Source: a virus. Taken from it: a stretch of DNA of 49,049 nt. The translations under genes were made by a program, and so were the position numbers. The DNA is taken from positions 1 through 49,049 of IMG/VR virus record IMGVR_UViG_3300005265_000033; one strand, written 5' to 3'. This document shows positions 1 to 49,049 of this stretch, piece by piece. The first letter of the stretch is position 1. Each line of letters starts with the position of its first letter. Under the pieces are notes generated by a model. That model had not been told where the DNA came from and did not search any database. It worked only from the letters and a program-made list of their open reading frames with translations.

Positions 1-104
1 CAATTTCTTGAGCTTGTTGAATTTCTCTTCGGATGGGGAATAATCCTTATTCTTAAGCCTCTCTAATTGTTCATCAGACGCATTCTTCAAAAACCTCAGT
101 AAGA
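1..104. repeat. Left copy of 104-bp terminal direct repeat
   Basis: These 104 bases are identical to the last 104 bases of the window. A minus-strand reading frame continues in phase from the left copy into the right copy. The sequence is therefore a circular or terminally redundant genome opened inside a gene. Whether the repeat is a physical terminal repeat or an assembly overlap cannot be seen from the sequence. Confidence 0.97.
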
Positions 105-909
105 ATGCATATCTTTCGTCTAAATCGTTCAGAACTTCCTTGCTTACGGGTTCTTTCCTCCAGAACAGAGAAGCTCCACCAGCAAATGGCTCGACGTAGA
201 CTTTGTGAGGCGGTATGTTCTCGAGGAAAATATAGACCTGCCTATCCTTGCCTAACGGATGAGCGAATGGTTTCTTCATTTTCTTTATCTGCACATCGCT
301 GATCTTTGCCTGGGCTACTTGAGGCTTGATGTACTCTTTGGGATCATCAAACTTTTTGAACATGAATTTGTAAATGTAATATCGAGTCCTGTCGCCAAAC
401 CACTCCTTCGCTTCCTTATCGGTCAGAAGATGGTATTTCTTTAAATTCTGGAAACCATTGCTGTCAACTTCAGTCACTCCTGTCAGTGTGATTATCCCAT
501 ACACTTTATCACCACATAAATACATTGGTTGAAATAAGAGATTATCGAATCTCCTTGCCTTAACAATCAGGGTTTTCATTCCCTTCCATATCAGCTTTGC
601 ATGTGGCTCTGTCAAGTATAGACCATCAAGAGCCTTCAGAACAATTCCCTTCCTCGATAGCCTCCTCAAAATCTTTCGAAAAAGCTCCTTGCCATACTCG
701 TTGTATTTCTCAGGGTGAAATTCAATCCCTCTCTTATGCAATTCCTCAGCTATCTTGGACGCTACATCGATAATCTCTTTATAGCTTATATGAAGCTTCT
801 TACCCTGCTTCTTGGAAGAGTAATAAGCGAAGCACCAGCGATAGTCATCTTTAAGCACATCAGTGGATTTTGACTCAGGTTTGTATGTATTTATTTCTGA
901 AAGCTTCAT
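1..909 (-). CDS. N-terminal part of methylase/MBL/ligase polyvalent protein (continues at 49049)
   Basis: The ATG at 909 shares one base with the portal stop codon. The frame is open to the window edge and, through the terminal repeat, continues into the minus-strand frame ending at 45862, giving 1,330 residues. Residues 1-100 are mostly helical and basic with no recognised domain. Residues about 100-205 resemble the ASCH/PUA-like fold, with a 'WKGMKTLIVK' strand followed by an 'HLLTDKEAKEWF' segment; this call is tentative. From about residue 212 a D12-class (Dam-type) adenine methyltransferase begins: its S-adenosylmethionine loop is EPFAGGASLFW at 240-250, preceded by HPLGKDRQ in place of the usual glycine-rich start. 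The DPPY catalytic motif lies in the other segment. Annotating this piece alone would wrongly suggest a truncated gene. Confidence 0.9.
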   Translation of the reverse strand, partial: MKLSEINTYKPESKSTDVLKDDYRWCFAYYSSKKQGKKLHISYKEIIDVASKIAEELHKRGIEFHPEKYNEYGKELFRKILRRLSRKGIVLKALDGLYLTEPHAKLIWKGMKTLIVKARRFDNLLFQPMYLCGDKVYGIITLTGVTEVDSNGFQNLKKYHLLTDKEAKEWFGDRTRYYIYKFMFKKFDDPKEYIKPQVAQAKISDVQIKKMKKPFAHPLGKDRQVYIFLENIPPHKVYVEPFAGGASLFWRKEPVSKEVLNDLDERYAFLLRFLKNASDEQLERLKNKDYSPSEEKFNKLKKL

Positions 910-2444
910 TACGCAGGCTCGCCTCTCGTTCCGTGCGGATATCTTTCAACAGTCGTTCCAGCTATCATTCTCTCAGACGCATCGCTGACTTTGGGTTTCT
1001 GAAGAGTTTTCCCCTTAGGCCTCTTTTTCTCAGGAGTCTGGCTGAGTGTGGGTTCAGTTGGGATGATGAGTTTTCCATGCTCGTTGAACCTGACATCGAA
1101 GCCTGCATTTCTCAGGGTGAGGAGGACATTGGCATCGATCTGCCTTATTTGAGCTTCTCTGAGCTCGTCTTTTTGCTCAATCGGGTTAAACTTGAAGACC
1201 CAATCAGTTATGCCGAATCTTGGAAGGAGAAAATTGTTGAACATTTCCTCCTTATCGCGCTGAATCTCCTTAATGGTCCTGTTCTGGACTTCAAGCTTGA
1301 TGTAAGGCGCAACTGAAGAGCTTCGAGAGGTCTTCGTAGGCAATCCCAAGAACACAGTCTGAACTCCAAAGACCGCGCATATGGACTGGATATAGGTCAT
1401 GTAAAATTCGAGGGACTGCATCTCGCCAAGCGAAGGCATCGCCTTGATGAATTGAATTGGTTGCTCAGATCCAAGCATCAGAGTCCTTATTGTCTTCTTC
1501 GTCCTCAGCAAACCCCTGACATCCTGCACTTCTCTCCTCTTGATATCAGCCTGTATCTCAGCCTGAAGAGCCTTTATCTGGTCCTGACTGTACCCGGGAA
1601 AATTCAGTATCCCACCAAGTTTCCCTTCGCTGTATGCATCGAGGTTATACTCATCCATCACCTTAATCGTGTGTATCAGATCCCATACGGCGATGATCTT
1701 GGGTCTTCCATGAAGCTCAGGCAATACTCTGCCTGTTGAGCCATGAACCATCCAATCCTCGCTGGACCTCGCAGTTATCTTTCCATTCACAACCTGAACG
1801 TAAGCTGTGCGTTCAAGCGGAAGACCGCATTCTGGACAATTGCCTGGTTTCGTGTAGTACTTGTCTGGGGTGTAGCAGAGAGGACAATAATACTCGTCAA
1901 TGCCAAGCCTCCCATACTCATCAGCTATCGGAACCCAATACCTCGAGTCCTCGACCCTTATCTCAGCTGGTCTGATGATGACATTTCCGTTCTTATCTTT
2001 TATCTTTGCCGGAAGTATCGAAATATACCAATCATCTGCTATGATATCATGGTATACAACGCTTCTCATCAAGTCTCCAAATGAGTAGTCAGGGTTTGGA
2101 TGCTGGATGAGCCTGTCAAACAATCGAGCCTGAGCCTGGCTTGGAGGTCTTGTCTCGCTGCCACATACCGGGCACTTATCAACGCTCTCCTGAAACTCAG
2201 CCCCACATGCAGTGCATTTCCTCCTGAATCGAGGCTCCCTCCTCCATCCAGGTCTCACAACTTCCTGTGTTACCACACGCACTATTGACTGAATGAGCCA
2301 TGATTCCTCTGCAACGTTGTAAATTGTCTGGTAATTCCACTTGGGGATACGAATCTGAGGCTCAGGGCTTAAATAAAAGGAGGGAATGACCGATCTGGTT
2401 GATTTCTCTATGATTGCAGGAGGCTTCTCAGTTACCCAGGGCAA
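909..2444 (-). CDS. Portal protein with two zinc ribbons
   Basis: Probable portal: a ring at one capsid vertex through which DNA is packaged and released. The call rests on size (about 511 aa), position directly after the large terminase, and an overall pattern like phage portals (long helical C-terminal half, Gln-rich tip region). Unusually, the N-terminal third carries two CxxC...CxxC zinc ribbons, at about residues 77-94 and 187-206. An upstream TTG at 2468 would add 8 residues. TTG at 2444 is preferred because a GGTGGAG ribosome-binding site sits 4-7 bases upstream. The stop shares a base with the start of the methylase-ligase gene. No similarity search was possible; other roles for a zinc-ribbon head protein cannot be fully excluded. 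Confidence 0.75.
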   Translation of the reverse strand: MPWVTEKPPAIIEKSTRSVIPSFYLSPEPQIRIPKWNYQTIYNVAEESWLIQSIVRVVTQEVVRPGWRREPRFRRKCTACGAEFQESVDKCPVCGSETRPPSQAQARLFDRLIQHPNPDYSFGDLMRSVVYHDIIADDWYISILPAKIKDKNGNVIIRPAEIRVEDSRYWVPIADEYGRLGIDEYYCPLCYTPDKYYTKPGNCPECGLPLERTAYVQVVNGKITARSSEDWMVHGSTGRVLPELHGRPKIIAVWDLIHTIKVMDEYNLDAYSEGKLGGILNFPGYSQDQIKALQAEIQADIKRREVQDVRGLLRTKKTIRTLMLGSEQPIQFIKAMPSLGEMQSLEFYMTYIQSICAVFGVQTVFLGLPTKTSRSSSVAPYIKLEVQNRTIKEIQRDKEEMFNNFLLPRFGITDWVFKFNPIEQKDELREAQIRQIDANVLLTLRNAGFDVRFNEHGKLIIPTEPTLSQTPEKKRPKGKTLQKPKVSDASERMIAGTTVERYPHGTRGEPA

Positions 2445-2445
2445 G

Positions 2446-2616
2446 CTACTCCACCTTCTTCTTTTCAACCACTATCTCAATTCTCTCGACCATTATGCTC
2501 TCTGTTATCTCGGACCCATTTATGAAAACCTTCAAATCTTCTGGCTTCGCATCAAGCTCCATGCCAAGCACTTCAACAGTCCCATCTTTATCTGCAAAGA
2601 ATACCCTCTTCTTCAT
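2446..2616 (-). CDS. Small hypothetical protein between terminase and portal
   Basis: A 56-aa frame from ATG 2616 fills the gap between the terminase and portal genes and ends just before the preferred portal start. The product has a beta-rich start (MKKRVFFADKDGTVEV), an acidic middle and a basic tail ending EKKKVE. No transmembrane segment, no cysteines, no family recognised. The next 59 bases toward the terminase show no gene. Confidence 0.6.
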   Translation of the reverse strand: MKKRVFFADKDGTVEVLGMELDAKPEDLKVFINGSEITESIMVERIEIVVEKKKVE

Positions 2617-2675
2617 GCTTATAGCCTCTTTCTCTAAGTTATTTTACATTTCATAGATTAAAAGCTTTCTACCAT

Positions 2676-3911
2676 TTACCATTCTACGAAGGCGAATCCG
2701 GGCAGAGTCGATCCCTTCCTCAAACCCCATGCGGCAAGTGCAAGGGCTATCACGCAGTCGTCGTGGAAACCTCTCGGAGCACTGTATTTATGCTTTCCAG
2801 TTGAAGTCGTCTCAACGCCGAACACCTCAAGCTCGTTGAGAAGCTCAGGGATCTCTGGAAATGTTATCTCACCCTGCTCGAGCATCAGAGCGAGGTTGTC
2901 TATGAGCGCGACCTTCTTGCTTGGGCTCAGGTAATAAGGCTTCACCCTCGTGTACATCTGGAGAATGAAGTCGTAGATAGGGTCTCCCAATCCAGTTGAG
3001 TCTATGTAGAGCTCAGCGTTGTATTGACTTGCCAGATTGATGACTCTCTTGACCTGCAAAGGCCAGTCAACGCTCTTGAATCTGTCGAACGCCACGAGGT
3101 GACCATGCTCATCCAGAATGCAGATGACCGTGAAGTCAGTCCTCTTGCCAAAATCCACTCCAGCTATATATGCTTTATCGCTGCTTGGAGGCTCAAAATC
3201 TCCCTTGATATTTATTATCCTGTTGTTGTTCGGGTTCCTCCTGAACCTGAACACTGAACCGAGATCGGAAAGGAACTCAGCGCCGTATTCCTGCCTGAAC
3301 AGACGCTCAGGCATTCCTTTCCTCGCAGACTCTATCTCTTTTGGATCGATGAATGGATTTGTCCAGGTTGGAAAATGAAAGCTCTCCCACTCTCCTCCCT
3401 TGATATTGCCCATCATGTATATCTCGTAGAACCAATTCATGCCCTGAGGGGTGGAGATGAATAATGCTTTGCCGAACTTGTCTGGATCGGAGAGGCGAGG
3501 TCTGACACATTCGAACCACACATCTCGCTTCATCCTCGCACACTCGTCAAGCACAACGAAGTCGAGACCCTGAGCTCTCAGATGCTCGTAATCCTCAGCG
3601 CTTTTGAACCATATCCAGCCGTCATTTATCATCCTGACAGCCTTCTCGGAGTGGTTTATCTTCGCAATTAAAGCTTTGGGAACCTCTTCAAGAAACATCC
3701 TCCATGCGACCAGAACTTCAGACCATGAAGGAGCCAACCACCATATCTTCGCCTTAGGTTTGCCGAGATACCACAAACATTCGTAGACTCCCATCTTGGT
3801 CTTTCCCCACCTCACCCCTGCACGCACAACTCTGAATCTCGCATTGCTCCTATGCACTTTTATCTGGCCTGGATGAGGCTTGTAGTCGATCACTACTTGC
3901 TGGACTGACAT
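2676..3911 (-). CDS. terL: Terminase large subunit
   Basis: The packaging motor: its ATPase drives genome translocation into the prohead and its nuclease cuts the DNA. From ATG 3911 (411 aa) there is a Walker A with GKT at 36-38 (context RAGVRWGKTK), a Walker B 'VVLDE' at about 119-123 and a coupling motif STPQG at about 153-157. The RNase H-like nuclease domain shows Asp253 (AGVDFGKRTD), Asp304 (YIDSTGLGDP) and an Asp pair near the C-terminus (GFHDD). The frame stays open upstream to an ATG at 3998. ATG 3911 is chosen because GGAGGTGAGG lies directly upstream and the extra Cys-rich 29 residues do not look like a terminase N-terminus. It sits between the phosphoesterase and portal genes in the head operon. 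Confidence 0.93.
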   Translation of the reverse strand: MSVQQVVIDYKPHPGQIKVHRSNARFRVVRAGVRWGKTKMGVYECLWYLGKPKAKIWWLAPSWSEVLVAWRMFLEEVPKALIAKINHSEKAVRMINDGWIWFKSAEDYEHLRAQGLDFVVLDECARMKRDVWFECVRPRLSDPDKFGKALFISTPQGMNWFYEIYMMGNIKGGEWESFHFPTWTNPFIDPKEIESARKGMPERLFRQEYGAEFLSDLGSVFRFRRNPNNNRIINIKGDFEPPSSDKAYIAGVDFGKRTDFTVICILDEHGHLVAFDRFKSVDWPLQVKRVINLASQYNAELYIDSTGLGDPIYDFILQMYTRVKPYYLSPSKKVALIDNLALMLEQGEITFPEIPELLNELEVFGVETTSTGKHKYSAPRGFHDDCVIALALAAWGLRKGSTLPGFAFVEW

Positions 3912-3991
3912 TCCCTCACCTCCTTCAGCTCTAACTCTACGATTCTGGCAGCATTCCTCGCTATGGATACCGCATCCTTCTTCGATAACAT
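3893..3991 (-). CDS. Possible 32-aa micro-ORF upstream of terminase
   Basis: An ATG at 3991, just after the phosphoesterase stop, opens a 32-aa frame (MLSKKDAVSIARNAARIVEL...) that runs past the terminase start in another frame. The predicted peptide is one amphipathic helix. It would explain why 87 bases separate the phosphoesterase stop from the preferred terminase start. Without comparative data it could be chance. Confidence 0.3.
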   Translation of the reverse strand: MLSKKDAVSIARNAARIVELELKEVRECQSSK

Positions 3992-3997
3992 TAAACA

Positions 3998-4864
3998 TTA
4001 TCCCTCCCTCAGATAATCGCTTATCCTCGGTGGTTTGAAGAGGTAATGATGTATGCTTATTCTATCATACTCGTCGATGAAGAGGATGACGCCTCCTATA
4101 TGAGGTTGCATCTTGCCGTAAAGCCTTATCGTGCCCTTGTATGGAAACCATGCACACCATCCTGGTATCTGAAGTATGTGTTGATTGGGTAAGTGTATGT
4201 GGATGAAGCGGTGCCAGTGAGCTCTCACGACAACGTCGGGTAAGAAGTCGAGGTCTCCAAGGCCATACGCTGCAGCCTCAAACAACGCCTCTCTATCCAT
4301 CAACGTGGTTCTGTAAATAGTCGCTCCAGACACTCCATGTGCAAGGTTCAGTATTCGACTCGTTCCCTTGAGCCTGATATTAGCCATGAGACCGTGAAAA
4401 TGAGATTCCTTCGCAACGCTTCCAAGCTCCTTCGCTATATCGTAGTGGATCCTCGTGTCTATTGATTCGTGGTAAAGGGTACCGGATAGACTATGCACTA
4501 TCCGATTTTTGCAGATTTTCGATAGCAAGGTGACCGCTGCGTCTTTCTGCTCATCGAGGTCTGTTGTCACGGTCCCAACGCCTCTTCCAGCCGGGTTATT
4601 TCCCTGTATGATATCGCCTAGGAGAATCACTGTATCGATACCCCATGCATCACATATCTTTTCCCACTCTTTCCAATACTTGTAGAGCTGTATTTGACCT
4701 TCATTTCTCATAGCGCCAAGATCGTTTCCCTGCTTTCCTTTAACATTAGGTGGAAAGACAGCATATCTTGATCCAACATGTGTGTCAGCCACAAATGCGA
4801 CTATTCTCTTGAATTTCAGGTGAAGCTCTCTCGGTTTTTTCGGAAATGACCATCTTCTAGTCAT
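3998..4864 (-). CDS. Calcineurin-like metallophosphoesterase
   Basis: A 288-aa protein of the metallophosphoesterase superfamily, which uses a two-metal centre on phosphomono- or diesters, including nucleic acids. Visible motifs are a first metal motif DTH at about residues 28-30 (VAFVADTHVGSR), a GD motif in 'VILLGDIIQG', and a C-terminal AHWH resembling GHxH. The usual GNHD block is replaced by 'SGTLYHES', where only the His is kept. It overlaps the HTH gene upstream by 4 bases and directly precedes the terminase region. A role in DNA-end or nucleotide processing during packaging is inferred from context; the substrate is unknown. Confidence 0.8.
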   Translation of the reverse strand: MTRRWSFPKKPRELHLKFKRIVAFVADTHVGSRYAVFPPNVKGKQGNDLGAMRNEGQIQLYKYWKEWEKICDAWGIDTVILLGDIIQGNNPAGRGVGTVTTDLDEQKDAAVTLLSKICKNRIVHSLSGTLYHESIDTRIHYDIAKELGSVAKESHFHGLMANIRLKGTSRILNLAHGVSGATIYRTTLMDREALFEAAAYGLGDLDFLPDVVVRAHWHRFIHIHLPNQHILQIPGWCAWFPYKGTIRLYGKMQPHIGGVILFIDEYDRISIHHYLFKPPRISDYLREG

Positions 4865-5085
4865 CCTTCATAGACCTCCACAAGCTTCTTCAATAATTCG
4901 TAGTCTATTTCGTTCCCTTTCGGGAATTTCAAGTCAAGCGCTCTCGCCTTTGATTGAATAGCATGGATGGATCTGTTTAGAGCCTTTGCCAGCTCAATAG
5001 TTGGTATTCTGCCATAATGCTCCTTGAGTACTTTTATCTCTTCTTCGGACCATGGTCTTCTGACAACTCGTCTTCTCATTCTCAT
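4861..5085 (-). CDS. SANT/Myb-like helix-turn-helix protein
   Basis: 74 aa. Residues about 11-52 match a SANT/Myb-like or GcrA-like helix-turn-helix: 'WSEEEIKVLKEHYGRIP', then 'ELAKALNRSIHAIQSKARAL'. The N-terminus is strongly basic (MRMRRRVVRRP). It is translationally coupled on both sides by 4-base overlaps. It could help a terminase small subunit recognise DNA or regulate the operon; which is not visible from the sequence. Confidence 0.7.
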   Translation of the reverse strand: MRMRRRVVRRPWSEEEIKVLKEHYGRIPTIELAKALNRSIHAIQSKARALDLKFPKGNEIDYELLKKLVEVYEG

Positions 5086-5519
5086 TCTTCCTTCATCTCC
5101 TTTTTCTTTATCGGTACTTTAATCACAAATGCTTCTTCCTTCATCTCCTCACCCAATCCAGCTCCCCATACAACTTCTATGCGCGGAGGAGATACTTCTT
5201 CGCCAAGTAGCTTCGATCTGTCCTCAAGTATTCTCAGGAAGTCCTTTACGGTCATCTGATCAAAGAATTTTTCTGGGTTCTGGCTGAAATATTCTAAGAA
5301 TTTGTCGTAATACTCTATCGTGGATAGGATTTTCTCATCTGTTTCAGACTGCTTCTTTCTCTTGATTTCCTTTATCCTTGCAGCTAAATGGTTCTTTTTA
5401 TGCCTCCTGACCGAATCATAGGGAAGATTAAACCTCTCCGCAACAACTTTTACGGGCACTCCCTTCAACAACAGCTCGTTTATCTCTGCCAGGTCTGGAT
5501 GCTCACATGTCTTGCACAC
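5082..5519 (-). CDS. terS: Probable terminase small subunit
   Basis: 145 aa. An N-terminal CxxC..H segment (CKTCEHPDLAEI) is followed by a helix-turn-helix at about residues 10-45 with 'VKVVAERFNLPYDSVRRHKKNH'. A charged helical middle (about 47-110) suits oligomerisation, and the tail is Lys/Glu-rich. Size, HTH and position at the head of the operon fit a terminase small subunit, which recognises viral DNA. Small terminases diverge strongly, so this is a contextual call. Confidence 0.6.
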   Translation of the reverse strand: MCKTCEHPDLAEINELLLKGVPVKVVAERFNLPYDSVRRHKKNHLAARIKEIKRKKQSETDEKILSTIEYYDKFLEYFSQNPEKFFDQMTVKDFLRILEDRSKLLGEEVSPPRIEVVWGAGLGEEMKEEAFVIKVPIKKKEMKEE

Positions 5520-5548
5520 ACGCGGGATTTCTTTCTCCCTCCTATGGT

Positions 5549-5857
5549 TTATGGTCTCAACAAAATTACCCAGTGCAGATGAACGGCATCTTTCGCCTTA
5601 TCAAGCCATTCGTCCACTGTCTCATATCCGGATTTTCTTACATAGTTATCCAGGATTGACTTATCGGAGACTCTGCCCAGATATGTTGCCTTTACCATGC
5701 GGCCAGTCTTCGGTGGGTTCAGGATGAGCCTGCTCAGAAGCACATAGGTTCCGTTCTTGATACTCTTTCTGAGCGTGTATACTTCTCCATTCGTCATCAG
5801 CTGATTAAAAGCTTTGGGATAATTAAACCAGATAACTCCTTCAACCAGTTTGATCAC
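5549..5857 (-). CDS. ASCH/PUA-like small protein
   Basis: 102 aa, probably starting at GTG 5857. The arrangement F..L..GEVYTLRKS, then 'GRMVKATYLGRVSDKS', then 'ETVDEWLDKAKDA' resembles ASCH/PUA-like beta-barrels, which commonly bind RNA or modified bases. It is the first gene of the leftward packaging/head operon, just downstream of the divergent promoter region. Family assignment is tentative and the substrate unknown. Confidence 0.55.
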   Translation of the reverse strand: MIKLVEGVIWFNYPKAFNQLMTNGEVYTLRKSIKNGTYVLLSRLILNPPKTGRMVKATYLGRVSDKSILDNYVRKSGYETVDEWLDKAKDAVHLHWVILLRP

Positions 5858-5918
5858 CTAAACGCCTATAATGCTGAACTCATATTTAAGTCTTATACTA
5901 TATGTTTAGAGAAGATAA

Positions 5919-5943
5919 TTTATAAATATATATTTTTAAATTA
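5919..5943. repeat. 25-bp AT-rich element, copy 1
   Basis: A 25-bp sequence beginning TTTATAAATATATATTTT is repeated exactly at 30806-30830 in the same orientation. A diverged relative lies at about 37876-37898. It contains a TATA-box-like core readable on both strands. It may be a promoter or operator shared by several transcription units. Confidence 0.85.
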
Positions 5944-5946
5944 AAA

Positions 5947-5968
5947 CTTCTACTAATATTGTTAGAAG
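5947..5968. promoter_or_regulatory. Inverted repeat, candidate operator
   Basis: CTTCTA at 5947-5952 pairs with TAGAAG at 5963-5968 around a 10-base AT-rich centre. It sits just upstream of the predicted rightward TATA box, where a regulator could control tail-gene transcription. Confidence 0.4.
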
Positions 5969-6012
5969 TAATCTTTATATGAAGATAAAATAATTAAGTT
6001 GATGAAAAGGAA

Positions 6013-6447
6013 ATGGGTTATGGAGATGTGGTTAAGGGAGTTAAGGATTCAATCCTGAATGCGATAAAGGCAACCACCTCATTCAGCGCATCCAATACCT
6101 TTGCTGACTACTACAAGAGCCTTGAGGGGATCTCTTACCCTGTAGCATTCCTGAGGCTAAGAGAAGACAGGCATGAAATGAGCGGTCCTTCGCATACGTA
6201 TCACCACCTGATATGGAGGATAGAGCTTCACAACAAAGGAATAGGGACAGAGTCTGACCTGGAAAGCATAATAGACTATGTTGGAGAGATAGTCGATCAG
6301 ATAGAGAGTAACAGAACGCTGGGAAATTCGAATATACAGACGACTGAGATAACCAGGATATCGTATTCATGGAGAAGAATTCAGTCAGCTGTATTCTACT
6401 ATGCATTCATAGAGATAGACACGCAAGTTATCCGGGTCTCAGCATAA
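6013..6447 (+). CDS. Probable tail terminator/completion protein
   Basis: 144 aa, first gene of the rightward tail operon. It combines an N-terminal helix (DVVKGVKDSILNAIK), a beta-rich middle (SYPVAFLRLRED, HTYHHLIWRIELHNKG) and a helix 'DLESIIDYVGEIVDQIESN', then further strands. This layout is typical of the small alpha/beta tail-terminator or head-tail joining proteins encoded just before a gp10-like protein and the tube protein. The assignment is by layout and position, not by a diagnostic motif. Confidence 0.6.
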   Translation: MGYGDVVKGVKDSILNAIKATTSFSASNTFADYYKSLEGISYPVAFLRLREDRHEMSGPSHTYHHLIWRIELHNKGIGTESDLESIIDYVGEIVDQIESNRTLGNSNIQTTEITRISYSWRRIQSAVFYYAFIEIDTQVIRVSA

Positions 6448-6502
6448 AACTTTAATACTGCTTAGTCTAATGGATAATCTGGATAAATGAATGAATGAGT
6501 GA

Positions 6503-6976
6503 GTGAGGGTGCCTGTTTACATAGAATATCATATAGACAAGAAATTAGAGGAGCTTCCATTCATTCTGAGGCAGGAAGATCCATTCTGGGAGAGACTGCT
6601 TGATAGAGTTGGAAGAGAAGGAGTCAAGATAATGAAAGAGGAAGCTCCTGTGAGAACCGGGAGACTCCAGGAGTCAATTCATTATGAACCTGATGTAAAT
6701 AGAAGAGAAGTGCATGTTAAATGCGAGGCTGAATATGCGGCTGCAGTTGAACGAGGGACCAAAGCTCATAATATAATTATTTCTAAACCTCTTAGTCTAA
6801 GAGACAAGGCTATGAGAGAAGGCAAGAAAAATTTATACTTCAGAGCGGGAACTGTATTTCATCATCCCGGATCCAAGCCTAACCTGTTTGGGAAGAGGAC
6901 GAGGGATAGGCTCGCTGAGAAGGTTGATGACATCACTTCAGAGGAAGTGGAAAATTGGCTCGCTGAGGTTGCCTAG
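6503..6976 (+). CDS. HK97 gp10-like tail completion protein
   Basis: 157 aa. It carries the features of the HK97 gp10 family of minor tail/head-tail joining proteins: 'EEAPVRTGRLQESIHYE' at about residues 49-65, then 'YAAAVERGTKAHNI' at about 78-91 and a C-terminal 'FHHPGSKPN' segment. The start is GTG 6503 or GTG 6509; the region upstream is a short GAATGA/GAGTGA repeat that obscures the ribosome-binding site. Confidence 0.85.
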   Translation: MRVPVYIEYHIDKKLEELPFILRQEDPFWERLLDRVGREGVKIMKEEAPVRTGRLQESIHYEPDVNRREVHVKCEAEYAAAVERGTKAHNIIISKPLSLRDKAMREGKKNLYFRAGTVFHHPGSKPNLFGKRTRDRLAEKVDDITSEEVENWLAEVA

Positions 6977-7010
6977 ACACGAGGCAATCCAGTAAGGAGG
7001 ATGAGAAAGA

Positions 7011-7994
7011 ATGACAAGGTTCATAGGAATAGGGAAAGAATCAACGTACAGGACAGCTGTCTCGGCGTCTGAGTATATCAACATAATAAGCGAGGACATA
7101 GTGCCGGATTGGGACTGGGTGAAGCTTGAAGAGGCAGGATATAGATTTGTAAGAGACAAGATACCAGGAGGCTTCAAAGAGACAGGGAATATAAACCTGT
7201 ATGTGGATGCGCAGAGCATAAGCAAGTTCTTCGAAGGATTACTCGGAAGTGCATCAACGAGTGATGATGGAGGATCGCCTGTAGTTGCGTACAAGCACAC
7301 AATAACTCCAGCAAACTCATTGCCCTCATACACTCTTGAGATATTTCCGGAATCTCCTATAACTTACTCGAGACAGGTGGTCGGCACAGGGATGCTCTCG
7401 ATGAGGCTGGAAGCAGAGGCTGGATCTCCTCTAACTGCTACAGTTGGCATCTTAGGCGCTAAAGAAAGTCTGATACCCCCATCGTCTACAACTCCTGCAT
7501 TCGCTAATAAGTCTCCACTTCCATTCAACAACTCGTCTGTCGAAGTGGAGGACTCTGCAGTCGCAACGGTCGAAGCATTCAGGCTCGATATTTCCAACAG
7601 GATACCTGATGATGCATTCGTGCTCAATGACATGTTCCTGCCTGCATTGAGGCTTGAGGGAGGAGAGATAACAGGGGAGATGGATCTGGCGTTCACATCA
7701 TGGGATTACTACAAGCTGTTCTACGGTTCATCGTCTGCAACAGAACCTTCTGAGACGCCTGAAACCGTGAAGGTAGAACTGATAGCGACTGGGGGATCCA
7801 CAGGATCGAGCGAAACAGGGTTTGAGAACTACAAGCTCGCCATAACGCTTCCGAAGTGCAGGCTTGATACTTCGAATGCAAACTTTGATAGAAGGTCAAG
7901 GATAGTTCAGAGATTGGGCTTCGAGGCATTACATGATACATCGAGTGGATATGCAATACAGGTGGAGATAGTCAACACCAAGTCAGCTCCTTAG
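7011..7994 (+). CDS. Major tail tube protein
   Basis: 327 aa, preceded by GGAGG 10 bases before ATG. It is beta-rich with Ser/Thr/Gly-rich loops and two regions resembling tail-tube domains, 'GFKETGNINLYVDAQSISKF' and 'GEITGEMDLAFTSWDYYKLF'. The internal similarity suggests a duplicated tube fold. Size and position between gp10-like and chaperone genes support the tube call. The tube forms the DNA conduit of a non-contractile tail; no sheath gene was seen, so a siphovirus-like particle is likely. Confidence 0.8.
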   Translation: MTRFIGIGKESTYRTAVSASEYINIISEDIVPDWDWVKLEEAGYRFVRDKIPGGFKETGNINLYVDAQSISKFFEGLLGSASTSDDGGSPVVAYKHTITPANSLPSYTLEIFPESPITYSRQVVGTGMLSMRLEAEAGSPLTATVGILGAKESLIPPSSTTPAFANKSPLPFNNSSVEVEDSAVATVEAFRLDISNRIPDDAFVLNDMFLPALRLEGGEITGEMDLAFTSWDYYKLFYGSSSATEPSETPETVKVELIATGGSTGSSETGFENYKLAITLPKCRLDTSNANFDRRSRIVQRLGFEALHDTSSGYAIQVEIVNTKSAP

Positions 7995-8003
7995 GTGGTG
8001 AAT

Positions 8004-8408
8004 ATGGTCAAGAAAGTGGTTTCACCTGAAGGATATAGGAGAAAATCCCCAGATTTTAAACTCGTAGAAGTGCCTTCAGGAGCGATCTTCAAAATAAGGG
8101 AGATCGATGTGCCAACATTTGGCAGGCTGCAGGAGTTCTACTCAAAGATGCCAAGCGGAGAGGTGAACGCTCAGAACATCATGAATTATCTACCAGAGCT
8201 TGCCAGAATACTTTTACCAGCTGGAATTGAAGAGCCAAGAGTCGTCGAGAATAAAGCATCCGAGAATGCGCTCTCAGTCGATGAAATAAGGGTGAGTGAC
8301 AAGATAACCCTGATATTCGAGATAATGGACTTCAGCGGGATAAGCGATCTGGCTGAGAAACTGCCCAAGTCCTTTCGCAGACGGACCCCTCGGAAGGCTC
8401 ATAGCTAA
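8004..8408 (+). CDS. Tail assembly chaperone, short form
   Basis: 134 aa from ATG 8004 (AGGTGG 5-10 bases upstream; a GTG at 7995 would add 3 residues). It is an alpha/beta protein starting with a conserved-looking beta segment (VEVPSGAIFKIREIDVPTF), between tube and tape-measure genes, the usual place for a G/GT chaperone pair. The last 15 or so codons run out of frame relative to a second open frame that continues to the tape measure, suggesting a frameshifted long form. Confidence 0.75.
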   Translation: MVKKVVSPEGYRRKSPDFKLVEVPSGAIFKIREIDVPTFGRLQEFYSKMPSGEVNAQNIMNYLPELARILLPAGIEEPRVVENKASENALSVDEIRVSDKITLIFEIMDFSGISDLAEKLPKSFRRRTPRKAHS

Positions 8409-8409
8409 C

Positions 8410-8580
8410 ATGAGCGTGCTGCTTGGCATAAGACCTTCAGAGCTTGCCGAGTATGAAGGAACAGCGATAGAAAGGCTGATGTTCGATGCGGTGATATTAT
8501 CAAAGGCTGATGCGACTGAACCTGCGAGTACAAGAGAATTGATCAGGAGATCAAGGGCGAGGATGGGAGTCTATGTCTGA
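8410..8580 (+). CDS. Tail assembly chaperone, frameshift extension
   Basis: This frame encodes 56 aa from ATG 8410 (MSVLLGIRPSELAEYEG...). It is open without a stop back to 8344, that is, 65 bases into the short-form gene in the +1 frame, reading 'SPFADGPLGRLIANMSVL' upstream of the ATG. No good ribosome-binding site precedes 8410. A +1 (or -2) ribosomal frameshift near TCCTTTC at about 8369-8375 would join it to the short form, as in the tail chaperones of many tailed phages. It overlaps the tape measure start by 8 bases. Confidence 0.75.
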   Translation: MSVLLGIRPSELAEYEGTAIERLMFDAVILSKADATEPASTRELIRRSRARMGVYV

Positions 8581-10288
8581 GAGAAGGATAGACATATTAG
8601 TAAGATGGATAGAGGAGCAGAAGGAGGTAGCCGGTAAAGTAGTCGAGAAGCTCAATCAGATAGAACAGAGCATCAAACAGATTGCGGCATCAGCCGAACA
8701 AATGAAGAAACCCGTTCTCTTCGCCCTTTTTGGTATTCAGGAAAAACTGAATAATCTAAACAGAGTGACCAGAGCAACTACAAGAAGGACGCAGGAAACG
8801 AACAGCAGACTTGAGAATTTAGGCAAAACCATTAGTCGTTTGGGATGGCGCCTTTCTTGGATGGCTTATCGGTTAATAATGATGGGGAGAATTATCACAA
8901 GGTGGATACTCAAACCCGTGAGATTCACCATTCAGACGCTGACTAATTGGGAGAGGTCGCTTGATACAGTTGCGACGACGATGGGTCTTTTAGCCTCAGC
9001 TGGAGAGTTAACTGGTGAGCGCCAGAAATACCTTCAAGAGACTATGGAGGGGTTAATCGAAGAAGGACCAAAGGTTCAAAGTGCATTCCTCTATTTTCAA
9101 TCTGCGCTTATAGGTTTGGCTATTCAGGCAGGCGAGCCCCTTACTGAGTTTTTCTACAAACTTGGCGATCTGTTAAAAGAGATTGCACCTATGATCAGAG
9201 AAACCGTCCTTCCGGCTTTCAATGAATTTCTCGATATCTTTATCGAGTTCTTACCTGCTCTGAAAGAGATAACCACAACGGCTCTTCCTCCCTTCATTCA
9301 AGGTTTAAAAGATTCAATACCGGTTTATCAAGCTGTATTCAGTATTTTAGAACCATTTATTCCGTTTCTGGCTAAGCTTGCTGGCGCATTTGCTCCTCTT
9401 GCACCATTGCTTATGGGCTTAGGTATGGCTCTCTACTTCATCACTCCCTTATTACAGTTATTTGGAGGGGTTATTTCTCGTTTACCTAAGATTTTGAACT
9501 TCCTGAGGCATCCTATCATGTCTTTGAGAACCGCATTCGGTTTCCTGAGAGGAGGAGTAGGGAAGCTCATTAATTTCTTTAAAGGGCCATTTAGATCAGG
9601 TTTGTCAGTTGTTGCAGGAACTCTCGGAAAATTGGGCAGTTTTATCAAATCAGGAATTATAAAAATAATTGGAGCTTTAGGAAAGGCATTTTCCTTTCTA
9701 GCAGCTCATCCCATGGTTGCAGTCGTCGTAGCGATTCTTGCGATAGTTGGAGCTCTCATCTATCTCTACAACACAAACGAGAATTTTAGAAAAGCTGTAA
9801 ATAAAACATGGGAAATGATAAGAAATGCTGTATTAGGAGCCATCAATGTTATTCAGAATGCGTTTAAAGGATTCTTGGGCTGGATAGAGACCTTGAGGAA
9901 AGGTTTTCTCGGATTTGCATCTTCTATCATAAATCTATTCGGAGGAATAAATAGAAGGACAGATGAGTTCAGGAAGAGTCAGAGAGCGCTTGGAAACACA
10001 GTTTCAGAGCTATATGAGCACTCAATTGGCAAGACTATCGCTGAAGATCTATCATATGCAATTGAGGGGATACGTGAAGCTCAAAAAGCATTCAGCAAGG
10101 CTGATCTAAATATTGGAAATAGAGCAATACTTGGAGCCAATAGAGCTACATTCACCTCTCCCACTCAATACATCACAATATCAGCTCCCATAAACATCGA
10201 GTCTATTTCTAGCTCAATGGATCTTGATGAAGTTACCGATGTGATAACCGATGCGATAGGTGATGCTTTGAGGAGGGCGATGAGGTGA
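8573..10288 (+). CDS. Tape measure protein
   Basis: 571 aa, mostly helical, with an N-terminal coiled-coil (about 5-100), long amphipathic and hydrophobic helices, Gly/Pro-rich 'LAGAFAPLAPLLMGLGMALY', and a strong transmembrane-like segment 'HPMVAVVVAILAIVGALIYL' at about 380-400. This is typical of tape-measure proteins, which set tail length and enter the membrane during DNA delivery. At 571 aa it is short for the class; the usual rule of about 0.15 nm per residue suggests a tail near 85 nm. Confidence 0.85.
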   Translation: MSERRIDILVRWIEEQKEVAGKVVEKLNQIEQSIKQIAASAEQMKKPVLFALFGIQEKLNNLNRVTRATTRRTQETNSRLENLGKTISRLGWRLSWMAYRLIMMGRIITRWILKPVRFTIQTLTNWERSLDTVATTMGLLASAGELTGERQKYLQETMEGLIEEGPKVQSAFLYFQSALIGLAIQAGEPLTEFFYKLGDLLKEIAPMIRETVLPAFNEFLDIFIEFLPALKEITTTALPPFIQGLKDSIPVYQAVFSILEPFIPFLAKLAGAFAPLAPLLMGLGMALYFITPLLQLFGGVISRLPKILNFLRHPIMSLRTAFGFLRGGVGKLINFFKGPFRSGLSVVAGTLGKLGSFIKSGIIKIIGALGKAFSFLAAHPMVAVVVAILAIVGALIYLYNTNENFRKAVNKTWEMIRNAVLGAINVIQNAFKGFLGWIETLRKGFLGFASSIINLFGGINRRTDEFRKSQRALGNTVSELYEHSIGKTIAEDLSYAIEGIREAQKAFSKADLNIGNRAILGANRATFTSPTQYITISAPINIESISSSMDLDEVTDVITDAIGDALRRAMR

Positions 10289-10695
10289 CCTGGAGTATAG
10301 GACCTGTAGAGCTTGATAGGAACCCCCATAAGGTATCCAGGAAGGGTTCTCAATCCCTCAAGAGTATTTCAATATGGGGTCAGAATCCATTCATTTACCC
10401 GTTGGGTTCTAAACCGCTTGTTTTATCTCTCGAAGTACATTTATCGGAGCTTACATCCAATGAACTTGTTGAGCTTGAGAGGAATACTTCAATTCAGCCT
10501 GTTAGGGTTGTAAGCGACGATACTGAATACGATGGTTTCTACTATATCAACGCGGTGTCTGAGGATAAGAGAGGAGGTTTGATGAACTATAAGCTCATGA
10601 AGGTTGAGCTTTACTTATATGGAGGTTTGGGTTCTTATACTCAGGGATACAGGATAACTGATCTGGAAGAGGTGGAGAATGATTGGGGGATATGA
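10285..10695 (+). CDS. Tail tip protein, distal-tail type
   Basis: 136 aa, starting at GTG 10285, which overlaps the tape measure stop by 4 bases. Beta-rich with 'SRKGSQSLKSISIWG' and 'DGFYYINAVSEDKRGG', a pattern common in small distal-tail/baseplate proteins that wrap the tail tip and position the hub. Position after the tape measure supports the role. No catalytic motif. Confidence 0.55.
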   Translation: MTWSIGPVELDRNPHKVSRKGSQSLKSISIWGQNPFIYPLGSKPLVLSLEVHLSELTSNELVELERNTSIQPVRVVSDDTEYDGFYYINAVSEDKRGGLMNYKLMKVELYLYGGLGSYTQGYRITDLEEVENDWGI

Positions 10696-10704
10696 GGTGG
10701 TAAC

Positions 10705-10959
10705 ATGATAAGGATAGCAGGCATAGGGAGAGAAGGATCGTCTGTGGTCTTCGAGGTAGAGTTTGACTTCAGGAAGAAGACGCATAGGTTATCAATAAAG
10801 AAGACTGTAAATGAGCTCTTAGCATTCAAGAGCAGAGAGGACTTTATTGATTACGTAAAGAAAGTTGTGGAAAACAGGAGAGCTGAATTGTTCGCTGATT
10901 TTGCTGAGGAGTTTGTTCCGCTAAACGAAGACCTTGAGGAGGTTGAGAAAGTTGCCTAA
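10705..10959 (+). CDS. Small hypothetical tail-operon protein
   Basis: 84 aa. An N-terminal beta hairpin (IRIAGIGREGSSVVFEVEFD) is followed by charged helices (ELLAFKSREDFIDYVKKVVE). It ends in an acidic segment that overlaps the next gene by 8 bases. No family recognised; perhaps an assembly factor for the tail tip. Confidence 0.65.
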   Translation: MIRIAGIGREGSSVVFEVEFDFRKKTHRLSIKKTVNELLAFKSREDFIDYVKKVVENRRAELFADFAEEFVPLNEDLEEVEKVA

Positions 10960-11734
10960 TTACGAGATAGCGCTTCCTCCTGGATCTAAGAACATCAGAA
11001 TCAAGACTTCGACTCAGGAGATTCCTGTGGACTGGTATTTTACGAGGGATGGTAAGGATGGAGCTGAGGTGATTGTTCCATTGTTTGCAGGAGACGAGTT
11101 CGTCGGTGAAGTATTAGAAGGCAACTGGTTGAAAGGAGACGATGGAAGCATACAGGGACCATTCACTGCGAAACTTAATGGATCGGGAAGTTTGGAAATA
11201 ACGGGAAGAAGTAATAGTGGTGGAACTAACAGATTTGGATGGATCTCAACCAAAAGCAAAATACCAATCCTTGATGATTTAATTATCGACATACATGTAA
11301 AATTGCCTTCATATACAACATCTAATTATCTGTATCTGAAATTTCTACTCTCAGACGATAACTCAGGAAGACCCGGTCTCGATGAAAATTGGATTGAGTG
11401 CCTTATCAGAGCAGGAACTTCTGCCTATAAAATACAAATTACGAAAAAAGTTTCGGGAACAGCGACAACGCTTCTCAGCTTAACTAACGTAGCAAATAAT
11501 GAAGGAATATTCAGAATCAAATTTGAAGAGAACAAATCTGGGCATTATCACAGTCATTTCTATTTCCATGACGGCGCAGGTGGCATAGATGAATCGACAG
11601 ATGAAGTTAGTGGCAGTCCCTTTTCCTTGAATTTAGCTGTTGACAGCATGTATGCTCATCTTGTTTTCGTATCTTCAGAAACTACTAATCGCACTGTCTC
11701 CTCTGACTTCGTCCGCGTATACTACCCAGGTTAA
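10952..11734 (+). CDS. Tail protein with lectin-like (ConA/LamG) domain
   Basis: About 260 aa. TTG 10952 is chosen because GGAGG at 10938-10942 is well spaced. Residues 1-60 form a short beta domain (attachment to the tail is likely). From about residue 65 there is a jelly-roll pattern: 'GSGSLEITGRSNSGGTNRFG', 'DDLIIDIHVKLPSY', 'WIECLIRAGTSAYKIQITKK' and 'DFVRVYYPG' at the end. This matches concanavalin/laminin-G-like sandwiches, often glycan-binding in receptor-binding proteins. Followed directly by the beta-helix spike gene. Confidence 0.65.
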   Translation: MPNYEIALPPGSKNIRIKTSTQEIPVDWYFTRDGKDGAEVIVPLFAGDEFVGEVLEGNWLKGDDGSIQGPFTAKLNGSGSLEITGRSNSGGTNRFGWISTKSKIPILDDLIIDIHVKLPSYTTSNYLYLKFLLSDDNSGRPGLDENWIECLIRAGTSAYKIQITKKVSGTATTLLSLTNVANNEGIFRIKFEENKSGHYHSHFYFHDGAGGIDESTDEVSGSPFSLNLAVDSMYAHLVFVSSETTNRTVSSDFVRVYYPG

Positions 11735-11745
11735 GGTGATGGTGT

Positions 11746-13329
11746 ATGACTACTTGGGAAGAGTTCAAGACAATAAATCATCCGAGAAGTGGAGCAAGGG
11801 ATAGGGTATACTCTGTACATTGGAATGCGCTGCTGGATCATGGATTGGAGAAGGCTGCAACCTATGTTATCAGGCGAACCTCTTCTCGCTACGAAGCGAT
11901 AAATGGAAGCACGGGTAAAGTTGACTACTCGTCTGACGATCTGGACGATGCAAGTGAAGTCTTGGGCTCTGTAATCGAGGATGCGGGGCTGATATTATTC
12001 AAAGAAGGGACATATAAGTTTGGTTCATCGGTGGCAATAAACAAATCAGGCGTTATGATTAGTGGTATAGCGAGTGGAGGCGATCTATACTTCACGAACG
12101 ACACCACATATCACGGACAAAGCGATAAAATGGGCACATTAATAGTAGCAGATGGAATAAATGCTTTCGAAATTGGGGAGAGTTCATTTATACAGGGCGT
12201 AGGTATAGAGAATTTGTTTATCAGTGGTGTTGATAGCGATGCAAAGCAGAGCGATACGACTTACAGCTCAGGCGCAGGGATAAAGGTCTGGAGAGTGAGT
12301 CTTCTACGGATTCGCAATGTTCAGGTCAGACATAAAGAATATGGCGTCGTGCTTGATACAACGCCGCTTGGCTCCTTTTCCTATGATAAAGTAATCGATC
12401 TCCCCATCCTCGAGAATATCATGTTAGCCTATAATGTCCACGGAATATACGCCCGTGGTTTTGTTGACCAAGCAAGATTTCGAAACATAGCTGGTTATAT
12501 AAATCAGAAGAACCTGCTCGATATGGTACTCAAATACGATAATGTTATAGAGAATGTCTGGAGCAATGCTGATGCTTTCCAATCCTCAACACAGGATGAA
12601 GCACCGATTGCAGTTTATAGTCCAAGCGATGTGCGGTTAATCAACATCAGCGTCTATGGAGCTTACGGAACCACATTATGCCCTGTCCCTCTCTTATATT
12701 TAGCACCTCAGAAGTCGGCAAATGGGACTGAGCATTACAGGGGTCACTTCACTTTAGAGAACTTAACCTTATTTGAAACGCAATCTGATGCTATAAGGGT
12801 GCCTTCTGGGTGCTATGGCATAATCGAGATTTCTTCTCTACATGCAGGCAGTTCAGGTGATGAAGGATATGCAGGGGGAGCAGGAACGATAACAGGGAGT
12901 GTGATAGAGAACAAAAGTGAAGACGGTGTTGTAATTTTCGTAAGGGGAGGGTATGTAAAGAGTGGGCAGAGTAAACGGTATTGGTTCAATAAGATACGAC
13001 ATGGCAGGATCGAAGACGTAAATAACTTTAACCCTTACGGAGTCATATCGAATCCATTCGAAAACACGGAGAACACTGTTGGATTATATGATCCTTCAGG
13101 TACTGCGTCGGCGACTCCAAATGCAAATGTTGATTATGAGGTGGTAAGTACGGACGTCATGATTACCGCAACGGGAGGAAGTGGAGTGAGTATAACTATT
13201 AAAGATGTGGACGGAAATACTGTAGCGAGTGGTTTAAGTAGCATTTCAGCTTTATATTTGCCTGTGGGTTATAAGATTAACTTCGGGAGCTTCTCATCTG
13301 CTCCCTCAGTAACAGTAGCTGCCGTTTAA
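11746..13329 (+). CDS. Tail spike with parallel beta-helix domain
   Basis: 527 aa. After a short N-terminal tail-attachment region, residues about 60-400 show the repeating short strands of a right-handed parallel beta-helix (pectate-lyase-like): 'LILFKEGTYKFGSSVAINKS', 'VGIENLFISGVDSDAKQ', 'VSLLRIRNVQVRHKEYGVVL'. The C-terminus (about 445-527) is a small beta domain with 'VSITIKDVDGNTVASG'. Such spikes bind or cleave surface polysaccharides. Catalytic residues cannot be assigned by eye, so enzyme activity is not claimed. Confidence 0.75.
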   Translation: MTTWEEFKTINHPRSGARDRVYSVHWNALLDHGLEKAATYVIRRTSSRYEAINGSTGKVDYSSDDLDDASEVLGSVIEDAGLILFKEGTYKFGSSVAINKSGVMISGIASGGDLYFTNDTTYHGQSDKMGTLIVADGINAFEIGESSFIQGVGIENLFISGVDSDAKQSDTTYSSGAGIKVWRVSLLRIRNVQVRHKEYGVVLDTTPLGSFSYDKVIDLPILENIMLAYNVHGIYARGFVDQARFRNIAGYINQKNLLDMVLKYDNVIENVWSNADAFQSSTQDEAPIAVYSPSDVRLINISVYGAYGTTLCPVPLLYLAPQKSANGTEHYRGHFTLENLTLFETQSDAIRVPSGCYGIIEISSLHAGSSGDEGYAGGAGTITGSVIENKSEDGVVIFVRGGYVKSGQSKRYWFNKIRHGRIEDVNNFNPYGVISNPFENTENTVGLYDPSGTASATPNANVDYEVVSTDVMITATGGSGVSITIKDVDGNTVASGLSSISALYLPVGYKINFGSFSSAPSVTVAAV

Positions 13330-13345
13330 TAAGAGGTAGGGAGAC

Positions 13346-14653
13346 TTGGCGTTTGACTCTGAAGGGTTTGATCTGGTCGGGTTCGATACAGGGGTGAGAA
13401 GTATGGGATTTAAGATAGTCTATGATCTCGATAATGCAAACGTGGGTAAAGGCGATGTAAAGGTATTCGATACAAACAACAGTAGTGACGAGTCTGACTG
13501 GCAGAGAGTCTTTGATTATATGAACCATGAGTTTGTTGGAGACTGCGTGGTGGAGAATGGGCTGATAAGGCTGTGGATAGATGAAGGTCAATATACGGGT
13601 TTGAAATTGTATTATTGGAATGGAAATGCATGGGTCTTAGGAAAGGATCGTGTTAAACTGACTTTGACCTCTTCTGGTAAAGAAGTAACATATCCGTTTC
13701 TAAAAAGCATTACATATACTCTCGAATCAGTAACTATCAAGGTTAGAATTGAAGATACATCGACACAAGATTCAGACTACTACGTAGATCTAGAAATAAC
13801 TTTGAAACGTGGTCAGTATTTCATAACAATCAGCTTCAATGAAATAAATCCGCTAGAAAACATTACTTTTCAATATGAAGATAATGATATGCGTTTTGGA
13901 TTCATTGGAGATGATCTAGTCGGTGACGATGACTTAGATATTTCTGCAAATAACACTACAATGTCAGACAATTTTACGGTTGGATTTGATAATACTGGGG
14001 GTGGATACTTAGCAATTATGGGATCGAGCAAGAAACCATCGTCTTATTTCAGAACTTATCAAGGTCGCAATATTTACATTTACTACATTACAACTTCGAA
14101 CTATCAAAACTTCAAAGTATACCTTGGTCTTACTCCCTTCACCCAAATCTCCAATCTCTTCAAGGAAGCTGAGGATGCGACACTTGGCGGTGGAGCAACG
14201 GTTGATACAACGCAGACAGATGATAGTGGAGATTCGGTGTTGTTGGATGCACAGAACGAGTATGTGAAATATATTGTAACTAGCATCACTGACTTACCAA
14301 GAGGACGCTATATTGCTTTTGTTAGAGCAAAAGATACTAACCAAATTAGTAACGACTTACGAATGTGGATTTATAACGCAACAGATGGAAGATATCTTCA
14401 TGAAGAAAACGATGTAATTCGATTCACACTTGCTGGTACCTTTGATTATTATGGTACAATTTTTGACATCACAGACGACGAACAAGGAGATACAATAGAC
14501 ATTTATTGCGGCAAAGACACATCAACTGCAAACTCAATCTACGTCGACTACTTCCTCATCATTCCAATTACGAACGGCGAGTCGTGGCCTCAAGACTTGG
14601 CGCATAATGCTTTAAGAACATTCACAAAACGCCGCAAGGTGTATGAGAGATGA
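13346..14653 (+). CDS. Tail fibre or adhesin, carbohydrate-binding type
   Basis: 435 aa from TTG 13346 with GAGGTAGGGAG upstream. Beta-rich and Asp/Thr-rich throughout. The second half contains 'EAEDATLGGGATVDTTQTDD', then 'NEYVKYIVTSITDLPRGRYI' and 'SANSIYVDYFLIIPI'-like segments (actual text 'TANSIYVDYFLIIPI'). That order resembles carbohydrate-binding modules of the CBM6/35 sandwich type found in adhesins. It sits between the spike and the hub gene with a 4-base overlap to the latter. Confidence 0.65.
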   Translation: MAFDSEGFDLVGFDTGVRSMGFKIVYDLDNANVGKGDVKVFDTNNSSDESDWQRVFDYMNHEFVGDCVVENGLIRLWIDEGQYTGLKLYYWNGNAWVLGKDRVKLTLTSSGKEVTYPFLKSITYTLESVTIKVRIEDTSTQDSDYYVDLEITLKRGQYFITISFNEINPLENITFQYEDNDMRFGFIGDDLVGDDDLDISANNTTMSDNFTVGFDNTGGGYLAIMGSSKKPSSYFRTYQGRNIYIYYITTSNYQNFKVYLGLTPFTQISNLFKEAEDATLGGGATVDTTQTDDSGDSVLLDAQNEYVKYIVTSITDLPRGRYIAFVRAKDTNQISNDLRMWIYNATDGRYLHEENDVIRFTLAGTFDYYGTIFDITDDEQGDTIDIYCGKDTSTANSIYVDYFLIIPITNGESWPQDLAHNALRTFTKRRKVYER

Positions 14654-16335
14654 GTTGGGAGATCTACATAGATGATGAATTAGCAAATGCTCAGCTTGAG
14701 AAGATAGTCGATGAGCTTGACGGGATAAGGTATGCATATATACGGTTGGGTAATACTGCGGATAACAGAGAGCTAGTCTACTCAGATAGGTCAGTTGAGA
14801 TAAAGTATGATGGTTCAAGTGTTTTTGAGGGGACGCTGACAGGTGCGCGCTACTACACTGATAACCTCAGAGCGGTCGTATATGACTCGGTTTATTACAG
14901 CATGGATGGAAAGATTCATACTGGTTCGTACTCTGAAGTTGAAGCAGACACGATACTCGCTGCGATCTGTGCTGATGCAGGGGTGAGTGCGGGTGAGTGT
15001 CCATCGACGAAGCTCTCCATGAAGTTTAAAGGCACAGACTGCTGGATCGCCGCTAACTTCCTCGCATTTGCCTTGAACGAGGATTTCTGGACATCTGATA
15101 GTTCTTTCAATATAGGGAAGCGGGGGACGTATAAGGGCGAAGTTACTCCTGCATCAGTTAGCAGGCGTGAAATAGACCGTTCTAAGCGTTACAATAAAGT
15201 GATTTATAAAGGCTACGATGAGTCTGGCAATGAGATTGAGGCATCGGCGAGTATTGAGGATGGAGATAGAGCATGTGTGTTCTTTGAACGAAGGGCCACA
15301 GACCTTTCAACACTTCTCAACCTCGCCCAGAAGAGGTTAGTTGAGCTAAGCTCTTCAACTGTGAGTAACAAGATAGTTCTTTCGCTTGATGACGGAATCT
15401 TCCTAAATCCAGGGGACGAGATTGCAGTCTACGATGAGAGGATGGAGCTCTCTTCCACCTATCAGATTTACAGGATAGAGAAACGAATGGATAAAGTCGA
15501 AGTCGAGCTTGACAGCTTGGAGAAGGGAATATATGACTACCTCAAAGACCAATTCAACGATCTGAGCAAGCTCGGCATTGAAGTGGTCTATCCTAACCTT
15601 GACAGTATACCGGATGGGACTTCAAGCAAGAAACCCAGAATAGTCTCGACGCTTCCAGTTGATCCTTCACAGTATCAGGGAGTCTATGTATATGTAACGA
15701 GTGGAGTCTATGCTGGGCAAACGTTTTACAGCGATGGTTCAGAATGGATTCCTCAGCATCCTGAAATGTCATATAGATTCAAGCAACATTTGAGGATAAC
15801 AGGTGAAAGCGTGGATGGGTGGACTATAGAGTCCGATTTTGGGACCATAGAAGTCTCGATTGGAAAACTTGAATTTGATACGGGTCAGCAAAGCGGTATC
15901 GCACCAGCCACAGAAATAAGAACTGGTGATGCTATCGTAAGGAATAGTAGAAATCCCAGCTTTAAATGTAAGATTACTCCTGATTACGACTCAGGTCAAA
16001 TGATTAATATCCTTGTTTATAACATTAACTTACCACTTGATCAATGGGGTTTCAGAATAGAAGACGATACGATATATGCAAGAATTACGAAGGATTTGAC
16101 TGATTATTTAATCAACTTGGGAACGATAACTGCTGGCTCTCCTGTTGAGCTTGAAGCAAAGTATACCTATAACTCAAATATCAGGTTCTACGTGAATGGA
16201 GAGCTCGAGTACACCGAGACGGAGCATCTCCCATCTGATGACGATGCATATCTTGAGGTGATGCTTGCAGCTGATATAAATTTAAGAAGAACAATGACTC
16301 TGTTTTATCTTGACCTGTTTCAGGAGTGGTCGTGA
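14650..16335 (+). CDS. Tail hub protein with C-terminal lectin-like domain
   Basis: 561 aa. Residues 1-300 resemble tail-hub/XkdQ-like proteins: 'YSDRSVEIKYDGSSVFEGTL', 'ADTILAAICADAGV', 'SRRYNK'-like text (actual 'DRSKRYNKVIYKGYDESGNE'), then 'NPGDEIAVYDERMELSSTYQ' and 'YRIEKRMDKVEVELDSLEKG'. A linker carries 'YVYVTSGVYAGQTFYSDGSE', and residues 380-561 form a jelly-roll-like sandwich ending 'DINLRRTMTLFYLDLFQEWS'. The hub closes the tail tube; the added sandwich may bind receptors. Hub and adhesin in one protein is plausible but untested. Confidence 0.7.
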   Translation: MSWEIYIDDELANAQLEKIVDELDGIRYAYIRLGNTADNRELVYSDRSVEIKYDGSSVFEGTLTGARYYTDNLRAVVYDSVYYSMDGKIHTGSYSEVEADTILAAICADAGVSAGECPSTKLSMKFKGTDCWIAANFLAFALNEDFWTSDSSFNIGKRGTYKGEVTPASVSRREIDRSKRYNKVIYKGYDESGNEIEASASIEDGDRACVFFERRATDLSTLLNLAQKRLVELSSSTVSNKIVLSLDDGIFLNPGDEIAVYDERMELSSTYQIYRIEKRMDKVEVELDSLEKGIYDYLKDQFNDLSKLGIEVVYPNLDSIPDGTSSKKPRIVSTLPVDPSQYQGVYVYVTSGVYAGQTFYSDGSEWIPQHPEMSYRFKQHLRITGESVDGWTIESDFGTIEVSIGKLEFDTGQQSGIAPATEIRTGDAIVRNSRNPSFKCKITPDYDSGQMINILVYNINLPLDQWGFRIEDDTIYARITKDLTDYLINLGTITAGSPVELEAKYTYNSNIRFYVNGELEYTETEHLPSDDDAYLEVMLAADINLRRTMTLFYLDLFQEWS

Positions 16336-16610
16336 TGGTTGTCGTCAGATTCAGCAAATACCGTGCGAATAAACTCGATCTCGAAGTGAAGACGAAGATA
16401 AAGAGGATAGCGAGGCGAGGAGATGAAGTGGAGATAGAGTTCGAGGGTAACCCGTCTGGTGCTGAGTTACTCGAAATAGCAAGAAGGCTTGGTCTGCACA
16501 AGATAGAAACGGTTGCTGGAGAAAAAATGAGGAAGTTGTTGCGATCTCGTCTTCCAGAGCCAAGACGTACTGTCATCAAGAGACTTCAACGCAGAAACAA
16601 ATCCTCTTGA
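16335..16610 (+). CDS. Small basic protein ending the tail operon
   Basis: 91 aa from ATG 16335, overlapping the hub stop by one base (a GTG at 16326 would add 3 residues). Very basic (MVVVRFSKYRANKLDLEVKT; C-terminus RLPEPRRTVIKRLQRRNKSS). No domain recognised. Its last 35 bases overlap, in antisense, the end of the papain-like protease gene, so the two operons converge with no spacer and no obvious terminator. Confidence 0.6.
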   Translation: MVVVRFSKYRANKLDLEVKTKIKRIARRGDEVEIEFEGNPSGAELLEIARRLGLHKIETVAGEKMRKLLRSRLPEPRRTVIKRLQRRNKSS

Positions 16611-17412
16611 TTATCTCTATTATCCACCTTATCAGCTTCTCGAGTAAGCTTTCTGGCTCTGGTTCTTCTTCTTGTTCTTGTTCCTCCTCGTTTTTCTGTT
16701 CTTCCTCTTCTTGTTCCTGTTCATTCTCAGTCTCAGTTTCTTGCTCCTCTTCTTCCTCAGGCTCAGGCACTGGTTCAGCTTCAGCTGGTTCTGGATCTAC
16801 TTCTATTGCAAACATTGTCCTCGAAACATTACACGTCCCGTACTTCATCCATGCGTAACCATTCATGCCCCAATCTTCTCCCCAGCTATTTCTGATCAAC
16901 CACGCTCCTTTCTCATCATCATATCCAACAACGACGACACAATGCACACCCAGATAAGCATCTTCATCAAGCGGATGATAGACTCCACTCTTGTAGTGTA
17001 GAAAGCTCTGATACACTCGCATGATTGTGATCAGAGGACCGTTCTTCAACAGCTCTTTCATCTCGTTCTCATCATAGACGTATCTCCAGCTCTTTATCCT
17101 GTATGCTCCTTGCTTCCATGTCTCACATGGTTCCTCCTTACACTCCTTATTTCTACCAGTGTATGGAGAGCATTCCTCCCTACAGATGTAATTCTTCGCT
17201 TGATCCAATATTTTGTGCATGTAAGCGCCTGAATAGCAGTCTCCACCAGCACAGAAAAAGAGGTGTCCCTCTGATAAATCAACATCAATCTCTTTCTTCT
17301 TCGCTATCTTCAAATGAGCCTCAATGCACCCTATGGTGCCGAATGCTGGGCATGCACCGCATGAGCCTTGATCCCTCACAGGTGAACAATAGTCTCTCCA
17401 ATCCACACTCAT
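16576..17412 (-). CDS. Papain-like (C1A) cysteine protease with acidic tail
   Basis: 278 aa. Residues 1-205 are a compact papain-family domain: oxyanion Gln15 and nucleophile Cys21 in QGSCGACPAFG, catalytic His157 (LGVHCVVVVGYDD) and Asn175 (LIRNSWGEDWGMNGYAWMKYG). The residue after the nucleophile is Pro instead of the nearly invariant Trp. Several further Cys suggest disulphides. No signal peptide or pro-region is present. Residues about 207-255 are a Glu/Gln-rich linker and 256-275 an amphipathic/hydrophobic helix (SLLEKLIRWIIEIIKRI) that could contact membrane. Possible roles are host lysis, surface-protein degradation or capsid maturation. The preceding gene overlaps it by 4 bases and may supply the pro-domain. 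Confidence 0.88.
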   Translation of the reverse strand: MSVDWRDYCSPVRDQGSCGACPAFGTIGCIEAHLKIAKKKEIDVDLSEGHLFFCAGGDCYSGAYMHKILDQAKNYICREECSPYTGRNKECKEEPCETWKQGAYRIKSWRYVYDENEMKELLKNGPLITIMRVYQSFLHYKSGVYHPLDEDAYLGVHCVVVVGYDDEKGAWLIRNSWGEDWGMNGYAWMKYGTCNVSRTMFAIEVDPEPAEAEPVPEPEEEEEQETETENEQEQEEEEQKNEEEQEQEEEPEPESLLEKLIRWIIEIIKRICFCVEVS

Positions 17413-17720
17413 TCTCTAACTCCTCCAGCAACCCTCTTCTGAATGTGTGGAGGAAGTTTGCCCACCCTCGTCTCTCCTATCTCGAAGTCCTCAGACGATA
17501 GCTCAACGACATCAGTCTTTATCCCACCTATCCTTGACGGTATGAGCTCCCCAGACCTGAGTTCAGAAACCTTGACCTTCTTCTTAACGAACACGGTTAT
17601 ACATGGTTCTCCAGTATCCTTTCCCTGCTTGATCTTGGTTAAATCATATCTCCAGCTCAGCACGTTAGACTTGCTTTTTATTAACTTATCAACTTCCTCT
17701 TCCCTAATCCACATACTCAT
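17409..17720 (-). CDS. Small beta-rich protein, possible partner or pro-domain of the protease
   Basis: 103 aa (ATG 17720; ATG 17714 is better spaced from GGAGGTGA). It reads 'NVLSWRYDLTKIKQGKDTGE', 'PCITVFVKKKVKVSELRSGE', 'LIPSRIGGIKTDVVELSSED'. This pattern (G.PCITVFVKKK...IPS.I.G..TDV.E) is characteristic of the N-terminal region of some bacterial and archaeal trypsin-like/Nal1-type proteins, here without the catalytic part. Because the papain-like gene follows with a 4-base overlap and lacks its own pro-region, this protein may act as a separate chaperone or inhibitor. That is inference. Confidence 0.6.
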   Translation of the reverse strand: MSMWIREEEVDKLIKSKSNVLSWRYDLTKIKQGKDTGEPCITVFVKKKVKVSELRSGELIPSRIGGIKTDVVELSSEDFEIGETRVGKLPPHIQKRVAGGVRE

Positions 17721-18223
17721 TCACCTCCAAATATTTTAGAGAGATCCCATCCAACTCTCGGTATCCTATCAAGCTTTATTCCTACGCGTTCTATGGCGCC
17801 TCTTGGCACGCTCTTCCTTTCCTTCCTCAGCGCATCCTCGACCACCTTATAGTCGAAGTAGTGAACCGCATAGCATACCACAGGCCTCTTCCTTCGAAAG
17901 CTGAACAGGATGATGCCCCTACCTCCAGCCCTCGTTGCCTGTGCGAGTCCTTCTCTCTGATGAGGAGGCAGATGACTCATGTCGAACCTGTCCACATGCA
18001 TTGATTTACACTCCAGAAGATAAAACTTTCCATTGTATAGAGCTGCAAAGTCAGCTGGCTGTTTTGGTAAGATTATGTTTGGCACCTGTATGTAGCTCAT
18101 CGTATCAGCTATTCGAAAATAGAAGAATGTGTGTGGGTGCCTGTTCCTGAACGCCTTAAGACTCCTCGATATTTCCTGCTCAAATACCTTCCCCAATTTT
18201 GAATGAGACTTCTTACGAGGCAT
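17717..18223 (-). CDS. Holliday-junction-resolvase-like nuclease (PD-(D/E)XK)
   Basis: 168 aa. It shows the RecU/Hjc-type PD-(D/E)XK pattern: Glu15 in GKVFEQEISRSL, a 'FYFRIADTMS' strand, Asp58 in 'QPADFAALYNGKF', Glu71 and Lys73 in 'YLLECKSMH', and 'HQREGLAQATRAGGRGIILF' after it. The basic N-terminus (MPRKKSHSKLGK) fits DNA binding. Such enzymes resolve branched DNA before packaging or in recombination. The next gene overlaps it by 4 bases; the upstream gene abuts. Confidence 0.8.
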   Translation of the reverse strand: MPRKKSHSKLGKVFEQEISRSLKAFRNRHPHTFFYFRIADTMSYIQVPNIILPKQPADFAALYNGKFYLLECKSMHVDRFDMSHLPPHQREGLAQATRAGGRGIILFSFRRKRPVVCYAVHYFDYKVVEDALRKERKSVPRGAIERVGIKLDRIPRVGWDLSKIFGGE

Positions 18224-18961
18224 TTAGAATCCCAGCCTAACAAAGCCAATTCTCCCTAATGAAGTTATTGTTCCGTCATGTTCTCGTTTGCACAAGTTCA
18301 ACTTGACCAATAAATTTCCAAAGGAAGGAGAGATCGGAGTTTCGAATAGCACTTTCTGAGGCTTGAATTGCTCCAGAAAATCCATGAGCATTCTTGATCC
18401 GTAACCTTTATGCCTTTCCTCTTTTCTCACGAAAATCTGATGCATTACGGGTTTGGGGTAATCTTCGAAAGAGTATACATAATAACCGATAGCTCTCCCA
18501 TTTTGCCATAAGATCTTGCTATTGAGGCTAAAATCAATCCTCTTGAAGGACGCTTCTTCTGCTCTGGCATCAGAGTTGAGTATCTGAAGCGTTATTTTAT
18601 CTCGTTGGCTTTTCACTTCATAAATTCCATCTCTTCCTTTATATGTTAAGAAAAAATCTGGTTTCCACCAGGATTTCCTATAATAGATCGCTATAACTCT
18701 TTGTCCGGTAGGTTTATTGCTTTTCTCAAAACAGTATGGGCATGCAATAATCTTAAACCGGGAGCCCATAAGAAAATTTGAATGAACGCAAGGGATTAGT
18801 GCTCCGCAGTTTTCACATCTGACAGCGTCAACAACAACGTTTTTAGTCATCAAATCTTTCGAATCACAATATGGGCAGAAATCATATGAATCTTCAAATT
18901 GTTTACCGCATTTATTACAGACCAGCATCGGTATTTCTATCTTCTGAACTTCCACTTTCAT
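18224..18961 (-). CDS. Zinc-ribbon / PD-ExK-like / GNAT protein
   Basis: 245 aa with three parts. Residues 14-77 carry CxxC pairs (CNKCG, CPYC, CENC, CPYC) forming two zinc ribbons. Residues about 88-125 contain 'KPDFFLTYKGRDGIYEVKSQ', a PD...ExK arrangement (Asp102, Glu115, Lys117) like restriction-type nucleases. Residues about 143-240 are a GNAT acetyltransferase with 'MHQIFVRKEERHKGYGSRML', the acetyl-CoA loop at 183-190. GNAT is the more secure call; the nuclease-like block could be part of a degenerate fold. A zinc-ribbon/nuclease/acetyltransferase fusion is unusual. Confidence 0.7.
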   Translation of the reverse strand: MKVEVQKIEIPMLVCNKCGKQFEDSYDFCPYCDSKDLMTKNVVVDAVRCENCGALIPCVHSNFLMGSRFKIIACPYCFEKSNKPTGQRVIAIYYRKSWWKPDFFLTYKGRDGIYEVKSQRDKITLQILNSDARAEEASFKRIDFSLNSKILWQNGRAIGYYVYSFEDYPKPVMHQIFVRKEERHKGYGSRMLMDFLEQFKPQKVLFETPISPSFGNLLVKLNLCKREHDGTITSLGRIGFVRLGF

Positions 18962-19170
18962 AAATATTCATGCCTCCGTATTTTCCAGCATTTTAAACAA
19001 TATCTCTTGGTGATATAAGAAATGCCTCGCTTAGTATTTATAGGCATATTCACTTCGACGTACTGCTCATCAGGCTGAATGTAGAAACCGCAGTCTCCAT
19101 CACACCTGAGCTCTTGAGTAGCTCTATGAATTGTTATTCTAGCGCCTCTTTCTGTCCACACTTCTCTCAT
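18958..19170 (-). CDS. Small zinc-finger protein
   Basis: 70 aa. Cys pairs at 'LRCDGDCGFYIQPDEQY' and 'RYCLKCWKIRRHEYL' make one treble-clef or zinc-ribbon-like unit covering most of the protein. It overlaps the GNAT-fusion gene by 4 bases and the 48-aa ORF upstream by 32. Function unknown; nucleic-acid or protein binding is typical of such miniproteins. Confidence 0.75.
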   Translation of the reverse strand: MREVWTERGARITIHRATQELRCDGDCGFYIQPDEQYVEVNMPINTKRGISYITKRYCLKCWKIRRHEYL

Positions 19171-19285
19171 ATCTCATCAAGTCCTCCTTTATCTCTTCAG
19201 CGAGTCTCCTGGACTTACAATAACAGAACAGATATCCATCTCTTATTACTTCCCAGTATAACCCTGACTTCCTTATTTCAATCAT
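19139..19285 (-). CDS. Hypothetical 48-aa protein
   Basis: ATG 19285 begins a 48-aa frame (MIEIRKSGLYWEVIRDGYLF, CYCKSRRLAEEIKEDLMR...) starting two bases after the stop of the 34-aa ORF and overlapping the zinc-finger gene. The hairpin 'LYWEVIRDGYLFCYC' followed by a helix looks like a folded miniprotein. No family named. Confidence 0.65.
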   Translation of the reverse strand: MIEIRKSGLYWEVIRDGYLFCYCKSRRLAEEIKEDLMRYERSVDRKRR

Positions 19286-19390
19286 CTACCCACACTCCTG
19301 CCTGTACTTCTCAGATAAAGGCATGTCATCTGGATGAGAGTAGTCGAGCAATACGGCGATGAGGGTTAAGATGAGGAGAGCAATTGGCAT
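19286..19390 (-). CDS. Micro membrane protein, 34 aa
   Basis: ATG 19390 is preceded by GGAG 7 bases upstream (AAAGGAGATTAAAC). The peptide is one hydrophobic helix (MPIALLILTLIAVLLDYS) and a short charged tail. It ends directly at the start of the 48-aa gene, forming a tight translational chain. The role could be membrane remodelling or lysis support. Confidence 0.6.
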   Translation of the reverse strand: MPIALLILTLIAVLLDYSHPDDMPLSEKYRQECG

Positions 19391-19412
19391 GTTTAATCTC
19401 CTTTCTTAGCTT

Positions 19413-19793
19413 TTAACCATTCCTCATAGCATTTTTACATCTGATTCCATGATCGAAGAACACATCGTCCAATCTTTCATCCACATCCGTCAATATCTTC
19501 CCGCAGTCTCCACATCGTGTCTTTCCCGGTATGCCGAATGGATCATATTTTTGCTTCCCAAATGACACATACTTGCAATCTTTACCATCAACCTCACACT
19601 CAAAGATCGAGTACTCATATATCAAAAGAAACATGCTTAAACCAAGCTCCTTCATGGATTTTTCTATCTCTTCAGATGTTACCTCCTTCTTCAAATCCTC
19701 AATTATTCTTTCTAATGCTTTCTCTGGTGTAGAGCAAACACCTAATAGCTCATCACCCATAGGCGCTGAAGACAGAATGATATAAACCTTCAT
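19413..19793 (-). CDS. Hypothetical protein with C-terminal zinc knuckle
   Basis: 126 aa. An alpha/beta N-terminal part (MKVYIILSSAPMGDELLGVC; STPEKALERIIEDLKKEV) precedes a Cys-containing segment 'TRCGDCGKILTDVDERLDDV' and a final 'GIRCKNA'. The first 40 residues look like small phage proteins that read 'KVY.I.S......GV..T.EKA...I'. Overlaps the next zinc-ribbon gene upstream by 4 bases. Confidence 0.65.
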   Translation of the reverse strand: MKVYIILSSAPMGDELLGVCSTPEKALERIIEDLKKEVTSEEIEKSMKELGLSMFLLIYEYSIFECEVDGKDCKYVSFGKQKYDPFGIPGKTRCGDCGKILTDVDERLDDVFFDHGIRCKNAMRNG

Positions 19794-20005
19794 CTTCGTT
19801 CAAACTCCTCCTCTGGAAATGCCTTATCGCCAGCATGAACATCAGTTCCATCACATATCTTTCGTTTGTATCCATTCATCCATCGCATCCAAACTCCACA
19901 TTTAGCGCATATTACAGAGGCTTCATCTTTGCAATTCGCTACTAGAACTTCAGTTCCACATTCGGGACATCGGAACTTGTACAGCAGAACAGTCTTAACT
20001 TTCAT
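19790..20005 (-). CDS. Zinc-ribbon miniprotein
   Basis: 71 aa with CPECG at about residues 13-17 and CAKCG at about 33-37, a compact zinc ribbon ('FRCPECGTEVLVANCKDE', 'ASVICAKCGVWMRW'). The tail is charged. Coupled by 4-base overlaps to both neighbours. Confidence 0.72.
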   Translation of the reverse strand: MKVKTVLLYKFRCPECGTEVLVANCKDEASVICAKCGVWMRWMNGYKRKICDGTDVHAGDKAFPEEEFERR

Positions 20006-20229
20006 TCAGAAGCCTCCTCTCCAAGAATCTCTTTTCTTAAGGGACATTCAGTTCCAAGATTTCTTTCTGTAAGAAGACAACAACTTGTAGCTTCTTTGGA
20101 AATAAACTGTCGCAGTTCAGCCTCGTATTCATCAAGCAGAAAGAAGACCCTCGTCCACAAGTCACTATTAGGATATTTCTCTGAAAGTGCTCTCAGTTCT
20201 TCTCTGAGAGTTTTTAGATTCATCTTCAT
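20002..20229 (-). CDS. Hypothetical helical protein, 75 aa
   Basis: Helical N-terminal half (LKTLREELRALSEKYPNSDL; TRVFFLLDEYEAELRQF) and a C-terminal part with CC..C residues 'ATSCCLLTERNLGTECPLRK'. ATG 20229 or ATG 20223. No family recognised. Part of the 19.1-21.3 kb run of tightly packed miniproteins. Confidence 0.6.
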   Translation of the reverse strand: MKMNLKTLREELRALSEKYPNSDLWTRVFFLLDEYEAELRQFISKEATSCCLLTERNLGTECPLRKEILGEEASE

Positions 20230-20232
20230 TCT

Positions 20233-20454
20233 TCAGAAACCTCCTATCACCATCCTGAGGAGATATGAAAAAACAATCCCAAGCACAAAGCCAAACACGA
20301 AGGCAAGTCTAAGAACCCACCCTAGCTGTTCATAGAGCTTATCAAATGTATCAGCTATCGCTTGATAATAGAGAGGACCAACCTCAGAATGCTCAGATAA
20401 TTCATGCAGATACTTCTTGAAGTCTTCGGGCGTTTCAACTTCCCAGATTTTCAT
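20233..20454 (-). CDS. C-terminally anchored small membrane protein
   Basis: 73 aa. An acidic soluble part (MKIWEVETPEDFKKYLHELS) is followed by a hydrophobic helix at about residues 48-70 (LRLAFVFGFVLGIVFSYLL). A short C-terminal end suggests a tail-anchored protein with the N-terminus in the cytoplasm. Function unknown. Confidence 0.65.
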   Translation of the reverse strand: MKIWEVETPEDFKKYLHELSEHSEVGPLYYQAIADTFDKLYEQLGWVLRLAFVFGFVLGIVFSYLLRMVIGGF

Positions 20455-20597
20455 ATCTGTTTATCCTCCTTCCATTTTCTATAAAATCCTCTAATTCTCG
20501 GGTTGTTTTTGATCTGTTCCTCTGGACTCCATCCGTATCTTTTCAGCTCCTTCAAACTCACGACAAAGATGAAAGGCTTGGACATTTTCTTCATCAT
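20451..20597 (-). CDS. Small hypothetical protein, 48 aa
   Basis: The frame is open back to 20639, but AAGGAGG lies just before ATG ATG at 20597/20594, so the shorter start is preferred. The product (MMKKMSKPFIFVVSLKELKR...) combines a strand, a helix 'SLKELKRYGWSPEEQIKNNP' and a basic tail. No family recognised. Confidence 0.55.
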   Translation of the reverse strand: MMKKMSKPFIFVVSLKELKRYGWSPEEQIKNNPRIRGFYRKWKEDKQI

Positions 20598-20635
20598 CTC
20601 ATCCTCCTTAAGGCTTCGAGAGCAGAGAGCATTGC

Positions 20636-20854
20636 TCATCTGCTTCTCGCCTTCAATCTACATTTAGAACAACCACGTAGATGGATTATGTTTCGGCGAT
20701 ATTTCTGTTCCTGCTCAAGAATGAAATCCTGAAATGTCTGACCTGAAAGACGAAGCCACTCCTCGAATCCTCTGAAGCTATCGTTCACAATTCTGTAGCC
20801 TTGACTTCCACAACGTGGGCAGACTGCCTCCTCCAGATGCCATAACTGTTTCAC
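20636..20854 (-). CDS. Zinc-ribbon protein, 72 aa
   Basis: Starts at GTG 20854, overlapping the upstream 37-aa ORF by 4 bases. CPRCG at 12-16 and CSKC at about 62-65 form a split zinc ribbon around a helical insertion (FEEWLRLSGQTFQDFILEQE). C-terminus basic (KARSR). Function unknown. Confidence 0.65.
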   Translation of the reverse strand: MKQLWHLEEAVCPRCGSQGYRIVNDSFRGFEEWLRLSGQTFQDFILEQEQKYRRNIIHLRGCSKCRLKARSR

Positions 20855-20964
20855 CTCCTTCCCTTCTTGAAGTATTTATATAACTCTTCAAGGGAAATGA
20901 AGTAGACGATTGCTGGTGCTGCTACTATGGTGAATATGATCCAGAGTATTCTCTTAGCGTTCAA
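20851..20964 (-). CDS. Micro membrane protein, 37 aa
   Basis: TTG 20964 follows GGAGG by 7 bases. The peptide is a single hydrophobic helix (NAKRILWIIFTIVAAPAIVY) with a basic end (KYFKKGRR). The start overlaps the upstream stop (TTGA) and its stop overlaps the next GTG, both by 4 bases, which argues strongly that it is translated. Confidence 0.65.
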   Translation of the reverse strand: MNAKRILWIIFTIVAAPAIVYFISLEELYKYFKKGRR

Positions 20965-21107
20965 CTGCGCGCCTCCTTAACTGCCTTATGGTACGCCTCA
21001 ACCATCTTCGTCACTATGTGGTTTATTTCATGTGGGTTTGAATGACCCATGCTGTAGAGAAGTTTCGAAAGCTCCCCATAAAGTATTATCTTCTTATTCT
21101 TATTCAT
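20961..21107 (-). CDS. Small helical protein, 48 aa
   Basis: ATG 21107 opens a frame (MNKNKKIILYGELSKLLYSM, GHSNPHEINHIVTKMVEAYH...) that overlaps both neighbours. Helical, basic at the N-terminus, His-rich in the middle. No family recognised. Confidence 0.6.
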   Translation of the reverse strand: MNKNKKIILYGELSKLLYSMGHSNPHEINHIVTKMVEAYHKAVKEARS

Positions 21108-21336
21108 ATACTTCATCTGCCTCTATCTCATGTAACTCATGAATCCATACGGATGGTAGAGCGAATGGGAAGATGGAGAGATCTTTCTCGAATATTGCGA
21201 TTAATTTGTTATTCACGTAAATTTCCCGCACATCATTCTCCTTTTCGAGTATACAGACCAGATTTTTTCCCCTCTGAGGGAATTTATTGATTATCCAATG
21301 CTCTCTTCTCGTCAGATAGAAACAGGATTCACTCAT
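21100..21336 (-). CDS. Hypothetical protein, 78 aa
   Basis: A beta-rich small protein ('SCFYLTRREHWIINKFPQRG', 'NLVCILEKENDVREIYVNNK', 'LIAIFEKDLSIFPF'), ending acidic. It lies one base from the Cas4-like gene start of its operon neighbour. No function assignable. Confidence 0.6.
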   Translation of the reverse strand: MSESCFYLTRREHWIINKFPQRGKNLVCILEKENDVREIYVNNKLIAIFEKDLSIFPFALPSVWIHELHEIEADEVYE

Positions 21337-21337
21337 A

Positions 21338-22036
21338 TCAGTAACCTCTGCATACTCCTCTGTATGGGCAGTATATACACTTGAAGCTTACACGGCACGG
21401 CATCTTCATTCCCTGCTTTACTGCCTCAAGTATCCCAACATGCTCGGTGATCATATCGTAGAACTCAGACTCAGCCTTCTGCACGTCGCTTTCGGAATAT
21501 TCCAATTCTTTAGGTTCTCTGCCTCCAAGGAACACATTTACAAGCTTGGGTTTCTTAACTATGTTATTATACTCAGCTAATATCTTATAAGCTACAAGCT
21601 GTATTCTATTCTCTCTCCTGTTCTGCTTCCTTCCAGACTTGAAGTCTATTATGAGATTGGGAGTTATCAAGTCAAGCTTTCCGACGAGAGTGTATTCCTC
21701 GCTGTTTGGGTGAGGGAGAGGCATCGGCATCTCGAGCTTGAGCTCAGACTTTGCATCTGAGAGGTCGTATTTCGTTGTCTTGAGCCATTTCTGAAAGTTG
21801 GAGAGTGGTTTTTCAAGCTCTCTGCATATCTCCTCCTCAACTGAAAGCTCAGATGGCTTTTGATGCTTGAGCATCCTCTCTATCTCTTCATGCACAAGAT
21901 GACCCTTGATCTGATAGAAGTGAGGAGGAAGCTCTTCAGCTCCCTGATACTTCAGCTGTATTCTACGGGGACACTTGCCCAGGTCAGTGACCCAAACCCT
22001 GTACAAAGACCACTTCTCTTCAGGCCCTATCTCCAT
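21338..22036 (-). CDS. Cas4/RecB-like nuclease with Fe-S-type cysteines
   Basis: 232 aa. It has the Cas4-like layout: Cys22 (GKCPRRIQ), His49 (GHLVHEEIERM), Asp122 (VGKLDLI), Asp131 and Lys133 (IIDFKSGRKQ), Gln146 (NRIQLVAYKI), and C-terminal Cys220, Cys223 and Cys229 (CIYCPYRGVC). The four Cys match the iron-sulphur cluster of Cas4/AddB-type exonucleases. Virus-encoded Cas4 proteins are thought to act in replication or recombination end resection, and some are suspected anti-CRISPR factors. No CRISPR array or other cas gene is present, so a replication role is likelier. Confidence 0.88.
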   Translation of the reverse strand: MEIGPEEKWSLYRVWVTDLGKCPRRIQLKYQGAEELPPHFYQIKGHLVHEEIERMLKHQKPSELSVEEEICRELEKPLSNFQKWLKTTKYDLSDAKSELKLEMPMPLPHPNSEEYTLVGKLDLITPNLIIDFKSGRKQNRRENRIQLVAYKILAEYNNIVKKPKLVNVFLGGREPKELEYSESDVQKAESEFYDMITEHVGILEAVKQGMKMPCRVSFKCIYCPYRGVCRGY

Positions 22037-22463
22037 CTATCCTCATCTCATCCCATACGCTTTTAACGAGGTCACGCCACTCTTCCCACTCCATGTCTTT
22101 GCCAAGCTCCCTTAAATCCCTTGCGCATTCAAGCTCATCCCTGTATGGAATATTCAGTATTGCAGTGGATATTCGCTCCCTGAGCTTTGCAATTCTCTCT
22201 TTCTCCTCGAACTCAACTTTTTCACGCCTGAGCCTGACCAGTTTATCCTGTGCATTCTTGAGCGCTCTCTGGAGCTCGCTTATCTTCTCTTCAGTCTTTC
22301 TTATCATCTCGTCATATCCAGACTCTTTCTCTATCTTCTCCTCAACTGCTTCTCTGACAAATGTTGCGACTTTGTACTCATGCTCCTTTATCCATTCTAT
22401 GAATCGGATGGGTAAGTAGATCGTTGTGAGAGTCATTGGTTCAGCAGATTTCGGTCTAGGCAT
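22020..22463 (-). CDS. Ribbon-helix-helix protein with coiled coil
   Basis: 147 aa. Residues about 10-48 ('LTTIYLPIRFIEWIKEHEYK', 'VATFVREAVEEKIEKE') fit a ribbon-helix-helix DNA-binding domain. Residues about 50-100 form a long coiled coil (EEKISELQRALKNAQDKLVR). The C-terminus is acidic/aromatic. Probably a dimeric transcription regulator of the replication operon. Confidence 0.7.
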   Translation of the reverse strand: MPRPKSAEPMTLTTIYLPIRFIEWIKEHEYKVATFVREAVEEKIEKESGYDEMIRKTEEKISELQRALKNAQDKLVRLRREKVEFEEKERIAKLRERISTAILNIPYRDELECARDLRELGKDMEWEEWRDLVKSVWDEMRIDGDRA

Positions 22464-22674
22464 CGTTCTTCCTCCAATTTCTTAATGCTTTAATAACTAT
22501 TTCATTTATGACCTCATCTGGAGGCAATATCTCATGGAGGTACCATTTTATTTTCTCATGGACTATCTTCTTAGCTTCCTTCTTGATAAATTTCTCTATC
22601 TCCTTGTTGGAGAGAGCCTCCTTAACCGCCTCTTCTCCAAGTTTGCGTATCTCAAGAGATTCTCTTTCGGTCAT
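22456..22674 (-). CDS. Small helical charged protein
   Basis: 72 aa, almost all helix and very charged ('LGEEAVKEALSNKEIEKFIK', 'KEAKKIVHEKIKWYLHEILP'). Its start follows the 54-aa membrane ORF stop without a gap (TAAATG) and it overlaps the RHH gene by 8 bases. No family recognised. Confidence 0.6.
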   Translation of the reverse strand: MTERESLEIRKLGEEAVKEALSNKEIEKFIKKEAKKIVHEKIKWYLHEILPPDEVINEIVIKALRNWRKNDA

Positions 22675-22839
22675 TTATCTTTCCTCCTCTATTTCTCCAA
22701 GCAGTTTGTAAAGCGAGTATATTGAAACAAGGACTGATGGTATGCCGATGAGGCTGTATGGGTATGGAAGCGCCATGGAATACAAGCCAATGATCAGACC
22801 ATCAACCCATCCTATAAGCCATTTCCTAGACAATCGCAA
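22675..22839 (-). CDS. Small membrane protein, 54 aa
   Basis: TTG 22839 (GGAGG 5 bases upstream) or TTG 22833 opens a frame overlapping the end of the helicase gene. The product has two hydrophobic stretches (KWLIGWVDGLIIGLYSMALP; SLIGIPSVLVSIYSLYKLL), probably a membrane hairpin, and an acidic end. Confidence 0.6.
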   Translation of the reverse strand: MRLSRKWLIGWVDGLIIGLYSMALPYPYSLIGIPSVLVSIYSLYKLLGEIEEER

Positions 22840-23944
22840 GCTTACCTCCCCTCGTCCACCTTATCTTCCTCAGCCTCAACAACTTGTCTATTATATAGCT
22901 TGAAGATTCCCAGTTTATCGAGTACTTGAGGAGCTCAGTTTGAAGGTCTTCCTTGCTCATAATGCCTCCTCTCCTCTTGAGTATGGTCAGAACCTGAGAG
23001 CCTTCTGGATCCGCTAACAACTCATCTCTCCACCTCATCGCATTTTTTATGAGCGTCTTAAGCCTGGCATCCAACACCACTTCATAATTTCTTGATACAG
23101 GATGAACGAAGAGGTTGTATCCAAGCGCCATCTTCCTGTACAGGAGATGCTCGAAGTGAGGCCTCCCATCGAAGAAATCGTAGAGGTCTCTGGAGAACGT
23201 GACGCTCTGTATCTGGTCAAGCGCTCTCTGAAGGCTCATCAGGCTGTTTCTGTACTCAATGAGAGATTTCTGATCGAGGGGAATGTTGGTTCCCTCCCTC
23301 ACGGCATCTATCAATGTCCTGAAATCTCTTGGCGCTGGAACCCAGTATATGTAGCAAAGCCTCCTGCCCAAACCACCACTTATGTCGAACTTCGCTATCT
23401 GGGTCCCGGCAATCAGCGTTACATTCGTCCTGTAGTTGATGCTGCCGGATGCGAGTCTCTTGTGAACTTCCCCTCCAAAAAGCGCGGAGTTGAGCTGAGC
23501 CTCGAATGTCAGTGAGTGCTTCTGTTCGAGGACTTTGGTGATTGCGGTGAACTCTTCTATTGCAACTATGCCGTCCTTATACTCCTCAGCGAGACCCATT
23601 CGCTTGACGGGTTTGCCCTTGTTCTTCTCTATCGTGCCAACGAATCCTGCCTCAGTGCATGATCCCTGAAATATCGTCTTGATGCTTGGAGTGTTCAGTA
23701 TGCCGACTGATTCAGAGAAGCATTGTTTCATGAAGAAAGACTTGCTAAAGCCGGGTGGAGCAACAAAGAGCAGATGCAACCTTGTATCCGGTATTCTCGA
23801 ATGCTCGTAATAGATACGTCTTCGCTTGTTCATCAGATTGAAGATGTGAGCTCCATAGGACATAAAAAAATAGGGGATGAAGCGTTCTGCGAAGACCACC
23901 TTGCGCCTGCTCAGGATCTTCAGCCCCTCATCATATAGAGTCAT
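22826..23944 (-). CDS. MCM-like AAA+ replicative helicase
   Basis: 372 aa. Walker A 'APPGFSKS' at 62-69 has the MCM-type xPGxxKS form, Walker B is 'DGIVAIEEF' at about 124-132, followed by 'LTFEAQLNSALFGGEVHKRL' and a sensor/arginine-finger stretch 'DISGGLGRRL' at about 188-197. The C-terminal 80 residues are a winged helix (MSKEDLQTELLKYSINWESS). The MCM N-terminal DNA-binding domain is missing. Archaeal viruses and plasmids often carry such shortened MCM-like helicases and recruit the host polymerase, fitting the absence of a polymerase here. Confidence 0.8.
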   Translation of the reverse strand: MTLYDEGLKILSRRKVVFAERFIPYFFMSYGAHIFNLMNKRRRIYYEHSRIPDTRLHLLFVAPPGFSKSFFMKQCFSESVGILNTPSIKTIFQGSCTEAGFVGTIEKNKGKPVKRMGLAEEYKDGIVAIEEFTAITKVLEQKHSLTFEAQLNSALFGGEVHKRLASGSINYRTNVTLIAGTQIAKFDISGGLGRRLCYIYWVPAPRDFRTLIDAVREGTNIPLDQKSLIEYRNSLMSLQRALDQIQSVTFSRDLYDFFDGRPHFEHLLYRKMALGYNLFVHPVSRNYEVVLDARLKTLIKNAMRWRDELLADPEGSQVLTILKRRGGIMSKEDLQTELLKYSINWESSSYIIDKLLRLRKIRWTRGGKLAIV

Positions 23945-24174
23945 ATTTGATCAGATCTCCATGCCCAGTAGAGAACTCTTATCACGCCGAATGAGAAGCT
24001 TCCGAGTGCAAGGATAACACTGAGAATTAGGGAAGTTACGAGGACTGCTAGTATAATGGAGAGTGTTGTAAAGAATATAAACTCCCCTATACCGCGATAG
24101 AAGCAAAGATCCCTTTCGTCTATATTCCCGATCCATTCTCTCAGAAAGCGTCTGAAGCTCAGGTCTTCATCCAT
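23941..24174 (-). CDS. Small membrane protein, 77 aa
   Basis: A charged N-terminus (MDEDLSFRRFLREWIGNIDE) is followed by one or two transmembrane helices ('GEFIFFTTLSIILAVLVTSL', 'ILSVILALGSFSFGVIRVL'). ATGA overlap with the helicase gene. Possible membrane anchor for the replication complex, by position only. Confidence 0.65.
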   Translation of the reverse strand: MDEDLSFRRFLREWIGNIDERDLCFYRGIGEFIFFTTLSIILAVLVTSLILSVILALGSFSFGVIRVLYWAWRSDQI

Positions 24175-24616
24175 ACTTCGCTTCCTCCATCAGATTTAAC
24201 CAATCTGGGAAATCAAATTCTGCATGGCTTGGGAATTTCTTCAATAAAGCCTGTCTCCTCTCCTTCGGCAGTCTCAGGACATACATGGCGAATCTGCTGA
24301 AGTAACCAATAGGATCAATCTTTGCATCTTTGACTAATTGATGAAGTTTTTCGCATTTATTTGACATTTGAGAGAAAAATTCATATATGAGCTTCTGGAA
24401 CGCGGTCATCCTTTCACGCTCCAATTTAGTGAGTTGCATGTATCCTTCATATGTTCTCGGGTATCTCGGAAGATCAAGCGTTGAAACAATGCCGTATGCA
24501 AGGACATCGCAACAGATAGTGCAATGTCCGAGGTAAAAACATTCGGATAAATGCTCGAAAAGCCTGTAGTAAGGCCTTCGCCTTTCCTTTAGATCAGGTT
24601 CTTGCTTTTCAGCCAT
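24167..24616 (-). CDS. Hypothetical cysteine-containing helical protein
   Basis: 149 aa, helical, with a Cys cluster 'CFYLGHCTICCDVLAYG' at about 27-43 that could bind metal. C-terminus 'SHAEFDFPDWLNLMEEAKYG'. Its first codons overprint the end of the upstream gene, in the same way as at 24936-24963. No family recognised. Confidence 0.6.
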   Translation of the reverse strand: MAEKQEPDLKERRRPYYRLFEHLSECFYLGHCTICCDVLAYGIVSTLDLPRYPRTYEGYMQLTKLERERMTAFQKLIYEFFSQMSNKCEKLHQLVKDAKIDPIGYFSRFAMYVLRLPKERRQALLKKFPSHAEFDFPDWLNLMEEAKYG

Positions 24617-24963
24617 TTTCTTCCCTCGTCTAAAGATTTAAGATGTCTCTCATTAATTATCAGTAATGGTTTCTCAAGCTCAGGTTCATGAAGGAATGCA
24701 ATATTATACTCTTTTAAGAAGACTGGGTCAATCGAGGATCTAGCTTTTTCTTGAATATCGAGCAAGGCATCAGATCTCACTCGATTGACCACGGCTTCAA
24801 TTGCCATCTTCTCAAGATACCTAATGGCTTCCTCTGGTATTAATGTTGATATTTCAGCGATTGAGATCATATGATAACTTGCTTTTATGAAATTCTTGTC
24901 TGCCCATCCTTCTTTCTTGACTTCTATCTTATCTCTCAGAGTAGTCCCTTGCTCTTCAGCCAT
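24589..24963 (-). CDS. Hypothetical helical protein
   Basis: 124 aa, helical ('ISIAEISTLIPEEAIRYLEK', 'MAIEAVVNRVRSDALLDIQE'). It ends in 'RKWLKSKNLI', closely like the end 'EEWLKSKGLL' of the ATPase gene upstream, and starts MAEEQ, like MAEKQ of the next gene. Overlaps both neighbours by 28 bases. Function unknown; it travels with the RecA-like ATPase. Confidence 0.6.
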   Translation of the reverse strand: MAEEQGTTLRDKIEVKKEGWADKNFIKASYHMISIAEISTLIPEEAIRYLEKMAIEAVVNRVRSDALLDIQEKARSSIDPVFLKEYNIAFLHEPELEKPLLIINERHLKSLDEGRKWLKSKNLI

Positions 24964-25774
24964 TCTTCAGCCTCCTTGATTATCGTTTCAGTGACCTGCG
25001 GGAGCTTCACGGGACCCCATGGCTTCAGCATCTCGTTGCATATTCCTTCATATGATATGTCGAAGAGGTATGGTTTCTGATAGGTGACTCCCTGCTTCAC
25101 ATCAACGCCCCAGAAATTATTTTTTATCACCTTGCCGAACTTGTAGAATTTGAAGTATACTTTGCCTGTCTTCGGGTCAGTTATCCCGTTCTGTATCCAG
25201 ATAGCCATGCTGAGATCCCATGGAAACTTCTTGTAGCCGTCTCTCACCCTCCTGCCAGTTGGAGCATGAGCTATGTACTCGTCTTTGGTCCTGCACGTTA
25301 CGACCAAGTATTTCCCAGAGTTTTTAATTCTTCGAACCGTTGAGTCTATTATCTCGTTGAGTCTATTATCTCGTATACCTGAGCCCAGAGAACCGGTACA
25401 GCCTGACCGTCTATGTAGGCTACGGGTGAGGACTTACCTGTCCTTCTTCTCCACTCATCCAATGCCAGATCCCTGATATCACCACCTGAGTCTATGACTA
25501 TGGTCTTGATGTCTGGCTGCTGAAGCGCCCATTCGACTCCTGCCTCAATGTCCTGCCAAGTCATCACTCGCTTCCACACATGACCTTTCTCTGGCATCTT
25601 CCTCAGGACGATATCTGCTTTCGCTTCTGTGTCGAGGAAGAGAGCTTTCGGAAACGTTGCGCTGAAATGCGTTTTTCCCTGATCTGGCTCTCCTATCACT
25701 TCAATTGAGAACACTTGTTTCTGAGGAATCTTATCCGGGACGAATACGGTTTTTCTGACTGGTCTTCTACTCAT
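24936..25774 (-). pseudogene. RecA-like (Sak4-type) ATPase gene split by a 17-bp tandem duplication
   Basis: Two frames together encode one protein of about 273 aa if one 17-bp copy at 25339-25372 is removed. The first part (from ATG 25774) has Walker A GEPDQGKT and Walker B 'TIVIDSG', and reaches 'AQVYEIIDSTR' before two in-frame stops. The second resumes 'VRRIKNSGKYLVVTCRTKDE' and runs to 'EEWLKSKGLL'. The fold matches AAA_24/Sak4-like single-strand annealing or RecA-family ATPases, common beside SSB genes in phages. As written the gene is broken after about residue 140. It may be a real mutation, a mixed population or an assembly error. The Walker half alone could still be made. Confidence 0.8.
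25339..25372. repeat. 17-bp perfect tandem duplication inside the ATPase gene
   Basis: The unit GTTGAGTCTATTATCTC occurs twice head to tail (25339-25355 and 25356-25372). Seventeen is not a multiple of three, so the copy shifts the ATPase frame; deleting either copy restores it. It looks like replication slippage or a short-read assembly artefact. Confidence 0.95.
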
Positions 25775-26135
25775 ACTTCTCACCGCTATAATATTTTTCT
25801 TGAATTAACTGTCTGAGATTCTTCTTTGCTCTCCAGATTTGAGCGTAATCAGAGTCTTTGTCAGAGCAAAAGCCATGCACCTCTGCATATTCACACCCTC
25901 GACATAGCTCAACATCCGTCCTTTCATTGAGGAGGCAGAAGTAGCAGGAAGATTCGTCCATAGGCATGTAGTCCAGCCATAGCAGAAGAATGAGCCGTTT
26001 CTTTCTCATGACTTCCTCTACAGTTTCAGCGCTAGCTATCTCTGATAGCAGACATTCAGTTTTTTCTTGTAATCTGCGGAGGTTAATTCTGATGTTTTCC
26101 GCCATCTCTTTCTTGATCTCTTCATCAGCTTTCAA
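25767..26135 (-). CDS. Zinc-binding accessory protein, paralogue A
   Basis: 122 aa. An N-terminal helical part ('MKADEEIKKEMAENIRINLR') precedes a Cys-rich centre 'SSCYFCLLNERTDVELCRGC', then 'EYAEVHGFC' and a helical tail ending 'EKYYSGEKYE'. It is a clear paralogue of the adjacent 26132-26482 product in order and spacing of Cys residues. Function unknown; stands between the ATPase and SSB-type genes. Confidence 0.7.
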   Translation of the reverse strand: MKADEEIKKEMAENIRINLRRLQEKTECLLSEIASAETVEEVMRKKRLILLLWLDYMPMDESSCYFCLLNERTDVELCRGCEYAEVHGFCSDKDSDYAQIWRAKKNLRQLIQEKYYSGEKYE

Positions 26136-26482
26136 TATTTTTCGCCTCCGTAATATTTTTCCTTGATGAAGCGCTTGAACAGTCTTTGAGCGTCGATAAT
26201 CTCGCGAAAATCAGAATTACCTTCAAAACATGGTCCATGGATCTTCGCATATTCGCATTTCATGCAATCATCATGGAGCATGCAGAAGTAGCATGAGAAA
26301 GCGCCGAGAGGTATGAAATCCACCCAGCTCAACAGGATCTTCTGTTTGATCTCCATAACCTCCTCAACGGTTTTTGCCTTCATGAGCCTCGAGAGCTGAA
26401 ATTCAACCAGAATCTTCAGATTATCCAAACGGATTCTAATACCATTCGCCACCTTTGCTTTTATTTCCTGCTCAGCCTTCAC
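26132..26482 (-). CDS. Zinc-binding accessory protein, paralogue B
   Basis: 116 aa, same architecture as paralogue A: 'MKAEQEIKAKVANGIRIRLD', 'AKTVEEVMEIKQKILLSWVD', 'FSCYFCMLHDDCMKCEYAKI' and 'EKYYGGEKY' at the end. The loop between the Cys pairs is shorter than in A. A tandem duplication with 4-base overlaps on both sides. Confidence 0.7.
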   Translation of the reverse strand: MKAEQEIKAKVANGIRIRLDNLKILVEFQLSRLMKAKTVEEVMEIKQKILLSWVDFIPLGAFSCYFCMLHDDCMKCEYAKIHGPCFEGNSDFREIIDAQRLFKRFIKEKYYGGEKY

Positions 26483-26709
26483 AGCTTGTACTCTCCCATT
26501 TTCAAAATTTCCTGTATGGCTCGCAAATCGAGATACGAGATTTTGTGGTCTATTCCGTCACCATCCCTCCACTGAATGGAAGTGAGGCTCTTCTTGTCTC
26601 CTTCCAGATAGTGAACGTAATATTCCTGCGAAATATCGCCCTGCTTGACGATCCATTTCTCGATTCTCGTTACGTTCTTCATCACGACTATTTCTGGCAA
26701 TTCAGTCAC
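26479..26709 (-). CDS. Small beta-rich hypothetical protein
   Basis: 76 aa, beta strands throughout ('PEIVVMKNVTRIEKWIVKQG', 'YYVHYLEGDKKSLTSIQW', 'HKISYLDLRAIQEIL'). Starts GTG/ATG near 26709 and overlaps paralogue B by 4 bases. No family recognised. Confidence 0.6.
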   Translation of the reverse strand: MTELPEIVVMKNVTRIEKWIVKQGDISQEYYVHYLEGDKKSLTSIQWRDGDGIDHKISYLDLRAIQEILKMGEYKL

Positions 26710-26739
26710 TCCTCCTTGATAAATAAGAGATGAGGGTGG

Positions 26740-27504
26740 TCAGAGCTTCACCACCCTTATCGCCCTCATGCTCACATTGGAACCCGAAAGGTTCACGTAG
26801 CCGAAGACTCGAACTTCGTCGCCTGGCTGCAAAGTTGCACATAGCTGCTCCTGCTCTGGAGTCATCCTCGAATACTGACCTCCGAACCAGACAGTCACAG
26901 GAAGTGGAGAGTTCAGGTCTGCTATGTCCATGCCGAGAATTTCGCCTGTGTCTCTTCTGGTTACAAGCCTCCCTACCCATCCGGCTATCAGATCGTTTGT
27001 CCCTCCGACATCAACTAATTGGTCCAGAGGCGTTGGTTCAATGTCTGTGATCTTGGGTATTGGCGCTGGCTCCTCAACAACTTCTATTTTTCCAAGCCTA
27101 GTTATCCTGCCATCGTTCCTCAGGGTGCACGTGAACTTATAGCATTTGTCTTCTTCGAAGAGGTTGTAGAACTTGTCTATTCTATCGTCCCATAGAGCAG
27201 CCGACCTGAAGACTATGCTCTTGGTTTCAGGGTCTTCAACTGCGAAGTGAATTGTTGCGACCTTGTTCTGCCCTCCTTCTCTCTCAGGCTCCTTTGCTAC
27301 GACTCTGCCTATCATCTCAACTTTGCCAGCTCCTAACTGAAAGCTGTTGCGTGCCTTCCAGACTATGATTGCAACGAGTGGAGGTCTGTTCTCCTTGTTT
27401 ATGATCTCCTGAATCTCAGCCAGGACTCGCTCTTTGGGTAGCTCTGCAAGCTCTGCAAGCTTCTGAGCTTCGGCTTCCAGATCCACGTTATGCAAATCCA
27501 CCAT
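26740..27504 (-). CDS. RPA-like OB-fold single-stranded DNA-binding protein
   Basis: About 254 aa. ATG 27504 is preferred to ATG 27516, which abuts the GGAGG. A helical N-terminal ~45 residues precede two OB-fold units: about 48-140 ('VAIIVWKARNSFQLGAGKVE', 'VATIHFAVEDPETKSIVFRS') and about 160-250 ('LIAGWVGRLVTRRDTGEILG', 'DEVRVFGYVNLSGSNVSMRA'). Archaeal RPA-type proteins share this layout. It would cover single-stranded DNA during replication and work with the RecA-like ATPase downstream. Confidence 0.75.
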   Translation of the reverse strand: MVDLHNVDLEAEAQKLAELAELPKERVLAEIQEIINKENRPPLVAIIVWKARNSFQLGAGKVEMIGRVVAKEPEREGGQNKVATIHFAVEDPETKSIVFRSAALWDDRIDKFYNLFEEDKCYKFTCTLRNDGRITRLGKIEVVEEPAPIPKITDIEPTPLDQLVDVGGTNDLIAGWVGRLVTRRDTGEILGMDIADLNSPLPVTVWFGGQYSRMTPEQEQLCATLQPGDEVRVFGYVNLSGSNVSMRAIRVVKL

Positions 27505-27573
27505 CTTCTTTCTCATCCTCCTATTTTGTTTTTGCCATTTAACGCATGGCTGCGGTCACTCGTGTGACTGTGC

Positions 27574-29184
27574 TCACTTCATATACTCCAATAACTTGAA
27601 GAATTGGATCGGAAGTTCTGAGATTTCCTGTGTGAATGTGAATATGTTCGGGATTCTGGTGAGCTCTTCAACGAATGGAACTTCGAGAACCCTCAAGGAT
27701 TTTGATAAGAGTAGAACTCCAACCTTCTTTCCCGAGTTTCTATATTCGTTTATCATTTTGAGGGAGAGATATGTGTCTCCTGGCATTCCATCCGTCATCA
27801 CAACGAGCCTGTCTATGTTGACCATGTATGGAGAAAGCTTGCGAAGAATATAACCCAATGGGGTTCCTCCTTCAGACTCGAGACCAGCTATCCTCTCCTT
27901 TGCGTTCAGGTCGAATGGGATATGGAGGTCTTTTATGAGGGATAATGCTTGGCCTGAGAATGATATTATGGAAAATTCGATGCCGATGTAGTCGAGCGCG
28001 GAAGTGATGATCGCAAGTGCCTGCCTGTACATCTCGTTATACCCTTCTGTCGAAGCAGACATGTCAACGAGGAAGAGGAATTTGCCTTCCGGTCTCAGCT
28101 TTCTCTCGTCTATGAAGAACTTTGGTCTCTCGTATGACCTGTAGTGCCTTGAGAGGAGGTAGGATTCAGGCTCGATATCGTCGCCCACATGTCCCAAAGC
28201 CTCAACCCATCCAACTTTCCACTTCATGAGATTGGTCTTGAGGATCTCTGCCTGAGCTTTCACGGGAGAGTATATTTCTTCCCAGTCGCCTCTCTGCCTC
28301 TGCACAGAGCCGCCAAACAGGCCTGCCGATGCCTCCATCACCTGCATCTGCTCTTCGTATTTCTTGATGTATTTTTTCACTTCTTCAAACTCTGAGAGGA
28401 TGAACTGCGGAGCTTCTATTTTTATTTCCTTTCCCGTTTCCAGAGTTTGAGGAAGCACAGTGTATTTTATCTCTTCAATGGAAAAAGCGCCTATAGGTTC
28501 GACCCATAAGTCTTCCAGAATGTTGTATGCAAGGATGACCGAGTTTATCAGGTCGTCCACAGTCTCGATCTTCTCCATGATCTTCTTTACTTTGAGGAGC
28601 CTTCTGGTCCACTTGGTCTGCCTTTTCGGTTTGTAATCGAACAGGAGAATGCCTATCATCAAATTTGTGAGCCTGAGTGCCCTTATTGAGTTGTCTGTGA
28701 GGAGGTTGAGAGTTGATGCCAGTGAAGGTATGTTTGCCAATGCGATTTCCGTACCTCTTCTTCCGATCTCTTTCATGAATTCCTTCTCTTCTTCGTATTT
28801 GTAATCCCTCAAGCCAAGCTTTTCAATCCTGTAGTCCTCAAAGATGTCGATAAGGTTCATGAGGAGCTTTTCCTTTCTGATGTATGAGATATATGTAGGT
28901 TTGCTGGATAGGAGCATGTCCCGTGCTGATTCGAATATGTCTTTCCTATCAGGGGAGAACCTTATGTGCTGAGCCTCGTGCCAGGCGGAGAACCTGAAGA
29001 ACCTCCATCTTCTCACATCGTATAAGTTGAGTTCTTTTTCGTTTGGTATTCTTTCAAGGTAGCTTGGAAGGTGAATTATCTTTGTCTCTGGATGTGCATA
29101 GAACCAATAAGCTCTATATATTCTTACGTTCTTATCTTCGCTCCATGCACGTGCCAGGAAGGAGAGGACTTCGTCAGGGTTCAA
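27574..29184 (-). CDS. VWA-domain protein with N-terminal metallopeptidase-like domain
   Basis: 536 aa from TTG 29184 (GGGGGA upstream). The N-terminal region has HEAQH at 69-73 (SAWHEAQHIRF) and 'EDYRIE' at 116-121, the combination seen in the metallopeptidase-like domains of CobT-type VWA proteins. The middle is helical. Residues about 365-536 form a von Willebrand A domain with MIDAS residues DMSAS (374-378), Thr441 (GGTPLG) and Asp465 (MTDGMPGD). It is partnered with the MoxR-type AAA+ ATPase two genes upstream, the classic MoxR-VWA pair used for protein remodelling or metal insertion. Confidence 0.85.
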   Translation of the reverse strand: MNPDEVLSFLARAWSEDKNVRIYRAYWFYAHPETKIIHLPSYLERIPNEKELNLYDVRRWRFFRFSAWHEAQHIRFSPDRKDIFESARDMLLSSKPTYISYIRKEKLLMNLIDIFEDYRIEKLGLRDYKYEEEKEFMKEIGRRGTEIALANIPSLASTLNLLTDNSIRALRLTNLMIGILLFDYKPKRQTKWTRRLLKVKKIMEKIETVDDLINSVILAYNILEDLWVEPIGAFSIEEIKYTVLPQTLETGKEIKIEAPQFILSEFEEVKKYIKKYEEQMQVMEASAGLFGGSVQRQRGDWEEIYSPVKAQAEILKTNLMKWKVGWVEALGHVGDDIEPESYLLSRHYRSYERPKFFIDERKLRPEGKFLFLVDMSASTEGYNEMYRQALAIITSALDYIGIEFSIISFSGQALSLIKDLHIPFDLNAKERIAGLESEGGTPLGYILRKLSPYMVNIDRLVVMTDGMPGDTYLSLKMINEYRNSGKKVGVLLLSKSLRVLEVPFVEELTRIPNIFTFTQEISELPIQFFKLLEYMK

Positions 29185-29185
29185 G

Positions 29186-29437
29186 CTATTTCCCCCTTAT
29201 TTTGAGGGGTTTAACTATCACGTATGTTGGTTTCACTTTTATTATGACGCACTCGACCACATCTCCAGGTTTTATCTCGTAGGAAAGTGGATCATACTTT
29301 GCAAAGAGGACTATCTTGCCATTTGCGAGCCTGCTTATCGGAAGACCTCCCTCTTTCCCTTCCTGCGCAACCACTATCAGCTCATCGTCTATGCTTTCGG
29401 TTATCTGGTATGATTCTTCGAGGAAGTCAAGAGTCAT
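29186..29437 (-). CDS. TRAM/OB-like small protein between MoxR and VWA genes
   Basis: 83 aa from ATG 29437 (ATGA overlap with the MoxR stop; a longer frame to 29545 lacks coding character). Beta-rich: 'DDELIVVAQEGKEGGLPISR', 'GKIVLFAKYDPLSYEIKPGD', 'VVECVIIKVKPTYVIVKPLK'. The block '...IKPGDVVEC.I.KVK..Y.I.' is typical of TRAM domains, OB barrels that bind RNA or act as chaperone platforms in archaea. One base from the VWA gene start. Confidence 0.65.
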   Translation of the reverse strand: MTLDFLEESYQITESIDDELIVVAQEGKEGGLPISRLANGKIVLFAKYDPLSYEIKPGDVVECVIIKVKPTYVIVKPLKIRGK

Positions 29438-30447
29438 TCTTCTATCCTCCCCAACTTGCTCTCTAACAACTCGGTTGCCTGCATCTTCACAGTTTCTCCC
29501 CATTGCGCATATACTTCTACCAGGACCATGTTTATTGCGGTCCATTCCTTGATGCCTGATGCAAGGAGGCGAGCTATCGCTATGCTTTCTCGAATGCTTG
29601 GGATGTATGGTAACTCGGTCTTTCTCAGAAACTGCATTGCCTTGATGATTTCTACCATCTCGGATGAGTATTTGCTTATCTCAGGGACGTGCAGTTTAAC
29701 GATGTTGTATTCCGTGCTGATGTCAGGGTATCTGAGTTCCAGCTTGACAGGGAAACGTGATATTATCTGCGCTGGAAGCATTTTGGTGCCTAAGTGAAGT
29801 CTGTCAAGTGGGTTGATAGATGCGACGCACCACCATCCCTCTTTCGCCCTGAATGTCCTGCCTTCAACGTTTATCTCTTTCCTGTGGTCTAATGCCTCAT
29901 CGACCCGAACAAGGACATCGGGTTCCGCCACTGAAAGTTCGTCAAAATAACAGATCCCTCCCTCTTCCATGCTGAGGATCAACGGTCCCTTCTTGAAGTA
30001 TAAGTTGCCTTCCTGAGTAGTATCGAGCCTGCCTATTATATGATGCTCCCTTGTCCTCAGGGAGCATGGAATGATTCGGAGAGGTTTGTGGAGTAGCTCA
30101 GCTGTCTTTCTGATACTTTCGGTTTTTCCCACTCCTGCTGGGCCAATTAACAACACATTCAGTCCCAGCTCATAGCACTTCAAAAGCTTGCTGACCACAT
30201 GCTGCCAATCGTCGTAAATAACGTTCTGAGGGATGAGGCTGTTTTCTTGTTCTGTCTCTACCTTGCCAGATATGTTAACTGATACCCAGACGTCTCTTCC
30301 CACTTTCTTTATCTGTCCTGTGCTTCTCAGGACATTGAGCTCCCTGAGCAGGTCTCTTGGAGACGCTGAAAGCTTTGCTGATAGGTCGCTTACCTTCCAG
30401 TCTCCTTTCTCTCTAAAACACTCAATTATCTGATCTCTCAAATTCAT
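29434..30447 (-). CDS. MoxR-type AAA+ ATPase with N-terminal winged helix
   Basis: 337 aa. Residues 1-55 are a winged helix ('WKVSDLSAKLSASPRDLLRE', 'LNVLRSTGQIKKVGRDVWVS'). The AAA+ core has Walker A GPAGVGKT at 102-109, Walker B 'GGICYFDELSVAE' at about 164-176, and a MoxR-like insertion 'ALDHRKEINVEGRTFRAKEG' before sensor 1 'CVASINP'. C-terminal helical lid to 337. MoxR ATPases act with VWA proteins as chaperones. Among archaeal viruses, Acidianus two-tailed virus encodes a MoxR-type ATPase and a VWA protein that interact; a similar role here is inferred. Confidence 0.88.
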   Translation of the reverse strand: MNLRDQIIECFREKGDWKVSDLSAKLSASPRDLLRELNVLRSTGQIKKVGRDVWVSVNISGKVETEQENSLIPQNVIYDDWQHVVSKLLKCYELGLNVLLIGPAGVGKTESIRKTAELLHKPLRIIPCSLRTREHHIIGRLDTTQEGNLYFKKGPLILSMEEGGICYFDELSVAEPDVLVRVDEALDHRKEINVEGRTFRAKEGWWCVASINPLDRLHLGTKMLPAQIISRFPVKLELRYPDISTEYNIVKLHVPEISKYSSEMVEIIKAMQFLRKTELPYIPSIRESIAIARLLASGIKEWTAINMVLVEVYAQWGETVKMQATELLESKLGRIEE

Positions 30448-30679
30448 TTTTCGGAATCTCTCCTAATTCAACACAGATTATGTATTCGTTGGAATGTCTG
30501 TTGTTGATGACCATTATTCTTCCACTGCTGACCCAATCTGCATCCTCTGATTTTAGTACATCAATTGAGTCTCGAATATGCTCCTCAAAATCTTCCTCTA
30601 GAGGGACTCCATGAAACCATGTCCATCCAAATTCCTCAAAAATTCTCCTTGCTCTTCTGGCTATCTCTTTCAATTTCAT
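30422..30679 (-). CDS. Hypothetical protein leading the MoxR operon
   Basis: 85 aa. 'LKEIARRARRIFEEFGWTWF' at the N-terminus, then 'EEHIRDSIDVLKSEDADWVS' and 'GRIMVINNRHSNEYIICVEL'. Overlaps the MoxR gene by 26 bases. A TATA box lies about 40 bases upstream, so this is probably the first gene of the operon. No family recognised. Confidence 0.65.
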   Translation of the reverse strand: MKLKEIARRARRIFEEFGWTWFHGVPLEEDFEEHIRDSIDVLKSEDADWVSSGRIMVINNRHSNEYIICVELGEIPKNEFERSDN

Positions 30680-30715
30680 TACTTCTCAACTCGTGAGTAA
30701 AGACTATGAGATTTG

Positions 30716-30726
30716 AGTATATAAGC
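30716..30726 (-). promoter_or_regulatory. TATA-box promoter of the MoxR operon
   Basis: On the minus strand the sequence reads GCTTATATACT, an archaeal TATA box 37-47 bases upstream of the ATG at 30679. Transcription would begin about 25 bases downstream, giving a leader of roughly 12-15 bases. Confidence 0.55.
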
Positions 30727-30744
30727 GTTATCGTCTTTTCAAAG

Positions 30745-30766
30745 TATTATATTAATTAATATAATA
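30745..30766. repeat. 22-bp perfect AT palindrome
   Basis: A perfect 22-bp palindrome made only of A and T, centred on TTAATTAA at 30752-30759. It lies between the MoxR operon promoter and the 25-bp repeated element. Candidate protein-binding site or DNA-unwinding element. Confidence 0.85.
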
Positions 30767-30805
30767 TATTAAATAAAGAATAAAAATATGCTATCTGGTT
30801 TTATA

Positions 30806-30830
30806 TTTATAAATATATATTTTTAAATTA
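30806..30830. repeat. 25-bp AT-rich element, copy 2
   Basis: Exact copy of 5919-5943, same orientation, starting 6 bases beyond the stop of the 89-aa membrane protein gene and upstream of the MoxR operon. A shorter shared TTAGAAGTA follows both copies within about 35 bases. Confidence 0.85.
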
Positions 30831-30835
30831 TAACA

Positions 30836-31105
30836 TTAGAAGTACTTAGAAAGACACCTTCTCCAGATGGATTTCTTGATATATTCAATGAGGGAGATCA
30901 CGCCTATGCTTGCGAGGTAGTCGTAAGCATCATTATAAGCCATGCCGCATGACTGAGCGACTCCTCCAACCACTCCTCCAACAACAAGCGTCTGCACGAA
31001 CTTTGCACAGTCAAACTCTTCTCCTTTGTTCTTCATGTAGCCCAAGAATGCAGTTATAAGACCTGAGCCAACTCCAGACAAGATATTTTTAATTATCCCG
31101 ATCAT
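30836..31105 (-). CDS. Membrane protein, holin-like candidate
   Basis: 89 aa with glycine-rich hydrophobic segments at about 1-24 (MIGIIKNILSGVGSGLITAF), 37-52 (QTLVVGGVVGGVAQS) and 62-78 (YDYLASIGVISLIEYIK), and a basic end. Size, two or three membrane segments and its own promoter suggest a holin-type or membrane-remodelling protein, but archaeal viral holins are poorly defined. A single-gene unit, flanked by non-coding DNA. Confidence 0.6.
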   Translation of the reverse strand: MIGIIKNILSGVGSGLITAFLGYMKNKGEEFDCAKFVQTLVVGGVVGGVAQSCGMAYNDAYDYLASIGVISLIEYIKKSIWRRCLSKYF

Positions 31106-31137
31106 TTTTCATCACGAATTTAATTTAACAAACTTGG

Positions 31138-31147
31138 TTTATAAAGG
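31138..31147 (-). promoter_or_regulatory. TATA box of the 89-aa membrane protein gene
   Basis: CCTTTATAAA on the minus strand, 33-42 bases before the ATG at 31105, the spacing expected for an archaeal promoter with a short leader. Confidence 0.6.
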
Positions 31148-31317
31148 TTCTGGTACGAGGCTCCTGTTCGATCTCTTCATCATTCTGATTCAAAGCGGTC
31201 AAGCTCAGTCATCACCTCGCTCCAGAAGCCTCTTTACCCGATGAGCTTTATATCTCATATATAACCTTACAATAAAAAAAAAAGAGAGGGAAGTTAAAGG
31301 TCTGCAATAGTATAGCC
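31148..31317. other. Non-coding gap with terminator
   Basis: No plausible gene in this stretch. It holds the poly-T terminator at 31274-31283 (minus strand) and an AT-rich stretch 'CTTTATATCTCATATATAAC' at about 31247-31266. Nothing else recognised. Confidence 0.5.
31274..31283 (-). terminator. Poly-T terminator of the 31.3-34.0 kb operon
   Basis: Ten T residues on the minus strand, about 35 bases after the stop at 31318, without a strong hairpin. Runs of T are the normal archaeal termination signal. Confidence 0.7.
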
Positions 31318-31488
31318 TCAAGCATCGTTCTCAACTATTAGGTATTCTATAGTGAACCGTCTGAACTCAGAGCCACCCTTCAGGAATGTTGTAGTCATGC
31401 TCACTTCAAGTATGTAGGAGTCTTTAGGCAAACCAAGACGTTTAATAAACTCTTCTTCGGTCAATGTCTTAACTTTCTTCTTCAGCAT
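31318..31488 (-). CDS. Small hypothetical protein, 56 aa
   Basis: ATG 31488 begins a 56-aa frame, 'MLKKKVKTLTEEEFIKRLGL' then 'SYILEVSMTTTFLKGGSEFR' and a final strand. It starts 3 bases from the stop of the zinc-ribbon gene and is the last gene before the terminator. Confidence 0.65.
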   Translation of the reverse strand: MLKKKVKTLTEEEFIKRLGLPKDSYILEVSMTTTFLKGGSEFRRFTIEYLIVENDA

Positions 31489-31491
31489 TAT

Positions 31492-31704
31492 TTAACTCGC
31501 CTCAGCGTCTTCCTCGTTGTCGAAGAGGACAATGCCACACTCTGGGCACCTATACTCTGGCGAGTCATTAGTACAGGCACCCATTGCCCAGGGGATGTAA
31601 TCTATAGTCCCTACGGCATTCAACAACACAGTTGCGAGTTCGCATGTATGATAAATCAGGTGGTCTATCTCCTTACCGCATTCTGGGCATCTAGGCATCC
31701 TCAT
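31492..31704 (-). CDS. Zinc-ribbon protein, 70 aa
   Basis: 'MPRCPECGKEIDHLIYHTCE' and 'YRCPECGIVLFDNEEDAEAS' give two CPECG knuckles around a helical middle. Start ATG 31704 or ATG 31698. Its first residues resemble those of the next gene upstream (MPRCPVCKEELEEI), suggesting a duplication. Confidence 0.7.
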   Translation of the reverse strand: MRMPRCPECGKEIDHLIYHTCELATVLLNAVGTIDYIPWAMGACTNDSPEYRCPECGIVLFDNEEDAEAS

Positions 31705-31939
31705 CCTCCTCCAACAGCTTTACCTCGCCTCTCTTCTCGAACTTAACGTTCAGGATTGCGCCGCAATGAGGGCACTCAGCATGGTCAAAGCACCAATCCA
31801 CCCCATCTCTGTCTATCTCTTCGAATCTGGTGTAATTTCCATCTTTATCCAGCATGTAGCTTTCTGTCGTCAGGCAAACCATTGAACCGAAGATGATGAT
31901 CTCTTCAAGCTCTTCTTTGCAAACCGGACATCTAGGCAT
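31691..31939 (-). CDS. Zinc-ribbon protein, 82 aa
   Basis: CPVC at 4-7 and CPHCG at about 56-60 flank a beta-rich middle ('SYMLDKDGNYTRFEEIDRDG'). A relative of the neighbouring 70-aa protein, with which it overlaps by 14 bases. Confidence 0.7.
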   Translation of the reverse strand: MPRCPVCKEELEEIIIFGSMVCLTTESYMLDKDGNYTRFEEIDRDGVDWCFDHAECPHCGAILNVKFEKRGEVKLLEEDEDA

Positions 31940-32174
31940 CTGTATTACCTCTTAATTCAATCTCTCCATTCTTTATTCTTATGTTCGGAAGATCATGTTC
32001 TGCACTCAGTTGATATCCAAAGACTCTGACTTCTTTGAACCAGCTGATCCATCCAGATTCCAAGTCTTCTTGCAGAATATCGCGTATCTTCTCTGCCTTC
32101 TTCAAGCTGTAGACATATCCAGCTTTTATGCTCCAATCAGTGTCTTCCCATACGAAGATTATCATACAAGGCAT
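31932..32174 (-). CDS. Small hypothetical protein, 80 aa
   Basis: Alpha/beta: 'MPCMIIFVWEDTDWSIKAGY', 'SLKKAEKIRDILQEDLESGW', 'FKEVRVFGYQLSAEHDL'. Overlaps both neighbours. No family recognised. Confidence 0.62.
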   Translation of the reverse strand: MPCMIIFVWEDTDWSIKAGYVYSLKKAEKIRDILQEDLESGWISWFKEVRVFGYQLSAEHDLPNIRIKNGEIELRGNTDA

Positions 32175-32536
32175 CTTCTCATCCTCTTCCTATTTTTGCC
32201 TATCTTCAAATTCTCAATCTCTATAAACTTATTGTACTCCTCAGCTATCTCATCAGTTATTTCTTTGAAGTGGTCCTGTACATAGTCCCAGAGTTTGCTT
32301 GAATCATAATCGCCCACTACCACTATCGCATCACCAGCCCATCTTCCAGCATTCGGAAAGTCTTTGAAGTTATTTATATCTCCTCCTCCAAGTCCATCAC
32401 TTCTCCTCAACAGATAAGCTAAGACTCCTATCTGATTATTGGCACAGATCTCCCACAGCTTCGCACCACATCCTAACCTGTATGGATGCAGGTACTCCTG
32501 CTTCGTCAAGTTCGCTATCAAGAAATACTGCCCCAT
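32162..32536 (-). CDS. Hypothetical protein, phage accessory type
   Basis: 124 aa. 'MGQYFLIANLTKQEYLHPYR' followed by 'LGCGAKLWEICANNQIGVLA', a Gly/Asp-rich 'RRSDGLGGGDINNFKD', then 'WAGDAIVVVGDYDSSKLWDY' and a basic end. This order is familiar from small proteins of unknown function in bacterial and archaeal accessory genomes, but no activity can be named. Confidence 0.62.
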   Translation of the reverse strand: MGQYFLIANLTKQEYLHPYRLGCGAKLWEICANNQIGVLAYLLRRSDGLGGGDINNFKDFPNAGRWAGDAIVVVGDYDSSKLWDYVQDHFKEITDEIAEEYNKFIEIENLKIGKNRKRMRRCLV

Positions 32537-32539
32537 GTC

Positions 32540-32728
32540 TCATTCCTCCTCTATAACCTCGTATACTGCTATGTAGTCGTCTCCATCTGGTTCAGGAGAC
32601 GGAAACGCTACGATGATTGGTTTCGTTGTGCTCAGAGAAAAATTCGCGTCTTCGTAGGCGTCCTCTGCTGGGATCCATCTCATCAAGTCTGCTCTTCCAT
32701 AATATCTGAGTTTTAATTTGAAAGGCAT
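32540..32728 (-). CDS. Small beta-rich hypothetical protein, 62 aa
   Basis: 'MPFKLKLRYYGRADLMRWIP', 'AEDAYEDANFSLSTTKPIIV', then an acidic 'EPDGDDYIAVYEVIEEE' end. Starts directly at the stop of the next gene upstream. No family recognised. Confidence 0.62.
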   Translation of the reverse strand: MPFKLKLRYYGRADLMRWIPAEDAYEDANFSLSTTKPIIVAFPSPEPDGDDYIAVYEVIEEE

Positions 32729-33226
32729 TTATAGCTCACCTCCAAGCAAATTCAATAATGCTCCAAAATTATTCTCCAAGTCGAATTTTATGCCGAACCT
32801 CTCCTTCATCTCTTTATGGTACTCGTCTATCACCTTAGCTTTGCATTCATTGGTGACGCATTCAAGGTAGCGTTTCTCATACTTAGCCACGCATTTAATC
32901 CCTTTAGCCATTTTCTCAGCTTCTGCTTTGACCTCTTCCAGAGTCCACTGTTTTCCCTCAGGATGATGAGGACTCCAATCGCCTAAATGTGCGCAATCGA
33001 AACCGTAGACCATGCTTCCATCCTCGCTTTCTTCAGCATACGTTATGCCCCCATGCACAGGAACATAAGTCAAAATGCCGAAGTATCCCTGCTCTCTCAC
33101 CGGTCTCTTCGGAAATCTAACATAGCCGCAGTAATGACCCATGATTGAATGTTGTACTACTGAGAATGTCAATCCATCTTTAGTCCAGACTTCTACGGCC
33201 ACCGATTCTGGATATTCATGAGGCAT
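32729..33226 (-). CDS. Conserved-looking phage protein with CGYVRFPK motif
   Basis: 165 aa from ATG 33226 (the frame is open to 33259, but the shorter start follows AGGTGAG). It reads 'GHYCGYVRFPKRPVREQGYF', 'YVPVHGGITYAEESEDGSMV' and 'YGFDCAHLGDWSPHHPEGKQ', then a helical C-terminus. The CGYV.FP and GGITYAE..., YGFDCAH.GD blocks look like a family widespread in phage genomes with no known function. The conserved Cys, His and Asp could form a metal site. Confidence 0.65.
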   Translation of the reverse strand: MPHEYPESVAVEVWTKDGLTFSVVQHSIMGHYCGYVRFPKRPVREQGYFGILTYVPVHGGITYAEESEDGSMVYGFDCAHLGDWSPHHPEGKQWTLEEVKAEAEKMAKGIKCVAKYEKRYLECVTNECKAKVIDEYHKEMKERFGIKFDLENNFGALLNLLGGEL

Positions 33227-33443
33227 AGGACTCACCTTCCTCCTCCTCTTCCTGAGCAAACTTGAGCAAATTCGTTATATAGACCGCTATTATCCTCGCC
33301 TGAAATGCAGACTGAGTAGCCAGCATTAGTTCAGCTTCAGTAACTCCCTTCTCTGCAAGCTCTTCGAAGACTTCAAGTACCCTCTTGTACGCCATCTGCA
33401 GTCTCCTCTTGCTCACTTCAAACTTCTCTTCTTCCTTCTCCAT
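33216..33443 (-). CDS. Small helical protein, 75 aa
   Basis: ATG 33443 follows GGTGATT; an ATG at 33455 would add 4 residues. All helix and charged ('EKFEVSKRRLQMAYKRVLEV', 'TEAELMLATQSAFQARIIAV'), ending in a Glu run. Overlaps the next gene by 11 bases. No family recognised. Confidence 0.6.
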   Translation of the reverse strand: MEKEEEKFEVSKRRLQMAYKRVLEVFEELAEKGVTEAELMLATQSAFQARIIAVYITNLLKFAQEEEEEGESYAS

Positions 33444-33444
33444 A

Positions 33445-33834
33445 TCAATCACCATAGAATGATGGAAATCCAGTCAACTGTCCTATCTTAAATGTAGCTT
33501 CAGTGGATTGCTCAACCTTGATAAGGTAATATAGGTCAAAGGAATACTCTCTTTTATAGAGACCAAGGACTATTGAATATACACGCCTCCTCTTTGGCTT
33601 CCTGATGTAGAGCCAGCGAATCATAGTCCTGAACATCTCGACTAGATGCTGATACCTCTGGTTTCCAAATCGCCTGTAGAGGGATGGGTTCTCCAAGAAG
33701 TCTCTGATCTCACAAGCTTGTTGATAAGCTTCCAATGCACGTTTCTTCCTTATTGGATGTCTTGTTGAATCAGCAATCTTTAGAGTTTCCTGTTTGGCAT
33801 TCTCCAATGCGTTCAAAAGATTTACTCGTAGCAT
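33445..33834 (-). CDS. Hypothetical basic protein, 129 aa
   Basis: N-terminal helices ('LLNALENAKQETLKIADSTR', 'ALEAYQQACEIRDFLENPSL'), then a basic segment 'WLYIRKPKRRRVYSIVLGLY' and a beta end. No family recognised. Confidence 0.6.
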   Translation of the reverse strand: MLRVNLLNALENAKQETLKIADSTRHPIRKKRALEAYQQACEIRDFLENPSLYRRFGNQRYQHLVEMFRTMIRWLYIRKPKRRRVYSIVLGLYKREYSFDLYYLIKVEQSTEATFKIGQLTGFPSFYGD

Positions 33835-33837
33835 GCT

Positions 33838-34041
33838 TCATGCCTCTATACCATGCTTGGTGCAGAACTCTGCCCATATGAGAGCTTTGAGCTGACCTCT
33901 GATTTCTTTTGCCGCTTCGTTTAATTCGTTAGCAATTATAAAGTAGTGAATTCCCGGTTTGTCAGCGATCTCTTTTAGTATCTCTTTGGTGGAATCGATC
34001 CTCGCGAAAGCTTCTAATAAAATCTTTATTCGCTTATCCAA
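33838..34041 (-). CDS. Small helical protein, 67 aa
   Basis: 'MDKRIKILLEAFARIDSTKE', 'ILKEIADKPGIHYFIIANEL', then 'KALIWAEFCTKHGIEA'. It begins after the minus-strand terminator at 34109-34116, so it may head its own transcript. No family recognised. Confidence 0.6.
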   Translation of the reverse strand: MDKRIKILLEAFARIDSTKEILKEIADKPGIHYFIIANELNEAAKEIRGQLKALIWAEFCTKHGIEA

Positions 34042-34108
34042 ATTCTTTTTCCTCCTTCTTCTTGTTCCGCCTCTCAGGCCTGCTGAGAAGCTCTAGAGTC
34101 AAAAAATG

Positions 34109-34116
34109 AAAAAAAA
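34109..34116 (-). terminator. Poly-T terminator
   Basis: Eight T residues on the minus strand about 40 bases beyond the stop at 34155, followed by six more (34101-34106). It should end transcripts coming from the 34.2-37.5 kb genes. Confidence 0.6.
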
Positions 34117-34154
34117 GGAGAGGTTTAAAGAACGTTGAAACCTCAATGGCGAGC

Positions 34155-34358
34155 TCAATCTTTAAAAACAATCTCTGCATTACCAGCCTTGATGTCTTTA
34201 GCTAAGCCGAGAAGTATCTGGCCGAGCTCTTTGGGAGAACTCGTGCCAAATACTTCGACTATCACTGCCCAATCCTCAGGATTCTCTATCGGCCCCACAT
34301 AGTGCTTCTTTGCACCTGCAGATACTCTCTTCTTCTCCACATATCTTCCAAAATCCAT
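34155..34358 (-). CDS. Small hypothetical protein, 67 aa
   Basis: 'MDFGRYVEKKRVSAGAKKHY', 'VGPIENPEDWAVIVEVFGTS', 'SPKELGQILLGLAKDIKAGN'. The last helix is like that in the 83-aa product at 38034 ('SSSPSELAQIVLNILVKI'), hinting at a distant relationship. GGAGGTG precedes the start. Confidence 0.6.
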   Translation of the reverse strand: MDFGRYVEKKRVSAGAKKHYVGPIENPEDWAVIVEVFGTSSPKELGQILLGLAKDIKAGNAEIVFKD

Positions 34359-34381
34359 TCCTTTTCACCTCCTTCAATTTG

Positions 34382-34582
34382 TTAACGTGAAAGCCTCATC
34401 TGGATGAACTTTCTGTATGGGTTCGTTTCACGAGGCTCGTTCCAGACAAGCTTCTTGCAGAAGAATATGAAGTTTGGAGACTCAACGATGTATTCGTCTT
34501 CGGTTTCTTTGAGACCCCATCTCTTCGAGGCTCTCATGAGGACGTCATATGGGAGCCTGATTTTCTCCTTCAAGGAAATCAC
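34382..34582 (-). CDS. Small hypothetical protein, 66 aa
   Basis: 'MISLKEKIRLPYDVLMRASK', 'RWGLKETEDEYIVESPNFIF', 'FCKKLVWNEPRETNPYRKF'. Looks like a small alpha/beta unit. Overlaps the wHTH gene by 38 bases; the actual start may be internal. No family recognised. Confidence 0.55.
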   Translation of the reverse strand: MISLKEKIRLPYDVLMRASKRWGLKETEDEYIVESPNFIFFCKKLVWNEPRETNPYRKFIQMRLSR

Positions 34583-34898
34583 CGAGCAAGTGTTCGTTTA
34601 ATATCCATTCATAAATTCGTTCTTTCCTCTTAAGTATTAGAAGATGCTTGTCTCCAAGATTATGAAGGACTGCAAAGATGTTACTCTTGTCTTTGAAGAG
34701 CCAAGTTATAACATTCGAGTTTATCGGCAAGCGAAGCCTTCTCAGTGCGATTATCACTTTGAGGACGTAGAAGGATGTGCTTCTTGGAGAGATATACCTT
34801 ATCTTGAGCTCTTTTAGGCGATAATAGAGTTTCACGTCGTCTATCTTTTCCGCCTCTTCAAATACTCGCTTCTTTAACTCTTCAAGAGTTAATTTCAT
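34545..34898 (-). CDS. Winged-helix-like protein
   Basis: 117 aa. Residues about 45-110 ('LKVIIALRRLRLPINSNVIT', 'WLFKDKSNIFAVLHNLGDKH', 'LLILKRKERIYEWILNE') fit a winged helix with a beta wing. Likely DNA-binding regulator of the early region. Overlaps the upstream gene by 4 bases. Confidence 0.6.
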   Translation of the reverse strand: MKLTLEELKKRVFEEAEKIDDVKLYYRLKELKIRYISPRSTSFYVLKVIIALRRLRLPINSNVITWLFKDKSNIFAVLHNLGDKHLLILKRKERIYEWILNEHLLGDFLEGENQAPI

Positions 34899-35173
34899 TC
34901 GAATCTATCCCCAGAATAAATATTCAAATTAGAAACCTCGCCCTCCTCTTCAGGATGTGGAAGGATCTTAAGATAATTCATCAGTTGAATCGCCATATCT
35001 ATCTTGTCTTGGAGGGCAAGAGATAGATTCATCATTGCATCTCGCCTCTCATGGTTGATGTAGATGACTCTTCCTCCAACTTCGTCTTCGTATCTGATAG
35101 CATGGACTCCATCTCTCTTCAGCTCTTCGATTAACTCGTCCAATATTTTTCTAAGAATTAGTTTCGCCTCCAT
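34895..35173 (-). CDS. Small hypothetical protein, 92 aa
   Basis: 'EAKLILRKILDELIEELKRD', 'RYEDEVGGRVIYINHERRDA', 'QDKIDMAIQLMNYLKILPHP'. Alpha/beta, acidic tail. No family recognised. The 58-base gap to the next gene upstream shows nothing. Confidence 0.6.
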   Translation of the reverse strand: MEAKLILRKILDELIEELKRDGVHAIRYEDEVGGRVIYINHERRDAMMNLSLALQDKIDMAIQLMNYLKILPHPEEEGEVSNLNIYSGDRFE

Positions 35174-35231
35174 CTGGACCAGACCACTCCAAACTTAATC
35201 TGAAATGTTTTCTTCATATAATATACACGAA

Positions 35232-36599
35232 TTACCGGTTGGATCGCTTGGAACTGGACTTTGAATATCGCTGTCTGAATTTTCTATATGCGTTGTTTGG
35301 AAGCTTGACTTTGCCCGGAATGCCAAATTCAGCCGCTATCAGAGCTGCGCACTTGGACAATGCGTGAATCAACTCATGCGTGCCATCTGTTGTCTTATAT
35401 ATCGCATGTGTGAGCTCATGATGGAATGTAGAGAATGCGTCTAGAAAATAATTAAGTGCGCGGACTGAGATCGCTATGGTCTTCGTATGCCTCATCCAGA
35501 CTCCTTCTTCGTCTGGAGGAAGCTTGAATGCTCTGATCTGTATCTCTCCGTCATCCCGGAACACTCGCCTCGCTATCTTTCTAAGCTTCAGCAGATTTTC
35601 AAGCTGGGTATCAGTTAGTTCAGAGTCTGGAACCGGGATTCTCGTTCTCCCGGACTTCATGAGCACGTAGCGTTCATCAGTTGGAATGCCTGATTTGATG
35701 AAACCGTCCATGATTTCTGATGGAAGCTCTATGGGGATGCCTCCTCTCCACTTCGCCTCAGTTGTCCACATATCCGAGCATTTGAGGAATGCATTTTGAC
35801 CGAAGACTGCCCTGAATGCACTTCTGAGCCTCTCTTGATATTTTGAAGCGTAAAAGAAGCGGCAGTTATGATATTCCCACCTCTTCTGTTTTAAAGCCTC
35901 CATGAACTTGATGAGTAAATTATAATCGCTCACGCTGGCCCATAGCTTTCCAAGTTCCCATTTCAGGTCCAGAGGATCAGCTATATTTCTTGACTCTTCA
36001 AGCCTGACGTTCCAGAGGTTATAAGAAAATGTCGCATTTGGCAAGTCCTGAACGTAGATGTCTTTGACGTAGAGTCTTGGCTTGTCTTCTTCATAGATCT
36101 CTGCTTTGTCGTTGAATATGGTTTCACCTGACCATATCGGAGTCTTCTTTATCGTGAATCTCTCCTCAAATGTTGGACCGTGATAACCATGTATTATAAC
36201 CTCAGTGCCATCTATATGGTTGTCAATCTTGCGATACAGAAGTTTCAGGCACTGTTCGCCTTCTATCTCATGTGTTGAAGTCTTGACTTCCAAGCTATTG
36301 GATCTTATCGTAACATCATAGCCAAGCCTCTTGAGGACTACAAGTGCAATCTTCAGGCCTTCACCAAATCTACCTCTTGAATCTTCGAATTTCTTTTCTG
36401 AGACGCCAAAGAGTAAATGTTTTATCGCTAAACCAGAGCCGTTGTCCCGAATTATTGTTCCTCTCTGGTCCTGAATAACTTCGAAGCTCCCAGTCTCATC
36501 TAATGCGTTCTGAATGATCTCTCTTAAGGCCTCCCAAGTACTCCAATGGTTTCTGTAGTTGAGAGATATGGGATAAGCTATCTCGTGCCAATCAGACAT
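35232..36599 (-). CDS. GHKL-type ATPase fused to HExxH metallopeptidase-like domain
   Basis: 455 aa. Residues 1-165 show the Bergerat ATP-binding fold: Asn31 in 'WEALREIIQNALDE', DNGSG at 52-56, 'GRFGEGLKIALVVL' at 76-89, and a later 'DGTEVIIHGYHG' strand. The middle (about 170-330) is unassigned. Residues about 330-455 contain HELTH at 394-398 and a second HELIH at 408-412 in a helical setting, as in gluzincin-type metallopeptidases; the C-terminus is very basic. GHKL folds occur in Hsp90, MutL, topoisomerase VI and Morc-type proteins. ATP-gated proteolysis is an inference. Confidence 0.8.
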   Translation of the reverse strand: MSDWHEIAYPISLNYRNHWSTWEALREIIQNALDETGSFEVIQDQRGTIIRDNGSGLAIKHLLFGVSEKKFEDSRGRFGEGLKIALVVLKRLGYDVTIRSNSLEVKTSTHEIEGEQCLKLLYRKIDNHIDGTEVIIHGYHGPTFEERFTIKKTPIWSGETIFNDKAEIYEEDKPRLYVKDIYVQDLPNATFSYNLWNVRLEESRNIADPLDLKWELGKLWASVSDYNLLIKFMEALKQKRWEYHNCRFFYASKYQERLRSAFRAVFGQNAFLKCSDMWTTEAKWRGGIPIELPSEIMDGFIKSGIPTDERYVLMKSGRTRIPVPDSELTDTQLENLLKLRKIARRVFRDDGEIQIRAFKLPPDEEGVWMRHTKTIAISVRALNYFLDAFSTFHHELTHAIYKTTDGTHELIHALSKCAALIAAEFGIPGKVKLPNNAYRKFRQRYSKSSSKRSNR

Positions 36600-36601
36600 A
36601 C

Positions 36602-36733
36602 CTAATCCTTCAGTTGCTCTGCTAATTCAGTCAGTAGTTGAGTATTTAGAGCATCGATCAACTCTTCGAAAAATTGCTTCTTTGGTCTGAATGTCTTTAT
36701 GTATCTTTCGAAGTCTTTAATTTCAAACTTCAA
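36602..36733 (-). CDS. Possible 43-aa protein
   Basis: TTG 36733 opens a 43-aa frame (KFEIKDFERYIKTFRPKKQF, FEELIDALNTQLLTELAEQL) that fills the gap between two genes. No clear ribosome-binding site. Helical and coding-like in composition. Confidence 0.45.
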   Translation of the reverse strand: MKFEIKDFERYIKTFRPKKQFFEELIDALNTQLLTELAEQLKD

Positions 36734-36744
36734 TCTAGAGTTGG

Positions 36745-36960
36745 TTAAAGCGTGGTCCAGACGAGCTTAGCCTTGTCGTGGTGAATCTCGATTCTCTCTG
36801 CCCAGAGCTCCAGTGATTGGAGCTTTGCAAGAACTTCTCTCGCCTCTGCTAGTGTTAGACGACCGTTGATTGAACGAGCAGTGATAAAACGCCGATTTTG
36901 GTAACTATCCACTTGGATTACATGGCCATCAATTTTAATTAAATAACCCAATTCATTCAC
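36745..36960 (-). CDS. Small beta-rich protein, 71 aa
   Basis: 'MNELGYLIKIDGHVIQVDSY', 'QNRRFITARSINGRLTLAEA', 'REVLAKLQSLELWAERIEIH'. The beta-hairpin plus helix arrangement ends with another strand. Overlaps the upstream gene by 4 bases. No family recognised. Confidence 0.62.
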   Translation of the reverse strand: MNELGYLIKIDGHVIQVDSYQNRRFITARSINGRLTLAEAREVLAKLQSLELWAERIEIHHDKAKLVWTTL

Positions 36961-37484
36961 CTCCCCGAAAATTTCTTTTTAAAAAGCTCATATGCATTTT
37001 CTCGGATTCTCGATTTACGCTTTGAGGTTTTTCGATTCTGAGATTGCTGGATCTTATATCGCTGAAGAATCTTGGGCCAGTAGTCTCTCATGAACCTTTG
37101 ATAACTGCAGACTTCAGTATATCCGTCAGACCACATCAGCTTGAGCGGATACGTTGGATCCTCGTGATCTCTGAATTGAGGCGATTTATGTAATTGCTGA
37201 GGTGATGGTTCAAATCGAGATCTTTGCATTTCATTAACTACTCGCTGATGTTGAAGATTTCGCCTTCTGGCTCGCCTTAGAACTCTGACCTCAGTGGGAG
37301 TTAATTGGTTTTGATAAGCTAAACCAAGCTTTCTGAGAAAGCGTTCGTAAGCTAAAGACGATCTCTCGAAAGCGCGGATAACGCGCTTCTCTTCGGAAGA
37401 GAGAAGATGAAACGGAGTTTGAAGAAGCGCTTTAATGTAATCACTTGAAAACTCTGCGTTTTGCTCATTTGAATTACTCTTCAT
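36957..37484 (-). CDS. Basic, possible DNA-binding protein next to the origin-like region
   Basis: 175 aa, very rich in Arg and Gln. Residues about 20-75 ('LLSSEEKRVIRAFERSSLAY', 'LTPTEVRVLRRARRRNLQHQ') contain predicted helices with strong positive charge. The C-terminal part is 'SQNRKTSKRKSRIRENAYEL'. First gene of the leftward unit that starts at the palindrome-rich region; it could bind that DNA as regulator or initiator. No family recognised. Confidence 0.6.
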   Translation of the reverse strand: MKSNSNEQNAEFSSDYIKALLQTPFHLLSSEEKRVIRAFERSSLAYERFLRKLGLAYQNQLTPTEVRVLRRARRRNLQHQRVVNEMQRSRFEPSPQQLHKSPQFRDHEDPTYPLKLMWSDGYTEVCSYQRFMRDYWPKILQRYKIQQSQNRKTSKRKSRIRENAYELFKKKFSGR

Positions 37485-37519
37485 TTTAACTTCACTCTGT
37501 ACGTATAAAGAATCTTAAC

Positions 37520-37531
37520 CTATATATAAGA
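37520..37531 (-). promoter_or_regulatory. TATA-box promoter for the 37484 leftward unit
   Basis: TCTTATATATAG-like sequence on the minus strand, 36-47 bases upstream of the ATG at 37484, with a second weaker TATA-like CTTTATAC at 37502-37509. Confidence 0.55.
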
Positions 37532-37538
37532 TTTTGAA

Positions 37539-37553
37539 TACGAAACTGTATAC
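37539..37553. repeat. 15-bp iteron-like repeat, copy 1
   Basis: TACGAAACTGTATAC; copy 2 at 37627-37641 reads TACGAAAGTGTATAC. One central mismatch. Candidate operator or initiator site. Confidence 0.7.
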
Positions 37554-37626
37554 TTTGTTATGAAAAACGTAAAAACGCTACGAAAATCGTAACTGAGTAT
37601 TTAAATGAAGTAAAGAAAATTTTGTA

Positions 37627-37641
37627 TACGAAAGTGTATAC
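37627..37641. repeat. 15-bp iteron-like repeat, copy 2
   Basis: TACGAAAGTGTATAC, 88 bases from copy 1 in the same orientation. With three more upstream bases it forms GTATAC-6-GTATAC, a direct/inverted arrangement. Confidence 0.7.
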
Positions 37642-37954
37642 AGGATCGGAAAAAGCGGATAACGCAAGATGATGAAAATGGAGGATGGAGAGTGGGAAAA
37701 AATATAGTTCTTCACGCATTTATATAGCGCTATATAGTGCTTTATAGTCCAATATGAATCGCCTCGCTTTCTATATATGCATGTTCCGGGACTCCAAGTG
37801 CTTAAGCGCTTAAGTGTTCAAACGCTTAGTCTGATAAGCTTACATATGTATTATACATATGTAGAATGTATGATAATTTATAAATATGTATTTGTAAATA
37901 TCGTTACTTAACGAAAGATTTATAAATTAATACGACATATTAATTGTTGATGAT

Positions 37955-37988
37955 TCAGACTAACATGAGCTCACTTGAGTTAGTCTGA
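37955..37988. promoter_or_regulatory. 10-bp inverted repeat with 14-base loop
   Basis: TCAGACTAAC (37955-37964) pairs with GTTAGTCTGA (37979-37988). The loop contains the palindrome TGAGCTCA. TTAGTCTGAT also occurs at about 37826-37835. It lies about 45-80 bases upstream of the TTG at 38034, so it could be an operator or a transcript hairpin. Confidence 0.65.
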
Positions 37989-38033
37989 TGATACGAGACA
38001 AGTGAGAAAAAACAAGAGAGAAGTGAAAAGAAA

Positions 38034-38285
38034 TTGAATAAACTATTTTCTCGATACATACAGAAGAGTAAGACAGAGAGAGACGAGAAAGATAAAGAAT
38101 GCTGGCTATGTCTAGGCAAGTACTCAAGTGAAGCTATGAAGATCGTAACGAGAGAGATATCGTCAAGTCCTAGTGAATTAGCTCAGATAGTACTCAATAT
38201 ACTAGTAAAGATAGCTCTAGACGAAGCTGAGTTCAAAGACCTGAAACCTGAAAAAGTCTACAGAGTCGAAAGAGCTAAGAAGTAA
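38034..38285 (+). CDS. Small basic protein, 83 aa
   Basis: Starts at TTG 38034 with AGAGAAGTGA upstream; an in-frame stop at 37989 excludes a much longer start. 'NKLFSRYIQKSKTERDEKDK' contains charged helix, then a CWLCLGKYSSEAMK segment and 'SSSPSELAQIVLNILVKIAL'. The CxxC-like pair (CWLC) could be part of a metal site. It reads away from the origin-like region. Confidence 0.6.
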   Translation: MNKLFSRYIQKSKTERDEKDKECWLCLGKYSSEAMKIVTREISSSPSELAQIVLNILVKIALDEAEFKDLKPEKVYRVERAKK

Positions 38286-38346
38286 ACAGAGAACACAAAA
38301 AACCTTATTCTGAAGCTCAAGAAGCTATTAGAAAAACTCTGAGCTG

Positions 38347-38499
38347 ATGAACATGAATCTAGAAGAGTATTATCAAATATACACAAAACAAGAATTGATA
38401 AAACTGATAATTCGAAGAGATCAGAGAATCAGAGAATTAGACGAACAAATTGATGAAATAAGAAGTCTAGTTTTTCAACTAATCAAGAAACTAGACTAA
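38347..38499 (+). CDS. Small coiled-coil protein, 50 aa
   Basis: ATG 38347 opens a 50-aa helix-forming peptide ('NLEEYYQIYTKQELIKLIIR', 'DQRIRELDEQIDEIRSLVFQ') with heptad-like leucines and isoleucines. 61 bases after the previous gene and directly followed by a plus-strand poly-T terminator, so both are probably one short transcript. Confidence 0.65.
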   Translation: MNMNLEEYYQIYTKQELIKLIIRRDQRIRELDEQIDEIRSLVFQLIKKLD

Positions 38500-38711
38500 C
38501 CTAATTTCCTCATTTTTTTATTTTTTCAAGATATGACAAGACAAAGGCCAAAAAAACAAGTAACAGATCCCTTCTCTCACAATTTTCAAATTTCATCGGC
38601 GATTCATTTATCATTATTGAATACTACGCAACTTTCTTAGATAATGTTATTCATATATAGGATTGTCCAGCATAGGGACCAATTTTTCTCAAAAATTGTC
38701 CATTATAATGG
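38500..38711. other. Convergent intergenic gap
   Basis: Separates the two plus-strand genes from the end of the leftward head operon. It holds the plus-strand terminator at 38513-38526 and a short inverted repeat GGACCAATTTTTCTCAAAAATTGTCC at about 38678-38702, whose stem may end the head transcript. No gene seen. Confidence 0.5.
38513..38526 (+). terminator. Poly-T terminator of the 38.0-38.5 kb unit
   Basis: T7-A-T6 beginning 14 bases after the stop at 38499, typical of archaeal termination. Confidence 0.7.
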
Positions 38712-39449
38712 TCAAGATAGGATCGCTACTGCGAGTTCATGTGGAAAATACGTCGCCTCTATCTCTACAATCCTCTGCTTGAAGAGGCTGATTCTTGTTT
38801 GGTATTGCGTGGGGATGTATGTCCCAAGATCTCCTCCAGCAAACTCACTGAGTCCCTCACCACTACTCGTCCCCATCTTCGCCTGTAGGACTTTGATTGC
38901 TACCTTCAGCGTGCACCATTCCTGCAATATCTTCTCATCTATATTATATCCAAACGTGTAAGTCATCTTCAGGCGCTTGGGACCAGGCAGTGGAAAATTA
39001 TCATAAATCCACAGCGCATATCCATAAACCTTGCTTCCAGACGTTGCCTGTAAGAGGATGAAATCCGAACCATCTCCTGGTCCTTCAGTCAGTTCAACCC
39101 AGTCAGGCTCTTGACTTGGATCTTTATCGTTCTTGTACAGCGAAGTGATAGAGATTATTGGCCCCTTGATATTCGTTAAAGGCACTAATCTCCCAGCACC
39201 CATACTCGTTAAAATGAATAATTGCCCAGTCTTCGCTCTATATGTCACATCATAATATCCTGAAGATTCTCTGAGAGACGGCACATCGATGTAGACATCA
39301 GATGCGGTATGCGACCCAAGCCTTCTCTCTTCAACTTCCTTCTCAACTTCCTCGATCCATGTACTCACTTGATCTGAGCTCGGGGAAGATGAGTTAGTAA
39401 TATCTATCTGCGTGATAGCTTCTACAAGCGCCTCTGAAGTGTAGGACAA
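38712..39449 (-). CDS. Head-tail connector (gp6-like adaptor) candidate
   Basis: 245 aa, last gene of the head operon. It begins with helices ('EALVEAITQIDITNSSSPSS', 'QVSTWIEEVEKEVEERRLGS'), has a long beta-rich middle ('LKMTYTFGYNIDEKILQEWC'), and ends with helices containing 'TQYQTRISLFKQRIVEIEAT'. The helix/beta/helix plan, with '...TYT.GY......P..l..a...' in the centre, is typical of connector proteins binding the portal. The call rests on layout and position. Confidence 0.65.
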   Translation of the reverse strand: MSYTSEALVEAITQIDITNSSSPSSDQVSTWIEEVEKEVEERRLGSHTASDVYIDVPSLRESSGYYDVTYRAKTGQLFILTSMGAGRLVPLTNIKGPIISITSLYKNDKDPSQEPDWVELTEGPGDGSDFILLQATSGSKVYGYALWIYDNFPLPGPKRLKMTYTFGYNIDEKILQEWCTLKVAIKVLQAKMGTSSGEGLSEFAGGDLGTYIPTQYQTRISLFKQRIVEIEATYFPHELAVAILS

Positions 39450-39450
39450 T

Positions 39451-39744
39451 TCATATCACCTTGCTTATGGCCTCACTTATAACATATAAGAGAAAACTTA
39501 TAAATGTAGATGCTATAAGAAACTTCCACTTTATATCAAGCTGCTTCTTCTCCCTTCTCTCCTCCATCAACAATTTTACAGTATGTGATAAATCATTGAT
39601 GCTCCGCGCATTCCTCTCAATTTCAGAAGTTATCCTGTCAAGTAACTTCTGCTGGTTCTCCTCAAAGCGGTCGAACCTATTTGCTAAATTGCTTATCCTT
39701 TCCTCAAGCACTGCAAGGCATTCACGAGCAGTCAGCCTTCCCAT
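39451..39744 (-). CDS. Coiled-coil protein with C-terminal membrane anchor
   Basis: 97 aa. Residues about 5-65 form a coiled coil ('LAVLEERISNLANRFDRFEE', 'LLDRITSEIERNARSINDLS') and residues about 73-95 a transmembrane helix (WKFLIASTFISFLLYVISEA). A membrane-anchored rod inside the head operon is unusual and could belong to virion release, entry or superinfection exclusion. Confidence 0.7.
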   Translation of the reverse strand: MGRLTARECLAVLEERISNLANRFDRFEENQQKLLDRITSEIERNARSINDLSHTVKLLMEERREKKQLDIKWKFLIASTFISFLLYVISEAISKVI

Positions 39745-39746
39745 TC

Positions 39747-40055
39747 TTACTCTCGCCCAGCATAGAGGTAAACCGTATACTTCCCATCCGTCCTCGAAGT
39801 GACATTCGCCCTTATCATCGGATGAGCCTCATTCTTCGACAGATATGAAGTCCCATTACTCGTCACATTCACAGAATCAATGGTATACCAGTTTGTCCCA
39901 TCAGCTGATCCCTCAAGAGCAATCGTCGCTCCAGTTGACACACTGGATGCAATGACGATCATCGTAATCTTACTCCTCCCATTCGTGTTGTAGGCCGAAG
40001 AAGCACCTGTGCTCGTTACAGCATCGAGCACCTTAACCGGACCCATTTCTCGCAT
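39747..40055 (-). CDS. Capsid decoration or head fibre-like protein
   Basis: 102 aa from ATG 40055 (GGTGGAG upstream; GTG 40067 would add 4 residues). Beta sandwich pattern: 'SKITMIVIASSVSTGATIAL', 'EGSADGTNWYTIDSVNVTSN', 'IRANVTSRTDGKYTVYLYAG'. Common in phage proteins displayed on capsids or as minor head proteins. Separated from the capsid gene group by a terminator, so its dose may be set independently. Confidence 0.6.
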   Translation of the reverse strand: MREMGPVKVLDAVTSTGASSAYNTNGRSKITMIVIASSVSTGATIALEGSADGTNWYTIDSVNVTSNGTSYLSKNEAHPMIRANVTSRTDGKYTVYLYAGRE

Positions 40056-40103
40056 GTTTATCTCCACCTTCTATAAACATTATGTTAGAAATAAGCTTTT
40101 CGT

Positions 40104-40112
40104 AAAAAAAAA
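40104..40112 (-). terminator. Poly-T terminator after capsid genes
   Basis: Nine T residues on the minus strand about 22 bases after the stop at 40134. It would limit read-through from the highly expressed capsid genes into the connector genes. Confidence 0.65.
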
Positions 40113-40133
40113 GATAGATAGGAGGTTAAAAGT

Positions 40134-40403
40134 CTACATTCGGCCTATGGCGAACCAGAGACCGTCAACGCCAGCATCAGTGACTATTGTGACGACTCCA
40201 CCGCTCACCGGAAACGTCTCATTGCATGCCGAAGCGGAAGCCACTGCATTTCCTGTCTCCTGAAGAAACATCGCTTCAACAACAGCGAGCCCTGTATCTA
40301 TGTCTCCACCCGTATCACTAGCTCCGTTGGTGAAGGTGCCCCATGCCACCCACTTATTCCCAAAGATCGTTCTGCCATCGAGGGTATAGCTGAACGCCAT
40401 CAT
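40134..40403 (-). CDS. Small capsid-associated protein
   Basis: 89 aa (ATG 40403 or 40400). 'SYTLDGRTIFGNKWVAWGTF', 'NGASDTGGDIDTGLAVVEAM', 'VSGGVVTIVTDAGVDGLWFA'. This pattern (GR..FGN+.v.wGTf....dTGGDI.TGL) is a familiar small structural protein found beside major capsid genes of tailed phages, probably on the capsid surface. Lies 9 bases from the capsid gene. Confidence 0.68.
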   Translation of the reverse strand: MMAFSYTLDGRTIFGNKWVAWGTFTNGASDTGGDIDTGLAVVEAMFLQETGNAVASASACNETFPVSGGVVTIVTDAGVDGLWFAIGRM

Positions 40404-40412
40404 TCAGCACCT

Positions 40413-41696
40413 CTAAGTGCTCTTAAGGTACTTGACAGCGCCGTTAGCCCTGAAGTTAGTGCATATCAGCTGAGCGCCGTATAAGAGCATATGCCTTGTC
40501 TTCAACATGTCGCCTGTGAGCATCGCATGAGGCGGTGTCTCGAGGTAAGTCACAGGGACAGCAGTCCTGATCTCTATCGTATCCAAGTCTATGATGTAGA
40601 TGTTGCCTATATCCGCATCTGTGATCGTCGCAGACCTGTTCGCAGAGGTCTCGTTGGCAACATGCCTCGATGTGAAGAATGGAATCTCTATTCCGGAAGC
40701 AACGTAGGCTCCGACGGTGAATCCCGCCTTAGCCCCTTTCCTCGTTGAGACTCCATTTATCGTCACCTGCACGTCAACAGGCACGTTCAAGTATCTCTGC
40801 TTGGGGTCAATGAGTTTCTGCATCTCGTTCAATGTTTTAGGTCCAGTTATCCCTATGAACCTCTTATTCTTGCTGTAAGGCATGATAGCTGCGACCACAT
40901 CGTCTATGTAATCGAGCTTCAGGACTCTCGCAGCGCCAGATGAGGGCAGGGATAATCCGCTTCCAGCACCGCATCCAAACGTATCATCTGAGTCCGCAGA
41001 TCTGTCAATCAGTGCAGAGCTCTTACCCCAATAAATATCAGGGTCAGCTGCACTTGACACGTAAGTCGTGCTTGCCTCCGCATAGCCTGAGCAGATCCTG
41101 TCAATTGACTCTATGAAGAAGACCGAAGAGCCATCGTTGTTAGGGCTATCAACGGTCTGGCAGAGCTTTGCATCTATCTGGTGTGGGAACAGCTCAGCAT
41201 GATATTGCTTTATCCATTGAGGGTCAAGCTTTGGCTGAGCCTGCCACGTGCTCCTAGTCCTCGAAGGCAAACTCGTCTCCCATGGATCAACCATGTAAGA
41301 CGGCTCAATCTCCTCGAGAGTCGCAACGGTTGGAGCAGACTCGGCTGAGCCAGATGAAAACGGCGTGGATGAGCCAGTTACTCCCTGTAATCCCGCAAGG
41401 TCAGTCTCAACGTATTTCAGAGAGTCTCCCTCTGCAAGGAATGTTGTCTTCCTCAGCAATTTCCAGACTTCTGTGGACCTCTCAACCCACATCTGAACAG
41501 TCGCTGAGAACTTTGGCTCAAAGTAGTAGTTGTATGGAGATGCAGGCGCATCCCATGGTCCTATCGCTTTCTTTATCGCGTCGGATACTGCAGATGCTCC
41601 TCCAACGCTGTCAAGACCGAACAGCGTGGCGACCATTCCGCCCCTGTTGTACCACCAGTCAAGATATTCCTTTCCATACGGTAATCTCGGTATCAT
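40413..41696 (-). CDS. Major capsid protein
   Basis: 427 aa. Placed directly after the prohead protease and followed by a small decoration-type protein, the usual order. It contains 'WKLLRKTTFLAEGDSLKYVE' and beta-rich regions such as 'IYIIDLDTIEIRTAVPVTYL', with the P-domain/A-domain alternation expected of an HK97 fold. The C-terminus 'LICTNFRANGAVKYLKST' resembles the last strand of the A domain. The virion shell would be built of this protein; the fold call is by position and pattern, not alignment. Confidence 0.82.
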   Translation of the reverse strand: MIPRLPYGKEYLDWWYNRGGMVATLFGLDSVGGASAVSDAIKKAIGPWDAPASPYNYYFEPKFSATVQMWVERSTEVWKLLRKTTFLAEGDSLKYVETDLAGLQGVTGSSTPFSSGSAESAPTVATLEEIEPSYMVDPWETSLPSRTRSTWQAQPKLDPQWIKQYHAELFPHQIDAKLCQTVDSPNNDGSSVFFIESIDRICSGYAEASTTYVSSAADPDIYWGKSSALIDRSADSDDTFGCGAGSGLSLPSSGAARVLKLDYIDDVVAAIMPYSKNKRFIGITGPKTLNEMQKLIDPKQRYLNVPVDVQVTINGVSTRKGAKAGFTVGAYVASGIEIPFFTSRHVANETSANRSATITDADIGNIYIIDLDTIEIRTAVPVTYLETPPHAMLTGDMLKTRHMLLYGAQLICTNFRANGAVKYLKST

Positions 41697-41702
41697 TTTT
41701 TA

Positions 41703-42920
41703 TCACTCCCCAACAAAATACATTAATTCCCTGAAGTCCATTGCTTCGTCAGCCTTCTCCCTTATCTCTTCGAGGTTCACTTCCTCGAATTTCTTGGATT
41801 TGGGCTGGACGCTCTTCTTGATCACTTCCTCAGCATTCTCCAGACCAAGCTCTTTGACTATCTCAGCCTTCAGCTTGTTAAACTCTTCAACTGCCTTCTT
41901 ATACTCTTCCTCGTTCTCAAAGTCCTCTTTCTCCGGATACTTGTAGTAATAATATTCTGGTTTTTTCTTTTTCTTCTTCGCTTTCTTTTCCTCGTCTTCC
42001 TCTTCCTCATCCTCAGGCTTGGCTTTGTTCTTCTTCTTCCACTCAAGAGCACATTCCTTCATGCTCTTCCCTGACTTCATGCAATTCTTCATGAAGCTCT
42101 TGTAAGACTCCTTATCCACAACGTCGAGGATCGCAGCGAAGTCCTCCATCTCCTTCTCGAGCTTCTTCTCGTTCTCAGCGCGCACTATCACTTCGTTGAG
42201 CTTCCCGGTGAGCTTCTTGACTTCTTCGATGAGCGTCGCTACTTCAGCTTTCTCGATTTTCTCTTCTTCCTCCATTTTTGATCGCTCTTCTTTTAATATA
42301 TGCGTATTAATAAATGTTTCACCAAGTCCCTCATCCCAATCCTCATCAGCGTTATCCTGCTTTTCCAGAATAAACGCTTTAGCTTTCGGATTTTTCCCCT
42401 GATCACATGACGTGACTTCGTAGAGTTCAAGCCTCACTATCTCGGTCCAGCATTTGTTCTCATCACACTTGACTTCACGGCCACCCGGAAGCACCCTTCC
42501 TCCTATGCTGAAGGACATCAACTCTCCTTTCTTCATCCTCTCAATGACTTCCTTTCCAGTGACCGTATCATCGAATACCTCCGCGACGATGAATAATCCC
42601 TTATCATCCACTCCAGACTTCCAGACTTTTCCGTTCTTATCAACATACTTCGGCAGTATTTCTCCTATCTGGATGTTCTGGTGATGAAGCATCAAATTGC
42701 GCCTTGACTCTCTCTTCATCATCTTCTCGAAAGCTTCTTTGAGAGCCTCTGGAGTGATCTTCTCATTGTCCTTATCCACAATGTTTACCGAAGCATAGCC
42801 TGCGATAACAAATCTGGACTTCTCAGACTTGAGAACAAAACAGGGCGCTGAGTAATAAACAGCCTCCTGAAATGCATACTCAGACGCCTGTTCCATCGGA
42901 ACCAAGACGTATTCGCTCAT
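41703..42920 (-). CDS. Prohead protease fused to scaffold-like region
   Basis: 405 aa from ATG 42920 (ATGA overlap with the preceding gene; ATG 42944 would add 8). Residues about 35-180 are a U35-type prohead serine protease: 'VIAGYASVNIVDKDNEKITP', catalytic His in 'NLMLHHQNIQIGEIL' (79/80) and Ser in 'ELMSFSIGGR' (about 136-138). The remaining ~220 residues are Lys/Glu-rich coiled coil ('VATLIEEVKKLTGKLNEVIV', 'PEDEEEEDEEKKAKKKKKKP'), typical of a scaffold that is cleaved off during maturation. Confidence 0.88.
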   Translation of the reverse strand: MSEYVLVPMEQASEYAFQEAVYYSAPCFVLKSEKSRFVIAGYASVNIVDKDNEKITPEALKEAFEKMMKRESRRNLMLHHQNIQIGEILPKYVDKNGKVWKSGVDDKGLFIVAEVFDDTVTGKEVIERMKKGELMSFSIGGRVLPGGREVKCDENKCWTEIVRLELYEVTSCDQGKNPKAKAFILEKQDNADEDWDEGLGETFINTHILKEERSKMEEEEKIEKAEVATLIEEVKKLTGKLNEVIVRAENEKKLEKEMEDFAAILDVVDKESYKSFMKNCMKSGKSMKECALEWKKKNKAKPEDEEEEDEEKKAKKKKKKPEYYYYKYPEKEDFENEEEYKKAVEEFNKLKAEIVKELGLENAEEVIKKSVQPKSKKFEEVNLEEIREKADEAMDFRELMYFVGE

Positions 42921-45865
42921 CCTCTCACCTGCACTCCCTGCCACTCAATATATGGTTTAAAGTCAAACTCTCTTTTAATTCTTTCGATGCTCCAGACATT
43001 CTTATCAAATTTAAGGGACTGAATCCTAGCACCGTGTACAGTTCCAGGTCTCGGGTACAGGCAGATGTTAGCCTCGACTCCTTCAGGCAGTTTGGGTATC
43101 TTATACCTCTTAGCTTTCTCCTCGCTTTCACATCTCGTAAAATCTCTTATATCATGCAGGTGAATTCTGATGAACGTGGCTTTATCTTCATATTTTAATT
43201 CTTTCTCCATCCCCGGCAAGGCTGACCTTATGAACCTCCATGTCTTACCATCAGACTTAAGCACGTAATAACCCTTCAATGAATCTCCATGAAACATGAA
43301 GCTCCTGAACAGCTGAGACTTCTCTATGAAATCCACCTTTCCTCTATCGAGGATATGAACATCAGTCCATACTCCTCCAACCTTCCTCTTGCCCTCAGCC
43401 TCCATCCATGCCTTATCATAACATTTCTTCAGCATAACAACTTCAGACTCGTCTATGCCATACTTTCTCGGATCCTTCTTCAAAGACCATTCAATGAGGT
43501 AGTCTTCTCCCTCGTCTATCCTGATATCGAAATGCGAGCCTCCCTTCCATACATGCCTCTGCAGTACGAAACTCCCTGATGCTTTCTTGATGTTAGACTT
43601 GCTGAAGGAATAGAGGTCGGAACCTCGTTCTTCCTGCTCAAGCTTCCAGAACTTGCCTAGCTTACCTGAGAACGAGAGTATCAGCACTTCCTTACCATTT
43701 ACCCTCTTAGCATCAACATATACAGTTCCCTTATCAAGTATCCTTACATCTGCATTGAGTCTCTTGCGAGGATTGAATAGCTCACCAGGCTTCAGCTTTC
43801 CTTCATACTCGAACCACTTCTTAGGAGCCTGACCTATATATCCAGCAGCAGTTGGATGCACATATAGAGGATTGTACCATAGCTCCCAAGTCCTTATCTT
43901 GTTCCCCTGCTTGATATTTAAGAACCAATACATCACAGGGATATCTCTGATGACTTTCTGACCCTTCCAGCTCATCTGCTGCAACGAGTATTCAGCCTCA
44001 GCCTTCAATAACTCCTTAGTCTCGCCCCATCTTTCTTTCACCCATTCAAACCATTCCTCGAACTTCTGCCTGTTCTTCTCTATCCACCACTTGGGTATCG
44101 GTATGAAGCCTTTAGGAGGAACCCATCCAGTTCTCTTACCTCTCTTGACAGCGTATGGATCTTGATCACGAGGCACCCAAGTCTCCCACATCAGCTCGAA
44201 CTTGCCGGGTTTAGGCTTCTTCGTCTCGGGGTCTATGACAGCCTGCTTGACAGCCCTCATATTCACTCGTATCTTCTCAAATGTCAGCTTATGCTTCTTC
44301 TTAGCTATCGAGTCCAAGAAGTACTCATGATACCATGGTTTCTGAGCTCCAAATGTAACATATCCCTTATCAACGATCAGGAATCTACCTGGTTTATATC
44401 TCGTAGCACCAACAGACCCCGGTTTAACCTCAAACGTCTCACCCGTATCCATCTTCACAATAAGCTTGTCTAAGCTCTCTATCACTTCATATGAGTCCCC
44501 CACATCGAACTTCCATAGCTGATCGAATGGGACAACTGAGCCTCCCTTCCAGAATAACCATGTTTTGGGCTGCCTAGCTTTGGTCTCACATCTGCATTTC
44601 CTATTGTTCATGCCGGGAACAGGTCTGAATGTCCAATCGAGTTTGTTGATCAAAGAGGGTAACTCATCAAGTGTGGGAGCATGGTCTATTTTCGGATTAT
44701 CGAGGATCGTATTATGAGCGAGTATCTTGCCAACGCCAGCTATGAATGTCCCGTCCTCAGTCTCAAAATCATAAACGTAGCAGTTCCTGCCTCGATTGAC
44801 TTTGTAGATATCGATTATCTCATCCGGTGGCTTTAGTGGCTTCCGCTTTCTCCCATAAACATAGACATTAAGCGAATTATACTTCCTCACCGAACTTATT
44901 CCGAAATCTCTTCCTCGATTCGTCTCTAAGAATAGAATCCCAGCTCCTAAAGCCTTAGAATGAATCGAAAAGCTCATACCAGACCCATCTGGATGTCCAT
45001 CTCCTGTATAGAATCCGTCTAAGAAGGCATCTCGTGCATCCTTATCGGCATTTAGTATTAATTTAGGTACGATTTTATAACGACGATGAGTCGAAGTATT
45101 CTTATTTACAACATAACATAGATTAAAGAATAAGGGCTGAGCCCATAATATGCGGAGTCGCCAGCAATTCTTATCCTGTCTCTCAATCCTTGAGGGAATG
45201 CCGAACTTTATTAGCTTCCGCTTTGCTAATTTAAGCTTGCTCAAATCCTCATCTGAAATCCATGCTTCCCACTGTTTTCTTCGTGCGGCGTAACCATCTG
45301 CACAGAAGTATCCCAAAAGCCATGCCCAATCTTTGTCAACCTCCAGATTCGGGATATCTACTTGAAGTTCAGCTAAATCTATAGAATCGCCTTTCTTGAG
45401 ATCCCCAGCTCTTATTGGAGTTCCGTTCTGGAATAATGAATGAGAGGGCGTAACTTCTATGGCTCCCCGTCTAGTCACGACTCTCACGAGATCATGTTCA
45501 AAGATGTGCCTAGCAGCTCGTTTCACCTTCCTGAATCCGTTTCCGGTGAGAATTTCTAATCCATCCACTTCTTTTTTTATTTCAAACCCTATTCCATCAA
45601 AATTTATGACGCATTCTGCTGGAAGAATCTCGATCATTCCGTTTCGTCTTACGATTACTGGTTCATCGAAAGCCACGCTCCAACCTATCAGGTGATTGTT
45701 CACTTCCAGCCTGAAGTCCCAATGCACACTTCGACTTCTCCAGTGATGCTGCAGCACATACCTCACTTTGCCATTCTTCTCATTTGGAGGAAGCTCTAAG
45801 TATATAGGTCTAGACCACGGTATTTCAGGCTCTCCTTTCAATAACAAATCCCGCGTTATCCTCAT
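42917..45865 (-). CDS. Double 3'-phosphoesterase (LigD_N-like) protein with intein
   Basis: 982 aa as translated (659 after splicing). ATG 45865 overlaps the ligase-fusion stop by 4 bases; an ATG at 45907 would add 14. Residues 36-62 carry the start of a LigD 3'-phosphoesterase (PE) domain: 'YVLQHHWRSRSVHWDFRLE' with His40/41, His48, Asp50, Arg52, ending '...HLIGW', where the intein interrupts (residues 63-385). The exteins resume 'TILDNPKIDHAPTLDEL'. A second PE domain lies at about 763-885: 'FVLQRHVWKGGSHFDIRI' (His771, His778, Asp780, Arg782) and 'GYYVLKSDGKTWRFIRS'. The large middle (about 390-760) is unassigned, with one more PE-like C-terminal half ('VRILDKGTVYVDAKRVNGKE'). PE domains remove 3' phosphates or ribonucleotides before ligation. 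Here they follow the ligase gene in the head operon. Confidence 0.85.
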   Translation of the reverse strand: MRITRDLLLKGEPEIPWSRPIYLELPPNEKNGKVRYVLQHHWRSRSVHWDFRLEVNNHLIGWSVAFDEPVIVRRNGMIEILPAECVINFDGIGFEIKKEVDGLEILTGNGFRKVKRAARHIFEHDLVRVVTRRGAIEVTPSHSLFQNGTPIRAGDLKKGDSIDLAELQVDIPNLEVDKDWAWLLGYFCADGYAARRKQWEAWISDEDLSKLKLAKRKLIKFGIPSRIERQDKNCWRLRILWAQPLFFNLCYVVNKNTSTHRRYKIVPKLILNADKDARDAFLDGFYTGDGHPDGSGMSFSIHSKALGAGILFLETNRGRDFGISSVRKYNSLNVYVYGRKRKPLKPPDEIIDIYKVNRGRNCYVYDFETEDGTFIAGVGKILAHNTILDNPKIDHAPTLDELPSLINKLDWTFRPVPGMNNRKCRCETKARQPKTWLFWKGGSVVPFDQLWKFDVGDSYEVIESLDKLIVKMDTGETFEVKPGSVGATRYKPGRFLIVDKGYVTFGAQKPWYHEYFLDSIAKKKHKLTFEKIRVNMRAVKQAVIDPETKKPKPGKFELMWETWVPRDQDPYAVKRGKRTGWVPPKGFIPIPKWWIEKNRQKFEEWFEWVKERWGETKELLKAEAEYSLQQMSWKGQKVIRDIPVMYWFLNIKQGNKIRTWELWYNPLYVHPTAAGYIGQAPKKWFEYEGKLKPGELFNPRKRLNADVRILDKGTVYVDAKRVNGKEVLILSFSGKLGKFWKLEQEERGSDLYSFSKSNIKKASGSFVLQRHVWKGGSHFDIRIDEGEDYLIEWSLKKDPRKYGIDESEVVMLKKCYDKAWMEAEGKRKVGGVWTDVHILDRGKVDFIEKSQLFRSFMFHGDSLKGYYVLKSDGKTWRFIRSALPGMEKELKYEDKATFIRIHLHDIRDFTRCESEEKAKRYKIPKLPEGVEANICLYPRPGTVHGARIQSLKFDKNVWSIERIKREFDFKPYIEWQGVQVRG
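44711..45679 (-). other. Intein with LAGLIDADG endonuclease (323 aa)
   Basis: In-frame insertion with splicing signature: first residue Ser (SVAFDEPVIVRRNGMIEI), block B 'VTPSHSL' with TxxH, two LAGLIDADG-type motifs 'LLGYFCADG' (121-129) and 'FLDGFYTGDG' (219-228), and C-terminal 'VYDFETEDGTFIAG' then 'ILAHN' followed by Thr. The Ser1, penultimate His, terminal Asn and Thr+1 fit class-1 splicing. It sits exactly at the conserved Trp of the phosphoesterase active-site motif, so the enzyme should be inactive until splicing. Both endonuclease motifs keep an acidic residue, so homing activity is plausible. Confidence 0.9.
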
Positions 45866-48800
45866 TCTTCTCGCCACGCATAATAATACGGTTTGACCCT
45901 TCTGCATTTATAATAATTAGCGAGTTTACAATCAATAGGATATTTAAGCTCCTGAACTCTGAGCTTGACATCTTTGGACTTCCACACTCCATTCACGAGT
46001 ATCTTTATCCTGTTTATTAAGGGGCATATTTCCTCGTCAAATGCATAGGGACATGGAGGAAGCTTGATCTCTATAACCTTCTCATCAGCTTTCTCAGTTC
46101 GCTCATAAGGCCTCGTCCCAAGCTTCGAAAGCTTCTCCACAACATCAATTGGATCAGGCTCCTTCTTCTCAGGTCTCCACAGCCCAGCCTTAGGGAACAT
46201 CCATGCGAAAAATACCTTATTATCTTCCTCGCCTCTCTCTATGCGTATAGGCATCACGGTCAAAATGCTACCTTCAGGTCTTTTCCCTTTCACGTTATAA
46301 CATGTGCCAATTCTCAAATATTTCTTACCCCTGAACTCTATAACATCTCGTTCTCTGTATTTGCTTAAGTCCTTCTCCGGTATTGGTCCCACAACGCCTT
46401 GCCATGTGAACACATCCTTGGTCCCTCTTACCAGATGAGGCTTGAGAACCATAACTTCAATTTCCTTTAAATTTTTCAACTTTGCGAGTTCCTTATTCCT
46501 TGCTGCTCTATCATACCTTATCTTATAAACTGAGTCAGTTACTTTAAACACAGCGCCTTCAGAGTTCGGGAAATACCTCGCCCATTTCGCATATTTGAAG
46601 AACTCCCTCATGTTATGAGCAGTCCTAGACTCCACAACATGGAAATGCTTGCCTTCCTTCAATATCTCCTTAAGCTTCTCATACCGCTCTATCGCAGGCT
46701 TTTGAGTATAGTCTTCTCCATTCAGATATAACAAGTCATGCATATGAAATATTACTCGACTATCATCAAGGCTACTTGGTCTGGCTGCGATCCACTTGAC
46801 CAAGTCCTCTCTCGGAATCTGCCTATATTTAGTCCACAGCTTATCATTCTCTGGATACTCAACATCGTTAGAGTACTCGACCATCTCAGCGACTAAGATA
46901 GCATCCTTAGCTTTTAATAACTCAGGTAACTCAGCAGAAGACTCTCTGAACGCATCAATCCTATTCCTCAGTTGATCCTCAGTGAAGAATCCAATTGGCT
47001 TTCCGTTCTTAACATGTATCTGAAAGCTCATGCCGTCATACTTAGGCTGAACCATGATGCCTCTGTCAATCCTTGAAGCAGCCCACTTTGCCCATGCATT
47101 CTCTATCTTCCAGAACTCATTCTTCTGCCAGCCACTAGCAGGTTTCTGAGGCTGAGAAGGCTTCCCTAACCTCAATCCCTTATCCTTCTCAAGCTTTCCT
47201 TCCCTCTGCACGTAAAGCGGTATCGAGATACCAATGCCTCCCCTCGTATCAAATATGAACTCAAGCTTCTCCCTGATATCATTCCTCGTACAAGCATGGA
47301 TCAATACTCGTTTAACTTCTGGCAAATATTCATCAGAAGCTATGCGAATGTCTATGTCGTGATGAGATACCCATCCTCTATTAGCAAGTCCTCCGACGAG
47401 GTAAATTGCCGGTACATCGGCTGGAAGCTTGATAATATCTGGGAATGAATCAATTACCTCATGAAGCGTGATCTTCTTCTCTTCCTTCTCCCATGGAGGA
47501 TACTCCTGAATCCAGAACCTAGCTTCCTGACTCAATTTATCGTTTATGCTTCGTTCAATCCCTCGCTTCTTCATTTCATTCTCTACAAATATCTCAGCGT
47601 TAAGAAGAGGCTCAGTAACCTTCTTCTCCTCTTCATAAATTTCATGAAGCTTCTCGTATAGCTTCACAAGCTCTTTATCACTAAGCTTTTCTACATGTTC
47701 ATCATCTATCTCTTCTAAATTAATGGATTTACTAACCTTAACGGAAGTGGTCCATCCATCATAAGCCATTTCAGCCCCTAACTCAGCAAGCTTCTTCTCA
47801 AGCTCTTTACCCAGCTTGATAGGTTCAGATCCAAAATGAGTGAAGATGATGCGCTTCACATTTGCTTCTTTACACCACTTTATCTGTTGGGGAATCCCTG
47901 CGTGACCAACAGCCTCATCTCTCTCCTCATCCCACCTTGTCAGACCATCTTCTCTGAGTGTTGATCCATCCCCGATGTATAGATCACAATTGGTCAAGAA
48001 CCTGTCTCGGTGCTCTTTCCGTATGCTCAGCACATCAGAAGCATAGCAGATCCTGTATCCTCCAGCATTGATGAATAATGCGATGTTAGGAGCCTTAGAG
48101 GAATGAAGGACAGGGACGCTTATGACTTCTATATCTCCAATCCTGAATGCGCTCCTGCGCTTGAACACCGTCTTGTTAAACTTGTAATCATCCTCTTCAT
48201 AATACTCGGAGTGAGTCGTGGCGTCTGTGATGAATACAGGAACCTTCACATCTTTGCCTTTGAGACCAAATAGGTGATCTGGGTGCGCATGCGTGACAAT
48301 TATTGCATCGCATTCAGGAAGCGCTCCGTTCACATCGCCCCAATCAATCAACAGCCTCGTCTTACCATCATCTATCAACAGAGAAGCTCTCTTGTTGTGC
48401 AATTCAGACTTCTCGTCAACGTAGCCTCTCGTACCAAGAAACTTCAAGAGGACATCGGACTTGTTGAGTCTTGGTATCTTGGTCGGGTAATTAGATATCA
48501 AGAGCTCTCGCTTGATGGGATAATTGACATTCTTGGCTCTCTTTGTTAGAAAACTTTTTACTTCGAATCCTGCATTCTTGAATAATTTCTTGATGAGAGG
48601 ATCATCACTGAAGCTCAACAGAAATTTACCCTTTATCTTCCTGCATGCTTCAAATAGCCTCTTCTTGAAAGCTTCCGGGTCCTCGTTCTTAATATCCTCG
48701 TCCATGTATGGAGGATCAAGGTAGAAGAACGTATCTGGAGAGTCATATTTCCTTATTATTTTTTCAAAGTCTTTATTTTCAATAATAGTATTTTTTAAAC

Positions 48801-49049
48801 GCTGTCTATAATCCTCAGGTTGAGTGATGTAGCCGCATCTGATTCCTTCCCTCTTCCTATGCGCAAAGCTTTCCATACACCCTCCATAAGAGTGCATGTT
48901 GAGATATATGAGCTTATAAGCTCTTTCAACGTCATCTCTGGGGTCCAATTTCTTGAGCTTGTTGAATTTCTCTTCGGATGGGGAATAATCCTTATTCTTA
49001 AGCCTCTCTAATTGTTCATCAGACGCATTCTTCAAAAACCTCAGTAAGA
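45862..49049 (-). CDS. Dam methylase/MBL/nucleotidyltransferase/DNA ligase fusion (continues from position 909)
   Basis: Main part of a 1,330-aa protein whose start is at 909 across the terminal repeat; numbering is for the full protein. Dam-type adenine methylase about 212-465, catalytic DPPY at 380-383 (FFYLDPPYMDED). Metallo-beta-lactamase fold about 468-713: HAHPDH at 522-527, His584, Asp607, His673. Nucleotidyltransferase-like unit about 810-880: 'YLVGGLANRGWVSHHDIDIR' with Asp833 and Asp835. ATP-dependent DNA ligase about 915-1200: nucleotidyl Lys938 in QPKYDG, 'LVAEMVEYS', EGAVFK at 1099-1104, then an OB-like end. A C-terminal ~100 residues with Cys/Tyr is unassigned. Portal gene lies before it; the double phosphoesterase overlaps by 4 bases. 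Together they look like a DNA protection and end-joining kit carried in the head. Function is inferred. Confidence 0.9.
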   Translation of the reverse strand, partial: LLRFLKNASDEQLERLKNKDYSPSEEKFNKLKKLDPRDDVERAYKLIYLNMHSYGGCMESFAHRKREGIRCGYITQPEDYRQRLKNTIIENKDFEKIIRKYDSPDTFFYLDPPYMDEDIKNEDPEAFKKRLFEACRKIKGKFLLSFSDDPLIKKLFKNAGFEVKSFLTKRAKNVNYPIKRELLISNYPTKIPRLNKSDVLLKFLGTRGYVDEKSELHNKRASLLIDDGKTRLLIDWGDVNGALPECDAIIVTHAHPDHLFGLKGKDVKVPVFITDATTHSEYYEEDDYKFNKTVFKRRSAFRIGDIEVISVPVLHSSKAPNIALFINAGGYRICYASDVLSIRKEHRDRFLTNCDLYIGDGSTLREDGLTRWDEERDEAVGHAGIPQQIKWCKEANVKRIIFTHFGSEPIKLGKELEKKLAELGAEMAYDGWTTSVKVSKSINLEEIDDEHVEKLSDKELVKLYEKLHEIYEEEKKVTEPLLNAEIFVENEMKKRGIERSINDKLSQEARFWIQEYPPWEKEEKKITLHEVIDSFPDIIKLPADVPAIYLVGGLANRGWVSHHDIDIRIASDEYLPEVKRVLIHACTRNDIREKLEFIFDTRGGIGISIPLYVQREGKLEKDKGLRLGKPSQPQKPASGWQKNEFWKIENAWAKWAASRIDRGIMVQPKYDGMSFQIHVKNGKPIGFFTEDQLRNRIDAFRESSAELPELLKAKDAILVAEMVEYSNDVEYPENDKLWTKYRQIPREDLVKWIAARPSSLDDSRVIFHMHDLLYLNGEDYTQKPAIERYEKLKEILKEGKHFHVVESRTAHNMREFFKYAKWARYFPNSEGAVFKVTDSVYKIRYDRAARNKELAKLKNLKEIEVMVLKPHLVRGTKDVFTWQGVVGPIPEKDLSKYRERDVIEFRGKKYLRIGTCYNVKGKRPEGSILTVMPIRIERGEEDNKVFFAWMFPKAGLWRPEKKEPDPIDVVEKLSKLGTRPYERTEKADEKVIEIKLPPCPYAFDEEICPLINRIKILVNGVWKSKDVKLRVQELKYPIDCKLANYYKCRRVKPYYYAWREE
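48946..49049. repeat. Right copy of 104-bp terminal direct repeat
   Basis: Exact copy of bases 1-104. Removing one copy gives a 48,945-bp unit in which the methylase-ligase gene is uninterrupted (1,330 codons plus stop) and the head operon is continuous. Confidence 0.97.

Follow-up and report, generated by a model that had tools for sequence, protein, structure and literature searches.

A two-gene unit of a small NAL1_N-like protein and a C1A protease without a pro-region in eleven viral contigs

A gene for a small NAL1_N-like protein and a gene for a papain-family (C1A) protease without a pro-region were found next to each other in the window (the whole stretch of 49,049 nucleotides analysed here, from IMG/VR virus record IMGVR_UViG_3300005265_000033) and in 10 further viral contigs. 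This two-gene unit across viruses is a new observation. Since the pair is kept in eleven divergent viruses, the likely job of the small protein is to fold, restrain or direct the enzyme. We see about an even chance that the two genes form a module in which the small protein would bind the protease in trans and replace its pro-domain, as folding aid, inhibitor or both. The features concerned are listed in Table 1.

Table 1. Positions of the pair and its features in the window.
Feature	Position	Strand	Basis
Small protein with NAL1_N-like domain, proposed pro-domain or partner	17409..17720	(-)	103 aa; Pfam, PHROG, profile, fold
Hinge motif QKRVAGGVRE, C-terminus of small protein	17412..17441	(-)	alignment of 10 relatives
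ATGA stop/start overlap of small gene and protease gene	17409..17412	(-)	junction table
C1A papain-family protease	16576..17412	(-)	278 aa, no pro-region; PF00112 and PDB matches
Gln15 codon, oxyanion hole	17368..17370	(-)	invariant, 10-homologue alignment
Cys21 codon, nucleophile, followed by Pro22	17350..17352	(-)	Cys invariant, 10-homologue alignment
His157 codon, catalytic	16942..16944	(-)	invariant, 10-homologue alignment
Asn175 codon, catalytic	16888..16890	(-)	invariant, 10-homologue alignment
Glu/Pro-rich flexible linker, residues about 207-255	16648..16794	(-)	disordered in model, pLDDT <50 at 220-250
C-terminal amphipathic helix, residues 256-277	16582..16647	(-)	helical in model

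The initial annotation had named a C1A protease with Cys21, His157 and Asn175 intact, and this identification was well supported. The catalytic domain (protease residues 2-199) matched PF00112 in Pfam with an E-value of 9.5e-42, cathepsins C, K and B were the nearest solved structures in the PDB, and an AlphaFold2 model (pLDDT 81) showed the papain fold, with Foldseek matches to cathepsins C/B/K at E-values of about 1e-16. An alignment of 10 sequences showed that the order Gln/Cys/His/Asn was retained in the window protease and its homologues, with Gln15 intact as well. With this complete catalytic set, family identity and residues confirm the window protease as a C1A enzyme. In alignment its first residues, Met1-Ser-Val-Asp-Trp-Arg, coincided with the start of mature cathepsin K. 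Because the ORF begins at the mature papain N-terminus, the pro-region is absent, as had been noted before; 20 residues precede Cys, and the same chain holds no I29-type pro-region. A zymogen with an I29-type pro-region is typical of eukaryotic C1A members and is not required of the family. By eye, no signal peptide was apparent in the protease or in the small protein.

Viral contigs often encode C1A enzymes, as a scan with the motif NSWGxxWGxxGY matched at least 119 viral stretches, and C1A peptidases in tailed viruses have already been described (PMC10380794). Thus, the earlier remark that such an enzyme is unusual for a tailed archaeal virus does not hold when applied to viruses in general. 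From the matches listed and other loci we assembled a comparison set of 127 distinct enzymes in which Cys and His were present; a few came from plasmids or a cellular genome. The residue after the nucleophile in this set was Trp in 10, Thr in 80 and Val in 23. The window protease does carry Pro at this position, as had been claimed, but the altered active site is not special, since Trp was missing in 117 of the 127 enzymes and throughout the pair-bearing clade, where the position is P, S or T. Among the sampled enzymes, Pro itself was found only here. An inactivating effect of this Pro is unsupported, as no catalytic residue is lost and the helix begins at Cys21 in the model; Pro is tolerated within the first turn of a helix.

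The Glu-rich linker and amphipathic end helix of the initial annotation appeared as disorder and helix, respectively, in the model, and the helix had a hydrophobic moment of 0.77 (shuffle p 0.0016). The Pro/acidic linker is present, though variable, in most of the protease relatives in the 10-sequence alignment, and amphipathic tails of a similar kind were found in 11 of 11 pair proteases, with that of L119 being marginal (p 0.053). A second conserved C1A tail, roughly PSPCxxGN...LN....LxxRKGRFYYxN, was observed in L119, L133, L134, L140, L141, L144 and L177, where it stands in place of the window-type amphipathic helix, the L133 version being more diverged.

By sequence profile and predicted fold, the small protein is a relative of the rice NAL1 N-terminal domain. 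It matched PF25608 (NAL1_N) with an E-value of 2e-5 and 24.7 bits against a curated cut-off of 27 bits, and its relative in L133 scored 31.6 bits, over that cut-off. A profile built from 10 relatives found rice NAL1 in the PDB (E 6e-6), and the best 32 Foldseek rows for the model were NAL1 chains without exception. The predicted fold, from a model of moderate confidence (pLDDT 71, and below 50 in the C-terminal part), aligned 73 residues with NAL1 residues about 87-173 (Z 7.8, rmsd 2.5), compared to Z 4.9 or less for unrelated folds in the same comparison. Additionally, the small protein matched phrog_20754 'protease' (E 6e-13), which fits its similarity to the protease of Aeropyrum coil-shaped virus. 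The initial annotation had described a beta-rich protein resembling the N-terminal part of Nal1 without a catalytic domain; the likeness and the missing catalytic domain stand, as the ORF ends after the hinge and the chain contains no trypsin-fold domain, while the predicted structure is an alpha/beta domain and not purely beta-rich. Across the 10 relatives the C-terminus consists of QKRxAGGV plus basic residues, and fused NAL1_N-trypsin-type proteins (ACV, Clostridiaceae and G016 sequences) have a similar R-x-R-P-x-x-x-G-x-S where their catalytic domain begins. Since the QKRxAGGV end resembles the stretch entering the catalytic domain in these fused relatives, the small gene stops at the domain boundary. 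NAL1_N homologues met outside the pair were the N-terminal part of trypsin-type proteins. Of 80 genomes from the phylum to which the single cellular C1A match belongs, 1 had NAL1_N, inside a trypsin-type protein. Among known pro-regions, the best fold match of the small protein was alpha-lytic protease 2pro, a likeness that was set aside because its Z of 3.9 is at noise level.

The two genes overlap by four bases at an ATGA, as first described, but this is not distinctive, since 4-nt overlaps are ordinary in the window genome (14 of 57 junctions). Of the 10 small gene-protease pairs listed, 7 had a 4-nt NTGA overlap. A programmed frameshift leading to a fusion protein was rejected, because frame and spacing differ among the pairs (-4, -14, -11/-20, +1), and no slippery site common to their junctions was seen. 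No fused NAL1_N-C1A protein was found among the sampled viral loci or two plasmid C1A loci.

A hunt for the same pair in other viruses yielded the contigs L002, L137, L119, L132, L133, L134, L140, L141, L144 and L177. With the small protein as a lone query against viral contigs, nine loci were obtained, and in 9 of 9 the gene lay directly upstream of a pro-region-less C1A protease, leaving no unlinked homologue among them. Eight were pairs already found, and the ninth, L177, was new, with genes overlapping by 14 nt. Most of the pair proteases share 30-45% identity with that of the window, and the two genes occur side by side in at least six gene neighbourhoods. For example, in the window, L002 and L137 it follows a Holliday-junction-resolvase-like gene and faces tail genes, and in L119 it lies between a probable neck gene and a probable tail-tube gene, names that rest on position and size with no PHROG match. 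In L133, genes for portal and QueT lie to one side of it and methyltransferase and head-maturation-protease-like genes to the other. It lies downstream of capsid and terminase in L141 and near a sugar-nucleotide epimerase-like gene in L134, and is surrounded by non-structural genes in L132, L144 and L177 as far as these stretches were read. The L133 gene directly upstream of the pair (2952-3377), in a viral contig, is of the QueT transporter type. Distance matrices of the small protein and the protease are correlated (r 0.56, permutation p 0.00015), a result to be expected from shared inheritance alone.

Presence of the small gene and length of the protease N-terminus were complementary in the sampled set. 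Among enzymes with a complete start, the small gene was upstream in 9 of 10 with 40 or fewer residues before Cys, and in 1 of 113 with more than 40. That one is L133, where an overlapping ATG gives about 21 residues before Cys. The short enzyme without a partner is L047, a doubtful exception with two adjoining C1A reading frames. Proteases of the pair thus have practically no N-terminal extension, whereas sampled viral C1A enzymes outside the pair had at least 42 residues before Cys, except L047, and a partner in none. The resulting table (9/1/1/112) gave a Fisher p of 7.5e-12 for the sampled set, a value that counts relatives, overstates independence and does not reflect independent events, because all pair-bearing proteases fall into one clade (support 0.94-0.99). 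The clade therefore indicates a single origin and long persistence of the pair, not repeated origin.

We propose that the first gene encodes a stand-alone NAL1_N-type domain and the second a C1A protease starting at its mature N-terminus, both of which would be made together from adjacent, usually overlapping frames, probably with translational coupling. The small protein would bind the protease in trans, with its QKRxAGGV tail at the position from which a fused version would continue into the catalytic domain. It may aid folding of the protease and/or hold it inactive until deployment, while the linker and end helix could tether the enzyme to a surface such as that of a membrane or particle. 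This pro-domain reading is favoured because partner and N-terminal extension are complementary in the sampled viral C1A enzymes, and it is held to about one half because we know of no pro-domain or inhibitor role described for NAL1_N so far. Thus, of the enzyme with a detached pro-domain-like partner suggested at the outset, the linkage survives and the chaperone or inhibitor role is plausible. We put forward more tentatively, at clearly less than even chances, that NAL1_N is a control domain across unrelated protease folds, serving a papain-type enzyme of diverse tailed viruses here, in trans, as its pro-domain or inhibitor.

The small protein could instead remain part of the active enzyme as a subunit, a detached NAL1 N-terminal domain serving substrate recruitment, oligomer assembly or targeting. 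Its conservation and adjacency fit this equally well, and the homologous domain remains attached to the protease domain in solved NAL1 structures and is therefore not a removed pro-peptide in NAL1. We regard a lasting subunit as rather unlikely but a real contender; a pro-domain substitute would account slightly better for the complementary pattern of partner and N-terminal extension, and nothing else separates the two. Chance adjacency of unrelated genes through viral genome compactness would agree with the frequent 4-nt overlaps in the window, but adjacency held in 11 viruses, at mostly 30-45% identity and in differing gene orders, makes this highly improbable and close to refuted.

Other roles for the pair appear improbable. 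A protease directed against host proteins or a competing element, with the small protein protecting the virus or cell until lysis, would suit a compact two-gene unit found in varying neighbourhoods like a moron cassette, and plasmid-borne bacterial C1A genes do have I42 inhibitor genes nearby. Against such a toxin-and-restrainer pair, for which we see only a small chance, PADLOC gave no defence-library match, no lysis or toxin genes were recognised near the pair, and the partner gene lies upstream, not downstream. The PADLOC result also removed the candidate of a defence-system protein. Host-envelope breakdown, the function originally suggested, found no backing, given the lack of a signal peptide by eye, the lack of recognised lysis genes beside the pair and the varying neighbours. 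Slightly less probable than the toxin-and-restrainer pair is a role in virion morphogenesis, in which the pair would mature head or tail proteins; the settings in L119, L133 and L141 speak for it, but the window already encodes an S78-family prohead protease (41703-42944), a resolvase-like gene precedes the pair in the window, L002 and L137, and the neighbours read in L132, L144 and L177 are non-structural.

The window protease has catalytic Gln/Cys/His/Asn, fold and mature N-terminus in common with papain and cathepsins (MEROPS C1A, PF00112), but differs from them in lacking a same-chain I29 pro-region and an evident signal peptide, in the replaced Trp and in the added C-terminal linker and amphipathic helix. 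The small protein shares a homologous N-terminal alpha/beta domain and a similar hinge with rice NAL1 and prokaryotic or viral NAL1_N-trypsin-type proteins (e.g. Aeropyrum coil-shaped virus ORF326); in these a trypsin-type serine protease follows the domain in one chain, whereas the window encodes the domain on its own, next to a protease whose fold is unrelated. CTLA-2, BCPI and crammer are stand-alone pro-domain-like inhibitors of C1A enzymes, and staphostatin, Spi and I42 chagasin-like proteins are gene-adjacent inhibitors of papain-fold proteases. Like the window protein, these are small and separately encoded, sometimes by a neighbouring gene, and control papain-fold proteases, a role only proposed here, but they belong to other families and folds, and the partner gene of the window lies upstream. 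C1 peptidase genes with nearby I42-family inhibitor genes were observed in L005 and L006 (Deinococcus and Streptomyces plasmids), and L005 also carries a caspase-family gene near the C1 peptidase. Xylellain-type C1A peptidases of Caudoviricetes (PMC10380794) are likewise tailed-virus C1A enzymes, with Thr common after Cys. They have a same-chain N-terminal extension, a QGxLGSCTAN-type motif and no NAL1_N neighbour, while the window protease has QGSCGACPAFG, no extension and a place in a separate clade.

If the proposal holds, diverse tailed viruses carry a control partner for C1A proteases, which would add a protease-plus-regulator cassette to tailed-virus accessory genes. Rice NAL1 is an important yield gene, and to our knowledge the role of its N-terminal domain in rice and in prokaryotic relatives has not been settled so far. 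A split NAL1_N beside another protease fold would be a clean system, as two small soluble proteins could easily be co-expressed and the effect of the domain measured.

The archaeal host assumed in the initial annotation stands as a candidate only. The window terminase matched phages of Thermus and other bacteria at about 32%; the capsid protein and an OB-fold protein gave no matches in similarity searches for the host. Elsewhere in the window, all on the minus strand, a Midasin/NorQ-like AAA ATPase (27574-30447) lies near a weak VWA-domain protein, forming a MoxR/VWA-like pair. A 996-aa protein (42917-45907) that resembles LigD phosphoesterase near its N-terminus probably carries an intein, as it also has a C-terminal intein splice motif and a LAGLIDADG domain. 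A 1057-aa protein (45862-49035) combines D12-type DNA methyltransferase, metallo-beta-lactamase-fold and ATP-dependent DNA ligase domains.

Follow-up and report, generated by a model that had tools for sequence, protein, structure and literature searches.

The window, i.e., the entire stretch of 49,049 nucleotides that we analyzed, carries an exactly matching 104-bp repeat at its two ends and represents a circular IMG/VR virus genome of 48,945 bp. Once a single copy of this repeat is removed, a reading frame without any stop codon runs across the junction and encodes a fusion protein in which a helical domain, an ASCH-like domain, a Dam-type methylase (Dam), a metallo-β-lactamase (MBL) fold, a Polβ-like nucleotidyltransferase (NTase), and an ATP-dependent DNA ligase follow each other (Table 1). 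The fusion gene is real: since it is unbroken in four other contigs (L003, L004, L005, and L100; 81-87% identity), an origin as a junction artefact can be rejected. The corresponding proteins comprise 1,337 aa in L003 and 1,332 aa in L004, and the intein-bearing versions in L005 and L100 reach 1,652 aa and 1,648 aa, respectively. Every domain of the fusion is under strong purifying selection (pN 0.06-0.13, pS 0.6-1.0), and no catalytic motif is disrupted in the window virus. A sequence-only reading of this DNA had correctly proposed a single 1,330-aa gene across the circular junction but had placed it at positions 45862-49049, which cover only about aa 270-1330. The kin of the window virus are found among Archaeoglobales and Methanosarcinales MAGs and include ANMV-1; its host is probably an archaeon.

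Table 1. Positions of the fusion gene, its domains, and the neighboring head genes in the window.
Feature	Position	Strand	Fusion aa	Evidence and remarks
Terminase large subunit	2676..3998	minus		Terminase_6N 2.3e-8, Terminase_6C 1.7e-7; upstream of portal gene
Portal protein	909..2468	minus		Pfam Phage_portal 1.1e-12; stop overlaps fusion gene start
Fusion gene	909→1, then 48945→45862	minus	1-1330	1,330 aa; start at 909; one copy of 104-bp end repeat removed
N-terminal helical plus ASCH-like domains	337..849	minus	21-191	own HMM
Helical domain	849-625	minus
ASCH-like domain	624-337	minus
D12 methylase, N-terminal part	1..270	minus	214-303	YVEPFAGGASLFW; PF02086 4.8e-07 (piece)
D12 methylase, C-terminal part	48538..48945	minus	304-439	DPPY; Pfam 1.2e-11 (piece)
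MBL fold domain	47773..48453	minus	468-694	HAHPDH; Pfam Lactamase_B_2 4e-16
Pol-beta-like NTase	47185..47484	minus	791-890	LVGGLANRGWVSHHDIDIR; Polbeta E 0.084
ATP-dependent DNA ligase, adenylation domain plus OB fold	46135..47067	minus	930-1240	KYDG, EGAVFK; Pfam 5e-18
C-terminal tail	45862..46134	minus	1241-1330	four conserved cysteines (alignment); stop codon 45862-45864
LigD-type 3'-phosphoesterase (PE) protein	42917..45907	minus		996 aa with intein; RSVHWDFR, FGAQKPWYHEYF
Intein	44711..45679	minus		323 aa; between GW and T at a conserved site of the PE domain; LAGLIDADG_3 7.6e-8
Prohead protease (S78)	41703..42944	minus		Peptidase_S78 6.7e-13; overlaps PE gene
Probable major capsid protein	40413..41696	minus		427 aa; directly after protease

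The methylase, MBL, and ligase had been recognized from the motifs EPFAGG, DPPY, HAHPDH, KYDG, and EGAVFK, and these assignments are borne out by the motifs themselves, by Pfam matches above the cut-off, and by AlphaFold models that match E. coli Dam, MBL proteins of the ELAC/RNase Z/PhnP type, and archaeal DNA ligases. The sequence-only reading has thus withstood the structural test that it had proposed for itself. In the uninterrupted homologue L003, the D12 methylase (7e-21), Lactamase_B_2 (5e-17), and DNA_ligase_A_M (6e-21) all score above their Pfam cut-offs. The methylase combines the FxGG and DPPY motifs of the D12/Dam class with the Dam fold (Foldseek E 8e-14 to the E. coli enzyme). 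The MBL domain possesses the HxHxDH motif within an MBL fold in which no β-CASP insertion was seen; its model resembles 1zkp, YhfI (6kns), RNase Z (1y44), PhnP (3g1p), and Apyc1 (7u2r) in Foldseek searches, and an Artemis-like (β-CASP) enzyme finds no support in these RNase Z/PhnP/Apyc1-type matches. KxDG and EGxxxK motifs, an adenylation domain, and an OB fold mark the ATP-dependent DNA ligase, whose family profile matches archaeal DNA ligases (4eq5, 5e-28) and whose model (pLDDT about 85-95) matches the P. furiosus ligase (Foldseek E 5e-21). Across the family described below, EGxxxK is present in 47/49 sequences, and KxDG in 37, with KxNG in most others. The C-terminal tail was modeled at low confidence.

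The ASCH-like region and the NTase are the weakest domain assignments of the fusion. Both had been proposed before. The NTase carries its motif (GGLANRGWVSHHDID), but Pfam Polbeta matches are weak throughout (best E 0.016 in relatives) and a profile search of the PDB returned weak matches. The module is kept in 42/64 relatives with conserved G..G..D.D positions (G[GS]-x(n)-DxD motif in 39/42), and its AlphaFold model displays a beta-helix-beta core (pLDDT about 75-83). The ASCH-like profile covers the full length of Thermus TTHA0113 (1wk2/2dp9), which we take to be an ASCH member, but with a weak E-value of 0.013; Pfam ASCH (PF04266) matches a single relative (E 0.0023), and the AlphaFold model of this part is of low confidence. 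For the N-terminal helices, a winged helix-turn-helix was considered and dropped; DUF6088 matched only at E 0.11. One relative aligns weakly there with part of Pyr_excise, a family that scores above the cut-off in L163 only among the relatives, and we leave the family of the helical domain unnamed.

Directly behind the fusion gene, and overlapping it by 46 nt, lies a gene for a LigD-type 3'-phosphoesterase (PE). The fusion had been placed between portal and prohead protease, and this operon setting is correct, but the intervening PE gene at 42917-45907 had gone unmentioned. The PE protein contains the H..H-x-D-x-R site and homology to PE domains: LigD_N matches below the Pfam cut-off in the window (E 1.2e-5) and above it in the relative L146, and the family profile matches crystallised PE domains (3p4h, 6.5e-6; 3p43, 1.2e-3). 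Its motif Q-x-H..H-x-D-x-R corresponds to the active-site residues Gln40, His42, His48, Asp50, and Arg52 of PaeLigD. A second PE-like stretch follows the first one. The intein, whose boundaries we drew by alignment with intein-free homologues, is missing in L003, L004, and L005 and present in L100. Arg52, His84, Tyr88, Gln40, and His42 have been described as active-site residues of the PaeLigD PE (PMC8656161).

The 427-aa gene behind the protease has no Pfam match and is conserved in L003, L005, L100, and L152; from its position and conservation we infer that it encodes the major capsid protein. Portal, fusion, PE, prohead protease, and this probable capsid gene form a single overlapping operon. 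A search with the PE profile defined a family of 64 distinct viral or archaeal proteins of up to 2,226 aa, in which the HxHxDxR signature is present in 63/64 members, the ligase in 52, the NTase in 42, the helical/ASCH region in 22, and Dam in 17. Module order varies between the members, which are spread over dozens of uncultured viruses; ASCH, NTase, ligase, and PE are fused in many orders or distributed over adjoining genes (L107, L152, L167, and L168). This recurrent combination may be regarded as a Rosetta-stone linkage. ANMV-1 and many relatives have NTase, ligase, and PE joined in one protein, and the relative L152 of the window virus retains the same portal-X-PE-protease order with an ASCH-MBL-NTase-ligase protein that lacks Dam and is followed by PE. 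In 26/64 proteins the chain ends in an XkdF prohead-protease domain, which occupies the extreme C-terminus in 26/26 cases. For the domain order of the fusion, no described parallel had been known to the sequence-only reading; the order recurs in four relatives, and the window fusion is one version within a large family of shuffled chains that is unannotated apart from 'DNA ligase'. We found no published description of this family in the open-licence literature on ligase–prohead protease fusions, the ANMV-1 ligase, and archaeal polyvalent proteins. The label of an archaeal-virus protein holds for the window's kin and may or may not extend to most other family members.

Wherever the flanking families are annotated, they serve head formation and packaging. 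Among the 25 most frequent upstream matches, every annotated family is a portal, minor head, head morphogenesis, or head protease family, and every annotated downstream family is a head protease, major head, or virion structural family; across many viruses that are unrelated to each other, homologues adjoin genes of the portal/minor-head and head protease/major-head kinds. Some relatives encode the modules as separate neighboring genes, as one would expect if the fusion were a by-product of operon compression that joined ordinary soluble enzymes of DNA metabolism which never enter the virion. We regard this as very improbable, since dozens of diverse viruses would hardly all retain replication enzymes between portal and protease, nor would such enzymes be expected to join the protease always at the same end. 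The MBL motif is intact in L169 and L152, altered in L124 (HGHTGH), and lost in L104, and ligase motif I is altered in L128; these changes suggest that not every module is catalytic everywhere. A queuine-tRNA transglycosylase (DpdA-like) N-terminus, suspected from a motif in L110, L111, L128, and L148, found no match with PF01702 or in the PDB and is not claimed.

The head-operon position, the protease fusions, and the recurrent combination of modules support the reading towards which we lean, namely that the fusion is a polyvalent protein packaged in the capsid, whose core would heal and seal breaks in the incoming genome and whose optional modules would mark or protect it. The polyvalent idea had been raised before for what looked like a lone odd protein; the context upholds the idea (head-gene neighbors, 26/64 protease fusions) but not the solitude. 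It is weakened because a chain of more than 1,300 aa must fit into a small capsid and traverse the portal. The data establish the domains, their motifs, the operon position, the protease fusion in relatives, and the recurrent combination; packaging in the virion, delivery, catalytic activity, substrate, and the order of steps are inferred. The enzyme chain would be translated between portal and prohead protease and, together with the protease layer, reach the procapsid; in 26 relatives it would do so as the N-terminal extension of the protease. Packaged with the genome, it would then enter the host alongside the DNA. There, the NTase–ligase–PE core would act on the incoming DNA ahead of viral gene expression: PE would restore a 3'-OH at blocked 3' ends by trimming, the NTase would add or fill nucleotides, and the ligase would seal nicks or ends. 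Dam might protect the DNA from restriction by marking it, and the ASCH module may be a binder of modified bases or of nucleic acid. For the MBL module, a phosphodiesterase activity seems possible, which would either clean ends or break down the cyclic nucleotides that serve the host as alarm signals. For the proposed marking role, no footprint was found in GATC, whose under- or over-representation does not differ between relatives with and without Dam (p 0.75); CTAG is depleted in Dam-bearing relatives, a pattern that is probably lineage-confounded.

A role in marking and joining had been suggested earlier, and Dam and ligase agree with it, with the PE gene strengthening the joining part; but L141, in which a family-4-like uracil-DNA glycosylase (UDG) shares one chain with NTase, ligase, and PE, points to a possible function in DNA repair as much as in end joining. 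The position in the head operon and the fusion to prohead protease also fit with enzymes that act during assembly or packaging, in the procapsid or the late-infected cell, where they would methylate and seal the DNA being packaged and be released by the protease rather than injected. Concatemers with nicks would profit from ligation ahead of packaging, but UDG and MBL phosphodiesterase modules suit arrival or repair better and late proteins could rely on ordinary ligases encoded elsewhere, so that we consider such a role unlikely. Somewhat less probable still is a viral machine resembling non-homologous end joining (NHEJ) that circularises the incoming genome, with PE healing the ends, NTase and MBL trimming or filling them, and the ligase joining them. 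LigD combines three activities, of which this family has the ligase and the PE (PMC8656161), ligase IV is among the HMM and Foldseek matches, and the genome maps as circular; however, a circular map can also arise from circular permutation with recombination, no AEP polymerase domain was seen in the chain, the fusion MBL lacks the β-CASP domain of Artemis, and joining has no need of Dam and UDG modules.

Returning to the capsid-packaged polyvalent protein, we see an even chance that it reflects something general: a capsid-borne machine for DNA break repair and marking (NTase-ligase-PE core; optional Dam/Dcm, UDG, and MBL), common in archaeal and perhaps bacterial tailed viruses, which would have evolved as N-terminal extension or neighbor of the prohead protease and would repair and protect the genome at entry. 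The shuffled relatives in dozens of uncultured viruses suggest a set of tools that accompanies the genome in the capsid and shields and repairs it once it arrives. If true, these viruses would supply the enzymes for DNA repair and end sealing themselves, together with the genome, instead of awaiting host enzymes or early expression, a new strategy against extracellular damage and against restriction or nuclease attack at entry. The family is widespread and easily recognised by its PE signature, and thus lends itself to direct testing in many candidates. The compact chains of ligase, PE, and nucleotidyltransferase, some of them probably encoded by thermophilic viruses, could serve as reagents as well.

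Phage polyvalent proteins are encoded near late virion genes or fused to virion domains, carry two to fifteen domains of diverse function per chain, and travel in the particle into the host (Iyer et al. 2017; PMC5512222). With its 1,330 aa, the fusion spans five to six domains, with portal and S78 protease genes nearby in the window and head neighbors and S78_2 fusions in relatives. Like polyvalent proteins such as DarB of P1, it is a large multidomain chain encoded among head genes, with an adenine methylase, DNA-processing domains, and links to virion protein domains. It differs in its core of NTase, ATP-dependent DNA ligase, and LigD-type PE, plus ASCH and MBL, and in its link to prohead protease in place of zincin peptidases or MuF. 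The domains shared in the original network include LPDs, zincin peptidase, ART, and SWI2/SNF2; of the domain kinds listed there, we noted only the adenine methylase and, in one relative, a 2H domain. The paper uses 'ligase' three times, at least once for RNA ligases, and 'metallo' at least in part for metallopeptidases, and does not contain 'ASCH' (PMC5512222). ANMV-1 AJP62006 (KP703175), annotated as 'ATP-dependent DNA ligase', unites NTase, ligase, and PE in one 866-aa chain (25% identity to the window piece over the matching 43%) encoded directly after portal and before a MuF-type protein; it lacks ASCH, Dam, and MBL, and its PE is fused, whereas that of the window virus is a separate gene. 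Bacterial and archaeal LigD, the NHEJ ligase and partner of Ku, likewise pairs an ATP-dependent ligase with a 3'-phosphoesterase, but of the trio of ligase, PE, and AEP polymerase, AEP found no match in the fusion chain, where the Polbeta-like NTase takes its place; the viral PE, moreover, has insertions and an FGAQKP..HEYF signature and belongs to a viral head operon. The MBL domain shares the HxHxDH motif and fold (TMt about 0.55-0.74) with the phosphodiesterases RNase Z, ELAC, PhnP, and Apyc1 but is embedded in a multi-enzyme chain, and its phosphodiesterase role is a prediction. XkdF (S78_2) prohead proteases, finally, provide the C-terminal domain of 26 family members, with a separate S78 protease after the PE gene in the window; they differ in that DNA enzymes of hundreds to about two thousand residues are attached here on their N-terminal side.

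The window record is that of a circular virus, and an exact repeat of 104 bp is common to both of its ends. This may be a true terminal repeat or an assembly overlap, for which it is short enough. With one copy removed, the frames at the two ends of the record join into a single gene, open over all of its 1,330 codons. The genes are arranged on one strand in the order terL, portal, fusion, 3'-phosphoesterase (PE) protein, protease and capsid. The start of the fusion gene overlaps the portal stop, and its 3' end overlaps the PE gene by 46 nt.

Coordinates of features in the window and in related sequences
Feature	Sequence	Coordinates	Remark
End repeat	window	1-104; 48946-49049	
Fusion gene	window	frame ending at 909 (minus) + 45862-49047	
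PE-protein gene	window	42917-45907	overlaps S78 prohead protease gene
PE intein, 323 aa	window	44711-45679	
S78 prohead protease	window	41703-42944	next after PE gene
Probable major capsid protein, 427 aa	window		directly after protease gene
Calcineurin-like phosphoesterase (weak Pfam match)	window	3998-4864	directly upstream of large terminase gene; kept in contigs L003, L005, L006
MoxR-type AAA ATPase near VWA-domain protein	window	27574-30447	
PE protein	L003	13177-15438	
1,914-aa family member	L104	6797-12541	two ligase-type domains, degenerate MBL
AJP62005	L086 (KP703175)	1913-3193	

The sequence-only reading had proposed that the fusion is one gene, and we found it whole in four further contigs. 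Three were retrieved by searching with the protein of the window (L003, L004 and L005), and one came from a genome scan (L100, located in a Guaymas Archaeoglobales MAG). It is an uninterrupted frame of 1,337 aa in L003 and 1,332 aa in L004; in L005 and L100 the single frame carries an intein of about 318 aa inside the ligase, shortly past the YKIRYD motif (98.3% identical between the two, versus 89.2% for the exteins). L006 spans the 5' part of the gene. Identity is 81-87%, and every domain has a pN of 0.06-0.13, with synonymous sites close to saturation.

Pfam analysis of the L003 protein gave matches above cut-off to D12 methylase (7e-21), Lactamase_B_2 (5e-17) and ATP-dependent DNA ligase (6e-21). 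AlphaFold models built with family alignments were compared with solved structures; their mean pLDDT values, 66 and 71, were modest. Methylase and ligase came out well defined, whereas the metallo-β-lactamase (MBL) domain stood at about 60. All three proposed folds were borne out: E. coli Dam was the best solved match of the methylase (E 8e-14, TMt 0.75), and the C-terminal-half model best matched archaeal DNA ligases (E 5e-21). Since the best solved matches of the MBL were ELAC/YhfI/RNase Z/PhnP and Apyc1, modelling groups it with the RNase Z/PhnP-type phosphodiesterases, which take in the anti-Pycsar enzyme Apyc1. These matches do not favour an Artemis-like nuclease. For the proposed Polβ-like nucleotidyltransferase (NTase), the GG..DxD motif is kept across 42 relatives and the secondary structure is compatible; Pfam scores are weak (0.016-0.084). 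The ASCH assignment draws on a Pfam score of 0.0023 in one relative and a profile match to TTHA0113 that is full-length yet weak. The N-terminal helices and the four-cysteine tail were assigned to no family.

The gene after the fusion, overlooked in the sequence-only reading, is predicted to encode a LigD-type PE. Its family profile matches the crystallised PE domains 3p4h (6.5e-6) and 3p43 (1.2e-3). The motif VLQHHW.SRSVHWDFR has the same order as the PaeLigD site residues, among them His48 and Asp50, with one extra residue. Gln40, His42 and Arg52 also belong to that site (PMC8656161). An intein splits the window copy at a conserved GW|T site. Its DNA is 97.2% identical to that of the L100 intein, against 77% for the coding DNA on either side, which suggests that it homed laterally not long ago. 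In L003, the PE protein has an insertion at about aa 585-651 that resembles a dinitrogenase iron-molybdenum cofactor domain (PF02579, 26.8 bits) and is absent from L005.

A PE profile search yielded 80 IMG/VR loci. Once duplicates and the closest kin of the window had been taken out and two archaeal MAG loci added, the set comprised 64 proteins, the longest with 2,226 aa. All contain PE, the search seed, and the counts describe this sample rather than all viruses. Our own domain models detected ligase in 52, NTase in 42, helical/ASCH regions in 22, methylase in 17 and MBL in three; 26 have an S78_2/XkdF protease at the C-terminus, in every case no more than 20 aa from the last residue. Independent Pfam counts were 47 ligases, 27 S78_2 domains and 20 D12 methylases. 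Domain order is permuted: L124 has a single MBL-Dam-ASCH-NTase-ligase-PE chain. L152, which is related to the window virus and matches its portal-X-PE-protease order, encodes ASCH-MBL-NTase-ligase without Dam, followed by a PE gene. Modules are spread over adjacent genes in L107, L146, L167 and L168. KxNG replaces ligase motif I (KxDG), with EGxxxK retained, in nine relatives that have PE ahead of the ligase (L117, L127, L129, L132, L144, L147, L148, L151 and L159); the substrate or activity of these ligases may differ.

Neighbouring genes (51 upstream, 58 downstream) were scanned against PHROGs; they were chosen mechanically, some not being true genes, and families rather than loci were counted. 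All annotated families among the 25 most frequent per side have head/packaging or virion functions. On the upstream side these are portal, minor head, head morphogenesis and head protease; on the downstream side they are head protease, major head and virion structural. Protease fusions, head position and module set together point to a virion-packaged polyvalent protein that would work on the entering genome. PE would return 3' ends to 3'-OH, the NTase would add nucleotides and the ligase would seal; Dam would mark the DNA and MBL would act as a phosphodiesterase. Statistics on GATC sites did not support such marking. Because L141 carries a UDG between ligase and PE, a short repair pathway within one chain is conceivable from the predicted activities: glycosylase, end cleaning, filling and sealing.

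Close kin of the window occur in an Archaeoglobales MAG, from whose phylum 7 of 393 genomes gave a match; other kin were found in MAGs of Methanosarcinales and Euryarchaeota. The bin in which a viral contig is placed is no proof of its host. An OB-fold protein in the window and the MoxR/VWA pair are compatible with an archaeal host without being diagnostic. The sequence evidence for such a host pertains to the window's kin, not to most family members.

Searches confined to open-licence papers turned up no description of this family. Iyer et al. (PMC5512222) describe phage polyvalent proteins as having several domains and being encoded close to virion genes, and our family agrees with them in its testable context; a ligase, PE, ASCH and MBL core is absent from the polyvalent-protein passages found there. 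From LigD, the family differs in its viral setting and in being devoid of the AEP polymerase. The portal protein of ANMV-1, a virus from methane-seep archaea, is AJP62005, labelled 'MutT-like phage hydrolase' (Pfam Phage_portal_3, 3.2e-22; PHROG portal, 2e-30). ANMV-1 shares the NTase-ligase-PE set as one 866-aa protein (AJP62006), which sits between the portal and a protein with a MuF-type match at its end.
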